In this document: positions 1 to 48,113 of the stretch, one piece after another
Layout: each line of letters opens with the position of its first letter
How positions within the stretch are numbered: position 1 is the first letter of the stretch
Assembly (NCBI GenBank): GCA_030386295.1
Contig: JANQAO010000003.1
Coordinates: forward strand, 1 to 48,113
Direction: 5' to 3'
Length of the DNA stretch: 48,113 nucleotides
DNA from: Candidatus Persebacteraceae bacterium Df01
Lineage (GTDB): Bacteria > Pseudomonadota > Gammaproteobacteria > Tethybacterales > Persebacteraceae
Position numbers and translations under genes: made by a program
Notes under the pieces: model-generated
What the model was told of the DNA's origin: nothing
Database searches by the model: none
Seen by the model: the letters and a program-made list of their open reading frames with translations, nothing else

Positions 1-2
1 GG

Positions 3-866
3 GAAGAGGTTAGTGCAGTAAACAGCCGTCCCTATACAGCGTTGGGGCAACGATTTTATCCACGGACGAAAATTGTGCCGTACTACGAAAAAGGCGTAGC
101 GTCGTGGTATGGTAAGCGCTATCACGGGCGCAAAACATCATTAGGTGAAGTTTACGATATGCACAAAATGACGGCGGCACATCCGACTTTGCCGTTGCCG
201 AGCTATGTCCGCGTTACTCGTGTAAGCGATGGACGTCGTGTGGTGGTGCGTGTTAACGACCGCGGTCCTTTTCTTGGTGGGCGATTGATTGATCTATCTT
301 ATGCGGCGGCGCGTCACCTTGGTATTGTCAATTCCGGTACCGCCGAAGTGGTGGTGGAAGCTATTGTAGTGTCTCCTGATGGTCGTATTCAATCACCTAA
401 TGACCTTGCAGGTAATTTGGCCGCTTCGCTGAAACATACTTCGGTGATAGCATCGGTAACAATTTCAACAGAAAACTCGGCGGTTTCTTCTATTGCCTTA
501 CCGACAAAGGATATCTTATCTTCAACAGCGCAGCCCTCGGTCACATCACCAAAAACGATTACGGTGTCTTTGCCGGAAACGCTTTCCGATTCGTCGTCAA
601 AAGAAAAGCAGGTGATTTCTTCTACGCCACCAGGCACGTACATTCAAATGGGTTTTTTTTCAGTGTTAGCTAACGCAAATCGATTGATGAAAAATTTTAT
701 GACCGCTAATTTTTCTGGTTTGATGGGCAATGTTTTAATTAACAAAGAAAAGAAAGGACGGTATTTCGTTTGGGTAGGTCCTTATGATAGCTCACAAATT
801 GCCAAACGTGACGAAAAAGCATTGTGTGAAGCCGGCTGGTGCGGATTTTTGGTGGAATTTCCGTGA
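3..866 (+). CDS. rlpA: RlpA septal lytic transglycosylase, 5' end outside window
   Basis: The frame is open to the left edge, so the start lies outside; the TTG at 42 is internal, because the codons before it (SRPYTALG) already match the conserved lead-in to the RlpA domain. The double-psi beta-barrel follows, with WYGKRYHGRKT, GEVYDM, the His of AAHPTLP and the Asp of VNDRGPF, which are the residues tied to cleavage of naked glycan strands in active RlpA proteins. A low-complexity Ser/Thr linker then leads to a C-terminal SPOR domain (from about GTYIQMGFF to the end), which binds denuded peptidoglycan at the division site. It is a periplasmic or outer-membrane lipoprotein in the family; the signal peptide is not visible here. 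The stop TGA overlaps the metX ATG by one base. Confidence 0.93.
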   Translation, partial: EEVSAVNSRPYTALGQRFYPRTKIVPYYEKGVASWYGKRYHGRKTSLGEVYDMHKMTAAHPTLPLPSYVRVTRVSDGRRVVVRVNDRGPFLGGRLIDLSYAAARHLGIVNSGTAEVVVEAIVVSPDGRIQSPNDLAGNLAASLKHTSVIASVTISTENSAVSSIALPTKDILSSTAQPSVTSPKTITVSLPETLSDSSSKEKQVISSTPPGTYIQMGFFSVLANANRLMKNFMTANFSGLMGNVLINKEKKGRYFVWVGPYDSSQIAKRDEKALCEAGWCGFLVEFP

Positions 867-1981
867 TGGTATCCGTGGGCGCAATAGAACGGCAAACAAT
901 GGTTTTTGACGAGCCGTTGGAACTGTCTTCTGGTATTAAGCTTCCGCACTGGCAACTGAGTTATGAAACTTATGGTGTTGCTAACTCACAAATGAGTAAC
1001 GCTGTGTTGGTATGCCACGCGCTATCTGGTTCGCAGCATGCGGCGGGATGGTATGTGGACAATCCCAAAGACGTTGGTTGGTGGGACAATTTCATCGGTC
1101 CCGGTAAGCCGCTGGATACTGATCGATTTTTTGTTATTTCATCTAATAATCTTGGTGGTTGTCACGGTTCTACCGGACCTTTGAGTCCACATCCAGATGA
1201 CGGTGAGCCTTATGGTGGGCGTTTCCCGGTGGTGACGGTGGAAGATTGGGTGCATTCTCAAAAACGATTGGCTGAACGGCTTGGAATTAACCGTTTTGCT
1301 GCGGTGGTAGGCGGTAGTTTAGGCGGAATGCAGGCGTTGCGTTGGGCGATGGATTATCCTGATTGCTTGCAAGCGGCAGTAATAATTGCGGCGGCGGCTA
1401 AGCTAACTGCACTTAATATCGGCTTTAACGATGTAGCGCGACAGGCGATCATGAGTGATCCTGATTTTTGCGAAGGTAATTACTATGCGTGTGAAAAACA
1501 ACCGCAAGGTGGGCTGCGATTGGCGCGAATGCTAGCGCATTTGACCTATTTGTCGGATGCTCATATGGCAGCCCGCTTCGGTCGTGAGCGGCGAGAGGCG
1601 GAAACGGCGTACAACTACGATATTGAATTTCAAGTGGAATCTTATTTGCGTTATCAAGGGAGTAAATTTTCTGACTGCTTTGACGCTAATACTTATTTGT
1701 TAATGACGCGGGCATTGGATTATTTTGACCCTGCAGCCTCTCGTGATAATAATCTGACACACGCACTGGCACCCATAACAGCTAAGCTATTATTATTGTC
1801 ATTTTCCAGCGATTGGCGCTTTTCTCCTAAATGTTCCGAAGAAATAACGCAGGCGTTGTTGCAGGCCAAAAAACGAGTGTCGTATATTGAAATTGAATCG
1901 CAAGAGGGACATGACTCTTTTTTGCTGGAAAATTCTGATTATCATCGCGCGGTGAGCGCATTCATGACGACGTTGGCATGA
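866..1981 (+). CDS. metX: Homoserine O-acyltransferase MetX
   Basis: This 371-residue alpha/beta hydrolase transfers an acyl group from acyl-CoA to homoserine, the first committed step of methionine synthesis. The nucleophile elbow GGSLGGMQ places Ser at about residue 151; an Asp in FSSDWRF and the His in EGHDSF complete the triad. I chose ATG 866 because it overlaps the rlpA stop as TGATG and removes an unconserved nine-residue extension. The stop overlaps the metW start (ATGA), and the metX-metW pair is a standing arrangement in beta- and gammaproteobacteria. Whether acetyl- or succinyl-CoA is the donor cannot be settled by inspection. Confidence 0.95.
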   Translation: MVSVGAIERQTMVFDEPLELSSGIKLPHWQLSYETYGVANSQMSNAVLVCHALSGSQHAAGWYVDNPKDVGWWDNFIGPGKPLDTDRFFVISSNNLGGCHGSTGPLSPHPDDGEPYGGRFPVVTVEDWVHSQKRLAERLGINRFAAVVGGSLGGMQALRWAMDYPDCLQAAVIIAAAAKLTALNIGFNDVARQAIMSDPDFCEGNYYACEKQPQGGLRLARMLAHLTYLSDAHMAARFGRERREAETAYNYDIEFQVESYLRYQGSKFSDCFDANTYLLMTRALDYFDPAASRDNNLTHALAPITAKLLLLSFSSDWRFSPKCSEEITQALLQAKKRVSYIEIESQEGHDSFLLENSDYHRAVSAFMTTLA

Positions 1982-2589
1982 CGAATTTGCGGTTGGATTT
2001 TCAGCGCATTGCTGCCGCAGTGCCACAAGGTGCATCGGTGTTGGATCTCGGCTGTGGTGAAGGCGATATGTTGGCTCATCTGCAACAGGCGCGCAATGTG
2101 CACGGTGTTGGCGCAGATATCGCGAGGGCTAATTTGATACGCTGTTTTGAGCGAGGAATAGAAGCCGTTTATTGCGATATTAATAAAGGGCTGTCCTTGT
2201 TTAGCGATAATGCATACGATGTAGTAATTTTGTCGCAAACATTGCAAAGTGTGCACATTGCGCCGCCGCTGCTGTTGCAAGAAATGTTGCGTATTGGGCG
2301 TTTGGCGATTGTTTCCTTTCCCAACTTTGGTTACTGGCGTATGCGGCTACAGTTGTTGGCTGGTGCCATGCCGCGAGATCGTCTATTGCCACATACTTGG
2401 GATAGCACGCCCAACGTGCGGTATTGCACTATCAAAGATTTTGAAGCACTGTGTATCCGCGAGTCGTTGCACATTGAACAAAAATTATTTTTGTTAGGAG
2501 AACAGCAAATTGAGCGCGCGCCTAATGGTCGTGCACAAATGGCTATTTATTGTCTGCGTCGAGCATCCGTAGCTGCTCGCGTGCTGTGA
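1978..2589 (+). CDS. metW: Methionine biosynthesis protein MetW
   Basis: This 203-residue protein has a class I SAM-methyltransferase fold. Motif I, VLDLGCGEGDM, is at residues 21-31, and there are later NxPNFGYW-like and PNVRYCTIKDF segments typical of MetW. MetW acts together with MetX in homoserine acylation in organisms carrying the pair. It starts four bases inside metX (ATGA), which suggests translational coupling. Twelve bases separate its stop from accA. Confidence 0.93.
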   Translation: MTNLRLDFQRIAAAVPQGASVLDLGCGEGDMLAHLQQARNVHGVGADIARANLIRCFERGIEAVYCDINKGLSLFSDNAYDVVILSQTLQSVHIAPPLLLQEMLRIGRLAIVSFPNFGYWRMRLQLLAGAMPRDRLLPHTWDSTPNVRYCTIKDFEALCIRESLHIEQKLFLLGEQQIERAPNGRAQMAIYCLRRASVAARVL

Positions 2590-2601
2590 TAACATTAATT
2601 T

Positions 2602-3567
2602 ATGCGCCAATTGCTGGATTTTGAGCTTGAAATTGAGCCGTTTGAGGCTGAAATGGAAATGTTGCGGCGCTCCGAAGATACGGGCGAAGGTGATGACATT
2701 CTTAAACGGCTGCGGCAGCTAGAAAAAAAGAAAGAGACTTCACTTAAAACAATTTATAGTAAGCTGACCGATTGGCAAGCTTGCCAAGTGGCGCGGCATC
2801 CAGCACGACCGCAAATGATGGATTACATTTGCGGACTGTGCGCTGATTTTGTGGAGTTGCATGGTGACCGCTGTTTCGCCGATGACAAAGCTATTATTGC
2901 CGGACTGGCAAAATTTGAAGGACGTTCAGTGGCTGTTATCGGCCAGCAAAAAGGACACACCACCAGCGAACGATTGGAGCGCAATTTTGGAATGGCTGGA
3001 CCTGAGGGTTATCGTAAAGCTTTGCGGGTGATGGGGTTGGCGGAAAAATTTAACTTGCCGCTACTTAATTTTGTAGATACTCCAGGAGCCTATCCGGGTA
3101 TCGGTGCTGAAGAACGTGGACAATCGGGGGCGATTGGCATGTGTTTGCAGCGAGCTGCAACGTTGCGCACGCCAACTTTGGTCATTGTTATCGGTGAAGG
3201 TGGTTCTGGTGGTGCGTTGGCGATTGCTGTGGGCGATTATGTGGCAATGTTGCGCTACGCCGTATATTCTGTAATTTCACCAGAAGGGTGCGCTTCCATT
3301 CTTTGGAAAGACGCTTCTCGCACAGCAGAAGCTGCCGCTTTATTGGGTTTGACAGCAGCACAATTAAAAAAAATGAGCTTGATTGACGATATTATTGATG
3401 AGCCGGCTGGTGGTGCGCATCGCCATGCTGATGGCGTTATCGCCGCCACCGGCGTGACACTGAATACCGCCTTAGAGCGTCTGCATAATTTGGATATAGA
3501 AACGCTATTGGAGGCGCGCCGCCAGCGTTGGCGCAACTATGGGAAATACTTGGAGCGGCGGCAATAA
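2602..3567 (+). CDS. accA: Acetyl-CoA carboxylase carboxyltransferase subunit alpha
   Basis: This 321-residue protein is the alpha half of the carboxyltransferase that moves CO2 from biotin to acetyl-CoA, making malonyl-CoA for fatty acid synthesis; its AccD partner is not in the window. Seen directly are an N-terminal helical hairpin (about residues 1-60), the crotonase-type core with GQQKGH, NFGMAGPEGYRKA, DTPGAYPG and GEGGSGGALAI, and the usual total length. The accA-tilS order is common in the beta/gamma branch. The last 29 bases overlap tilS. Confidence 0.97.
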   Translation: MRQLLDFELEIEPFEAEMEMLRRSEDTGEGDDILKRLRQLEKKKETSLKTIYSKLTDWQACQVARHPARPQMMDYICGLCADFVELHGDRCFADDKAIIAGLAKFEGRSVAVIGQQKGHTTSERLERNFGMAGPEGYRKALRVMGLAEKFNLPLLNFVDTPGAYPGIGAEERGQSGAIGMCLQRAATLRTPTLVIVIGEGGSGGALAIAVGDYVAMLRYAVYSVISPEGCASILWKDASRTAEAAALLGLTAAQLKKMSLIDDIIDEPAGGAHRHADGVIAATGVTLNTALERLHNLDIETLLEARRQRWRNYGKYLERRQ

Positions 3568-4861
3568 ACTAACCACCGTCGCGCGCGATTTGTTTGCAAC
3601 CTGCTTACCATCGGGTGGCACTGTGGCGGTAGGGCTTTCCGGTGGTATGGATTCGGTGTCGCTATTGGATGCAGTATTGCCGTTGGCCTCTCACTGGTCA
3701 ATTACTGCATGTCATGTCAATCACGGCCTTAGTCCCAATGCCGATTCGTGGGAGCGTTTTTGTGCGAGGTTATGTCGTGCTCACGGTATCAGGTTTTATA
3801 CGCATCATGCGGCACTTCCCGCTGGTGCCGGTGAAGAATGGGCACGACAAGCACGTATGCGGGCATTTGCGCAGTTGCCTGTGCAGGCGGTTGTGGCGGC
3901 GCATCACGCTGATGACCAAGCTGAAACTGTGTTGTTTCGCGCTTTGCGTGGGACCGGGCCGCACGGTATGGGCGCAATGCGAGCTTGTGCGCCACTGCCG
4001 GGTGCAGCGCATATGTTGCTGCTTCGACCTTGGTTGATGTTGTCGCGTTCGGAAATTGCTGCTTATGCTAGCCACCGCCGATTGCGTTGGATTGAAGATG
4101 AGGATAATCGCAATATTTCACGGCGGCGTAATTTTTTGCGGCGACGGGCATTGCCGATACTGTATGAGCAATTTCCTGACTGTGGGAGAACTTTGGCTGC
4201 GGCGGCTGCGCGTTTTGCAGCGGGTGCCGAATTATTGGCAGTGCTGGCGGCAGATGATGAAAAAGCTGCCAGCACCGTAGATGGCGGTTTCAGTATTGCG
4301 CATTTTCATAATATTGGTGCGGCGCGCACTAAAAATTGGCTACACTCTTCGTTGCTCAAGAGTGGTGGGCGTTTTAGCGAACGTAGTATTGCCGAAGCGG
4401 TGCGACAAATTATGGCTAACGGTGGCAACCATCTGTCTTTTCGTTTTCGTAATATTACGTTGCGCGCTTGGCGTGGGCGGATTTATTGGGACAGATTGCC
4501 CTCAGTACCGAAAAATTTTCAAGTGTCGGTGCGGGCGGTGGATGGTCGCTGTGATTTGCCACAAATTGGGGGCACGTTGGTCATGCGGCAGCAGCGCGGC
4601 GGATTATCCGTAGCTAAAGCAGGCGACACGTTCACGGCTAAATTACGCCGCGGTGGCGAGCGACTGCAACTTTCTCCGACACGGGAACGCCCTGTATCGG
4701 ATTTACTTCGGGAAGCAGGAGTCATGCCGTGGCGTCGTCAGCGCCTACCGTTGCTGTTTGCGGGAGACACGCTGGCGGCACTGCCTGGAATTGCTGTTTC
4801 TGAGATGTTTCGTGCATCTCCCGATGAGGAGGGGTTGGATTGTCGTTTTGAGTGGCGCTAA
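3539..4861 (+). CDS. tilS: tRNA(Ile)-lysidine synthase TilS
   Basis: This 440-residue protein converts C34 of the minor tRNA-Ile(CAU) to lysidine, so that it reads AUA. The N-terminal PP-loop SGGMDS (residues 34-39) binds ATP, and the HHADDQAETVLFRALRGTG segment is the family signature. The C-terminal domain ends with the RRGGERLQLSP-type motif that contacts tRNA. ATG 3539 lies inside accA; no better spaced start is obvious, so the exact start is uncertain. It is directly followed by nuoJ, an unusual neighbour. Confidence 0.94.
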   Translation: MGNTWSGGNKLTTVARDLFATCLPSGGTVAVGLSGGMDSVSLLDAVLPLASHWSITACHVNHGLSPNADSWERFCARLCRAHGIRFYTHHAALPAGAGEEWARQARMRAFAQLPVQAVVAAHHADDQAETVLFRALRGTGPHGMGAMRACAPLPGAAHMLLLRPWLMLSRSEIAAYASHRRLRWIEDEDNRNISRRRNFLRRRALPILYEQFPDCGRTLAAAAARFAAGAELLAVLAADDEKAASTVDGGFSIAHFHNIGAARTKNWLHSSLLKSGGRFSERSIAEAVRQIMANGGNHLSFRFRNITLRAWRGRIYWDRLPSVPKNFQVSVRAVDGRCDLPQIGGTLVMRQQRGGLSVAKAGDTFTAKLRRGGERLQLSPTRERPVSDLLREAGVMPWRRQRLPLLFAGDTLAALPGIAVSEMFRASPDEEGLDCRFEWR

Positions 4862-4902
4862 CAGCCTGCTAGAAGCACCTAAAAATCGGTGACGGTGATA
4901 AA

Positions 4903-5544
4903 ATGAATATCATGCCAGATTTTTTGTTTATTGTTTTTGGAGTATTCGCTACTATTTTGCTGGCTTCTTCTTTGGGAGTGATTTTTGCCCGCAATCCAGT
5001 TCATGCGTCACTATTTCTAGTGTTGGCGTTTGTGTCTTCTGCTGGGCTGTGGATGACATTACAGGCCGAATTTTTAGCGCTGGCTATTATTTTAGTTTAT
5101 GTAGGTGCTGTGATGGTGCTATTTTTGTTTGTGATTATGATGTTAGATATCAATCTGGATGTGCTGCGTGAAGGGTTTTGGCGTTATCTACCGCTGGCTG
5201 CATGTGCCGCAGCACTGGTGGTAGGAGAGATTATTTTTGTGTTGTACAGCGAACCGTTTTTTGATACCGTTATGTATGCTGCGCCGTTGCCGCCGGAGGA
5301 CAACACCAGAGCATTGGCAGCGCTACTGTACACCGACTATTTTTATCCCTTTGAGCTCGCCGCCGTGTTGTTACTGGTAGCTATTGTCGCGGCGATTGCG
5401 CTGACGCTTAGGCGGCGCAAAGGAACCAAATATGCTGCGCCTGATTTACAAGTGCAAGCCGGTAAGGCGGGGAGGGTACGACTTGTTTCTCTATCACCGG
5501 CTGACAGTATTGCCATCCCCGCAGGAAAACAAAAAGGAGAATAA
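4903..5544 (+). CDS. nuoJ: NADH-quinone oxidoreductase subunit J
   Basis: This is a five-helix membrane subunit of respiratory complex I. It shows the conserved SSLGVIFARNPVHASLFLVLAF and FLALAIILVYVGAVMVLFLFV segments, the latter with the pi-bulge helix. The C-terminal cytoplasmic tail is somewhat long (213 aa in total). ATG 4903 is used; ATG 4912 is possible. Subunits A-I, normally directly upstream, are absent, and tilS lies 41 bp upstream. A ribosome site near 5535 precedes the next, non-nuo gene. Confidence 0.94.
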   Translation: MNIMPDFLFIVFGVFATILLASSLGVIFARNPVHASLFLVLAFVSSAGLWMTLQAEFLALAIILVYVGAVMVLFLFVIMMLDINLDVLREGFWRYLPLAACAAALVVGEIIFVLYSEPFFDTVMYAAPLPPEDNTRALAALLYTDYFYPFELAAVLLLVAIVAAIALTLRRRKGTKYAAPDLQVQAGKAGRVRLVSLSPADSIAIPAGKQKGE

Positions 5545-5546
5545 TT

Positions 5547-5897
5547 ATGAATACATTTGAATTTTTTATACGCTTAGCGCTTTCTGTGATTGTGCTCTTC
5601 TTCATGGTATTGGGCTGGGCACTTGTCCCGTACATAAATGATGAGCCAATTAACACCGGTTTTATTTCGGTTTTCTTTGGAGCCGAATCGGTGAGCGGTT
5701 TTACACGTAATGTGCTGCTTTTATCTCGAGGATGTCTGGGGTTGACTGTACTGTCTTGGATTTTTGTGCCATCGTGGCAATTTTTTTACGATACTGATTT
5801 TTCACCACTGGCGCGGGCTTTTGTCATCATTTTTAGTTCATTGACGGTTATTGCGTTTTTTGGAGCGCTTCTGTACCACATTAGTTTTTCCCGCTAA
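5547..5897 (+). CDS. Unknown three-TM membrane protein between nuoJ and nuoK
   Basis: This 116-residue protein has three hydrophobic stretches (about residues 8-29, 53-75 and 88-111) and a short polar loop with acidic residues. A strong ribosome site (AAGGAG) precedes ATG, and it begins two bases after the nuoJ stop and ends nine bases before nuoK. I do not recognise the family. NuoJ and NuoK pack next to each other in complex I and their genes are usually adjacent, so a small membrane protein placed here might be an accessory subunit or assembly factor. That is inference from position only. Confidence 0.8.
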   Translation: MNTFEFFIRLALSVIVLFFMVLGWALVPYINDEPINTGFISVFFGAESVSGFTRNVLLLSRGCLGLTVLSWIFVPSWQFFYDTDFSPLARAFVIIFSSLTVIAFFGALLYHISFSR

Positions 5898-5906
5898 TTA
5901 TTAATA

Positions 5907-6215
5907 ATGGCGCCGCTTTTACCGCATTATTTGATTCTTGCTGCCGCGGTGTTTGTCATTGGGGTGGCTGGCGTCTTTCTCAACCGAAAAAATATTCTTA
6001 TCATCCTCATGTCGGTGGAGTTAATATTGCTTGCGGTTAATCTCAATTTTATTGCTTTTTCGCGATATTTGGGCGATATTCATGGACAAATTTTTGTGTT
6101 TTTTATACTCACTGTGGCAGCAGCAGAATCAGCTATCGGGCTTGCCATTCTTATTGTCGCTTTTCGTAATCGACGTACCATTAACATAGACGACTGGAAG
6201 CAATTACGCGAATGA
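5907..6215 (+). CDS. nuoK: NADH-quinone oxidoreductase subunit K
   Basis: This 102-residue, three-helix subunit of the complex I membrane arm resembles MrpC antiporter subunits. The two buried glutamates needed for proton translocation are present: E38 in MSVELI and E74 in [10 protein letters not shown], equivalent to E36 and E72 of the E. coli protein. The stop overlaps nuoL by four bases (ATGA). Confidence 0.96.
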
Positions 6216-8161
6216 ACGCGTTGGTTGTTTCTATCCCGTTGGCGCCGCTTTTTGGTGCACTTATTGCCGGATTATTTGGTGGACGTATTGGCAGGCGAGG
6301 AGCTCACAGTGCTGCTATTGCTGCCGTTGGCTGGGCTTTTATTGCTTCGGTGCTGGTTGCTCGTGAAGTTATAGGGCAGGGGGAAATTATTAATTTTGAC
6401 TGGTATGTGTGGGCACAAGTGGGTGATGTGCGCCTGAGCCTTGGTTTTTTGATAGATAATCTTACGATATTAATGATGCTGGTAGTGACGTTTGTATCGC
6501 TTATGGTGCACATTTATACCATTGGTTACATGGCTGATGATCCAGGATATCAGCGTTTTTTCTCTTATATTGCGCTCTTCACGTTTGCCATGCTAATGCT
6601 GGTTATGTCCAACAACTTTTTGCAGTTATTTTTTGGTTGGGAAGCGGTGGGGTTGGTGTCTTATTTACTTATCGGTTTTTGGCATTCTCGGCCGGCAGCA
6701 ATTTACGCCAATCTCAAAGCTTTCCTTGTCAATCGTGTTGGTGATTTGGGTTTTTTGTTAGGTATCGGGTTAGTTCTCGCGGTATTTGGAACGTTGGACT
6801 ATTCCTCCGTATTTTCCCGCGCGCCGGAGGCAGCGAGCGCAGTATTATCCGCATTGCCTGAACAATGGAGCGCAATTACTGCCATGTGCTTGCTGCTGTT
6901 TGTTGGGGCGATGGGTAAGTCTGCACAATTTCCTTTGCACGTGTGGCTACCTGATTCAATGGAGGGACCTACGCCTATTTCAGCGCTGATTCATGCTGCG
7001 ACTATGGTTACTGCTGGTATCTTTATGGTGGCGCGTATGTCACCGCTGTTTGAATTGTCTACAACGGCATTAACGGTGGTGTTGACGGTGGGAACACTTA
7101 CGGCGTTTTTTATGGGTTTGTTGGGGTTGGTGCAAAACGACATTAAGCGCGTGGTGGCGTATTCTACTCTTTCGCAGTTGGGCTATATGACGGCTGCACT
7201 GGGTGCGTCGGCTTATTCTGCGGCAATTTTTCATTTATTTACACATGCTTTTTTCAAAGCTTTGCTATTTTTAGGCGCGGGCGCGGTTATTATCGCGATG
7301 CACCACAAGCAAGACATGCGCGAGATGGGTGGGTTGCGCCGTTATCTGCCGATTACTTACATTACCGGCTTGATTGGTTCATTGGCATTAGCAGGGGTAC
7401 CGCCATTTTCAGGGTTTTATTCTAAAGATGTAATTATTGAAGCGGTTGGCGCATCAGCGTTGCCCGGTGCTATCGTTGCTTACTGGGCGTTAGTTGCGGG
7501 CGCTTTTATTACAGCGCTGTATTCTTTTCGTTTGTTAATACTTACCTTTCATGGTGCGCCTCGCATGGATGCACATGTCCGCGAACATTTACGTGAGCCG
7601 CCGTGGGTAGTGACCTTACCGCTTATTTTGTTGGCGGTGCCGTCATTGTTGGTCGGTTTTGTGTTGGTGGAGCCGATGTTACTTGGCGGTTTTTTTGACA
7701 GCGCGATTGTTGTCACTGATGGCAATGACACTACGGCGATGGCGCTGGACAAGATGGGTAGTAGCGCTATGGCAATGGCGTCGCACAGCGTGTATTCGCC
7801 GGTTTTTTATTGTGCGCTCGCCGGTATTGTCGCCGCTTGGTGGTTATATAGCGGTTGGCCGGCGCGAACTGAAAAATTTGCTCGCGGGACAATCTTTAAT
7901 ATCCTGCAGGCCAAATACGGTTTTGATGATTTTAACGATTGGTTTTTTGCTGGTGGTGCGCGGCGGTTGGGGCGGCTGTTTTGGCAGCGGATAGACATGG
8001 CGCTCATTGATGGCTTTTTTGTTAATGGAACGGCTAAGATTATCGGGACGACAGCGCGCATGGTACGGCATTTGCAAACCGGTGCTATTTATCATTACGC
8101 TTTTCTTATGCTGTTTGCGGTGGCATTGGCGTTACTGTGGCGACTATGGCTAACGCAATGA
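6212..8161 (+). CDS. nuoL: NADH-quinone oxidoreductase subunit L
   Basis: This 649-residue antiporter-like subunit is at the far end of the complex I membrane arm. The proton-channel Glu in [18 protein letters not shown] and the Lys in [15 protein letters not shown] are visible, as is [13 protein letters not shown]. The long lateral helix and last TM helix lie at the C-terminus. The stop overlaps ATG 8158 of the methyltransferase gene as ATGA, which is unusual because nuoM normally follows. Confidence 0.97.
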
Positions 8162-9306
8162 CAAGGCATACAAATTTTCTGTTGTCGACAATAGCCGCTT
8201 TGCCGCATTCTTCTGGCGGTACTGACTGGCGAGTGGTACGTGGCGATTGTTTAGCGACGCTACCGCTGCTACCTAAAAAATCAGTTGATTTGATTTTTGC
8301 CGATCCACCGTACAATTTACAACTCAAAGGTGAGCTATATCGCCCCAACATGACGCGAGTCAATGGGGTGGATGATGACTGGGATAAATTTGAATCTTTT
8401 GAGGCGTACGATAAATTTTGCCTCCAATGGCTGACAGAATGCCGCCGCATTCTCAAAGACAGTGGCACAATGTGGGTGATTGGCACCTATCACAACATCG
8501 GACGGTTGGGGAGGCTGATGCAAGATGCAGGGTACTGGCTACTCAACGACGTAATTTGGCACAAAAGCAATCCAATGCCGAATTTTCGCGGAGTGCGATT
8601 TACCAATGCAACAGAAACGCTAATTTGGGCGAAAAAGTCAGAAAAATCTAAATATACTTTTAATCACCATTGCATGAAAACCGAAAACGGTGGCAAGCAA
8701 ATGACGAATGTATGGAGCTTTTCACTGTGTGGTGGTAAGGAGCGACTTCGAGATGTAGAAGGAAATAAATTACATTCCACGCAAAAACCGGAGGCATTGT
8801 TACGGCGCGTCATATTATCTTCTAGTAAAGTTGGTGATGTGGTGTTGGACCCGTTTTTAGGCAGTGGTACAACGCTGGCAGTGGCTCGACAGTTGGGGCG
8901 TTTGGGCGTTGGGATTGAAAACAATAAATGTTATTTAGGTGCCGCCATAAAGCGTATTAAGTCAGTTAAGATAAATTTGGTTAATAACGAAATAGGACAT
9001 AAAAAAATATTGCGTGTAGCTTTTAAAAAATTAATAGAAAAAGGCTATATCAAAAAAGGAAGAAAAGTTTATTGCAAAAAGGAAAAAACAACGGCAACAG
9101 TTTTGCAGAGTGGGAAATTGAAACTTAATGGAATTCATAATATATCGGGCTCAATTCATCAAATGGGAGCGAAAGCGGCTAATAGTGAAGAATGTAATGG
9201 CTGGAATTATTGGTATTTAAGAGAAGAAAAAAAACTTGTTAGCATAAATGAAATTAGAGAAAAATATAGAAATGCTTTTCCCGAAGAGGTAAGTGATGGC
9301 AGGTAA
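8158..9306 (+). CDS. CcrM/HinfI-type adenine-N6 DNA methyltransferase
   Basis: This 382-residue beta-class methyltransferase has motif IV DPPY at 49-52 ahead of motif I DPFLGSGTT at 231-239. The intervening VDDDWDKFESFEAYDKF, SYHN-like and KSNPMPNFRG segments match the CcrM/HinfI group, which methylates the A of GANTC. The C-terminal part (about 285-375, with SGSIHQMGA and CNGWNYWY) is the RAMA domain that completes target recognition in that group. I chose ATG 8158 for its ATGA overlap with nuoL; upstream in-frame starts lie inside nuoL. The catalytic half matches host composition, while from about 8950 the gene is clearly A+T-rich. The GANTC target is inferred from family likeness. Confidence 0.92.
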   Translation: MTRHTNFLLSTIAALPHSSGGTDWRVVRGDCLATLPLLPKKSVDLIFADPPYNLQLKGELYRPNMTRVNGVDDDWDKFESFEAYDKFCLQWLTECRRILKDSGTMWVIGTYHNIGRLGRLMQDAGYWLLNDVIWHKSNPMPNFRGVRFTNATETLIWAKKSEKSKYTFNHHCMKTENGGKQMTNVWSFSLCGGKERLRDVEGNKLHSTQKPEALLRRVILSSSKVGDVVLDPFLGSGTTLAVARQLGRLGVGIENNKCYLGAAIKRIKSVKINLVNNEIGHKKILRVAFKKLIEKGYIKKGRKVYCKKEKTTATVLQSGKLKLNGIHNISGSIHQMGAKAANSEECNGWNYWYLREEKKLVSINEIREKYRNAFPEEVSDGR

Positions 9307-9595
9307 AAGCTTATCCGACTCAGAGGTATCCATGATTAAGGGAATTTTAAAAAATAAGCCTAAAGTAACAAATCAAGAAATTTGCAGAATGCTTTCTTTC
9401 CCGAAGCGTATTCTTAACCAAGGACGTATTAGTGAGATTCGCACTGAAAAAAAACACGCAAATATTAAGCCGTGCTCGAAAGAAGATGTTGATAAATTTA
9501 TGTCAGGGAAAATAAAAAGCAGTGATTTAATGTATAAGCAGTTATGTTTGGGAATTATTCCGAATTGGTGTCAATACTTAGTATTAATAATATGA
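9296..9595 (+). CDS. Small basic protein, probable helix-turn-helix, next to methyltransferase
   Basis: This 99-residue protein overlaps the end of the methyltransferase gene by 11 bases; GTG 9293 is an alternative start. The N-terminal part (SDSEVSMIKGILKN, NQEICRMLSFP, RISEIR) reads like a helix-turn-helix with a recognition helix, and the protein is rich in Lys. I do not recognise a named family. Base composition is A+T-rich like the methyltransferase tail and the endonuclease. It could be a controller-type regulator or a small partner of the restriction system; both are inference. Confidence 0.7.
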   Translation: MAGKSLSDSEVSMIKGILKNKPKVTNQEICRMLSFPKRILNQGRISEIRTEKKHANIKPCSKEDVDKFMSGKIKSSDLMYKQLCLGIIPNWCQYLVLII

Positions 9596-9617
9596 GAAAA
9601 ATAAGATGAGGTATTTA

Positions 9618-11096
9618 ATGAGTGAGGGTTTATTATCACTGCTCATCTGGTTACCCATTATCGGTGGTGTCGGCTTGTTGGCGTTGCCGTTGCTCAATCC
9701 CTGTCCGCATCGCGCAAAAATGTATGCACTCATCATTTCCGTAGTTGCTTTTTTGTTGTCGTTGCCATTATTTTTTGGTTTTGACAATACTACGGCTGCC
9801 ATGCAATTTGTAGAAGATGTCCCGTGGATTGATCGTTACGGTATTCGCTATGGGCTCGGTGTAGACGGGCTTTCTGTATTAATGATACTGCTCAATACGT
9901 TTACCACGTTACTGGTGGTCGCTGCCGGTTGGGAAGTGATTAAGGAACGTGTTGCCGCTTACATGGGCGCTTTTCTCATCATGTCGGGTTTTACCAACGG
10001 CGTATTTGCTGCTACCGACAGCGTACTGTTTTATATGTTTTGGGAGGCGACACTGATCCCACTCTTTATTGTCATCGGCGTATGGGGCGGTGAACGGCGA
10101 GTTTATGCGGCGCTTAAGTTTTTCTTGTACACGCTACTCGGATCTTTACTTATGCTGGCGGCGATTTTATATTTATTTAATCAGGCAGATTCTTTTTCTA
10201 TTGCCGCTTTTCATGAAGTGCCGCTTTCTATGACTGCACAAACGCTGTTGTTTTTTGCATTTCTTGCCGCTTTTGCGGTCAAAGTGCCAATGACACCGGT
10301 GCACACGTGGTTACCGGATGCGCACGTTGAAGCGCCAACCGGTGGCTCCATTGTGCTGGCAGCGGTGATGTTGAAACTTGGTGCTTACGGGTTTTTGCGT
10401 TTTTCGTTGCCGATAGCGCCTGATGCCAGTGTTGAATACGCATGGTTAATGATTGCTCTGTCGCTTATCGCTATTGTGTATATTGGCCTGGTTGCGCTGG
10501 TTCAAGAAGATATGAAAAAGCTTATTGCTTATTCGTCTATTGCTCACATGGGTTTTGTGACGCTGGGATTTTTTCTATTTGATGAGTGGGGGATTGTTGG
10601 CGGTATTGCGCAGATGGTATCGCACGGTTTTATATCGGGCGCGATGTTCTTTTGTGTTGGTGTGCTGTATGACCGGCTGCACACGCGCCGAATTGCCGAT
10701 TATGGCGGCGTGGTTAATGCCATGCCAAAATATTCTGCTTTTTTAATGTTGTTTGCTATGGCTAATGCTGGGCTACCGGGTACTAGCGGCTTTGTCGGTG
10801 AATTTATCGTTATTTTAGCGGCGATTAATGCCAATTTTTGGGTAGGACTGGCGGCGGCTTTTACTCTCATTACTGGTGCGGCGTACAGCCTATGGATGTA
10901 TAAGCGGGTGATTTTTGGCGCTGTGGTTAATGACCAAGTAAGCAATTTGCAAGATGTGAGTCGGCGCGAATTAATCATTCTCATCGCTTTTGCAGCTTTG
11001 GTGTTACTGATGGGCTTGTGGCCGCTGCCATTTTTGGATGTCGTGAGTGTATCAGCGGAACACTTGCTAGAACATGTGGAGAGGGGGAAATTATGA
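9618..11096 (+). CDS. nuoM: NADH-quinone oxidoreductase subunit M
   Basis: This antiporter-like complex I subunit is about 492 residues. The channel Glu in MFWEATLIPLF, Lys in AVKVPMTPVHTWLPDAHVEAPT and the IAHMGFV helix are present. ATG 9618 has a GAGGT ribosome site five bases upstream and gives a typical N-terminus; ATG 9606 is an in-frame alternative. It is separated from nuoL by two inserted genes and overlaps the downstream endonuclease start as ATGA. Confidence 0.96.
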   Translation: MSEGLLSLLIWLPIIGGVGLLALPLLNPCPHRAKMYALIISVVAFLLSLPLFFGFDNTTAAMQFVEDVPWIDRYGIRYGLGVDGLSVLMILLNTFTTLLVVAAGWEVIKERVAAYMGAFLIMSGFTNGVFAATDSVLFYMFWEATLIPLFIVIGVWGGERRVYAALKFFLYTLLGSLLMLAAILYLFNQADSFSIAAFHEVPLSMTAQTLLFFAFLAAFAVKVPMTPVHTWLPDAHVEAPTGGSIVLAAVMLKLGAYGFLRFSLPIAPDASVEYAWLMIALSLIAIVYIGLVALVQEDMKKLIAYSSIAHMGFVTLGFFLFDEWGIVGGIAQMVSHGFISGAMFFCVGVLYDRLHTRRIADYGGVVNAMPKYSAFLMLFAMANAGLPGTSGFVGEFIVILAAINANFWVGLAAAFTLITGAAYSLWMYKRVIFGAVVNDQVSNLQDVSRRELIILIAFAALVLLMGLWPLPFLDVVSVSAEHLLEHVERGKL

Positions 11097-12010
11097 GTGT
11101 GAAAAAATCATCCAACCAAGGATTGTCAGTACATTTAGCTTATACAGCACTTAAAATATTGAACGACAATGATGGAAAAATGTTGCTGTCTAGATTGTTA
11201 GAGGAAATTTACAAGCAAAAAAGTGGAGATATTCCAGAAGCCGAAAAAAGTGTCTATGAAGGGGGTAGAGTTAAGTGGGCAATAAAAATGCAATTTCTCA
11301 GCGATATTTTTGTTAAGGCGGGATTTTTGAGGAAAGGAGGAGGTATATGGCGTCTTACTGCTGATGGGCGCAATGTGTTGTTGGAAGGAGAACAAGCTGT
11401 TATTGAAAAAGGGAAAAAAATATATGCTGATTTCCTTAAGGAGAGACAGAAAGTAAAAAAACTGGATAGTGCCTTGGCTGATGAAGATAAAACAGATAGT
11501 GAAGACGAATCAATTTTTGATGTTGAACAACATGAAAGCAATGCAATGGAAAGCATTCAGAAACATATTCGTTCAATGTTGCCCTATAGGTTTCAAGATT
11601 TATGTGCTGCTTTGATGAGAGGTATGAATTATTATGTGCGCGATATAGCGTCTCCGGGACCGGATGGCGGCATAGATATACTTGCTTATACCGACCAACT
11701 GGGAGGCAAGCCACCGCGCATTAAGGTTCAAGTCAAGCACGAATCTAAAAAATCAGGGCAGCCAGAGTTAAGGCAATTAGCGGGGATATTAACCGATGGC
11801 GATATCGGTGTTTTTATCTCATCCGCCGGTTTTGCTTCGGGTTGTCGCGATTTTGCTCGCAATAATTTAAAGCATTTGGAACTTATTGATATGGATATAT
11901 TTGTAGATCTATGGCAAAAAAATTATGACAATCTGTCAGAAGAAGATAAATCATTATTGCCATTGCGATCAATTTATTTTTTAGATAAAAAGCGAGTGCA
12001 AGACGAATGA
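11093..12010 (+). CDS. Mrr-fold restriction endonuclease between nuoM and nuoN
   Basis: This 305-residue protein has an N-terminal winged-helix region of the Mrr N type (about 10-95), a charged linker (105-150), and an Mrr catalytic PD-(D/E)xK core. The core shows PYRFQDLCAALM, PDGGIDI (D195) and the QVK triplet (Q213, K215). I chose ATG 11093 because it overlaps the nuoM stop (ATGA) and is preceded by GAGAGGGGGA; the stop likewise overlaps nuoN (ATGA). Classical Mrr cuts methylated DNA, but type II enzymes also use this fold. The methyltransferase gene 1.8 kb upstream suggests a type II pair. Its cutting specificity cannot be read. Confidence 0.88.
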   Translation: MSVKKSSNQGLSVHLAYTALKILNDNDGKMLLSRLLEEIYKQKSGDIPEAEKSVYEGGRVKWAIKMQFLSDIFVKAGFLRKGGGIWRLTADGRNVLLEGEQAVIEKGKKIYADFLKERQKVKKLDSALADEDKTDSEDESIFDVEQHESNAMESIQKHIRSMLPYRFQDLCAALMRGMNYYVRDIASPGPDGGIDILAYTDQLGGKPPRIKVQVKHESKKSGQPELRQLAGILTDGDIGVFISSAGFASGCRDFARNNLKHLELIDMDIFVDLWQKNYDNLSEEDKSLLPLRSIYFLDKKRVQDE

Positions 12011-13458
12011 AAGCCTCTGATTTAATTATTTCCGCAGCTAGCGTGGAAATTTTTATTTTCATAGCCGCATGTTCAATATTGTGTGCAGATTTGTTTTTGC
12101 CTAAAGAGCGGCGTGCGCGGCTGCATTGGGCAGCGGTTGCTGGTTTGCTTATTGCAGCAGCGGCAACGGCAGGTGATTTCTCATCGCCACCGCAGAGTGC
12201 CATGAACGGTTTTTTTGTCGCGAGTCCGTTTACTGCTTTGTTGAAAACAACGATTTTGCTGGCAGCGGCAGGTTCATTAGCGTTTTCTCGCCACTATTTA
12301 CAAAGCACCGGAATGTTGCGCGGAGAGTTTCATTGCTTGTCGCTTTTAGCGGTTTTGGGAATGCTCGTTATGGTGTCAGCTGGACACTTTTTATCTCTGT
12401 ATATGGGATTGGAATTAATGTCTTTGTGCCTTTATGCTCTGATTGCCATGCGCCGTAATAGTGTGATGGCATCTGAAGCGGCAATAAAATATTTTGTGCT
12501 CGGAGCTTTGGCATCAGGGTTGTTTTTGTACGGTGTATCTATCATATACGGAACCACCGGGCAACTCTATATTCGTGATGTGGCGGAAGCGATTGTATCT
12601 GGTCATTTTGCTAGCCAAATGGCGCTGACTTTGGGGTTGGTGTTTATGTTGGCGGGATTGGCTTTTAAATTAGGAGCGGCGCCGTTTCATATGTGGTTAC
12701 CGGATGTCTATCAAGGTGCACCAGCACCGGTGACATTATTTATCGCTGCGGCGCCCAAAGTGGCGGCAATGGCGATGCTTTTGCGGGTGTTGGTAGAGTC
12801 TTTGGGTGCGTTAAGTGGTGACTGGCGCGATATGCTCATCGTGCTAGCGGTGGCATCATTGGCTGTCGGTAATCTTACCGCTATTGCTCAAACCAATTTC
12901 AAGCGAATGCTGGCATATTCGGCCATTGCGCACAGCGGTTTTATGTTGCTGGGTGTGTTAGCGGGTGGTATTGGCGGAGTGGCGGCGGCGATGTTTTACA
13001 TTATCGCTTATGCGCTGATGACGGTCGGCGGTTTTGGCGTATTAGTGCTGATGTCTGCTGATGGCGAGGAAAAATCCGAATTAGCCGACATTAAAGGCTT
13101 GGCTTCGCGTAACGGGCTGGCTGCCGGTGTATTGTTGTTGCTCATGTTTTCTATGGCCGGAATTCCGCCAGTAGTGGGATTTGCAGCCAAACTGGCGGTT
13201 CTGGAAGCTGCTGCTCACGCCGGTTTGATTTGGTTGGTAGTGTTGGCGGTACTGTTTTCTGTGGTGGGAGCGTTTTATTATTTGCGCGTGGTTAAACTAA
13301 TGTTTTTTGATAAACCAGAAGTTGATGCGGCAACAGTGTCACTAACGCCGGCTGCATCTGTATTGCTGGCATTAATTGGCGTGTTGGTGCTGTTTCTGGG
13401 GTTGTTTCCAGGCGGTTTGTTGGCGCTTTGCGAGGCAGCAGCGTGGACATCATTGTGA
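12007..13458 (+). CDS. nuoN: NADH-quinone oxidoreductase subunit N
   Basis: This 483-residue complex I antiporter-like subunit shows GLELMSLCLYALIAM with the conserved Glu, FKLGAAPFHMWLPDVYQGAP with the Lys, and LAYSAIAHSGFMLLG. Length matches the E. coli protein. It overlaps the upstream endonuclease by four bases, and its stop overlaps the GTG of the Nudix gene. Confidence 0.96.
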   Translation: MKASDLIISAASVEIFIFIAACSILCADLFLPKERRARLHWAAVAGLLIAAAATAGDFSSPPQSAMNGFFVASPFTALLKTTILLAAAGSLAFSRHYLQSTGMLRGEFHCLSLLAVLGMLVMVSAGHFLSLYMGLELMSLCLYALIAMRRNSVMASEAAIKYFVLGALASGLFLYGVSIIYGTTGQLYIRDVAEAIVSGHFASQMALTLGLVFMLAGLAFKLGAAPFHMWLPDVYQGAPAPVTLFIAAAPKVAAMAMLLRVLVESLGALSGDWRDMLIVLAVASLAVGNLTAIAQTNFKRMLAYSAIAHSGFMLLGVLAGGIGGVAAAMFYIIAYALMTVGGFGVLVLMSADGEEKSELADIKGLASRNGLAAGVLLLLMFSMAGIPPVVGFAAKLAVLEAAAHAGLIWLVVLAVLFSVVGAFYYLRVVKLMFFDKPEVDAATVSLTPAASVLLALIGVLVLFLGLFPGGLLALCEAAAWTSL

Positions 13459-14009
13459 GCGACAATCGCCCTGATTTTTCTGAAACGCGCCTTGACGGTA
13501 AAACCGTATTTTTAGGCAATGTGGTGCGAGTAGAAACTGCTCGAGTGGGCCTGCCCGATGGTGGAGAATCAGCACGAGAGGTGGTCTATCACCCTGGTGC
13601 GGCGGTGATTGTTCCTTTATTGGATAATGATACGGTGTTGCTGGAATGGCAGTTTAGATATGCTTTGGGGCGACACATTTGGGAATTTCCAGCGGGCAAG
13701 TTGGAGCCTGATGAAGAGCCACGTTTTGCAGCCGAACGCGAACTGCTGGAGGAAACTGGTTATCGTGCTAAACGCTGGGACACTATGCTGTCAATGGAAA
13801 CCAGCCCCGGGTTTTGTAATGAAATTGCACATTTATTTTTAGCGAGAGGTTTGCATTATGAAGGCCATCCCGGCGAAAAAGACGAATTTGTTGAGGCAGT
13901 GCCGGTATCGTTGGAGAAGGCCTTTGCTATGGTACAAGAAAGCGTTATCACTGACGCCAAAACTATAGTTGGACTATACTGGCTGGCGCTCAACAAAGCA
14001 AGGCTGTGA
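13455..14009 (+). CDS. Nudix hydrolase, ADP-ribose pyrophosphatase type
   Basis: The 184-residue protein has a complete Nudix box at residues 81-103: Gly81, Glu87, Arg95-Glu96, Glu99-Glu100, Gly102. The FPAGKLEPDE and MSMETSPGFCNE surroundings resemble NudF-type ADP-ribose pyrophosphatases. GTG 13455 gives a GTGA overlap with nuoN; GTG 13443 is an alternative. A Nudix gene after nuoN is a familiar arrangement in betaproteobacteria. The 80 bp after it are A+T-rich with no clear terminator. Confidence 0.9.
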   Translation: MSDNRPDFSETRLDGKTVFLGNVVRVETARVGLPDGGESAREVVYHPGAAVIVPLLDNDTVLLEWQFRYALGRHIWEFPAGKLEPDEEPRFAAERELLEETGYRAKRWDTMLSMETSPGFCNEIAHLFLARGLHYEGHPGEKDEFVEAVPVSLEKAFAMVQESVITDAKTIVGLYWLALNKARL

Positions 14010-14090
14010 CTGAGTCGGAAAAAAATCAATCTTGGCATGAATGAAATTATTGCCGATTAACCTTTATTTTTAAATTAAATATTCATAGCG

Positions 14091-15185
14091 TCACAATTGA
14101 TATCGGCGGTCGTTTCGGGTAAAACCGCTCAATGGCAAAGAAATATCTTTACCAAAGGCAATACACTTAAATAATTCTCCCATTTCGTGTGGCGCCAGCA
14201 ATTTTTGTGCTCCCGCCGCAAGTTTTGTCCATGCTACCGCGTCAGTATTATCTGCGGCAGCAAGTAAATCGGTAATGCCGTTATTGATTAAAAAATTCGC
14301 TTGTGTGGTGTAACCGGCAAGCGTTGCGCCACCATCTAATCCTGCTTCGGCAATGGCAGTGAAATCCACATGCGTAGTAATGTCTTTTTCTCCGGGGCAG
14401 TGTAGCGGTTCGGTGTCGGAATGATGGGCGCGGTGGCACATCATGGTGCCGCGGGCACGTTGTGGATGATAGTATTCATTGCGACCAAATCCGTAATCAA
14501 TAATAAATATCGCTCCCGCTTTTAGTGTTTGTGCTAGCGTTCTTACTAGTCCTTCGGCACGAGGATTAACTTCAGTTTCATAGTCATCAGGTAAGGCTAA
14601 ATTTTGCAATCGTTGTCGAACAGCGTCATCATCAGCCGGACGGTTTTGCCAGTGTAAAGTGCTTTTTTTTATCGTTACACCACGTTCCAGCCACTTTCCA
14701 CTGTGCTTGGCAAATAGGCGAAATGGCACGGCATCCAAGACTTCATTGGCGATGATAACTCCGCAAAATGACTCCGGTAATGATGAAAGCCATTGTACAG
14801 ACGCCGGCAGTCGGGATGCTTGTCGCGCTCGTAAAGCCGCGCTAGTTTCTAAAATATGATAGCGGTGAGAGATACTTGCCGCCTGCAACATTGGCATGAT
14901 GTCAATAGCTAGCTGCCCATCGCCAGCACCTAACTCCAGCACATCACCACCGACACAGCGCAACACTTCCGCTATTTGTTGGGCTAAAGATTGTCCAAAT
15001 AGCGGTGATAAGACGGGAGCGGTGACAAAATCACCGGCGGTGCCAAAGCGAACTTTTCCTCCGCCATAATACCCTACTTGTGGGTGATGTAGTGCGATGT
15101 TAAGATATTCATCGAAGCGCAACCAGCCGTTAACATCGGTAATTGCGGTTTGTATAACGTCGGCAGCGGAAGCAGATTCGGGCAT
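14091..15185 (-). CDS. MidA/NDUFAF7-family SAM-dependent methyltransferase
   Basis: This 364-residue protein belongs to the COG1565 family: [20 protein letters not shown] near the N-terminus, motif [14 protein letters not shown], then [12 protein letters not shown] and [16 protein letters not shown]. The mitochondrial member NDUFAF7 methylates a complex I core subunit during assembly. Here the gene lies 600 bp beyond nuoN on the opposite strand, which fits such a role but does not prove it. It is divergent from ttcA, 87 bp apart. Confidence 0.88.
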
Positions 15186-15272
15186 AAGGAAATAGTAAAA
15201 AGTGAGCAGCTAGGGTATTTTCTCATTGTTATAAGGTGCGGCTTATACCGGCGTTTGATAGAATGTTGCGTT

Positions 15273-16121
15273 ATGGCCGATTTACGTAAGCAAGCGCACC
15301 AAGCAGGAATTTTGCAACAACGGTTGCGGCGGGAGATTAGCCGTGCTATTACTGATTATGCTATGGTTGAAGAGGGCGACCGCGTTATGGCGTGTTTGTC
15401 GGGTGGCAAAGATAGTCACGCCATGTTAGATGTTTTGCTAGCATTGCGCGCGCGTGCACCTGTGAATTTTGACATTGTAGCAGTGGTGGTAGATCAAGGG
15501 CATCCTGGTTTTGATTCCAGTCTGTTGGAGCGCTATTTTGAAAAAATAAAAGTACCTTTTCGTATTGTTTTTCAAGACACATACACGGTTGTTAAACGAG
15601 TTATTCCTGACGGTGCGACTACCTGCGGATTGTGTTCGCGATTACGGCGCGGAATTTTGTATCGTGTTGCCGGAGAGGAAGGTGCTACAAAAATTGCGCT
15701 TGGTCATCACGCCGATGATATTATGGAAACTTTTTTTATGAATTTGTTTTTTGGTGGTGTTCTTAAGGCTATGCCACCACGCCTGAGTAGCGATAAGGAT
15801 CGGCACGTGGTGATTCGCCCGCTGGCGTATTGCCGTGAGCGCGATATTGCTGATTATGCAGCGCGGCGTGAATTTCCGATTATTCCGTGTAATTTATGCG
15901 GTGCAACTGGTGGCGGAGCCCGCGCTAGCACGAAAAAAATGTTAAATAAATGGGAATCTCAACATCCTGGACGAGTACAAAATATTTTTCGTGCTTTGCA
16001 AAACGTTACTCCATCACACTTATTGGATGGTCGGTTATTTGACTTTATCGGTGCCGGCAATGAAGCCGATGCCGTCCCATTGCCCCCCCTACAAGGAGAA
16101 ATTATTCATGTCTTTTCTTGA
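15273..16121 (+). CDS. ttcA: tRNA 2-thiocytidine synthase TtcA
   Basis: This 282-residue PP-loop enzyme thiolates C32 of certain tRNAs. It shows the ATP-binding SGGKDS, the CGLC pair that binds an Fe-S cluster, [14 protein letters not shown], and the second cysteine region CNLCG. The coding potential extends further upstream, but ATG 15273 gives the normal N-terminus. The last 14 bases overlap cysE. Confidence 0.94.
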
Positions 16122-16788
16122 ACGCCGTAAGGCAGAGTTTGAAGTTTATATGCAGCGTGACCCGGTTGCGCGGAACTGGTGGGAAATCGCTTTTTGTTAT
16201 CCTGGGTTGCATGCGGTATGGATACACAGGTTTAATCATTTTTTGTGGTCGCATAGCTGGTTTTGGCTGGCGCGTTTTTTCTCGCATATCGGGCGTTTCT
16301 TAACCGGTGTGGAAATTCATCCAGGTGCAATGTTGGGGCAGCGTATATTTATAGATCACGGTATGGGTATTGTCATTGGTGGTACTGCCGAAGTGGGAGA
16401 TGATTGCTCTATTTATCAAGGAGTAACACTGGGTGGCACTACGCAAACATTTAAGGGAAAACGGCATCCGACATTAGAGGCAGGAGTTATCGTTGGTGCC
16501 GGTGCTAAAGTGCTGGGTCCGATTGTTATTGGTGAACAGTCGCGTGTTGGTTCTAATGCGGTAGTAGTTAATGAAGTACCGCCGCATCGTACGGTATTGG
16601 GCATTCCGGCACGTATTATTGGCGAGTCTGCTAGCGTTGAAGATAATCCGGATGAGAAAAAGCAATTTGCCGCTTATGCGGTTGATGAAGAGAGCAAGTC
16701 GTGCGAAGATATGATTGAAACGTTGACTGCACGGGTTCTCCAACTGGAAACGTCTATTGAGGAAATGAAAAAAAAGAAAAAAAGCTAG
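16108..16788 (+). CDS. cysE: Serine O-acetyltransferase
   Basis: This 226-residue enzyme makes O-acetylserine from serine and acetyl-CoA for cysteine synthesis. Seen are the N-terminal helical part, a left-handed beta-helix of hexapeptide repeats from about residue 66, and the catalytic [17 protein letters not shown] segment with GVTLGGT. A strong AAGGAG lies nine bases before ATG 16108, which decides the start. The C-terminus is a short acidic then Lys-rich coiled segment. It belongs to the short EpsC/SrpH-like group, without the long N-terminal domain of E. coli CysE. Confidence 0.94.
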
Positions 16789-17052
16789 GCGCATCGGTTT
16801 GTGAGCATTTCTATATTTTCTTGCTTTGCCTCCTTCCGAAAAATTCTATGGAAGATAAAATTTATTTTTATAAACGATTGAGTGCTTTGCGACAATTTCA
16901 ATTCTCGTTATTTTTATAAAATATTTTCACGCCCTTATTAATAAAATTATTCCCAATTTTTTGCGAGGCTGTTCATATAAGGCGTTTGTGATTTTGCGTC
17001 TGCTGATTTTTGAACGTCTGCCTAGCCGACTTTGTGGAATTGTCAGTGGTAT
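16789..17052. other. A+T-rich intergenic stretch before the MATE gene
   Basis: No gene is visible. A weak hairpin (CTTCC/GGAAG near 16831-16853) follows cysE, but it lacks a convincing T run. The stretch probably carries the promoter of the MATE transporter; no promoter is clear enough to mark. Confidence 0.4.
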
Positions 17053-18393
17053 ATGAAATATAGTTTGACTCAAGGTTCGGCATCGCGCCATGTACGCCGG
17101 CTGGCTGTGCCGGCAGCGGCGGGGCTGTTTTGCAACACGTTATTTAACATCACCGATGCATTTTATGCCGGTTGGCTAGCTACTGAAGCGCAAGCGGCAC
17201 TAGCGTTTTCGTTTCCATTATTTTTTATTTTGCTATCTTGTTGTGTGGGGCTTTCGCAGGCAATTACTGCTCGTATTGCCAAAGCGGTAGGTGCTAAACG
17301 GCTAATACGTGCGCGTTATCTAGCAGGACAGAGCTTAGTGCTAGGCGTGCTGGTGTGTGTGATGATATGGATTACGTTGCTACCGCTTGCTGATATATTG
17401 TTGCGATTAATGGGTGCTTCTGGACAAACTCACGCTTGGGGGCTTTCTTATTCTCTTGTTATTTTTGCAGGAGCACCGGCTTTTATCGGCGCGTTTGTAT
17501 TCAATGGGATTTTGCATGCAGTGGGCAATACGCGAGCTTATCGCAATAGCATTGCCGTGGCGACGATGGTAAATATTATTCTCGACCCAGCACTCATGTT
17601 TGGCTGGTTTGGGTTACCTGCTTTGGGAGTGGCTGGCGTTGCTTGGGCGACAGTTATTGCCCAAGCCGGTTGTGCTTTGTATATGCTGTATACGCTGTCA
17701 CGTACGATTATTGCAAAACGTTGGCATTGGATGTTTTTGATTCCACGTTGGCGTATCATCTCCGTTTTAGCTGGTCATGCGTCTGCGCCGACGACGAGAA
17801 TGTTGTGTATTAATTCTGGTTTTTTTATTGTTACAGGGTTTTTAGGATATGTGAGTGATTCGGCAGTGGCTGCTTACGGTATTGCGTTACGTTTGGAGCA
17901 GTTGTTTTTATTGCCGACAATCGGTCTGGAAGTGGCGATGCTTACCTATGCAGGGCAAAATTTTGGCGCTGGACAATCGCGGCGAGTGCGTATTGCTTAT
18001 CATTTTTGTATTAAATGTGGATGGGCTGTCAACATGCTGGGAGCAGTAACAATGGTGTTTTTGGGTGGGCAATTAATTGGATTATTCAATACGGATGCTT
18101 CGGTTGTTACTCACGGTCAGCACTATCTTTGGTTGGCTGCAGGACTGGGACCATTTTATGTGTTGATTAGCATAATAACGGCGCTACTATTGGCGGCGGC
18201 ACATTATAAAGTGTTGCTAGTGATGAATGTGTTGCGGCAATTAATAGTGCCGGCAGCGTTGTTTTATTTGCTAGCGGTTGTGTTAAATATGGGGGTTGCT
18301 GGTATTTGGCTAAGTATGTTTATTTGTAATGTTGTTGCTGCAATAGTGATGTTCTGGTATTGCCAAAAAATTTTGGTACATGTGTCACGCTGA
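17053..18393 (+). CDS. MATE family multidrug/cation antiporter
   Basis: This 446-residue protein has about 12 membrane helices. The MATE pattern is visible in LAVPAAAGLFCNTLFNITDAFYAGWL, in GASGQTHAWGLSY and in the second half, GFLGYVSDSAVAAYGIALRLEQ. MatE proteins export drugs or metabolites in exchange for Na+ or H+. ATG 17053 is preferred over an in-frame TTG at 17032; the ribosome site is weak. The gene stands alone and converges with the acyl-CoA ligase gene. Confidence 0.9.
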   Translation: MKYSLTQGSASRHVRRLAVPAAAGLFCNTLFNITDAFYAGWLATEAQAALAFSFPLFFILLSCCVGLSQAITARIAKAVGAKRLIRARYLAGQSLVLGVLVCVMIWITLLPLADILLRLMGASGQTHAWGLSYSLVIFAGAPAFIGAFVFNGILHAVGNTRAYRNSIAVATMVNIILDPALMFGWFGLPALGVAGVAWATVIAQAGCALYMLYTLSRTIIAKRWHWMFLIPRWRIISVLAGHASAPTTRMLCINSGFFIVTGFLGYVSDSAVAAYGIALRLEQLFLLPTIGLEVAMLTYAGQNFGAGQSRRVRIAYHFCIKCGWAVNMLGAVTMVFLGGQLIGLFNTDASVVTHGQHYLWLAAGLGPFYVLISIITALLLAAAHYKVLLVMNVLRQLIVPAALFYLLAVVLNMGVAGIWLSMFICNVVAAIVMFWYCQKILVHVSR

Positions 18394-18542
18394 AAAGTAT
18401 ATTTCAAGCAGTGTTGGATAGATATTTCGTTGTTGATTGATGGGTTTATGAAGAAAAAGAATAGATATTTATTAGCTCATTTAACAATCCGCTAAATGAT
18501 AAAAATAAAAGTATATTGCTAATGCCGATTTGATCGGTATAT

Positions 18543-20150
18543 CTATAATGTTTTTGCTTGTTCGCGGAGTTCAAATTTTTTTATTTTTCCAGTGGCAGTT
18601 TTTGGAAGTTCAAAAAATATTACGTGCTGTGGGCACATATAGGAAGGTAATTGTTGTTTGCAAAAAGCCTTGATATCATCAACAGTAGGTGTCGCTTCGT
18701 CTAATTTTATTTCTACAAAAGCGCATGGTGTTTCTCCCCATTTTTCATCTGGCTTGGCTACTACTGCCGCCATTGCCACCGCAGAGTGTTTGCACAAAGC
18801 ATTTTCCACGGCAATAGAAGAAATGTTTTCACCACCGGAAATAATAATATCTTTAAGGCGATCTTTAACTTGCAAGTAATCATCTTCGTGCCAGACACCC
18901 AAATCGCCAGTTTTGAACCAGCCGCCGGCAAAAACCTCATTGGTGGCGGATGTGTTTTTGAGATAACCGCTCATAAGCACGTTGCCGCGCATTACAATTT
19001 CTCCGATTGTCTTGCCGTCTTGGGCGACTGGATTGCGATTGTTGTCAAACACTGCCCAATCTTCTAGTATCGGCAACCCTACGCCTTGGCGAATCATTTT
19101 TTTCTCTTGCTCTTCTTGCGGCAGAGTATCCCACAAATCATTTTTCCAAGCACACATAGTGGTGTGACCATAGGTTTCAGTTAACCCATAGACGTGCATA
19201 ACATTAAAGCCAAGTGCCTGTGCTGCTTGTAAAACGGATGCTGGCGGTGGTGCAGCTGCACTAATAAACTGGACTTTATGCGGCAGCGGTTGTCCTGCAG
19301 CAGCATTGACAATCGTGTTCAATACAATCGGTGCGCCTCCCATCAACTGTACTTCGTGTTTGGCAATTAATCGCAAAATATCAGCGCCGTCAATTTTCCG
19401 CATGCAAATGCTGACGCCAGCCAGTATAGCTTGCATCCAAGGATGACACCAGCCGTTACAATGAAACATCGGTACTGTACAAAGGTATCGGTTGTGTGCG
19501 GGCACATTCCAGCTGACGGCGGTACCCATAGCCATCAAATATGCACCACGATGATGATACACCACACCTTTAGGATTTCCGGTGGTGCCAGAAGTGTAAT
19601 TGAGCGTTATCGGTGTCCACTCGTCTTTGGGCATGATAAACAGCTTTTTATTTTCCGCCTGTGCCATAAATTCTTCATAGTTACAGGTACCGATGCGCTC
19701 GCCCGGTACGGCGGGGTCAATAATGTCCACCAGCAGGGGCGGGTTTTTTATACCGGTGACGGCGGATTTGACAACGGACGCATATTCGCTGTCTACAAAG
19801 ACGATTTTACTTTCGCCGTGTTCAAAAATATAGCGTAGTGTTGTTGCATCCAAACGCACGTTGCAAGCATTGAGTACTGCGCCAGACATGGGCACGGCAA
19901 AGTGTGCTTCAAATAATTCTGGTGTGTTGGCGGCGACAAAAGATACTACATCACCAGGTTCAATGCCGTTTTTTTGTAATGCAGCAGCTAATTGTTGACA
20001 GCGTTCACTTACTTCTTTCCAGCTGCGTTTTAAATTGTTGTAAATAAGCGCTGTGCGATGAGGGTAAACCCGAGCCGTGCGCTGTAATAAACTCAATGGC
20101 GTTAGAGGTACATAATTAGCTGCATTTTTTTCTAATCCTGTTGTGTCCAT
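18543..20150 (-). CDS. AMP-forming acyl-CoA ligase, DmdB-like
   Basis: This 535-residue ANL-superfamily ligase has the AMP-binding loop YTSGTTGNPKG at 185-195, the VYGLTETYG motif, KTGDLGVWHEDDYLQVKDRLKD, and the C-terminal catalytic Lys in TGKIKK (about 522). Length and the YHHRGAYLMA segment fit medium-chain ligases that include methylmercaptopropionate-CoA ligase DmdB. It lies 14 bp downstream of a DmdA-like gene, so a role in DMSP breakdown is plausible. A general fatty acyl-CoA ligase is the alternative. Confidence 0.85.
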   Translation of the reverse strand: MDTTGLEKNAANYVPLTPLSLLQRTARVYPHRTALIYNNLKRSWKEVSERCQQLAAALQKNGIEPGDVVSFVAANTPELFEAHFAVPMSGAVLNACNVRLDATTLRYIFEHGESKIVFVDSEYASVVKSAVTGIKNPPLLVDIIDPAVPGERIGTCNYEEFMAQAENKKLFIMPKDEWTPITLNYTSGTTGNPKGVVYHHRGAYLMAMGTAVSWNVPAHNRYLCTVPMFHCNGWCHPWMQAILAGVSICMRKIDGADILRLIAKHEVQLMGGAPIVLNTIVNAAAGQPLPHKVQFISAAAPPPASVLQAAQALGFNVMHVYGLTETYGHTTMCAWKNDLWDTLPQEEQEKKMIRQGVGLPILEDWAVFDNNRNPVAQDGKTIGEIVMRGNVLMSGYLKNTSATNEVFAGGWFKTGDLGVWHEDDYLQVKDRLKDIIISGGENISSIAVENALCKHSAVAMAAVVAKPDEKWGETPCAFVEIKLDEATPTVDDIKAFCKQQLPSYMCPQHVIFFELPKTATGKIKKFELREQAKTL

Positions 20151-20164
20151 TATCGATTTTCCTG

Positions 20165-21298
20165 TTAAGGTTTTTTTGAAACGATAAAAGGTAGTTCGTG
20201 CGCCATTCCTTCGCGTGTGCTGCCGTGTTCGGTGAGCACGCTAAAAGAGCTGTTGGCCACGTCATGTGGTGCATCTAACATTGCCATGCCGATATTTTGC
20301 TGTAAAGACGGCGAATATACGGCACTGCGTACCTTGCCAATGCGTTTGCCAGAGGCAAGTACATCCCACCATCGAATTGACGGTGCCGACAATGGCTCGC
20401 CGGTCAATACTACACCGGTTAGGCGGCGGGACAGTGGTTTGTCGTACATCGCCAGCAATGCTGCCTTACCAATAAAATCAAAATCTCCATTTACTTGTGC
20501 TAGCCGCCCCAGCCCTAAATGAAAGGGCGTATCGTTCATGTCGGCGTCAGCGCCATATGAAAGTAAGCCGCCTTCTAACCGGCGAATAGCAGACGGTGCT
20601 GCTGGATGAATGCCATAAGGAGCTCCCAATTCCATGATGCGTTCCCATAGCCAGTCACCGCGCGAGCCATCACACAAGTAAATTTCAAAACCCAGTTCAC
20701 CGCTCCAGCCTGTGCGAGAGATGACCAATGGCACTCCTTCATATTCAAAGGCCCGCAGATGAAAGTAACGCAAATCGCTGGTCCAATCACCAAATAAAGT
20801 GGCAGCGAGCGCAGGTGCGTTGGGACCTTGTAATTGTAGCGGCGAAACGTCAGGGCGCGTTAATTTGACATCAAACCCGCTATTGAGCGCTACGCCTTGA
20901 CACCATAACAAAATGTCCGCATCCGCTGCCGACAGCCAAAAACGGTTCTCCTTCAGTCGTAACAATACAGGGTCGTTAATGACGCCACCGTGTTGGTTGG
21001 TCATCAGCACATAGCGGCATTTTCCCGGTGCGCAAGAAGACAAATCTCGTGGTGTTAAGTATTGCGTGAACGCAAAGGCGTCGGGGCCGCTGATTTCTAC
21101 TTGTCGCTCACCGGCAACATCCCACAAAGTTACGCCGTTAGTAATGCGTGCATAATCGGCCTCGGCAGAATCGTACACTGTTGGCATCAGGGTGTGGTTA
21201 TAGACGGTGAAAGCCTTTGCTCCCCAACGGCGTGTGGCTTCGTAGAACGGTGACGGCCGCAGGCGGCTACCTAGTGCGATGTATGGACGATTAGTCAT
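20165..21298 (-). CDS. DmdA-like aminomethyltransferase (GcvT fold)
   Basis: This 377-residue protein has the GcvT-type folate-binding fold. The segments YNHTLMPTVYDS, WDVAGERQVEISGPDA, NDPVLLRL, DVSPLQLQGPNAP, SRTGWSGELGFEIYL and RRLEGGLLSYGAD match the DMSP demethylase DmdA group better than glycine-cleavage T protein. DmdA moves a methyl group from dimethylsulfoniopropionate to tetrahydrofolate. Related non-DmdA clades exist, so substrate is unproven. It overlaps the DUF1326 gene by eight bases. Confidence 0.75.
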   Translation of the reverse strand: MTNRPYIALGSRLRPSPFYEATRRWGAKAFTVYNHTLMPTVYDSAEADYARITNGVTLWDVAGERQVEISGPDAFAFTQYLTPRDLSSCAPGKCRYVLMTNQHGGVINDPVLLRLKENRFWLSAADADILLWCQGVALNSGFDVKLTRPDVSPLQLQGPNAPALAATLFGDWTSDLRYFHLRAFEYEGVPLVISRTGWSGELGFEIYLCDGSRGDWLWERIMELGAPYGIHPAAPSAIRRLEGGLLSYGADADMNDTPFHLGLGRLAQVNGDFDFIGKAALLAMYDKPLSRRLTGVVLTGEPLSAPSIRWWDVLASGKRIGKVRSAVYSPSLQQNIGMAMLDAPHDVANSSFSVLTEHGSTREGMAHELPFIVSKKP

Positions 21299-21911
21299 CG
21301 CTTAGCCAAGAAACTGTGGCGTATTCGGCGCTCTGTCCAGAAAAATCCCATACGCGGCCAAACGCACGCACGCGGCTTTTGCTGCCAACGGCGACGGTCA
21401 CATCGGGTGCCACCCAATATTGAGAATTGTGAATCACTACGTCTTCTCCTTCACGTTGACCGGGTAGACGATTGACAGCGCAATCTGATATTTTTCGGTT
21501 TGCACTGGTGGTCAGCATATGCCAGCCACCATCGGTGTCGGTAAAATTAATTTTGGCACGTTCAACTCCTAATATATTGGCGATGAGTAAGGACAAAATT
21601 CCCAGTGAGCCGCCAGCTTGTCCAGTAAAAATTTTCTGCAATCCGGAAAACGCTGTATTATTAGCTTTGTCGTCAATATATAGAGCAACGGTCCAACCGC
21701 CTTCTCCCATGCGACCAGGGACGTCTAGCAAAATACCGACACACAGGTCGTCCAGAGTTTCCTCACCGTAGCTGCCGTGTTTGATTCGCACCCCCCACCA
21801 GGAATGACAATAGCCGTGTGAAGGGCGAGCTTTGCCCAGCGATACCACGCACGGACAAAATACGTCGCAGTTGCAACTGAGGATAACATCTCCTCGAATG
21901 TGCCATTTCAT
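21291..21911 (-). CDS. DUF1326 domain protein
   Basis: This 206-residue protein begins with a cysteine-rich motif (CNCDVFCPC) followed by the G-rich core typical of DUF1326, a family without a known reaction that may bind metal. It is the first gene of the leftward operon with the DmdA-like and ligase genes; the ATG of the DmdA-like gene lies inside its 3' end. It is preceded by GGAGAG. Confidence 0.85.
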   Translation of the reverse strand: MKWHIRGDVILSCNCDVFCPCVVSLGKARPSHGYCHSWWGVRIKHGSYGEETLDDLCVGILLDVPGRMGEGGWTVALYIDDKANNTAFSGLQKIFTGQAGGSLGILSLLIANILGVERAKINFTDTDGGWHMLTTSANRKISDCAVNRLPGQREGEDVVIHNSQYWVAPDVTVAVGSKSRVRAFGRVWDFSGQSAEYATVSWLSDD

Positions 21912-21957
21912 CTCTGTCTCTCTCCGATTTTTGTTTTTAATTCTGGCAGAATTATGC

Positions 21958-21985
21958 CACGTTAATTTTTAAAAATATTAACGTG
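21958..21985. promoter_or_regulatory. 28-bp inverted repeat upstream of the DUF1326 operon
   Basis: Arms CACGTTAAT and ATTAACGTG are perfect 9-bp inverted repeats around a 10-base A/T centre, 47 bp before the DUF1326 ATG. They could be a regulator site for the operon. A hairpin role is possible, but there is no G+C-rich stem. Confidence 0.45.
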
Positions 21986-22250
21986 CTACTATATTTTTTA
22001 GCTTTCGCATAATATAATGTTAAATAATAGTGCGATAAAACAATGATTTAAAAATAAAAAATGAAATTTAACTTAGCTCAAAATAATTACAGAAAGATAA
22101 CGGTTGAAGGAGAAAAAGAGGGTGCGGAAATCGGGATATAGGGGTTAATAGCGGGATATAGCGGTTAAAACAATTACTTAATCAATCAATCTGCCCAACT
22201 AAGCTTTGTGGAATTAATTACCTGTTAATCGCGTGTTAATCAGGGTTGAG
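21986..22250. other. Host-prophage boundary region, no gene seen
   Basis: The stretch is A+T-rich with short repeats and no convincing reading frame. It should contain the left end of the prophage. The exact junction cannot be placed, because Mu-type insertion uses only a short target duplication and the other end is outside the window. Confidence 0.5.
22132..22168. repeat. Two 17-bp direct repeats near prophage left end
   Basis: CGGGATATAGGGGTTAA at 22132-22148 recurs with one mismatch (CGGGATATAGCGGTTAA) at 22152-22168, a 20-bp period. Two copies of TGTTAATC (22223-22230 and 22234-22241) follow. MuA-type transposases bind repeated sites of about this size at phage ends, so these may be left-end binding sites. 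Confidence 0.45.
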
Positions 22251-23210
22251 CTATCCCGTAAATGGCGAATAAAATGCTCTAATATCAGTTTTTTTAACCG
22301 ATTTCGCCGAAAAAAAGTGCTTGACGCGGCTGATTTTCATTTCGGTCGCGATCCCAAATGGGAGCCCCGCTACCGTAAGCGGGTGCCCCGCTCTCGCGGA
22401 TAGGGATAGTTTGGTAGATATTGATAGCTCTTGAATGTTTCTTTTTTTGCGTGCTAGTGCACTCACGGCTGCGAGCTCTGCGGCATGACGGTTAACATAA
22501 ACCGTAGCCATCATGTCGGGATTTTTATTGTCTCCGACAACGAGCTGCCGAACCGTCACTCGGTCGTCATCGTAATATTTTACGATGACAGATGACTGTT
22601 TGCGGGATGACACTACCCAGTCACAAGTGACGTTTGGGTCTGTTACATCTATATAACTTGCTGCCAAGCTAGAGCCCGACACACTATCCGCCACGTTTTG
22701 TGGTAAAAAATAAAAACCACTTTTTTTGATTATGAATTTAGCCCCCGCGGCTGCCGCGAGCCGCCTCAAAAAAGACAAGTCTGTCTCACCCCGCTGCAAA
22801 GCTTCGCCTGGAAGTAGTGAGCCGATAGCGTCATGAACCGATGATTTTACACCATATCGATTAGCGATAGTGGTGACTATCTCCCCGATAGCCACATCCT
22901 GATAGGACGCATCACGCGGGGTGCGCATATCACTATCACAATCGTATTCCGCGCAATCTATATACATTAATCCACTTGTGTTGCTGCTCGATATTTTATT
23001 GACGACAAACTGTCCACCGACAGCGACATGGTCATAATAGATATTAACCTTAACGCCTATTCTAGGTATAGGTATATTCTTATCGCCTACCAAGATAATA
23101 ATCTCAGCGGTATCGGAATTATCCTCATCCACATCGGTGACGGTGAGTTGGTTTATATTAGAGGTAATAGTATCATTTCTTGTTCCATTAATTAATATAT
23201 CTAATCCCAT
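22251..23210 (-). CDS. Phage late control protein D (P2 gpD-like tail tip)
   Basis: This 319-residue protein of the phage GPD family forms part of the baseplate hub of contractile tails. It starts with the hub beta domain (VTDVDEDNSDTAEIIILVGD) and has the GETDLSFLRRLAAAAGAKF segment typical of the family. It is last in the leftward tail block and overlaps the X gene by ten bases, the same order as in P2 (U-X-D). Confidence 0.88.
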   Translation of the reverse strand: MGLDILINGTRNDTITSNINQLTVTDVDEDNSDTAEIIILVGDKNIPIPRIGVKVNIYYDHVAVGGQFVVNKISSSNTSGLMYIDCAEYDCDSDMRTPRDASYQDVAIGEIVTTIANRYGVKSSVHDAIGSLLPGEALQRGETDLSFLRRLAAAAGAKFIIKKSGFYFLPQNVADSVSGSSLAASYIDVTDPNVTCDWVVSSRKQSSVIVKYYDDDRVTVRQLVVGDNKNPDMMATVYVNRHAAELAAVSALARKKRNIQELSISTKLSLSARAGHPLTVAGLPFGIATEMKISRVKHFFSAKSVKKTDIRAFYSPFTG

Positions 23211-23410
23211 AAGGCTACACCTCTAACCGCCGTAGACGGAAAAGCGGGTAATTTTATTGTCACTCCTTTAGGAATAATGACGCCGAAATAAGCCAACCTA
23301 GGATTAGCGTCCAGCACAATTCTAAGAGCTGTATTTGCTTTTTCTACCCCATAATAAAACGCGACAATCGCGTCTAAATGTTCATCGGCGGTGGTATGAT
23401 AATTAGCCAT
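23201..23410 (-). CDS. Phage tail protein X
   Basis: This 69-residue protein has a LysM-like tail X pattern: TTADEHLDAIVAFYYG near the start, then ANPRLAYFGVIIPKGVTIKLP. Gene X lies between U and D in P2-type tails, as here, and overlaps both neighbours by a few bases. Confidence 0.87.
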   Translation of the reverse strand: MANYHTTADEHLDAIVAFYYGVEKANTALRIVLDANPRLAYFGVIIPKGVTIKLPAFPSTAVRGVALWD

Positions 23411-23822
23411 ACTGAGAGATGGTCAAAGTAAATTCAATTTTTTTTGGGTTGGCATGCCCATCCAATATACTTTTATTTTCGGTGAAGCTATCTATCACCC
23501 AAGTGCCGAGATAATCCCCTGATACCCCGCCGTCCCCACCAATAAAAAAATCAAGCGGCTCACCCTCACGCGAGAGGGTGGCAGTATCACCTCCACCAAA
23601 TTGATTTTTTAGTTGATTGAAACTTAATAAATGTTGCCTGCTCTCAATAATACTATATCCTCGCAGTGTTATTTTCTGCGGCATTTGCCCTAGGTATTGT
23701 CTTTCGGGGAGGGCGCCTAATTTATCCCGTGCCTCCCATCGCCCTTTATATTCATGCGTTATGGAATTAAATTCGGTATCCCCGACCACAAAAACAAAAC
23801 CACCAATTTGTGCCTGTGCCAT
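23403..23822 (-). CDS. Phage tail protein U
   Basis: This 139-residue P2 gpU-like tail protein shows the features YKGRWEARDKLGALPERQYLG and a GDYLGTWVIDSF segment near the end. It sits between the tape measure and X genes, two bases after the tape measure stop, as in P2. Confidence 0.87.
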   Translation of the reverse strand: MAQAQIGGFVFVVGDTEFNSITHEYKGRWEARDKLGALPERQYLGQMPQKITLRGYSIIESRQHLLSFNQLKNQFGGGDTATLSREGEPLDFFIGGDGGVSGDYLGTWVIDSFTENKSILDGHANPKKIEFTLTISQYG

Positions 23823-23824
23823 TT

Positions 23825-25507
23825 TTAATAATCGTGCCCTGTCGACAAACCATCATCACCGAGAAACGGACCTGTAGCCTCCTCGACCTGCCGTAACACC
23901 ATGGTAGGACGACCATAAATTAACTCCCGTACTTCTTCTAGTAAGGTGGGCGTAGTAGCATTAATATGTATCCCCCCGACATTAATATTCTGCGTCTTGT
24001 TGTTGGCCATTTTTCTGTTCGCTTTTTCCTCTATCGCTTGCAAACTACCAAGAAGATTAAGCGTATACTGTGAACGTGCGCCTTTGACATCACCATTAGG
24101 CCACCCATGCCTAAAAACATCCGCAATCGCGTTCACTCCGCCTGCGGCGCTAGATATTAGACCGGTCTCAAAAAATAGCGCTCTCTTTAGATTGTCAAAG
24201 GCATCCCCGAGCTTATTAATATCTGCAGCGGTAGTCGCAGAAAACTCTTTTATTTGTTTTTCATTTGTGCCGATGGCAGTATTAAGTGCCGCTAATCCAG
24301 CAATCATACCGTTGTTTCTTTCTAACCACAAAGTGGTGCCATTAACTCCTTCGTCTCCAAAAACCTCAGCAAAAACCTGAGTTGCCGTTGTGAGCCCTTT
24401 GCTATCCTTAAGTTTTTGGTAGGCGTCGGCCATTTTTTTAAGGGTAGCTATAACATTAATGGCTTGATTATCGTAACGCACTAACTGATACCCTAATTTT
24501 TCCATTGTTTTTTCTTTCCCCATTTGCTGCAACATGGCAGAAAAAGCGGCTCCGCTCTGCTCAGCAAGCGAGGAGTTACTTAATTCACCCAGAATTGCGA
24601 GCATGTCTTTTAACGGGACTTTATACGTGCTGGCGGTTGCCGCCGCTGTCTTTAAATTTTGTCCGAGAGCTGTAAAGTCATTAATTTTATATTGAGAATG
24701 TGTTTTTGTGAGCAAGTCTGCGATTTGTTTTAGTTTGTCTTCTGCGGAGCCATTGAACTGTGTTCCAAAGTTTTTATAGGCGCTAGCTATTAGGTTTGCG
24801 ATTTCGTCAGGATTACTGTTTGTGTTTTTTGCGACAATAGCCACGGTTTCTGCGCCCTTGAGCGCGAGACTCTGCTCAAGCCCTGCATAGAGCAGAGCAT
24901 ATTGGTTATCCAATAATTCGTAGATTTTAAAACCCCGAAAATCAGCAACCGCCCGTGCTTTAGCAAGCGACCCCTGCTGGAAAGCTTTACGGTCGTCTGT
25001 TCCGGGGTCGTAGCCACTAACGGTTCCAATCCGAAATAACGCTTGGTCTTCACGCGTCTTGGCGTCTATAACATTCTTAACAACCAAAGCGGCGGACTGA
25101 ACGATGGCGGCTCCGCCGACCAACCTTCCGCCAATGGCTGAACCAAGTGGCCCCCATGCCCCATTATTAATGACAGAGGCCGAAGTTAACTTTTTGGAGT
25201 TGCCGGCGGCAACCGCAAGACTTTTGCCATAAGCGCGGGCACCGCTGCGAGCCTTACGCATTGAGTGAACGGTTTTTTCAAGCTGGGCACGTAGTTTTTT
25301 ATCGCTACGCCCAGTGGCGTCATAAGCAGTCTTTAGTTTTTTGATTTGTCCGCGGTGGCCCTGAACTGCAAGCGCCGCTCGTTGCGACAAGCTTGGGTTG
25401 GTCATCTGCAGAAATGTGGAGCCAACCGACTTGCCCGCTTTATCCATCTTGCGCACAAAATCGCCGACTTGCGTTTTCAGCCGTATCTCAAAATCATGGA
25501 TGGCCAT
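23825..25507 (-). CDS. Phage tail tape measure protein
   Basis: This 560-residue protein has an N-terminal coiled coil (about 45-95), a TP901-type core with Ala-rich helices (LKTAAATASTYKVPLKDMLAILGELSNSS), and a C-terminal tail. Tape measure length sets tail length; at 560 residues it is short compared with P2 gpT, implying a short tail. Its ATG overlaps the TGA of the frameshifted chaperone product (TGATG), so the two are translationally coupled. The first two thirds are repeated at 27860-28703. Confidence 0.88.
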   Translation of the reverse strand: MAIHDFEIRLKTQVGDFVRKMDKAGKSVGSTFLQMTNPSLSQRAALAVQGHRGQIKKLKTAYDATGRSDKKLRAQLEKTVHSMRKARSGARAYGKSLAVAAGNSKKLTSASVINNGAWGPLGSAIGGRLVGGAAIVQSAALVVKNVIDAKTREDQALFRIGTVSGYDPGTDDRKAFQQGSLAKARAVADFRGFKIYELLDNQYALLYAGLEQSLALKGAETVAIVAKNTNSNPDEIANLIASAYKNFGTQFNGSAEDKLKQIADLLTKTHSQYKINDFTALGQNLKTAAATASTYKVPLKDMLAILGELSNSSLAEQSGAAFSAMLQQMGKEKTMEKLGYQLVRYDNQAINVIATLKKMADAYQKLKDSKGLTTATQVFAEVFGDEGVNGTTLWLERNNGMIAGLAALNTAIGTNEKQIKEFSATTAADINKLGDAFDNLKRALFFETGLISSAAGGVNAIADVFRHGWPNGDVKGARSQYTLNLLGSLQAIEEKANRKMANNKTQNINVGGIHINATTPTLLEEVRELIYGRPTMVLRQVEEATGPFLGDDGLSTGHDY

Positions 25508-25898
25508 CAGCCCTCCAATTCAGTAGTGATAGCATCAACCCACCCAACGAAGTTTTTAATAGTCATATTAAAAAACACATCTATCCCAGAAGTGGTGTAT
25601 TTTGACAAACGCACTATGGTGCGGCGGAGTCGGTTGCCGCTATCTGGAGCGAGGAAAAAAAAACGCTAAACTCATTGATTATTTTTTGGTATTGTTTTAT
25701 GGGGAGCTTTCCGATAAAAGCAGCCCCTTGCCCAGACAAAATCCCAATAAGATAAGCCTCTTGGGCGGCTGGTGAATTAGTTGCGTCAGCGGCCTCTATA
25801 CTATCCTTAACCAGCGGTTCGCGAAGTGTGATATTGTTATATTCTTTCCCGTCTATAGTAACGGTAACATCAAATTCAATGGTTACAGAGGCGGGCAT
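25507..25898 (-). CDS. Tail assembly chaperone with -1 frameshift extension (gpE/E'-like)
   Basis: The zero-frame product is 94 residues and stops at 25614. A run of nine T (minus strand; plus 25655-25663) precedes that stop. A -1 slip there opens a 49-codon extension ending in TGA at 25507-25509, which overlaps the tape measure ATG. The arithmetic fits: 392 bases plus one re-read base equal 131 codons, giving 130 residues. Most long-tailed phages make such a pair (P2 E/E', lambda G/GT) from this position. The short form is a tail assembly protein, recognised mainly by location and length. Confidence 0.82.
25655..25663 (-). other. Probable -1 ribosomal slip site, copy A
   Basis: Nine T on the coding strand give several TTTTTTT heptamers on which tRNA-Phe can re-pair in the -1 frame. 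The frame entered runs open exactly to the tape measure start. An identical tract is at 28851-28859 in the duplicated copy. Confidence 0.7.
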
Positions 25899-26410
25899 TA
25901 CGCCTGCAGAGCGTTGCGTCGCGCGGCGTTAATATCAACCCCGTTAACCTCATGTATGTCCTGCTCTAGGTCAATTTTTCTGACGACACGACCATCTATA
26001 GTGTGCGCAAGTGTACGGATATTAATCAGGTAAGTCACTTGGATATTAGTGTCGCCAGCTCCGAGTGCTTCCCTGTTTTGTTCTCGCCACAGCCCACGAA
26101 AATCCCACCGCTCACGTCGATCTGCGCTGCCATCTGTATAGGTGGAGACGCAAGACACTTCTGTTCCCATAGAGTGAGGGTTCGCTGCCAGCGCCGCTAA
26201 AGCGGGGTGAGTGTCCATAATGCGCAATTCGGCGTCCATTTTTTCTAGTCGTCCTGTTGGAATGTCGAAGGCGCCACCGTGCCCTGGCATCGCGCTTTCT
26301 TCTACCGATGCGGCGATATTAGGCGGCGTCCACTCAGCGTTGCCGATGTAAGAAATGCCGCCGACATACACCGCAACACCCGATATTTTTTTTGGTAGCG
26401 CTCTAGGCAT
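25898..26410 (-). CDS. Phage major tail tube protein (FII-like), copy A
   Basis: This 170-residue P2 FII-type tube protein shows typical patterns: EWTPPNIAASVEESAMPGHGGAFDIPTGRLEKMDAELRIM and VTYLINIRTL. It overlaps the sheath stop and the chaperone start as TAATG. An identical protein is encoded at 29094-29606. Confidence 0.9.
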   Translation of the reverse strand: MPRALPKKISGVAVYVGGISYIGNAEWTPPNIAASVEESAMPGHGGAFDIPTGRLEKMDAELRIMDTHPALAALAANPHSMGTEVSCVSTYTDGSADRRERWDFRGLWREQNREALGAGDTNIQVTYLINIRTLAHTIDGRVVRKIDLEQDIHEVNGVDINAARRNALQA

Positions 26411-27850
26411 TATGCTGCACTCCGGCGTGAGGCTTCGGCGATAATTTGTTCATTGTAGATATCAGTCACTCTTTGTTGAATAATTATATGCTCAGCGACA
26501 TTAGCTATGCCTAAGGCAACGCTAAAAGTTACTCTATTCGCCGCGAGCGAGTCGGCGGTGTTTTGAGCCGGGTCAAAGGTAGCTTCCCCCCCAGTCAAGT
26601 TGCCGCGCACGGTTTGGTCGCGCAAAAAATTATTAAATCGCGTCAACACAAAATCAATAAATGGAATATCAACATTCCTATCAATCCAGTCGGCGACATA
26701 TTCCCCAAGCGCCTTGCCAATTATTCGCTCTACACGGCGGTGCGTGATTAATGTGCCATTAACTAATCTATTCCCCCACAAATACACTCCGCCATCACGC
26801 CGCACTACAGTGGTGATGTATTCTTGGTTGAGGATGTTGGCGGTAGAGTTTGGATTATTGATTTCAAAGTCTACCGGAGTGGTAGCGCTCAGCACATCGC
26901 TAATTGGTCTATTGCTGGGGCTGTTATGCCAGCCTTCATCCCCGTCAACACGGGCAATATGCCCGGCAACGAGTGCGGACGGGGGGCGAGCGACTACCTC
27001 CCCAGCATTAGCATCGTAAACATTGATACTAGGCCAGACCGCATAACAGGAGCCTAATCTACTACCATAACCAATCGCATCATTAAATGTAGCGCCAGAA
27101 ACATCCACAATAGCAACCCCGCCCAAATCTTCGGCGGTGCTTTGTAGCGCGAAGGCTGCGGCTAGATTATCGGTGTGCCCGGTTGCGGCAATAATGGCAG
27201 GTGTTTTGCCGGTTTCGCTACTGGCGTCCAGCAGGGAATAAATCCCTGTGCGCGTAACCTTATCGCCGATAACATTGGCGAGCGTTGTCGCATCGTCCTC
27301 CCCGGCGTCAACACGAACGACTATGACGGTAGCGGCATTAAGTCCGCTGGTCCGCCACACATCCCCCACAGCCGCCGGCAAAGTGCCGATGTTACCGAGC
27401 GCGGCGGCAGCCGCAGAAGTGTTGATGATGACTGGTGTATTAATCGGATAAGGCTCGTCTCGCCCTCCCGCTAAACTAAAAACCGCAGTATCTCTAACCG
27501 TCCCAGTGCCATCCGAACCGGATGCTAAAGAAACAGTCAATAAGGCATTGGCCTCGTTATGTGCGGTGATGCCGGTAATGATTTCGGACGCTTTATTAGT
27601 TGGCGCGCCATCATTATCGGTGGAGAGAGTGATTGACACTAATCTGTCAACAACGGTAACGGATAGCGTTGTATTCGGCTTTCCGCCAATTAGGCGGACG
27701 CGGATAGAGTTCCCGGCGGCGCCACTGGTTGTGGCGGTATAAGTTAGTGCCGAGTTACCGCTGCCAGCGGTAGCGGCGGCAGGTAGAGCGCCGCCAACAT
27801 TATTGGCGGTGCCGACCAATCCGATGACGGATGTGTCGGATACGGTGACA
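26410..27850 (-). pseudogene. Tail sheath gene copy A, lacking its N-terminus
   Basis: This is a contractile tail sheath (P2 FI-like) reading frame with an intact C-terminal half (C tract of seven at 26586-26592). It is cut at the duplication junction near 27850: the first 21 or so residues present in copy B are missing, no ATG replaces them, and the nearest in-frame start is a TTG at 27819. Product, if made, would be about 469 residues and would depend on re-initiation after the upstream tape measure fragment. Confidence 0.8.
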
Positions 27851-28703
27851 AAGTTTGTTCGAGAGCTGTAAAGTCATTAATTTTATATTGAGAATGTGTT
27901 TTTGTGAGCAAGTCTGCGATTTGTTTTAGTTTGTCTTCTGCGGAGCCATTGAACTGTGTTCCAAAGTTTTTATAGGCGCTAGCTATTAGGTTTGCGATTT
28001 CGTCAGGATTACTGTTTGTGTTTTTTGCGACAATAGCCACGGTTTCTGCGCCCTTGAGCGCGAGACTCTGCTCAAGCCCTGCATAGAGCAGAGCATATTG
28101 GTTATCCAATAATTCGTAGATTTTAAAACCCCGAAAATCAGCAACCGCCCGTGCTTTAGCAAGCGACCCCTGCTGGAAAGCTTTACGGTCGTCTGTTCCG
28201 GGGTCGTAGCCACTAACGGTTCCAATCCGAAATAACGCTTGGTCTTCACGCGTCTTGGCGTCTATAACATTCTTAACAACCAAAGCGGCGGACTGAACGA
28301 TGGCGGCTCCGCCGACCAACCTTCCGCCAATGGCTGAACCAAGTGGCCCCCATGCCCCATTATTAATGACAGAGGCCGAAGTTAACTTTTTGGAGTTGCC
28401 GGCGGCAACCGCAAGACTTTTGCCATAAGCGCGGGCACCGCTGCGAGCCTTACGCATTGAGTGAACGGTTTTTTCAAGCTGGGCACGTAGTTTTTTATCG
28501 CTACGCCCAGTGGCGTCATAAGCAGTCTTTAGTTTTTTGATTTGTCCGCGGTGGCCCTGAACTGCAAGCGCCGCTCGTTGCGACAAGCTTGGGTTGGTCA
28601 TCTGCAGAAATGTGGAGCCAACCGACTTGCCCGCTTTATCCATCTTGCGCACAAAATCGCCGACTTGCGTTTTCAGCCGTATCTCAAAATCATGGATGGC
28701 CAT
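27744..28703 (-). pseudogene. Tape measure fragment from the duplication
   Basis: The frame begins identically to the intact tape measure gene for about 280 residues (to INDFTAL). It then crosses the junction at 27850-27860 and reads sheath DNA in the wrong frame for about 38 residues before stopping. It lacks the C-terminal half and would not serve as a tape measure. Confidence 0.82.
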
Positions 28704-29094
28704 CAGCCCTCCAATTCAGTAGTGATAGCATCAACCCACCCAACGAAGTTTTTAATAGTCATATTAAAAAACACATCTATCCCAGAAGTGGTGTATTTTG
28801 ACAAACGCACTATGGTGCGGCGGAGTCGGTTGCCGCTATCTGGAGCGAGGAAAAAAAAACGCTAAACTCATTGATTATTTTTTGGTATTGTTTTATGGGG
28901 AGCTTTCCGATAAAAGCAGCCCCTTGCCCAGACAAAATCCCAATAAGATAAGCCTCTTGGGCGGCTGGTGAATTAGTTGCGTCAGCGGCCTCTATACTAT
29001 CCTTAACCAGCGGTTCGCGAAGTGTGATATTGTTATATTCTTTCCCGTCTATAGTAACGGTAACATCAAATTCAATGGTTACAGAGGCGGGCAT
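28703..29094 (-). CDS. Tail assembly chaperone with -1 frameshift extension, copy B
   Basis: It is identical to the copy at 25507-25898. The zero-frame stop is at 28810 (94 residues), the T9 slip site is on the minus strand at plus 28851-28859, and the -1 extension ends at the ATG of the tape measure fragment. Confidence 0.78.
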
Positions 29095-29606
29095 TACGCC
29101 TGCAGAGCGTTGCGTCGCGCGGCGTTAATATCAACCCCGTTAACCTCATGTATGTCCTGCTCTAGGTCAATTTTTCTGACGACACGACCATCTATAGTGT
29201 GCGCAAGTGTACGGATATTAATCAGGTAAGTCACTTGGATATTAGTGTCGCCAGCTCCGAGTGCTTCCCTGTTTTGTTCTCGCCACAGCCCACGAAAATC
29301 CCACCGCTCACGTCGATCTGCGCTGCCATCTGTATAGGTGGAGACGCAAGACACTTCTGTTCCCATAGAGTGAGGGTTCGCTGCCAGCGCCGCTAAAGCG
29401 GGGTGAGTGTCCATAATGCGCAATTCGGCGTCCATTTTTTCTAGTCGTCCTGTTGGAATGTCGAAGGCGCCACCGTGCCCTGGCATCGCGCTTTCTTCTA
29501 CCGATGCGGCGATATTAGGCGGCGTCCACTCAGCGTTGCCGATGTAAGAAATGCCGCCGACATACACCGCAACACCCGATATTTTTTTTGGTAGCGCTCT
29601 AGGCAT
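29094..29606 (-). CDS. Phage major tail tube protein (FII-like), copy B
   Basis: The 170-residue product is identical to the copy at 25898-26410, with the same TAATG junctions. It lies downstream of the frameshifted sheath copy. Confidence 0.88.
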   Translation of the reverse strand: MPRALPKKISGVAVYVGGISYIGNAEWTPPNIAASVEESAMPGHGGAFDIPTGRLEKMDAELRIMDTHPALAALAANPHSMGTEVSCVSTYTDGSADRRERWDFRGLWREQNREALGAGDTNIQVTYLINIRTLAHTIDGRVVRKIDLEQDIHEVNGVDINAARRNALQA

Positions 29607-31110
29607 TATGCTGCACTCCGGCGTGAGGCTTCGGCGATAATTTGTTCATTGTAGATATCAGTCACTCTTTGTTGAATAATTATATGCTCAGCGACATTAG
29701 CTATGCCTAAGGCAACGCTAAAAGTTACTCTATTCGCCGCGAGCGAGTCGGCGGTGTTTTGAGCCGGGTCAAAGGTAGCTTCCCCCCCCCAGTCAAGTTG
29801 CCGCGCACGGTTTGGTCGCGCAAAAAATTATTAAATCGCGTCAACACAAAATCAATAAATGGAATATCAACATTCCTATCAATCCAGTCGGCGACATATT
29901 CCCCAAGCGCCTTGCCAATTATTCGCTCTACACGGCGGTGCGTGATTAATGTGCCATTAACTAATCTATTCCCCCACAAATACACTCCGCCATCACGCCG
30001 CACTACAGTGGTGATGTATTCTTGGTTGAGGATGTTGGCGGTAGAGTTTGGATTATTGATTTCAAAGTCTACCGGAGTGGTAGCGCTCAGCACATCGCTA
30101 ATTGGTCTATTGCTGGGGCTGTTATGCCAGCCTTCATCCCCGTCAACACGGGCAATATGCCCGGCAACGAGTGCGGACGGGGGGCGAGCGACTACCTCCC
30201 CAGCATTAGCATCGTAAACATTGATACTAGGCCAGACCGCATAACAGGAGCCTAATCTACTACCATAACCAATCGCATCATTAAATGTAGCGCCAGAAAC
30301 ATCCACAATAGCAACCCCGCCCAAATCTTCGGCGGTGCTTTGTAGCGCGAAGGCTGCGGCTAGATTATCGGTGTGCCCGGTTGCGGCAATAATGGCAGGT
30401 GTTTTGCCGGTTTCGCTACTGGCGTCCAGCAGGGAATAAATCCCTGTGCGCGTAACCTTATCGCCGATAACATTGGCGAGCGTTGTCGCATCGTCCTCCC
30501 CGGCGTCAACACGAACGACTATGACGGTAGCGGCATTAAGTCCGCTGGTCCGCCACACATCCCCCACAGCCGCCGGCAAAGTGCCGATGTTACCGAGCGC
30601 GGCGGCAGCCGCAGAAGTGTTGATGATGACTGGTGTATTAATCGGATAAGGCTCGTCTCGCCCTCCCGCTAAACTAAAAACCGCAGTATCTCTAACCGTC
30701 CCAGTGCCATCCGAACCGGATGCTAAAGAAACAGTCAATAAGGCATTGGCCTCGTTATGTGCGGTGATGCCGGTAATGATTTCGGACGCTTTATTAGTTG
30801 GCGCGCCATCATTATCGGTGGAGAGAGTGATTGACACTAATCTGTCAACAACGGTAACGGATAGCGTTGTATTCGGCTTTCCGCCAATTAGGCGGACGCG
30901 GATAGAGTTCCCGGCGGCGCCACTGGTTGTGGCGGTATAAGTTAGTGCCGAGTTACCGCTGCCAGCGGTAGCGGCGGCAGGTAGAGCGCCGCCAACATTA
31001 TTGGCGGTGCCGACCAATCCGATGACGGATGTGTCGGATACGGTGACAGGAGTAGTTTGATTGGCGAGGTATTTAACTTCAACCCCATGTAGAGTGATTG
31101 ACATGCACAT
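29606..31110 (-). pseudogene. Tail sheath gene copy B, frameshifted in a C tract
   Basis: This copy has the genuine start: ATG 31110 (or 31104) with AGGA upstream, beginning MCMSITLHGVEVKYLANQ. The tract at 29782-29790 has nine C against seven in copy A, which shifts the frame and stops translation at 29725, so about 40 C-terminal residues are replaced. The body of the protein is a normal sheath with a Gly/Ala-rich N-terminal insertion domain and a C-terminal YVADWIDRNVDIPFIDFVLTRFNNFLRDQ segment. Correcting the tract would give about 500 residues. Confidence 0.82.
29782..29790. other. C9 homopolymer that breaks the sheath frame
   Basis: The tract is C9 here and C7 at 26586-26592 in the otherwise identical copy A. 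Slippage in such a tract, or a sequencing error, would switch the sheath gene off. Confidence 0.75.
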
Positions 31111-31135
31111 ATATTATTCCTACTCGCCAAAAAAA

Positions 31136-31211
31136 CTTGCGGTAATTTTTGGTCGGTTTAAAACCGCACCTTGCTTTGCCCCCTCATCCTAACCTTCTCC
31201 CCAATGGGGAG
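31136..31211 (-). repeat. 76-bp module-leading repeat, inverted partner of 43295-43370
   Basis: Read on the minus strand it matches 43295-43370 at 70 of 76 positions. It contains a CTCCCCATTGGGGAG palindrome, GGATGAG, GCAAAGCAAGGTGCGG, TTTAAACC and ATTACCGCAAG. It lies about 25 bp before the sheath start, with the ACCGCAAG end nearest the gene, the same relation the other copy has to the gene at 43402. Candidate late promoter and/or terminator of the preceding unit. Confidence 0.75.
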
Positions 31212-31299
31212 AGGCGATTAAAAAAACATCCCCACAAAAGCGGAGTTGGACGGATATTTGCAACAGTAGAAATTAGATGTGTCTATTGCATTTTAGAAT

Positions 31300-31690
31300 A
31301 AATTAATCGGTTGGCTCTTTTCCCGCTGCCAAAAATACGGCAGATGCGCTTGGTCGGGGGTTATTTCGAGGCGGGCGGCAATATCCGCACGTAAACTATC
31401 CTCATCAAGATACTCCTACCTCATCATAAAGCAGATATTGAGCGCGTAGCTCCCCACAAAATAACAACGGCAATATCTCTGTCAGTAATTTCTCCTCTAT
31501 ACGCATCAGCTTTTATCTTACCGTCTAGGTCATTTCGCCAAAAGGCGATATGGTCGCCATCGGTTTCTTGAGCGCTAGCTTCAAGTTTTGGGTTAACGCT
31601 AAGCGCTAACCACAAGATGGAGAGTAACCAATAATTTTTTAGGCAATTGCATCACTGGACATTACAACAAACAAGGTTATGAGGCTGGCC
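31300..31690 (-). pseudogene. Decayed short gene of unknown function
   Basis: On the minus strand a TTG-started frame (31615-31424) encodes a hydrophobic stretch then DGDHIAFWRNDLDGKIKADA, ending in SISAL. Continuations that look like protein occur in other frames just beyond (AQYLLYDE, then DEDSLRADIAARLEITPDQA to a stop near 31295). A one-base shift near the A6 run at about 31636 would also supply an ATG and a signal-like N-terminus. I read this as a frameshifted gene; no family is recognised. Confidence 0.35.
31591..31611. promoter_or_regulatory. 21-bp imperfect palindrome
   Basis: GGTTAACGCT-A-AGCGCTAACC pairs at nine of ten arm positions. It lies about 65 bp beyond the repressor stop within a decayed reading frame. 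A regulator operator is possible; nothing else supports it. Confidence 0.3.
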
Positions 31691-32321
31691 AAATCCTACA
31701 TGACCAGACGACGCGCCCAATAATCTCCATTGACTTAATATCTAACCCCTTTATTTTTATCGGTGGATATCCTTTTTTTGAGCTGATAAGGTCTATACTG
31801 TGGTGGTGTAGATGGACATACTTGATATACATTGTCCCTCGATAAACGAGTGCGCACGGCACATCTGCGGATGGTTCAGTTTGTGAGGTGGTGTCCACCA
31901 TTATGGCAGCGCCATCTTGTATATATGGCTCCATCGCGTCGCCTTGATTTTTTAACATCACCATATCATCAGGATTTAGGTGGTGTATATCCATAAAACT
32001 GCGAGGAAACACCCAAAAGCCATTTTCTTGTGGGTGATATTCTTTAATGTGACACCAGTGTTGGCTGCTTGTCTCTATACTAGGATGTTCTCCCCCCACT
32101 AACCAATCTAACGAAACCCCTGCGCCCTGAGCCAACTGGGCTGCACGGTCAACGCCCGGCATACCCCCGCTGATCCACTTCCGAAGTGATTCAGGCGGAA
32201 CGTCCCATAATTTCGCCGCGCGATGAATACTCATTTCCCCCAATATGAATTTCAGTCGGTCTGTAAAATTTTCCTTATAATGTGTAAAATTATTGTTTTT
32301 ATCATGTAAAATTGTTTTCAT
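31677..32321 (-). CDS. Phage repressor, HTH plus S24-like domain with Ala at the nucleophile
   Basis: This 214-residue protein has an N-terminal helix-turn-helix (about 20-60, AAKLWDVPPESLRKWISGGMPG) and a C-terminal LexA/CI-type S24 domain (about 105-205). In the normal GDSMEP motif the Ser is replaced: it reads QGDAMEP with Ala129, codon GCG; the partner Lys is probably K167. Such a protein should bind and dimerise but not cleave itself during SOS. It is transcribed leftward, divergent from the Ner-like gene, as the Mu c gene is. ATG 32321 overlaps the divergent ATG; a later start cannot be excluded because candidate operators lie within the first codons. Confidence 0.85.
   Translation of the reverse strand: MKTILHDKNNNFTHYKENFTDRLKFILGEMSIHRAAKLWDVPPESLRKWISGGMPGVDRAAQLAQGAGVSLDWLVGGEHPSIETSSQHWCHIKEYHPQENGFWVFPRSFMDIHHLNPDDMVMLKNQGDAMEPYIQDGAAIMVDTTSQTEPSADVPCALVYRGTMYIKYVHLHHHSIDLISSKKGYPPIKIKGLDIKSMEIIGRVVWSCRIWPAS
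32262..32313. promoter_or_regulatory. Three phased TGTAAAATT operator repeats with a TATAAT box
   Basis: TGTAAAATT occurs at 32262-32270, 32283-32291 and 32305-32313, spaced 21 and 22 bp, about two helical turns. A perfect -10 hexamer TATAAT (32276-32281) lies between the first two and would drive the rightward early genes; the -35 is poor. The arrangement fits repressor or Ner binding at the divergent control region. Confidence 0.6.
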
Positions 32322-32577
32322 GGTTATTTCCTGTGAAAAAACAGCAAAAAATGGGAAGGCAGAAAAACCGTATTATAGCTATGAAGCGGCTAAAGAACGG
32401 TTGAAGAGCGCCGGCGTGACTTACGCTGCTGCAGCCAAAAAAATAGGTGTAGCTGAGCACATAATAAACGACCTGCTCAATGGACGGCTCGCAGGGAACC
32501 GTGGAAAATGCCACAAGGCTGCAGTAGCACTCGGCATTAAACGCCACATAAAAATAAATATCAGGAGCGTAGTGTGA
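32320..32577 (+). CDS. Ner/Cro-like small DNA-binding protein
   Basis: This protein of about 85 residues has a single helix-turn-helix: YEAAKERLKSAGVTYAAAAKKIGVAEHIINDLLNGR. It lies divergent from the repressor and first in the rightward early region, the place of ner in Mu. The start is uncertain: ATG 32320 overlaps the repressor ATG and has no good ribosome site. Function as an early negative regulator is inferred from fold and position. Confidence 0.72.
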   Translation: MVISCEKTAKNGKAEKPYYSYEAAKERLKSAGVTYAAAAKKIGVAEHIINDLLNGRLAGNRGKCHKAAVALGIKRHIKINIRSVV

Positions 32578-32643
32578 GCTCTGACCTACCCATCCTACCC
32601 ATCCACACGCTAAACCCCACTATAAACGGGCCAGAAAGCGCTA

Positions 32644-32665
32644 GCGCGGGCAAAACTACCCGCGC
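32644..32665. other. Strong hairpin in the early leader
   Basis: GCGCGGG and CCCGCGC form a perfect 7-bp stem with an 8-base loop, 18 bases before a terminator hairpin. It has no T run of its own. It might act with the terminator as an attenuator. Confidence 0.4.
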
Positions 32666-32682
32666 ACCGACTCTCTCTAACC

Positions 32683-32711
32683 GGAGTCCGTTTTACGGGC
32701 TCCACTTTTTT
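32683..32711 (+). terminator. Rho-independent terminator or attenuator after the Ner-like gene
   Basis: GGAGTCCG / CGGGCTCC form an 8-bp stem with one G-U pair and a 5-base loop, followed two bases later by six T. It lies between the Ner-like gene and the rest of the early genes, so early transcription would have to read through it or restart. Confidence 0.7.
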
Positions 32712-32734
32712 GATTAACAAAAAAAGGATTGAAA

Positions 32735-33274
32735 ATGACGCCTGACATAAATATAGAGCAACAATTAGACAATTTGGCTGACGTACATAACCTACGAGTT
32801 AACGAGCTGTGCGGAGCGTGGAACTCATACATCAACGAGAAAATCCAAGTCAGAGACCGACACGAAAAAAACATTAGAACAGCGCTTCACGCGGAAGCAA
32901 AGAGTAGAACTAATCTGTATAACGCGGTTTTGAAAAGTCCCCAACCTCCCCAAGCTTTGTGGGGAAAAGTGAAATCGCGAGTCAAAGACCTCATAAAATA
33001 CGGGTGGCGCAAAAATCCTGGGCGAATTGTCTGTAAAGACCAAATCAAGGCTTGCGCAGTGCTATGGGAGGAATTGAGTGATGATGAGTACGAGCAAGCC
33101 GTACGCACCAAAACAACCCTGAATAAACAAGGGATTAAAGACCTACCCGCCAGGATTTTAGCCAAAGCTGGAATTGAACTCGAAGCCGATACGGACGAAC
33201 CATTTGTTTCGGATGCAGGCGATGCACATAAGCTCCTCGCCGCGCTCCGCAAAGACGGATGGAAAGACGAATGA
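32735..33274 (+). CDS. Unknown early phage protein
   Basis: This 179-residue, highly charged, largely helical protein is not recognised. ATG 32735 has AGGA six bases upstream; the TTG at 32729 is less likely. The C-terminal part is acidic. It starts a chain of early genes linked by ATGA overlaps leading to the transposase. Confidence 0.7.
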   Translation: MTPDINIEQQLDNLADVHNLRVNELCGAWNSYINEKIQVRDRHEKNIRTALHAEAKSRTNLYNAVLKSPQPPQALWGKVKSRVKDLIKYGWRKNPGRIVCKDQIKACAVLWEELSDDEYEQAVRTKTTLNKQGIKDLPARILAKAGIELEADTDEPFVSDAGDAHKLLAALRKDGWKDE

Positions 33275-33456
33275 CCCCCCGCGGCTATTACCTCCGAGAG
33301 GCCTTAAAAGAGACGCTTTGCGTTCTGTTTTTTTGTTTTTGGGTGATATCTATTTTTGTTGGTGTATTCTACGTTGGATTAGAAGGCACCGCACAGATGC
33401 GCTGCCAAAACGGCGCCACCGAATACTGTGCCCCTCCCCCAAACCCAAAAGGATGA
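33271..33456 (+). CDS. Small single-TM membrane protein
   Basis: This 61-residue protein has one membrane helix (about residues 14-37, CVLFFCFWVISIFVGVFYVG) and a Pro-rich C-terminus. ATG 33271 overlaps the previous stop (ATGA), and its own stop overlaps the next start the same way. Its role is unknown; small membrane proteins in early phage operons sometimes act in exclusion or host takeover. Confidence 0.6.
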   Translation: MTPRGYYLREALKETLCVLFFCFWVISIFVGVFYVGLEGTAQMRCQNGATEYCAPPPNPKG

Positions 33457-33983
33457 ACCAGCAATTCATCAGCAAGAGCGGACAAACGCTTGGCGGCTTA
33501 TCCGAATTTGCAGCCAAACATAATTCGGTTTTTGTTGTGACAGTGTGCAACGGATTAGGGTTTTTATTATCATTAGGCGGCCTAACAGGCCGCCCTGCAG
33601 CCGAAACCATCAAGCTGTCAGCGGCAGCTTGGGTAAGGGCGATTAAAAAACACGGAGTGCCACAATATCCCAGTGGCGCAACACGCGCGTGGCATCCAAC
33701 AGACGCGGCGAGGCTGCAAGAGGCCTTTGAGGCGGCTGGTGCGGACGCCGAAGGCCAATGGCCTTCACCCAAAAAAGTAATGAGCTACTGCAGTCCTTGC
33801 GCGGACTGGGACAACCCATTTATTAAAAAAGATGCGCCCCGCCTAGAGCAGAAAAAAGGCGAACCAGTCACATCAGAATTATGCGCGAAAATTTTGTTGA
33901 CAGTTGTCCACAAAATTAAGGAACCAACACCGGAAGAAATTGCGGCCTTTATTCTAAAACAAAGATGGAAGCCAACACAATGA
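33453..33983 (+). CDS. Unknown early phage protein
   Basis: This 176-residue protein of unknown family has a Gly-rich segment (about 35-50), then SAAAWVRAIKKHGVPQYPSG, and a charged C-terminal helical part. The start is taken from the ATGA overlap with the small membrane protein gene. No function can be assigned. Confidence 0.65.
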   Translation: MNQQFISKSGQTLGGLSEFAAKHNSVFVVTVCNGLGFLLSLGGLTGRPAAETIKLSAAAWVRAIKKHGVPQYPSGATRAWHPTDAARLQEAFEAAGADAEGQWPSPKKVMSYCSPCADWDNPFIKKDAPRLEQKKGEPVTSELCAKILLTVVHKIKEPTPEEIAAFILKQRWKPTQ

Positions 33984-34264
33984 TTAGCGAAGCAACGCAA
34001 AAAGCAATAATCGCCGACGCCTTAATTAAAGGTGAAAGGGTCACCCAAATTAGAGCTCTAAATATGTGCGGAAGCATAAGATTGGCTGCCCACATATTCA
34101 CTCTAAAAAAAATAGTAGGGGCAAAAATAATTAGCCAAAGAAAAATGATACGACCGGGCTGTTACGTTGCTGAGTACTGGATAACCCAACCAAACAGACA
34201 ACGAGCAAAAAGAGAATTCCAAGCCAGCGGAATTTTCGAACCCAAAAAGAGGACAACCCAATGA
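33980..34264 (+). CDS. Helix-turn-helix (HTH_39-like) phage protein
   Basis: This 94-residue protein's pattern, ALIKGERVTQIRALNMCGSI followed by a short wing with GCYVAEYWI, matches the small winged-helix HTH_39 group found in early phage regions. It is linked to both neighbours by ATGA overlaps. Probably DNA-binding; target unknown. Confidence 0.68.
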   Translation: MISEATQKAIIADALIKGERVTQIRALNMCGSIRLAAHIFTLKKIVGAKIISQRKMIRPGCYVAEYWITQPNRQRAKREFQASGIFEPKKRTTQ

Positions 34265-35175
34265 CCAACAAACAAACATCTCTCCCTGCTGGGGAGAGTG
34301 AGAAGGGAAAAAACCTCCCCGCAACAGCGGCAATAACGCCGGACGCAATAATAAGGGCAATAAAGGCGGCAGTCACCGCCACCAAAAAAATGACGCCTGC
34401 CGCCGCTATCGGTGAATTACACAAAATAATACAGCTCAGCAACAGCGCCAACCAAATTTGTGTAGAGGCGAGATTACTTGTAGGGCAAAGGTTAGCGCAA
34501 CTCAAAGAGGAATGTGAGCACGGCGAACTAATAGAGGCATACAAAAACAATGGATTTACACGACAAAGAGCGGCAGAACTAATTGGAATATACGAGACTT
34601 TTTCGCAAATGTCCGCTGCGCGGACATTTGCCACCGAAAACTCATGGCGAACATTATTAGAGTGCCAGAAACTCACCGAAAGCGAGATTAACAGCTTAGT
34701 TTCAGGCGGAAAGGTGAGAGGAATAACTAGAGATACGATAGGCGATTATTCATATAGACAGCTCCGCCTCACGTTTGCCGAGGGCGCTAGCCCAGAAGTT
34801 ATAAAGCTCCAAAGCGAAAATCAAAAGCACAAGGAGGACAAGGGTGTTCTCCGCACTCAGCTCGATTTTGCGCGTCAACAAAACAAAGAGCTAGCCGCCA
34901 GCACCGCGGGCGAAAAGCACGCAGTTATAACGTGTGCGCAAGTGAGTAGCGCTATATCGCATTTAGAAACCACGCTATCACTGCTTCGCGACATGGCTTG
35001 GTCTATTGAGGAATACGGCACCGGCAACAGCCGACACAGTGGCGCCACCACCGAAGATTGTCATTATGCCCGCGCCAAGGCAAAAGAAAAATACACATTC
35101 TGGTGGCGTAAAAATAAAAACAGAATACTCGAAGAACTGAGGCATATCAGTAAGATGGCGGGTGATGAGACGTGA
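34261..35175 (+). CDS. DUF3102-like coiled-coil protein
   Basis: This 304-residue protein is mostly helical. Residues about 45-125 (EARLLVGQRLAQLKEECEHGELIEAYKNNGFTRQRAAELIGIYE) resemble the DUF3102 group seen on plasmids and phages; a coiled coil follows at about 185-220. Its first codons are encoded by one of the prophage hairpin repeats (SLPAGESEKG), so the N-terminus may have been captured from the repeat. The stop overlaps the transposase GTG start. Confidence 0.68.
   Translation: MTNKQTSLPAGESEKGKNLPATAAITPDAIIRAIKAAVTATKKMTPAAAIGELHKIIQLSNSANQICVEARLLVGQRLAQLKEECEHGELIEAYKNNGFTRQRAAELIGIYETFSQMSAARTFATENSWRTLLECQKLTESEINSLVSGGKVRGITRDTIGDYSYRQLRLTFAEGASPEVIKLQSENQKHKEDKGVLRTQLDFARQQNKELAASTAGEKHAVITCAQVSSAISHLETTLSLLRDMAWSIEEYGTGNSRHSGATTEDCHYARAKAKEKYTFWWRKNKNRILEELRHISKMAGDET
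34280..34307. repeat. Hairpin repeat inside a reading frame
   Basis: CTCTCCCTGCTGGGGAGAG followed by TGAGAAGGG is a member of the prophage hairpin family. It lies within codons 7-16 of the DUF3102-like gene. Confidence 0.65.
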
Positions 35176-36860
35176 GTAAATTTTTGTCCGCAACGGATAT
35201 CCAACGCACCGCAGCACTAGAGCGGGCTGCCTTAGCCGAAGCTGGCTGGCGTATTCGCGGCGACAAATTAAAACAAAAAACCCAGAGACTCGGCGCACTT
35301 GCCGCACGCCACGGAATAAAAAAGACAGCACTCTATAACTGGATGCAACGAGTGGCACAAGAGCCGCGCGAGCGCTGGGGCAAAGTGCTGGTCAACGCGC
35401 AAGCCGGCGGCGGCCAACGCACCGCTATACCGGTAGAAATTTGGACGGAATTTAAGGCACTCTATCTACGGTTAGAGCAGCCCACGCTGGCGGCGTGCTA
35501 CCGCTCTATATCAGCGACCGCACGGCGAAAAAATATAAATATACCAACAAAGCAGACTTTCCACAATCGGTTAAAAGAAGAGGTATCAGCGCCGGTGACG
35601 ACTATGTCGCGCAAAGGCGAAATAGCCGCGCTCGCCATGCTTGGCTCCCAGCAACGCGATGTGTCCACGCTCACATCAGCCGAAGCCCTCAATGGCGACG
35701 GCTACAAGCATAACGTTTTTGTTGTTGATGAGCGCGGCGAAATATATCGTCCGCATTCATGGTTTTGGCAATGTATCCGCAGCCGCCGAATTATGAGTTG
35801 GCGCACCGCCATCGCAGAAAATAAAGATACTCTGAGACTGTCCTTTTTAGATGTATGTAAGGAATGGGGAATACCCCGACACCTAGTGTTAGACAACACC
35901 CGCGCCGCCGCTAACAAGTGGTTGGCCGGCCAGCTGCCAGGGCGCAAGCGCTTCAAGAGCACAGATGAAGAGCTGCCAGGTGTCTGGGCGCAACTTGGTA
36001 TTAAAGTGCATAACACCAGCATCAACCGTGCCGAGAACGGCAGAGCTCGCGGTCATGGCCAAGCCAAACCAATAGAGCGTGCCTTTCGCGATTTTGACGA
36101 GTTTGATCGGCAGTTTTCTGGCGCTTACACGGGCAGAAACACAACAAAAAAGCCGGCTAATTATGGCGCTCATACAGTACCTTTAGCGGCCTTTAATGAG
36201 GCGTTAAAGACCTATATATCGGAGTTTAATGCCAGAGTTAAACGGCGCACCCACACCGCTAACGGCGAGAGCTACGACCAAGTATTTGCTCAAAACTACG
36301 AGGCGGATAGGCTCGCCAAGCTAAGCGGTGCTGACGAGATGTTGATGTTGTTGGCAGCAGAAAGCCGCAAAGTGCGCCCCGATGCAACCATCACCATCGC
36401 CGCGGGCGCCGCAGCAGGTTGCCCCAAAAACATATACAGCGCGAGTTTCTTGTACAAACACATCGGCGAACGGCTGATTGTGCGTTTTGACCCGCAGGAT
36501 TTGCACGGACCGCTGCAAGTTTTTGCGACAAACGGGAGGCACTTAGGCGCGGCTGAATGCGTTCACAAGATTGGCTTTTTTGACACGGATGCCGCTCGAG
36601 AATTACAGCGTTTTCGCCGGCGGCACTTGTCCGCACTGCGCGAGCAGATGCGAGCGCACCGCGGAGAAAGGCAAGTGCTCAGGCAGTTGTCTATACCACG
36701 CACCAAGTCAAGCGCTAAGCCAAACACTAAGGCAGATACTGCATCAAAGATTATTATCGCACCGCGAGCCGCGCCGCCCAGTGATTTAGGGGCGCAGCTC
36801 GCGGCACTTCACCAAAGCAAAAAAGAACGGAGAGACAATGAGCAGCACACAAACCATTAA
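35172..36860 (+). CDS. Mu A-type DDE transposase
   Basis: This 562-residue protein catalyses DNA strand transfer for replicative transposition. The DDE residues stand in the contexts typical of MuA: D176 in LNGDGYKHNVFV, D241 in LVLDNTRAAANKW, and E302 in GQAKPIERAF followed by GAYTG. The Mu-type C-terminal beta domain follows, then a Lys/Ala tail that in Mu contacts MuB. GTG 35172 overlaps the previous stop. All catalytic residues are present, so it could be active. Confidence 0.93.
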   Translation: MSKFLSATDIQRTAALERAALAEAGWRIRGDKLKQKTQRLGALAARHGIKKTALYNWMQRVAQEPRERWGKVLVNAQAGGGQRTAIPVEIWTEFKALYLRLEQPTLAACYRSISATARRKNINIPTKQTFHNRLKEEVSAPVTTMSRKGEIAALAMLGSQQRDVSTLTSAEALNGDGYKHNVFVVDERGEIYRPHSWFWQCIRSRRIMSWRTAIAENKDTLRLSFLDVCKEWGIPRHLVLDNTRAAANKWLAGQLPGRKRFKSTDEELPGVWAQLGIKVHNTSINRAENGRARGHGQAKPIERAFRDFDEFDRQFSGAYTGRNTTKKPANYGAHTVPLAAFNEALKTYISEFNARVKRRTHTANGESYDQVFAQNYEADRLAKLSGADEMLMLLAAESRKVRPDATITIAAGAAAGCPKNIYSASFLYKHIGERLIVRFDPQDLHGPLQVFATNGRHLGAAECVHKIGFFDTDAARELQRFRRRHLSALREQMRAHRGERQVLRQLSIPRTKSSAKPNTKADTASKIIIAPRAAPPSDLGAQLAALHQSKKERRDNEQHTNH

Positions 36861-37776
36861 CATTGAAGTGACAACAACAAGAAAAAAAATAATATCAATC
36901 AGAGATAGAGAAGGCTTGAGTATTGCAGAAATCTCACGCCAATCAGGCGTCAACAGCGGCGCCTTATCGACATACCTCAACGAAAAATACACCGGAGACA
37001 ACACGAAAATTGCAGAGAAATTAAAAAGTTGGCTCCGATTGCGCGAAGCAAAAGAAAAAGCGAAAAACATCAATCTGTCCCTTCATGTTGATGGTTTAGT
37101 CAATACGCAGCAATTATTGGGAGGATTAGAGTTAGCGCAAGTGTCGGCAGATATGGTTGCGTTTTATGGGGGCGCAGGTGGCGGCAAATCCCATGCCGCC
37201 CGCCAATATCAGCGCGACAATTCTAACGTATTTATTGTGACAGCAGAGCCCGCGCTGTGCTCTCTGTCATCGGTGATGCAGGCGCTGTGCCGCGCAGTCG
37301 GCGCCGATGAGGGTACTTGCGCGACAATGTCCCACAACATAGTAGAGGCGCTCAAAAACAGAAACGCATTATTAATAATAGACGAAGCCCATCACCTAAC
37401 CCCCCGCATTCTTGACCAACTCCGCTGTATTTATGACAAGATAAATTTGGGGGGCAACGATTTTGGAGTTGCTTATTTAGGGAACGAGCCCTTACTCAAA
37501 CAGCTAACATCAGGCTTAGCAATGAAGCAAATCCAGAGCCGTCTAGGCGTGTGCAGCGAACTGTTACCACCGCCGGCCGCAGACGGCCCATTATTATTGA
37601 GCGCGATTGTAGAGCGAAAGTTATCTATAGAAACTGAAATAAAAAGCTCTAACTGGGTAGCGGCGATAGGCGGCTACCGCGCCATAATCAAGCGAGTGCG
37701 CAGAGCAGCCGCACTCACGCGCAAGCAAATAAAAGACTTATCCGAAAAGGATATCTGCGATGCTAATAGTCACTAA
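36838..37776 (+). CDS. Mu B-type transposition ATPase
   Basis: This 312-residue AAA+ ATPase captures target DNA and activates the transposase. It has an N-terminal helix-turn-helix (about 27-62), Walker A GGAGGGKS at 111-118, Walker B ALLIIDEAHH at about 177-186, and a helical C-terminal domain. It overlaps the transposase gene by 23 bases, as expected for an A-B pair. Confidence 0.92.
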   Translation: MSSTQTINIEVTTTRKKIISIRDREGLSIAEISRQSGVNSGALSTYLNEKYTGDNTKIAEKLKSWLRLREAKEKAKNINLSLHVDGLVNTQQLLGGLELAQVSADMVAFYGGAGGGKSHAARQYQRDNSNVFIVTAEPALCSLSSVMQALCRAVGADEGTCATMSHNIVEALKNRNALLIIDEAHHLTPRILDQLRCIYDKINLGGNDFGVAYLGNEPLLKQLTSGLAMKQIQSRLGVCSELLPPPAADGPLLLSAIVERKLSIETEIKSSNWVAAIGGYRAIIKRVRRAAALTRKQIKDLSEKDICDANSH

Positions 37777-38050
37777 ACCAGCCACCGACCGCGCCTGCGG
37801 CAGCCACTACATAGCGGCGAACTTCCGTGGTGCATGGTCGTATGTAGCCCCTGAAGAAACAGGCGGTTATGTCCTGCGGGGCAGATACCCCAGCGCCCCC
37901 GCCGCGCTAGCCGCCGCCGCCATTCAAAACGCCACACACAAACAAGAGGCGACCAACAGATTAGACCGCACAAGCCAATACCTATGGCCACCGCATCCTC
38001 TCCGCCTTGGGGAGAGTGAGGGGGGCTTTATAAAGTTGCCTAAAAATTAA
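37760..38050 (+). CDS. Unknown small phage protein
   Basis: This 96-residue protein has a compact N-terminal part (GSHYIAANFRGAWSYVAPEE, then GGYVLRGRYPS) and an Ala-rich helix. The last 18 or so residues are encoded by a hairpin repeat (PLRLGESEGG), suggesting that the original stop was replaced. No family is recognised. Confidence 0.6.
   Translation: MLIVTKPATDRACGSHYIAANFRGAWSYVAPEETGGYVLRGRYPSAPAALAAAAIQNATHKQEATNRLDRTSQYLWPPHPLRLGESEGGFIKLPKN
37997..38026. repeat. Hairpin repeat at the 3' end of a small gene
   Basis: CCTCTCCGCCTTGGGGAGAG followed by TGAGGGGGGC is a member of the prophage hairpin family, read as PLRLGESEGG by the gene at 37760. Confidence 0.65.
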
Positions 38051-38056
38051 CATCCA

Positions 38057-38449
38057 ATGACTAACCCATCCAATCGCCGAAACCTCCTCGCTCGTCTCCA
38101 TGTTCTAAAAAAAGAGTACGCCCTTGATGACGACACCTATAGAGCTAAGTTATACGTGGCAACCAAAAAAACAACCGCTGCAGACTGCACCAATCCAGAA
38201 ATCAAAAAAGCAATAAACGCCTTTGATGCGCCTTCCCCACCGCCAGAATTTGACAACAAAAAAATAAAGAGTAAATGCTGGGCGCAAGCATTTGAACTGA
38301 CCGGTGGCAATGGCACCATCGCCGCTAAGAATTATCTCCAGGGATTAGCCAAAAAAATGACAGCGGGTAAGGATTTTTTTACTGCAACCGGCGGCGAACT
38401 GCACGACATGGCCGCCGCCATGGCAATTAGACAAAATAAAAGGAGGTAA
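38057..38449 (+). CDS. gemA: GemA-like regulatory protein (Mu gp16, DUF1018)
   Basis: This 130-residue protein shows the DUF1018 layout: RRNLLARLHVLKKEYALDDDTYRAKL at the start and a KCWAQAFELTGG-type helix later. In Mu, GemA modulates host gene expression and replication and lies shortly before mor, matching the next gene here. The 3' end carries AAAAGGAGG, which serves as ribosome site for that gene. Confidence 0.85.
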   Translation: MTNPSNRRNLLARLHVLKKEYALDDDTYRAKLYVATKKTTAADCTNPEIKKAINAFDAPSPPPEFDNKKIKSKCWAQAFELTGGNGTIAAKNYLQGLAKKMTAGKDFFTATGGELHDMAAAMAIRQNKRR

Positions 38450-38451
38450 AA

Positions 38452-38688
38452 ATGATAACCAAAAATAAAGCACTACAAATATACGAAGCCCCTCCCTTAG
38501 CCGAAGCGTTACTCAAACATTTGGCGACATGGAAGGGATCAGAGTTCTATTTAGGCACCAAAAATCTGAACCCAGTATCCATCCGCTTTATTAACGAGTT
38601 GGAGCGCGAGCTGCAAAAAGCGGGGGCCCCAAAAGGAGAAAGCAAGAAATTCTTGCTGGAATACGGTGGTGACAGGATATACATTTAA
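38452..38688 (+). CDS. Shortened Mor-like protein (N-terminal domain only)
   Basis: This 78-residue protein has a strong ribosome site. The last half (FINELERELQKAGAPKG then EYGGDRIYI) resembles the dimerisation domain of Mu Mor, which ends in a GG-x-IYIP turn before the helix-turn-helix. Here a stop follows IYI at once and hairpin repeats begin at 38688, so the DNA-binding half is missing. In Mu, mor follows gemA, as here. The Mor reading is based on a short match and position. Confidence 0.5.
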   Translation: MITKNKALQIYEAPPLAEALLKHLATWKGSEFYLGTKNLNPVSIRFINELERELQKAGAPKGESKKFLLEYGGDRIYI

Positions 38689-38747
38689 CCCCTCATTAGG
38701 GAGAGACCGAGTGAGGGGGGCGTACCTTCTCTCTTGCGGGGAGAAGG
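38688..38747. repeat. Two adjoining hairpin repeats after the Mor-like gene
   Basis: CCTCATTAGGGAGAGACCGAGTGAGGGGGG (38691-38720) is followed by CTTCTCTCTTGCGGGGAGAAG (38726-38746). Both belong to the prophage hairpin family. They end the Mor-like frame and precede the module element at 38755. Confidence 0.7.
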
Positions 38748-38754
38748 TTTGTTT

Positions 38755-38785
38755 TTACCGCAACCGAAAAAAAACAAAAAAGGCA
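38755..38785 (+). promoter_or_regulatory. Module-leading element before gp25-like gene
   Basis: TTACCGCAA and CAAAAAAGGCA, separated by an A-rich spacer, are shared with 43361-43388; TTACCGCAAG also ends the repeat before the sheath gene. All three sites stand just upstream of the first gene of a structural block and just after a hairpin repeat. Candidate middle/late promoter region. Confidence 0.5.
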
Positions 38786-38795
38786 CAATACTAAA

Positions 38796-39113
38796 ATGGA
38801 CTTTGACGCCAACGTTGCTTTCAAGTTTGTGCAAATGGGCAGCATTGCCGCCATCTCCGTATATTTATGGCTTCGCCGCCGCCACGATAGAAACGCCGAA
38901 CGCATCGGCAGCCACGATCAAAAAATAACGCAACTGGAGACAGTAGTTGAGATTAATAGCCGCGCGGTTAAAAAGCTAGAGGCGGAGAGTATCTCTCACG
39001 CCAACAACGATAATAAGATGAACCAATTACTCCATGAGATGAAGGGGAGATTAGAAGGTATAGGAAACGCCGTCGACTTGGTGGTTAAACACTTGGTAGG
39101 GGATAAAAAGTGA
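38796..39113 (+). CDS. Mu gp25-like protein (DUF2730)
   Basis: This 105-residue protein has one N-terminal membrane helix (about 9-27) followed by a long coiled coil. The size, layout and position at the head of the structural genes fit DUF2730. Function unknown. Confidence 0.78.
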   Translation: MDFDANVAFKFVQMGSIAAISVYLWLRRRHDRNAERIGSHDQKITQLETVVEINSRAVKKLEAESISHANNDNKMNQLLHEMKGRLEGIGNAVDLVVKHLVGDKK

Positions 39114-39409
39114 ACACATTCACGGATGTGCTCAACGCTGATCGGTTATTTTTGATTTTGAAATTCGCTTCCGAAGGCAATGGCGGTAGCAATAGCGGAG
39201 CAATAAAGGCAATGCTGACATCAATGCAGCACAACATCGCAGGCGACAAAATAAAAGCGGACCTCTCTAAATTAGAGAGAATAGGTTTAGTAGAGATAAT
39301 TAATGAGGGCAAAATAACAACCTTCAGCATAACGAATCTAGGGGATGATGTAGCGAACGGTAGGGCTAGCGTCCCAGATGTGCGGGCGCCGCGTCCCAGC
39401 GAAAAGTGA
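39110..39409 (+). CDS. Mu gp26-like protein (VpaChn25_0724 type)
   Basis: This 99-residue protein has a winged-helix look (LFLILKFASEGNGGSNSGAIKAML, then LERIGLVEI and ITTFSITNLGDDVA). It sits between the gp25-like and gp27-like genes as in Mu-like phages. GTG 39110 overlaps the previous stop (GTGA). Confidence 0.75.
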   Translation: MNTFTDVLNADRLFLILKFASEGNGGSNSGAIKAMLTSMQHNIAGDKIKADLSKLERIGLVEIINEGKITTFSITNLGDDVANGRASVPDVRAPRPSEK

Positions 39410-39415
39410 GCCGTC

Positions 39416-39916
39416 GTGCCACGGCTCCACACACTCAAAAAAAAACCAAAGGCGGAGGCCATCGCCAATCGCGCGCTTGTCGCCGGCAAGACCATCGCCG
39501 AAGCCACCCAAGAAATCAATGAAGCAGGGCACCCAGTCAGCTCTAGTTCGGTAGGGCGTTACCGCCAAAACCACTTTAATAAATGGCTAGAAGCTAAGCG
39601 CCGAATAGACGCGCTTGCCGAGGCGTTAGTTAAAGAAGGCGGGGCAACTGAGCCCTCAAAAATGATGCTCATCGCGAGAAATGTCGGAATGAATTTATTG
39701 GTTCAAGCGGATGAAGGGGCGGTTAGCGCCGATGATGCGAATAAGCTTGTATCGGCGATGATGAATATAGAGAAAACCGAGGCACTAATTGACCGCCGCG
39801 TAGCTCGCGAGCTCGCGGCAACCCAAAAAGAAATGAAAGATGACGCCAGCGACGCTATCTCCGGTGAGAAGAAAAAACTAGAAGCCGCGATTAGTCGGCT
39901 ATATGGTGGTGCCTAA
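39416..39916 (+). CDS. Mu gp27-like protein (DUF3486), probable small terminase
   Basis: This 166-residue protein has an N-terminal helix-turn-helix (AEATQEINEAGHPVSSSSVGRYRQN) and a helical remainder. DUF3486 proteins lie directly before the large terminase in Mu-like phages and probably recognise phage DNA for packaging. The start is GTG 39416. It overlaps the broken terminase by 14 bases. Confidence 0.82.
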   Translation: MPRLHTLKKKPKAEAIANRALVAGKTIAEATQEINEAGHPVSSSSVGRYRQNHFNKWLEAKRRIDALAEALVKEGGATEPSKMMLIARNVGMNLLVQADEGAVSADDANKLVSAMMNIEKTEALIDRRVARELAATQKEMKDDASDAISGEKKKLEAAISRLYGGA

Positions 39917-40474
39917 CTTACTCTCCCAAGCACTAGTAGGCCTATATGAATATCAACGTAGATGGTTGGCCGACCAATCACGCTTTAAGGTAGGTTATTT
40001 TTCCCGGCAGGCGGGGAAGACATTTCAGTTATCATTAGAAATAGCCATAGAAGCCGCCAAAAAAAGTTCGGCAAAAACCGAAGTAAGGGCGTGATGTTTA
40101 GCGTAGCGAGTAAGCTGGATATGGCGACTCGTGGCAAGCAGTTTTTTGATAAAAAAATATGCATCCCTGCCGGCGACACGGCACTGCGAGGCGACCTTCA
40201 CAGTTTGCGCTGTATCCCCAGCATTGGTGGAGCGCCGCGCTTTGTGGTTGACGGTGACGGCGAGAGTCGCGCCGATAGAACGTGGGCTCTTTTTCTTGCA
40301 CTTCGTGCGGCAGATTGTGGCCTCGCCACATACGCCCACCACGGCGTTCCGCGTCACCGGAATAATAATAATAAAGACAGACCCAACAATAGCGACGACC
40401 TAAAATTAAGCCGGCACACAAAAACGGGCATCAGAAGCGGGGAGGTTAGTTCACCCAGAGGAGTTTATAGGTGA
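39903..40474 (+). pseudogene. Large terminase remnant (Mu gp28-like), internal deletion
   Basis: The N-terminal 60 residues (YEYQRRWLADQSRFKVGYFSRQAGKT, including the P-loop region) run to a TGA at 40094. A second frame (40091-40474) carries what looks like the extreme C-terminus (IPAGDTALRGDLHSLRCIP, GESRADRTWALFLALRAA). Full gp28-type terminases are above 500 residues; only about 190 codons remain, with the ATPase Walker B and nuclease regions missing. DNA packaging by this protein is impossible. Confidence 0.85.
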
Positions 40475-40545
40475 TAATACTTAACGGATTTAATGGCGGT
40501 TTTAACGGCACTACAAGCGATTTTATTGTTGGGAGTAGAGCCTAA
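40471..40545 (+). CDS. Possible 24-residue peptide before portal
   Basis: A GTG overlapping the terminase remnant stop (GTGA), with GAGGAG upstream, opens a 24-codon frame ending directly before the portal ATG (TAAATG). It may only couple portal translation. No function is assigned. Confidence 0.3.
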   Translation: MIILNGFNGGFNGTTSDFIVGSRA

Positions 40546-42045
40546 ATGTCTAGGATACTAGATCCTGATGGCGAGCCGCTCACCGCCGACCCCAAAAAGC
40601 TAACCGAGCAGCTCGCGCGAGCTCGCGCTTTCGGCGTCCGCAATCCATATAACCGAACCGAGCAACTAAGGTGGTTGAACCCATCTAGGTTGGGCAATAT
40701 ATATAGAGGAGTTAACGATAACGGCGACATGCAAGAATTTGCCGAACTCGCGGAAGAAATAGAGGAACACGATGCTCACTATAGAGTATTACTCCAGCAG
40801 CGAAAATTAGCAACATCCAGCCGAAGGTGGCAAATAGAACCAGCAGGAATAAGCGCAAGAGATACAGTAGTCGCCACAGTGGTAAGCGATGTATTGAACT
40901 CCCCCGAATTCTCAAAATGCGTTCTTGATTTGCTGGATGGGATTGCCAAGGGCTACTCAGTCGTAGAAATAGTGTGGGCAGTACAAGACGGCATTTTATT
41001 GCCGGTATCTTATGATTGGGTGGATGCTAGATTAATAGTATTCAGCAGAGAAGACGGCAAGACCCCACTAATAATAACGGACAACCCATCTCCCGCTGCC
41101 GAAGCGGGAATGGTCGGCCGCGCCGCGCTCCCCTTATCGCCGGCAAAATTCATTAGTCACACGCCCCAAACTAAATCAGGATTACCGGGCCGCGGCGGGA
41201 TAGCAAAGCCCGCAATGATGCTGCAGATGTTGAAGGGTTATGCAGTTCGGGATTGGTGGGCGTTTATAGAAGTTTTTGGTCTGCCCACAAGAATCGGTAA
41301 ATACGGTCCTGAGGCCAGCGATGATGATATAGATACTTTAGTCACAGCGGTATCTCAATTAGCCAGCGATGCAGGGTGTGTCATCCCCGCGAGTATGGAA
41401 ATAGAATTCATTCAAACGGGAAAAAGCGCAAGCAGTAATGGCCACGCACTATTCGAGGCCAGCGCGAAGTGGTGCGACTCGCAGCTCAGTAAATTAGTAC
41501 TGGGCGGCACAATGACCGCCGACGATGGCTCATCATTGAGCCAAGCGCAAATCCATTATGACGTGCGTGAAGATTTAGTGGAGGACGATGCGCAGCAGTT
41601 AGCGATGACGGTTTTAAAAGATTTAGTTCGCTGGATTGTGGGCTTGAATTTTGACGGCGCCGCCGCCCCCAAAATATCGCTTCCCGCAGACGACAACGAA
41701 GACGCATTGGCGATATTAGACCGTGTAGAACGCGCGACTAACCTAGGGCTGACAGTAAATAAGAGCTGGCTTCAATCCCTTATGGCGCTGCCGCTACCAA
41801 AAGATGATGATGACACGCTAATCGCCAAAACTGCGCCTCCAGAAACTAACGCCCTAAATGCCGATGAAGAGGAGAATGATGATTACGGCAACTGGATGGC
41901 GGTAGTCAATAACAGAGAAAAGAAAATAAGAGATGCACTAAAAGGCGCCGAATCCCCGAATGATTTTGTGGATCGCGGAATATCACAACCCCTAGACAAA
42001 ACAACGGTAGATGAGCTCGCGCTCCAAAGATTTGCGCGGCGGTAG
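40546..42045 (+). CDS. Portal protein (Mu gp29-like, DUF935)
   Basis: This 499-residue protein appears full length. DUF935 features are seen: EHDAHYRVLLQQRKLATSSRRWQIEP, a MLQMLKGYAVRDWWAFIEVFGLPTRIGKY segment, and LVLGGTMTADDGSSLSQAQIH. The portal forms the ring through which DNA enters the head, and in tail-only particles it would have no use; that it is intact while terminase is not suggests the losses are recent. Confidence 0.9.
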   Translation: MSRILDPDGEPLTADPKKLTEQLARARAFGVRNPYNRTEQLRWLNPSRLGNIYRGVNDNGDMQEFAELAEEIEEHDAHYRVLLQQRKLATSSRRWQIEPAGISARDTVVATVVSDVLNSPEFSKCVLDLLDGIAKGYSVVEIVWAVQDGILLPVSYDWVDARLIVFSREDGKTPLIITDNPSPAAEAGMVGRAALPLSPAKFISHTPQTKSGLPGRGGIAKPAMMLQMLKGYAVRDWWAFIEVFGLPTRIGKYGPEASDDDIDTLVTAVSQLASDAGCVIPASMEIEFIQTGKSASSNGHALFEASAKWCDSQLSKLVLGGTMTADDGSSLSQAQIHYDVREDLVEDDAQQLAMTVLKDLVRWIVGLNFDGAAAPKISLPADDNEDALAILDRVERATNLGLTVNKSWLQSLMALPLPKDDDDTLIAKTAPPETNALNADEEENDDYGNWMAVVNNREKKIRDALKGAESPNDFVDRGISQPLDKTTVDELALQRFARR

Positions 42046-42059
42046 AAGGAGAGAACAAA

Positions 42060-42098
42060 TGAATGAAAAGCCCAGCAAGATTGCGCGCTCAAGGTGAC
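42060..42098 (+). other. Vestigial 12-codon frame with good ribosome site
   Basis: AAGGAG precedes ATG 42060 by nine bases, but the frame stops after MNEKPSKIARSR. In Mu-like phages the gp30/F head gene starts here, so this may be the leftover start of a deleted gene, or a leader peptide. Confidence 0.3.
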
Positions 42099-42100
42099 GG

Positions 42101-42601
42101 ATGTTAGTTAATATAGTTGAGGCATCGCACCGCTGGGAAAAATCGCGCTGGCCAAATTTTTCGGTAGGGGAAATGTCCTGTCCCTGCTGCGGTGAAGTGT
42201 GGTGGGCACCAAGCGAGTTTGACCGCATCCAATTATTAAGAACAAACCTACAGCGACCGGTTGCACTCAATTCAACGCACCGTTGTCGCCGACATAACGC
42301 ATTAGTCGGAGGCGCCCCCCTATCGGAGCACAAGAAAATCGCCTTTGATTTCTCGCTCTCACGCGGGCGCAACATCAGAAAAGATATGGAAGCGTTATCT
42401 GTGCTTCAATCTCACATGCTCAGAGTAGGCTTTGGCAGTTTCGGTCTATATGGAACATTTATTCATTGCGACTCGAGGGTGGGGCGCTTTTGGGTGACAC
42501 CAGCAGGAAAGAACTGGAGCCAATATTTCCGCCGAGTTTCCTCTCTCTCTATTGGGGAGAGACCGAGTGAGGCAGCCTCAAAACAGGAGACAAAAAAATG
42601 A
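42101..42601 (+). CDS. Peptidase M15-type endolysin
   Basis: This 166-residue protein belongs to the M15_3 family: FSVGEMSCPCCGE, NSTHRCRRHNALVGGAPLSEHKKIAFDFS with the His and Asp metal ligands, and FGLYGTFIHCDSR with the last His. It cleaves cell-wall peptides at lysis. No signal peptide is seen, so it depends on a holin. The last 25 residues are encoded by a hairpin repeat (SLSIGERPSEA), a changed C-terminus. Confidence 0.85.
   Translation: MLVNIVEASHRWEKSRWPNFSVGEMSCPCCGEVWWAPSEFDRIQLLRTNLQRPVALNSTHRCRRHNALVGGAPLSEHKKIAFDFSLSRGRNIRKDMEALSVLQSHMLRVGFGSFGLYGTFIHCDSRVGRFWVTPAGKNWSQYFRRVSSLSIGERPSEAASKQETKK
42541..42580. repeat. Hairpin repeat at the 3' end of the endolysin gene
   Basis: CTCTCTCTCTATTGGGGAGAG followed by ACCGAGTGAGGCAG is a close relative of the copy at 38691, here translated in the endolysin frame. 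Confidence 0.65.
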
Positions 42602-43260
42602 TTCAATTAATAAAATTAATTTTAGTAGCGGCAGTACGCGACTTCTGGCAGTGCCACGGTTGGAAGGCAATCATCCTATTAATAGTAGGTGCAATCATAT
42701 TTTCGTCAATAGGCAGAGCCGAAGCCGCGCCGGCATTAAGCGATGTAGTAGGCGCGGTAACCGGCGTAGCGTCAGGCGCAGCGAGCGGAGGTCTATTGGG
42801 ATTGGCCGGTAGCGCGGTCGGTGGTGTCTTTAAGTGGCTTCGCGCAAAACAGGAGTTAGTCCAAAAAGAAAAGTTATGGGCACACGAATTAAAACTCCAA
42901 GAGTTAAATTTAAAGGCAAAATCAGAAGAAACCGAACAAGAGATATTGTTAGCAGACAGCCGTGGCAGCTGGCAATCGTTAGACGCGAGTATTAACGCAG
43001 ATGCCGCAACATCAGCAACCGCTCCGCCGTGGGCGACTGGAATAAAAACTCTATTCCGTCCAGTGTTGACGCTACTACTGTTAGCGCTTAGTGGGATAAT
43101 AATCTACTGGTTAATGCAGGGTAATCTCCCAGACATGATAGGCAGCCAAACCGCTGAGCGATTATTAATTTATGGTATAGAGGCCGTAGTATTCAGCACA
43201 AGCACGGCGATAGTGTGGTGGTTTGGCGACAGAAGCTTCGCTCCCCACCGCTTCAAGTGA
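42598..43260 (+). CDS. Phage holin, 3-TM type
   Basis: This 220-residue protein has an N-terminal membrane helix (about 24-42), a Gly/Ala-rich segment, a charged amphipathic helix (about 85-120), then two C-terminal membrane helices (about 152-172 and 190-210). The order fits the GTA_holin_3TM group. It overlaps the endolysin stop by four bases (ATGA), forming a lysis cassette. Confidence 0.75.
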   Translation: MIQLIKLILVAAVRDFWQCHGWKAIILLIVGAIIFSSIGRAEAAPALSDVVGAVTGVASGAASGGLLGLAGSAVGGVFKWLRAKQELVQKEKLWAHELKLQELNLKAKSEETEQEILLADSRGSWQSLDASINADAATSATAPPWATGIKTLFRPVLTLLLLALSGIIIYWLMQGNLPDMIGSQTAERLLIYGIEAVVFSTSTAIVWWFGDRSFAPHRFK

Positions 43261-43271
43261 CCTCAAAAAAG

Positions 43272-43294
43272 TCCCTTCTCCCCATTGGCGAGAA
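43272..43294. repeat. Hairpin repeat adjoining the 76-bp element
   Basis: CCCTTCTCCCCATTGGCGAGAA is a degenerate extra copy of the palindrome directly before the 76-bp element, so two copies stand in tandem behind the holin gene. Confidence 0.55.
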
Positions 43295-43370
43295 CTCCCC
43301 ATTGGGGAGAAAGCTAGGATGAGGAGGCAAAGCAAGGTGCGGTTTTAAACCACCCCAAAATTACCGCAAG
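43295..43370 (+). repeat. 76-bp module-leading repeat, inverted partner of 31136-31211
   Basis: It matches the reverse complement of 31136-31211 at 70 of 76 positions. It lies about 30 bp before the head-protease remnant gene, where Mu has its late promoter for gene I. It includes the CTCCCCATTGGGGAG palindrome and ends in ATTACCGCAAG. Confidence 0.75.
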
Positions 43371-43401
43371 AAAAAAGCAAAAAAGGCAAGATAATAAGTG
43401 C

Positions 43402-43767
43402 ATGAACTTATTAGAGTTGCCTATTGAGAATATCCAACCGCAAGGTGTTAGAGACCCATTAACAATAGAGCGCGTGAAAGTTCTGCCAGCCGCCAACAAA
43501 GCTGGCGCGATAAAAGGCAGAGATGGTCGAGTTTTTAATGTTGCTGATATGGGCGCTTTGGCAGCTGCCCTAAACAGACAAACCCCAGCAACCAGAGTGG
43601 ATATAGACCATAAAACAGAAAAATCTGCATACTCCTGTACGGCATCTAAATTTTTCACAAAGCATGGCGCCGCGTCAACAGACGACAATGAGTTATTCCA
43701 ACGCCTAGAAATCATAGACACCGATTGGTTGAGTGGTACGGACTTTTCATCAGGAACAATAAAATGA
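43402..43767 (+). pseudogene. Head protease/scaffold remnant (Mu gpI-like N-terminus)
   Basis: This 121-residue frame begins like Mu-type prohead proteases (VKVLPAANKAGAIKGRDGRVF, then RVDIDHKTEKS in place of the usual DYEHQT), then departs from the family after about 75 residues. Complete proteases have about 350 residues. The remaining 45 residues are of unknown origin, perhaps the tail end of a deleted gene. No capsid gene follows. Confidence 0.65.
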
Positions 43768-44018
43768 TGAGATCTAAAAAGGCCGCCGCCATTAGCGTAA
43801 AAACATCAAACGGCATATCGGTATTTCACCGTGCAGGTCGAAAGTTCACCAGCGTAGCCCGCACCCTGTTAGCCCAAGAGTTAACAGAAGGCGACATAGC
43901 CGGACTAGAGAACGAGCCCAATTTAGTTGTTGAGGTTGTTTCTGCTGTAGCCGCAGAGCCGGCTAAGAAGCCCAAAACAGCTACGGCGACAGAACGTAAA
44001 ACTACCCAACCCAAATAA
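43764..44018 (+). CDS. Mu gp35-like protein (HI1506-related)
   Basis: This 84-residue protein shows VFHRAGRKFTSVARTLLAQELTEGDIAGLENEPNLVVEVV, the core of the HI1506-related family, followed by a Lys/Thr-rich tail. In Mu-like phages it follows the major capsid gene directly; here it follows the protease remnant. The ATGA overlap sets the start. Confidence 0.75.
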   Translation: MMRSKKAAAISVKTSNGISVFHRAGRKFTSVARTLLAQELTEGDIAGLENEPNLVVEVVSAVAAEPAKKPKTATATERKTTQPK

Positions 44019-44021
44019 TGA

Positions 44022-44501
44022 ATGGCATCCCAATTCATCACCGCCGCCGCCGCCAAACAATTAATCGGCGTAAATAATATAGCGCTTCTCGCACCGGACG
44101 AAGCCGTTGAAAGCGGTATAGATGAGGCGCGATTGAGCGCGGTTGTAGAAGACGTCAATTCAAGAATTGACAGTGAAATAAGCAAGCGATACGACATTCC
44201 GCTTCCGGACGAAGCGATACCGGGGTGGCTACAGACATCAGCCAGTTACTTAATTTTTTATCAACTGGCGCAGACAGATAGCGAAGTCACCGAGCTGATG
44301 AGCGACAGAAACAATCAGGCGTTAAAAGACATCCGCCGCATCGGTAGCGGCGAGATAAAACTAAAAATATCGGACACCGATAACACGGTCAATGCAGGCC
44401 GAACGAAGCAAGGCCGCGCGTTCTCCGTCAATGACGAAGGCGCCGGCGAAGCTGTCAACAAGAGAGTATTTAAGCGGTCTTTAACCGCAGGCATGACATG
44501 A
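44022..44501 (+). CDS. Mu gp36-like head-tail connector (DUF1320)
   Basis: This 159-residue protein has typical DUF1320 features: an N-terminal helix, RLSAVVEDVNSRIDSEISKRYDIPLPD, and a DIRRIGSGEIKL segment. It is part of the neck of Mu-like virions. Four-base overlap with the next gene. Confidence 0.85.
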   Translation: MASQFITAAAAKQLIGVNNIALLAPDEAVESGIDEARLSAVVEDVNSRIDSEISKRYDIPLPDEAIPGWLQTSASYLIFYQLAQTDSEVTELMSDRNNQALKDIRRIGSGEIKLKISDTDNTVNAGRTKQGRAFSVNDEGAGEAVNKRVFKRSLTAGMT

Positions 44502-44830
44502 GCGAGGCGATTATTACCATTGAAGCGCGGGAGCTCTTAAAGCTAGGAGATATTTTAATTCGCGCCGCAAAAAAACTTACGCGCGATGAATTGAGCGCAT
44601 CAATCGCCGCAGCGGGCGAGTCGGTGACACAAGAAAGAATAGTCAGCGCAGGTAGCGGCAGCAGTGATTTAACAGGGCACGAGCCTCACGGCGAGACGTG
44701 GAGCGATAGCGGTGAGGCCTACGCCGCTTGGGCCTCCGCCCGCCCCTTTGTCGGTTCCGGGCCAAAAGAAAAACAAGTCATAACTGAAGAGCTCACTAGA
44801 GCTTTGGAGGAGATAGTCAGTGTCTATTAG
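44498..44830 (+). CDS. Tail completion/virion morphogenesis-like protein
   Basis: This 110-residue protein's C-terminal GHEPHGETWSDSGEAYAAWASARPFVGSG followed by a helix resembles the end of phage virion morphogenesis and tail completion proteins, though it is short. It lies between the DUF1320 and DUF1834 genes and overlaps both. Assignment is tentative. Confidence 0.55.
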   Translation: MSEAIITIEARELLKLGDILIRAAKKLTRDELSASIAAAGESVTQERIVSAGSGSSDLTGHEPHGETWSDSGEAYAAWASARPFVGSGPKEKQVITEELTRALEEIVSVY

Positions 44831-45368
44831 TGACAGTTTAATTGCCATTCAAGCGGGCATCACAGCAATTTCAGAAATAAAGCAATGTGATTTTTATGAT
44901 GGCACATTAGACAAAGATGAAAGCATAAAAAATATCAGCATAATACCCCCCGCAGTTTTAGTCACTTGCGTAAGAAGCAGTGTCACCGCGCAATCAACCA
45001 ACGATTATGCAGAAGGCTCACTAGGTCCTGACACGAGGGAGTCTGACTACACTTTTATGGACACCGCGAGTTTTGCTGTTAGCCTGATTGTAAAGGACGA
45101 ACCCCTATTCCCGAGAGCTCCACGAGCGTGGGAGTTGGCGACCAAAATCAACCGAGTATTAATACCCCGCGCCGCGCGAAATGTAGCGTGGAGAAACGCC
45201 TACAGCCAAGAGCTGTATGACAATGGGTTGTTTTTATTGTCGGCTACGTGGGACGAAAATATATTAAACAGTCCGCCCCCTCAAGACCGATACACCCCCG
45301 CAAAAATAACCGCAGATAATGGCGCCAGCAGTGACACAGTTTGGCCGCGAGAGCAGCAAGTGCAATGA
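44820..45368 (+). CDS. Mu gp37-like protein (DUF1834), probable tail terminator
   Basis: This 182-residue protein begins with two helices, followed by ISIIPPAVLVTCVRSS and a strand-rich part, the look of DUF1834. In Mu-like phages gp37 follows gp36 and closes the tail tube. Its stop overlaps the baseplate V start. Confidence 0.68.
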   Translation: MSISDSLIAIQAGITAISEIKQCDFYDGTLDKDESIKNISIIPPAVLVTCVRSSVTAQSTNDYAEGSLGPDTRESDYTFMDTASFAVSLIVKDEPLFPRAPRAWELATKINRVLIPRAARNVAWRNAYSQELYDNGLFLLSATWDENILNSPPPQDRYTPAKITADNGASSDTVWPREQQVQ

Positions 45369-45940
45369 ACAACAGCGATACAATAAAGATGCTCCACCGC
45401 CGACTGGTGGCGGTAGAAAAACGAGTAGTCAGAATGATTACGCCCGGCGTAGTCGCCCAAGTTCAGGCAGAGCCTTACGCAGTGAAAGCCAACTTAGCTC
45501 CGCACGGTGAACCAGAACAATTAACTGATTGGTTACCGGTATCACAGCACCGCACTGCATCCGATATGCGAACTTTTATGCCGGTTGGTGTTGGCACTCA
45601 CGGATTATTAATCGCGGCTAACGGCGAGATGAACGCCGGCTTTTTTGTTGCTGGATTTTGTGGTGCCACCACACCGCCAGCCGTAGACATAGAAAAAAGA
45701 ACACACGTAGCCAAGATAGAAATGGATGGGGTGTACATGACGATAAATAAAAATGAGAACACTATCGATATAACAGCAGTAAAAGGGGTCACCATCACTG
45801 GTCCCCTAAGAGTGAACGGAAAAATAACCGCAGCCGATGACGTAGAAATTTTAGACGGCGTGACATTAAAAACACATAAGCACCCACAGAATAACGGTAA
45901 TGATTTCGGTGGTGGCGCAATAACTGGGGTGGCGCAATGA
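45365..45940 (+). CDS. Baseplate assembly protein V (tail spike)
   Basis: This 191-residue P2 gpV/Mu gp45-like puncturing spike has an N-terminal OB-like domain (MITPGVVAQVQAEPYAVKANL, DWLPVSQHRT) and a beta-helical stalk (IDITAVKGVTITGPLRVNGKIT). A terminal HKHPQNN holds the metal-binding His pair of the spike tip. The ATGA overlap sets the start at 45365. Confidence 0.9.
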   Translation: MNNSDTIKMLHRRLVAVEKRVVRMITPGVVAQVQAEPYAVKANLAPHGEPEQLTDWLPVSQHRTASDMRTFMPVGVGTHGLLIAANGEMNAGFFVAGFCGATTPPAVDIEKRTHVAKIEMDGVYMTINKNENTIDITAVKGVTITGPLRVNGKITAADDVEILDGVTLKTHKHPQNNGNDFGGGAITGVAQ

Positions 45941-46272
45941 GCCGCATCTCATCCAGAGATTTCGCCCGCACAATAACCGCTCGCGAGTCCCTTGAGCAGC
46001 GATTAGGAGACGCTCTCCGCTTTCGGCGAGGCACCGTTCCGGGCGCAAGAAATTACGGCAGTCATCTAATAGATGTAATAGACCGCAGCGCCGACAAAAA
46101 TTTATTTTCGCTTATTTTTCGCGGGGTAGCCGAAGCGATAAGACACCCAGCCAACGGAGTCCAAGACCTTCGACTAACGCGCGTGAGTGTAGCGGCAATC
46201 GCCAACACCTACGAAGTGACAGTCCATTGTTTTTACAGGGGGGCGGCGGTAAGCCTACCGGTAATCATATGA
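45937..46272 (+). CDS. Baseplate protein W (gp25-like)
   Basis: This 111-residue protein of the gp25/W family includes LGDALRFRRGTVPGARNYGSHLIDVIDRS, close to the family's conserved RxGTxPxxxxyGs stretch. It is a wedge component of contractile baseplates, linked by ATGA overlaps to V and J. Confidence 0.88.
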   Translation: MSRISSRDFARTITARESLEQRLGDALRFRRGTVPGARNYGSHLIDVIDRSADKNLFSLIFRGVAEAIRHPANGVQDLRLTRVSVAAIANTYEVTVHCFYRGAAVSLPVII

Positions 46273-47150
46273 GCATTCCTCTATCAAAACTAACTCCCCC
46301 GGCAATTAATGGCCTATTAAAAGACCCAGAAGAGATAATGGCGGAGATAGTAGCATGGTTTTCATTAAACAACTACGACCTAACCGCCGCACCATCCGAC
46401 CCCGCCTACAGAGTTTTATTGGCAGCCGCGCAAAGAGAGAGTAATCTCCGAAGTGTTTATCATGATGCAATCCAAGGCCTGTCACTGGCCTACGCTTGGG
46501 GCGCAGAGTTAGACACCATAGGCGGCACCTATTATGGTGTAGAGCGATTAATCGGTGAAGAAGACGAAGCCTACAGACAGCGAATAGCAGACACCCCGGA
46601 TCGATTTGCGATAGGTTTGTCTGGCGGTTGGTATGAACAAAATGCCATAGCGGTGCCTGGAGTCTTCGCGGCACAAATGGACAGCCCGACTCCCGGCGTT
46701 GTGAATGTATATATCCAAGCTGATGAGACCCTACTAGATAACAACGATAATATTATTTACGCTGATGGTGTACCGACTCAAGAATTATTAAATACAGTGA
46801 CCGCAACAATCACGGCGCCGAACATAAGACAGCAAACCGATGATGTGAGAGTTCTCGCGGCAACGCCAATAGGTTATGAGGTAACGGTATCACTAACCCC
46901 GCGTTCCGGCCCCGATGCTAGCATCGTCCGCGCAGAAGCGGAGACCGCATTAACCCAAATCTTGATAGAGCGTGATAGATTGGGAGAAAAAATCAACAAC
47001 GCAATAATCGCAGGCGCCGTCCACGTCCCAGGCGTGTATGAGGCATCGATAACGATAACAAGACTATCGGACAATGCAGTGGTGCCTGAATTGGTAGCAG
47101 CAACAGGCGAATTTCCTAGAAGCGCTGCCGTAACAGTAGGAGTTAACTAA
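46269..47150 (+). CDS. Baseplate protein J
   Basis: This 293-residue protein is a P2 gpJ-like baseplate wedge protein: AAQRESNLRSVYHDAIQGLSLAYAWGAELDTIGGTYYGVERL and EEDEAYRQRIADTPDRFAIGLSGGWYEQNAI. ATG 46269 overlaps the W stop. In P2 gene I follows at once; here about 400 bp intervene. Confidence 0.9.
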   Translation: MSIPLSKLTPPAINGLLKDPEEIMAEIVAWFSLNNYDLTAAPSDPAYRVLLAAAQRESNLRSVYHDAIQGLSLAYAWGAELDTIGGTYYGVERLIGEEDEAYRQRIADTPDRFAIGLSGGWYEQNAIAVPGVFAAQMDSPTPGVVNVYIQADETLLDNNDNIIYADGVPTQELLNTVTATITAPNIRQQTDDVRVLAATPIGYEVTVSLTPRSGPDASIVRAEAETALTQILIERDRLGEKINNAIIAGAVHVPGVYEASITITRLSDNAVVPELVAATGEFPRSAAVTVGVN

Positions 47151-47277
47151 TGCCAATAATCAACGCCAGTAACAGAGGCAATTGTCGCGAGCGAACACAA
47201 TGTTCTTGGCAGCTTAGACGGAGTTTGAGCCGCGTTCATTACCGAGAAATGATTTGACACTTAAAAAATGAAAAAAA
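47151..47277. other. Degenerate stretch after J with A-rich 10-bp repeats
   Basis: A 35-codon frame opens at ATG 47151, and the next frame carries VTEAIVASEHNVLGSLDGV interrupted by TGA codons, so a small gene may have decayed here. The 3' end has three units of an A-rich decamer ending in ATG (47261-47290). Confidence 0.35.
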
Positions 47278-47499
47278 ATGAAAAAAAATGAAATATTAAA
47301 AAAATCGACAATGACAATCCGGGCACGAGTGAAAGAATTGACAAATGCAACGGGCGACCACGCATCGAATTTAAAGGAGGCAATAGAGCTTCACATAGAC
47401 GAGCTGGACAACCGAATTGACGAAAAGACATGGCCGCACCTAGCGGGAACTTTAGCGGCAGGCATAGTAATCGGCGTAATAGCCGCAAAATTACTATGA
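47278..47499 (+). CDS. DUF883/ElaB-YqjD-like small membrane protein
   Basis: This 73-residue protein has an N-terminal amphipathic helix (RARVKELTNATGDHASNLKEAIELHIDELDNRIDEK) and a C-terminal Gly/Ala membrane helix (AGTLAAGIVIGVIAAKLL). The layout fits DUF883 proteins, cellular inner-membrane proteins that bind ribosomes. It is out of place between baseplate J and I; likely a cargo gene. An inner start at 47311 is possible. Confidence 0.6.
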   Translation: MKKNEILKKSTMTIRARVKELTNATGDHASNLKEAIELHIDELDNRIDEKTWPHLAGTLAAGIVIGVIAAKLL

Positions 47500-47507
47500 A
47501 CAAAAAT

Positions 47508-47541
47508 ACCCTTCTTCTCCTTAGGGAGAAGCTTAGGATGA
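47508..47541. repeat. Hairpin repeat before gene I
   Basis: CTTCTCCTTAGGGAGAAG followed by CTTAGGATGAG shares the palindrome and GGATGAG part of the 76-bp element, between the DUF883-like gene and gene I. Confidence 0.6.
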
Positions 47542-47555
47542 GTGTGCAATCTTAA

Positions 47556-48113
47556 ATGCCGACAATCCTCCCCACAACAAGCAGCGGCGCGGAGCGCCGG
47601 CTAGACGAGAGTACCGATAATAGGTTAGCAAAAATCCCCCGAGCAAGCGGCACCAACGGCCTAATCTCCTCACTATACAATCCGGACACAATCACCCCCG
47701 AACTCCTATCAGTCTTAGCTTACGCGCTAAGCGTAGACAGATGGGACGCAGAATGGTCGGACGACAGCAAGCGAGAAGTTCTCCGTGAAGCCGCAGAACT
47801 CCACAGGATAAAAGGGACAGACCAAGCGGTAATCGGCGCGCTAGCAACAGCTGGAATATACGTTCAAATCAGGCATTGGTATGAAGCCGACGGCGCGAGC
47901 TGGCCGACAGAGTTTCAGGCAAACGGTAACCCGTTACCGTTCACAATGGTAATAATAATTAACTCCATCGCCGCCGGTGCTCAAGCGCACCAAACGAAAA
48001 AAATAATAGAAAATAATAAACGCGCCAGCGTTCATTATCAAGTGATAACTCAAGCATCGAGCCAGGGCGACATATACGTAACCGTCGGCGGTGTTTGGGA
48101 GACACTAGGCCGC
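47556..48113 (+). CDS. Phage tail protein I, 3' end outside window
   Basis: The frame is open from ATG 47556 to the right edge (186 codons). The P2 gpI pattern is clear: LAYALSVDRWDAEWSDDSKREVLREAAELHRIKGTDQAVIGAL, followed by a Trp-rich stretch. Protein I joins the baseplate wedge to tail fibres, so fibre genes should follow beyond the window. Confidence 0.88.
   Translation, partial: MPTILPTTSSGAERRLDESTDNRLAKIPRASGTNGLISSLYNPDTITPELLSVLAYALSVDRWDAEWSDDSKREVLREAAELHRIKGTDQAVIGALATAGIYVQIRHWYEADGASWPTEFQANGNPLPFTMVIIINSIAAGAQAHQTKKIIENNKRASVHYQVITQASSQGDIYVTVGGVWETLGR

Follow-up and report, generated by a model that had tools for sequence, protein, structure and literature searches.

Is the Mu-like element near the start of contig C3 of Candidatus Persebacteraceae bacterium Df01 a prophage in ordinary decay, or is it the source of a headless contractile tail, that is, a tailocin? 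The question arises from the stretch of DNA analyzed here (the window: the first 48,113 bases of the 455,906-base contig C3, in a 1.53-Mb genome of 5 contigs), where an initial reading had found tail and lysis genes kept and head genes missing, and had named both outcomes. Our analysis favors a defective, decaying and rearranged Mu-like prophage that decayed recently, with a probability of roughly 0.83. The ancestor would have been a transposable phage in which a head of Mu type was combined with a contractile tail of P2 type.

Extent, ends and transposition genes

The element is 27.6 kb long, running from window position 22044 to ~1.55 kb past the window end (~C3:49666), with a DUF1326 gene (21291-21911) on one side and a DUF2182 gene (C3:50874-51611) on the other. 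Since these two genes are neighbors in both same-family genomes, an insertion of ~29 kb must separate them in Df01. The nearest named relative found was the gammaproteobacterial MAG MEX2-MAG1, with 65% identity in a flanking host protein. The left end and the regulatory and transposition genes are as follows:

22044-22250, plus strand: candidate left end of the element; begins TGATTTAAAAA and resembles the right end read inwards
31677-32321, minus strand: S24-type phage repressor, intact (Pfam Peptidase_S24, E=3.1e-12)
32293-32577, plus strand: small ORF in the position of a ner gene, placed solely by its position beside the repressor and transposase
35172-36860, plus strand: MuA-type transposase, intact (Pfam DDE_2, E=2.4e-58)
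36838-37776, plus strand: MuB-type ATPase (Pfam AAA_22, E=1e-13)
38057-38449, plus strand: GemA/gp16 (Pfam GemA, E=2.2e-7)

Both the DDE transposase A and the ATPase B by which a Mu-like transposable phage, even a defective one, is recognized are thus present, and MuA keeps the invariant residues D176, D241 and E302. The left-end sequence at 22044 reads TGATTTAAAAATAAAA, and its similarity to the right end (TGATTATAAAA read inwards, at C3:~49666) was equalled by 2 of 500 shuffles; both ends begin with TGATT. The right-hand border falls where the match of a methyltransferase-like gene fragment, which forms one flank of the element, to an intact paralogue (C3:448.6k) stops, with CACTGTGT followed by TGATTATAAAAAC. 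The flanking 5-mers compared (aacaa and acaca) are unlike and form no matching 5-bp duplication, and the remainder of the methyltransferase gene was not found on the left side of the element; the insertion site has therefore probably been rearranged itself.

Because both ends, MuA and MuB are present, transposition may still be possible. The element could accordingly act as a mini-Mu-like defective transposon that moves within its host and carries its structural genes as passive cargo, a reading that is compatible with decay and no alternative to it. The intact MuA with its DDE residues, MuB, the repressor and two recognizable ends would suit such a role, which is nevertheless doubtful: the genome shows one copy and a 690-bp internal remnant only, and the present site has no target-site duplication.

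The remains of the head block

The packaging, head and lysis genes lie to the right of the transposition genes:

39416-39916, plus strand: terminase small subunit, near full length (phrog_426, E=2.9e-6)
39903-40094, plus strand: terminase large subunit, N-terminal remnant (phrog_2, E=4.7e-5)
40091-40474, plus strand: terminase large subunit, C-terminal remnant, out of frame with the N-terminal one (phrog_5909, E=1.6e-8)
40546-42045, plus strand: portal protein, intact (Pfam Portal_Mu, E=1.3e-85)
42101-42601, plus strand: endolysin, a peptidase (phrog_894, E=2.7e-16)
42598-43260, plus strand: holin-like protein (phrog_6637, E=4.5e-14; 35% match in L017)
43402-43767, plus strand: head maturation protease, N-terminal remnant (phrog_328, E=8.6e-5)
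43725-44018, plus strand: gp35-like protein, likely start 43765 (FluMu_N, E=6e-4, a match below the family cut-off)
44022-44501, plus strand: gp36 head-tail adaptor (Pfam Phage_Mu_Gp36, E=4.3e-16)

Between the portal and the gp35-like gene there remain only the endolysin, the holin-like gene, whose product is probably a holin judging from its position, and a 121-aa piece of protease, as had first been read from the sequence. The terminase had been described as gutted, and it is: the large subunit keeps its first ~60 residues (40% identical to residues 24-70 of the Vibrio phage martha protein) and, in a different frame, a C-terminal remnant that covers phrog_5909 positions 194-269 of 285, in agreement with three reference terminases, while ~370 residues are gone from between them. 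The protease remnant amounts to 121 of about 320 aa, matches the first quarter of the head-maturation-protease profile and is 29% identical to residues 4-70 of the martha protease. The gp35-like gene is near full length, as its relatives cover no more than 106-158 codons between stops, and in four genomes relatives of gp35 directly follow the capsid gene.

The reported absence of gp30/F, a full protease and the major capsid gene was borne out over the whole element. F/gp30 and capsid queries from several phages gave no match at E<=0.05 anywhere in it, while they did detect these genes in almost every relative on which they were tried. Comparison with intact relatives, which had been proposed as a check, showed that the order large terminase-portal-F-protease-capsid-gp35 is kept in the reference phages and the sampled relatives wherever the contig shows it. 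In the block from large terminase to capsid that a functional Mu-type head requires, the portal alone is intact here, terminase and protease are remnants, and F and capsid are absent; the Mu-like element is therefore a defective descendant and not a functional phage. Its head block requires at least three separate deletions or losses, namely an internal deletion in the terminase, the loss of F, and a deletion running from the protease through the capsid.

Extending the search for capsid and fibre genes past position 48113, as had also been suggested, gave a divided result, in that fibre gene H was found and a capsid of this type was not. A two-row capsid profile, for which this genome supplies no positive control, likewise matched nothing in the Df01 genome. 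The sole capsid found belongs to a second Mu-like prophage, a distantly related siphophage (C3:173296-203522) that looks complete, with terminase, portal, protease and capsid. The element might therefore be pictured as a satellite that has no capsid of its own and borrows that of its neighbor. We consider this extremely unlikely: with a broken terminase the element itself could direct no packaging, the head proteins of the putative helper are distant (portal 23%), and no packaging or capsid-remodelling genes were recognized.

A damaged and divided tail

The tail genes form two groups, one at the far left of the element and one at its right side that continues beyond the window:

22251-23210, minus strand: tail protein D, intact (phrog_52, E=2.9e-36)
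23201-23410, minus strand: tail protein X, intact (phrog_46, E=8.4e-14)
23403-23822, minus strand: tail protein U, intact (phrog_76, E=8.7e-21)
23825-25507, minus strand: tape measure T, full copy of 560 aa (phrog_1533, E=1.6e-10)
25614-25898, minus strand: tail protein E, copy 2 (phrog_166, E=1.8e-10)
25898-26410, minus strand: tail tube FII, copy 2 (phrog_55, E=1.9e-21)
26410-27819, minus strand: tail sheath FI, copy 2, N-terminal 31 residues missing (phrog_23, E=2e-56)
27744-28703, minus strand: tape measure T, partial copy that breaks off at the duplication junction (self-comparison)
28810-29606, minus strand: copy 1 of the genes for tail protein E and tube FII, matching copy 2 exactly (self-comparison)
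29725-31110, minus strand: tail sheath FI, copy 1, N-terminus present and C-terminus frameshifted (alignment)
24654-31048, no strand: 3.2-kb tandem duplication, 24654-27849 and 27850-31048, 99.9% identical (self-BLAST)
31136-31211, minus strand: repeat R (76 bp), left copy, inverted match to 43295-43370 at 92%
43295-43370, plus strand: repeat R (76 bp), right copy, inverted match to 31136-31211
44498-44830, plus strand: neck or tail completion protein (phrog_26, E=2.2e-4)
44820-45368, plus strand: protein in the gp37/38 position, assigned by position with a weak match (phrog_490, E=0.0019)
45341-45940, plus strand: baseplate spike V (phrog_9992, E=9.5e-10)
45937-46272, plus strand: baseplate wedge W (phrog_43, E=4.7e-13)
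46227-47150, plus strand: baseplate J (phrog_6, E=2.3e-31)
47556-48113, plus strand: tail protein I, running past the window (matches I of three viral contigs at 28-31%)
C3:48188-49606, beyond the window, after I: fibre H

The Pfam and phrog matches confirm that the transposase, MuB, the lysis genes and nearly all contractile-tail genes have been kept. The tail is of P2 type, and its nearest sheaths (~35% identical) occur in Acidithiobacillus phage AcaML1, Aliivibrio phage H905, Pseudomonas phage ZRG1 and Vibrio phage Valp1, with which the set V W J I H FI FII E T U X D is shared. The sheath aside, genes for tube, tape, baseplate and fibre are present, and the reading frame is intact in 13 of the 14 tail genes. 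Both the damaged sheath copies and the intact portal that had been taken as signs of decay are real: alignment with four phage sheaths leaves neither sheath copy complete, though one lesion comes from a tandem duplication and the other from a homopolymer run, both places prone to assembly error. Copy 2 is without its first 31 residues because one breakpoint of the duplication lies within the sheath gene (the other lies within the tape gene), and in copy 1 a 2-base difference in a C-run shifts the frame near the end. The duplication leaves no complete sheath gene, and the element can probably no longer make either a phage or a contractile tail.

Alternatively, part of this picture could be an assembly artefact, the duplication or the C-run difference being unreal and the tail set perhaps more complete than it appears. 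The duplicated copies do differ mainly in the homopolymer run, as such an error might produce, but the junction carries a two-base signature of its own, and neither the head-block deletions (terminase, F, protease, capsid) nor the split of the operon depends on the features in doubt. An artefact is on these grounds unlikely.

The two groups of tail genes are opposed and stand on opposite sides of the repressor, V-W-J-I-H reading right and FI, FII, E, T, U, X and D reading left. In H905, AcaML1 and ZRG1, V-W-J-I-H and FI to D form one colinear operon on one strand, and in three viral contigs J-I precedes FI on one strand. The element does not at present have the layout of a colinear ancestor that ends in D on the right, since its right end lies ~60 bp after the fibre gene. 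At the split is repeat R, an inverted repeat at two breakpoints, its left copy upstream of the sheath and its right copy upstream of the protease remnant. It is not a widespread genomic repeat, with only three copies in the genome, the third at C4:22037. This third copy lies in the 690-bp remnant (C4:21530-22219), which runs from 31717-31136 (98%) through R into 43295-43476 (95%) and so connects the sides of R otherwise than the window does. The simplest account, judging from these junctions, would be that R has recombined in this phage lineage. The operon may have been broken into its two opposed blocks by inversions, at least one of them through recombination at R.

Decay weighed against a tailocin

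The expectation that head functions had been lost selectively depends on how losses are counted. By genes it stands (head 4/8 versus tail 1/14, Fisher p=0.04), while by independent lesions, of which head and tail have 3 each, the head bias vanishes (p=0.62); both counts follow our own classification, for which the Fisher test is only indicative. In a survey of 1384 prophages, incomplete ones preferentially lost terminase, portal, capsid and lysis genes, while tail fibre genes and transposase genes were over-represented in them (PMC7744054). Since head loss is thus ordinary in incomplete prophages, the pattern alone is no sign of domestication or of a tailocin. The element resembles cryptic and incomplete prophages in its preferential loss of packaging genes and retention of tail and transposase genes, although these often lose the portal and lysis genes that are still intact here.

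A tailocin, arising or already in use, would imply that selection removed the head genes and that headless contractile tails kill competitors. Three lesions confined to the head, 13 intact tail genes, an endolysin with a holin-like gene, and the existence of Mu-derived R-type tailocins in P. syringae (PMC12090994) are consistent with this reading, and the element shares with R-type tailocins (P2-derived pyocins and BceTMilo as well as the P. syringae type) an absent capsid and the presence of tail and lysis genes. However, tailocins have no head, replication or packaging genes (PMC12090994), and an R-type tailocin would be expected to carry a complete set of tail genes, whereas this element keeps portal, small terminase, gp35 and gp36, has two incomplete sheath copies in tail blocks that are opposed, and retains MuA and MuB. 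In the P2-derived BceTMilo the order of the tail block is kept and the break lies just outside it (PMC5411513). Furthermore, two genomes of the same family and two of the same order yielded no sheath, although as drafts of other genera they are weak evidence. A tailocin is therefore improbable, and that half of the original prediction is not supported. We give even less credence to a mobile tailocin that is just emerging from a hybrid phage with a Mu head and a P2 tail. Such an element would still make headless tails and keep its transposition genes, the sheath lesions would be assembly mistakes or be carried by only some of the population, and the 12.2-kb segment between the R copies could flip.

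Recent decay of the ordinary kind, the other half, gains support from the damage to the tail itself, namely the sheaths, the truncated tape copy and the split operon. Counting against decay are the head-biased gene losses, the intact portal and lysis genes and the 13 of 14 tail frames, together with the dependence of the sheath defects on sites prone to assembly error.

Among intact phages, Vibrio phage martha 12B12 and Shewanella phage vB_SspM_MuM16-2 are Mu-like myophages whose regulatory, transposition and head genes are arranged as in the element (portal 41%, MuA ~36-41% and MuB ~31% identical to those of the element). Their terminase, F, protease and capsid genes are complete and their tail is of Mu type, in contrast to the gutted head and P2-type tail here, and the related P2-type tails named above are in turn encoded in one colinear operon, unlike the split, inverted and tandemly duplicated one of the element. 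No exact sister phage was found in viral contigs (J, D, sheath, portal and MuA queries) or among 369 genomes of the class (portal or sheath queries).

The element shows how head-biased loss of prophage genes can look like domestication, and which checks tell the two apart: whether the sheath is intact, whether the tail operon is colinear, what has become of the transposition genes, and how far relatives share the element. A further point of interest is the pairing of a Mu-type head with a tail of P2 type, as is the rearrangement of a prophage through repeats in a small genome. Mu-derived tailocins being already known from P. syringae (PMC12090994), a tailocin reading, if true, would add no new kind. 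The second Mu-like prophage of this genome has ends that both begin with TGATTT, with a 5-bp direct repeat, AACAA.

Repeat R and the enclosed segment

Two copies of R, a 76-bp repeat, lie within the defective Mu-like prophage as an inverted pair:

Window 31136-31211: R, one copy of the inverted pair
Window 43295-43370: R, the other copy

Between them are the repressor, MuA/MuB (transposase and ATPase), terminase, portal and lysis genes; the inverted pair could make flipping of this 12.2-kb segment possible. A short ORF located between the repressor and R (window 31424-31615), for which no family match was found, is nearly identical to sequence on contig C4, within a 690-bp remnant that belongs to this phage lineage too (C4:21530-22219; L005:9031-9720). 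This remnant, which adjoins an aconitase gene, is joined via R in an arrangement unlike that in the window.

Head and tail types

A P2-type tail (window 22251-31110 and 45341-48113) occurs together with a Mu-type head and MuA/MuB. Among the Mu-like relatives examined, the nearest carry tails of the Mu type or of other types.

Elsewhere on the contig

Host-gene fragments, comprising a methyltransferase-like N-terminus and a split DUF3500 gene, separate the element from the DUF2182 gene (C3:49665-50728; L004:1666-2729). An additional, complete-looking Mu-like prophage (C3:173296-203522; L011:1297 to L012:13522) contains terminase, portal, protease and capsid genes with a siphophage-type tail; a 5-bp direct repeat, AACAA, is found at its ends, both of which start with TGATTT.
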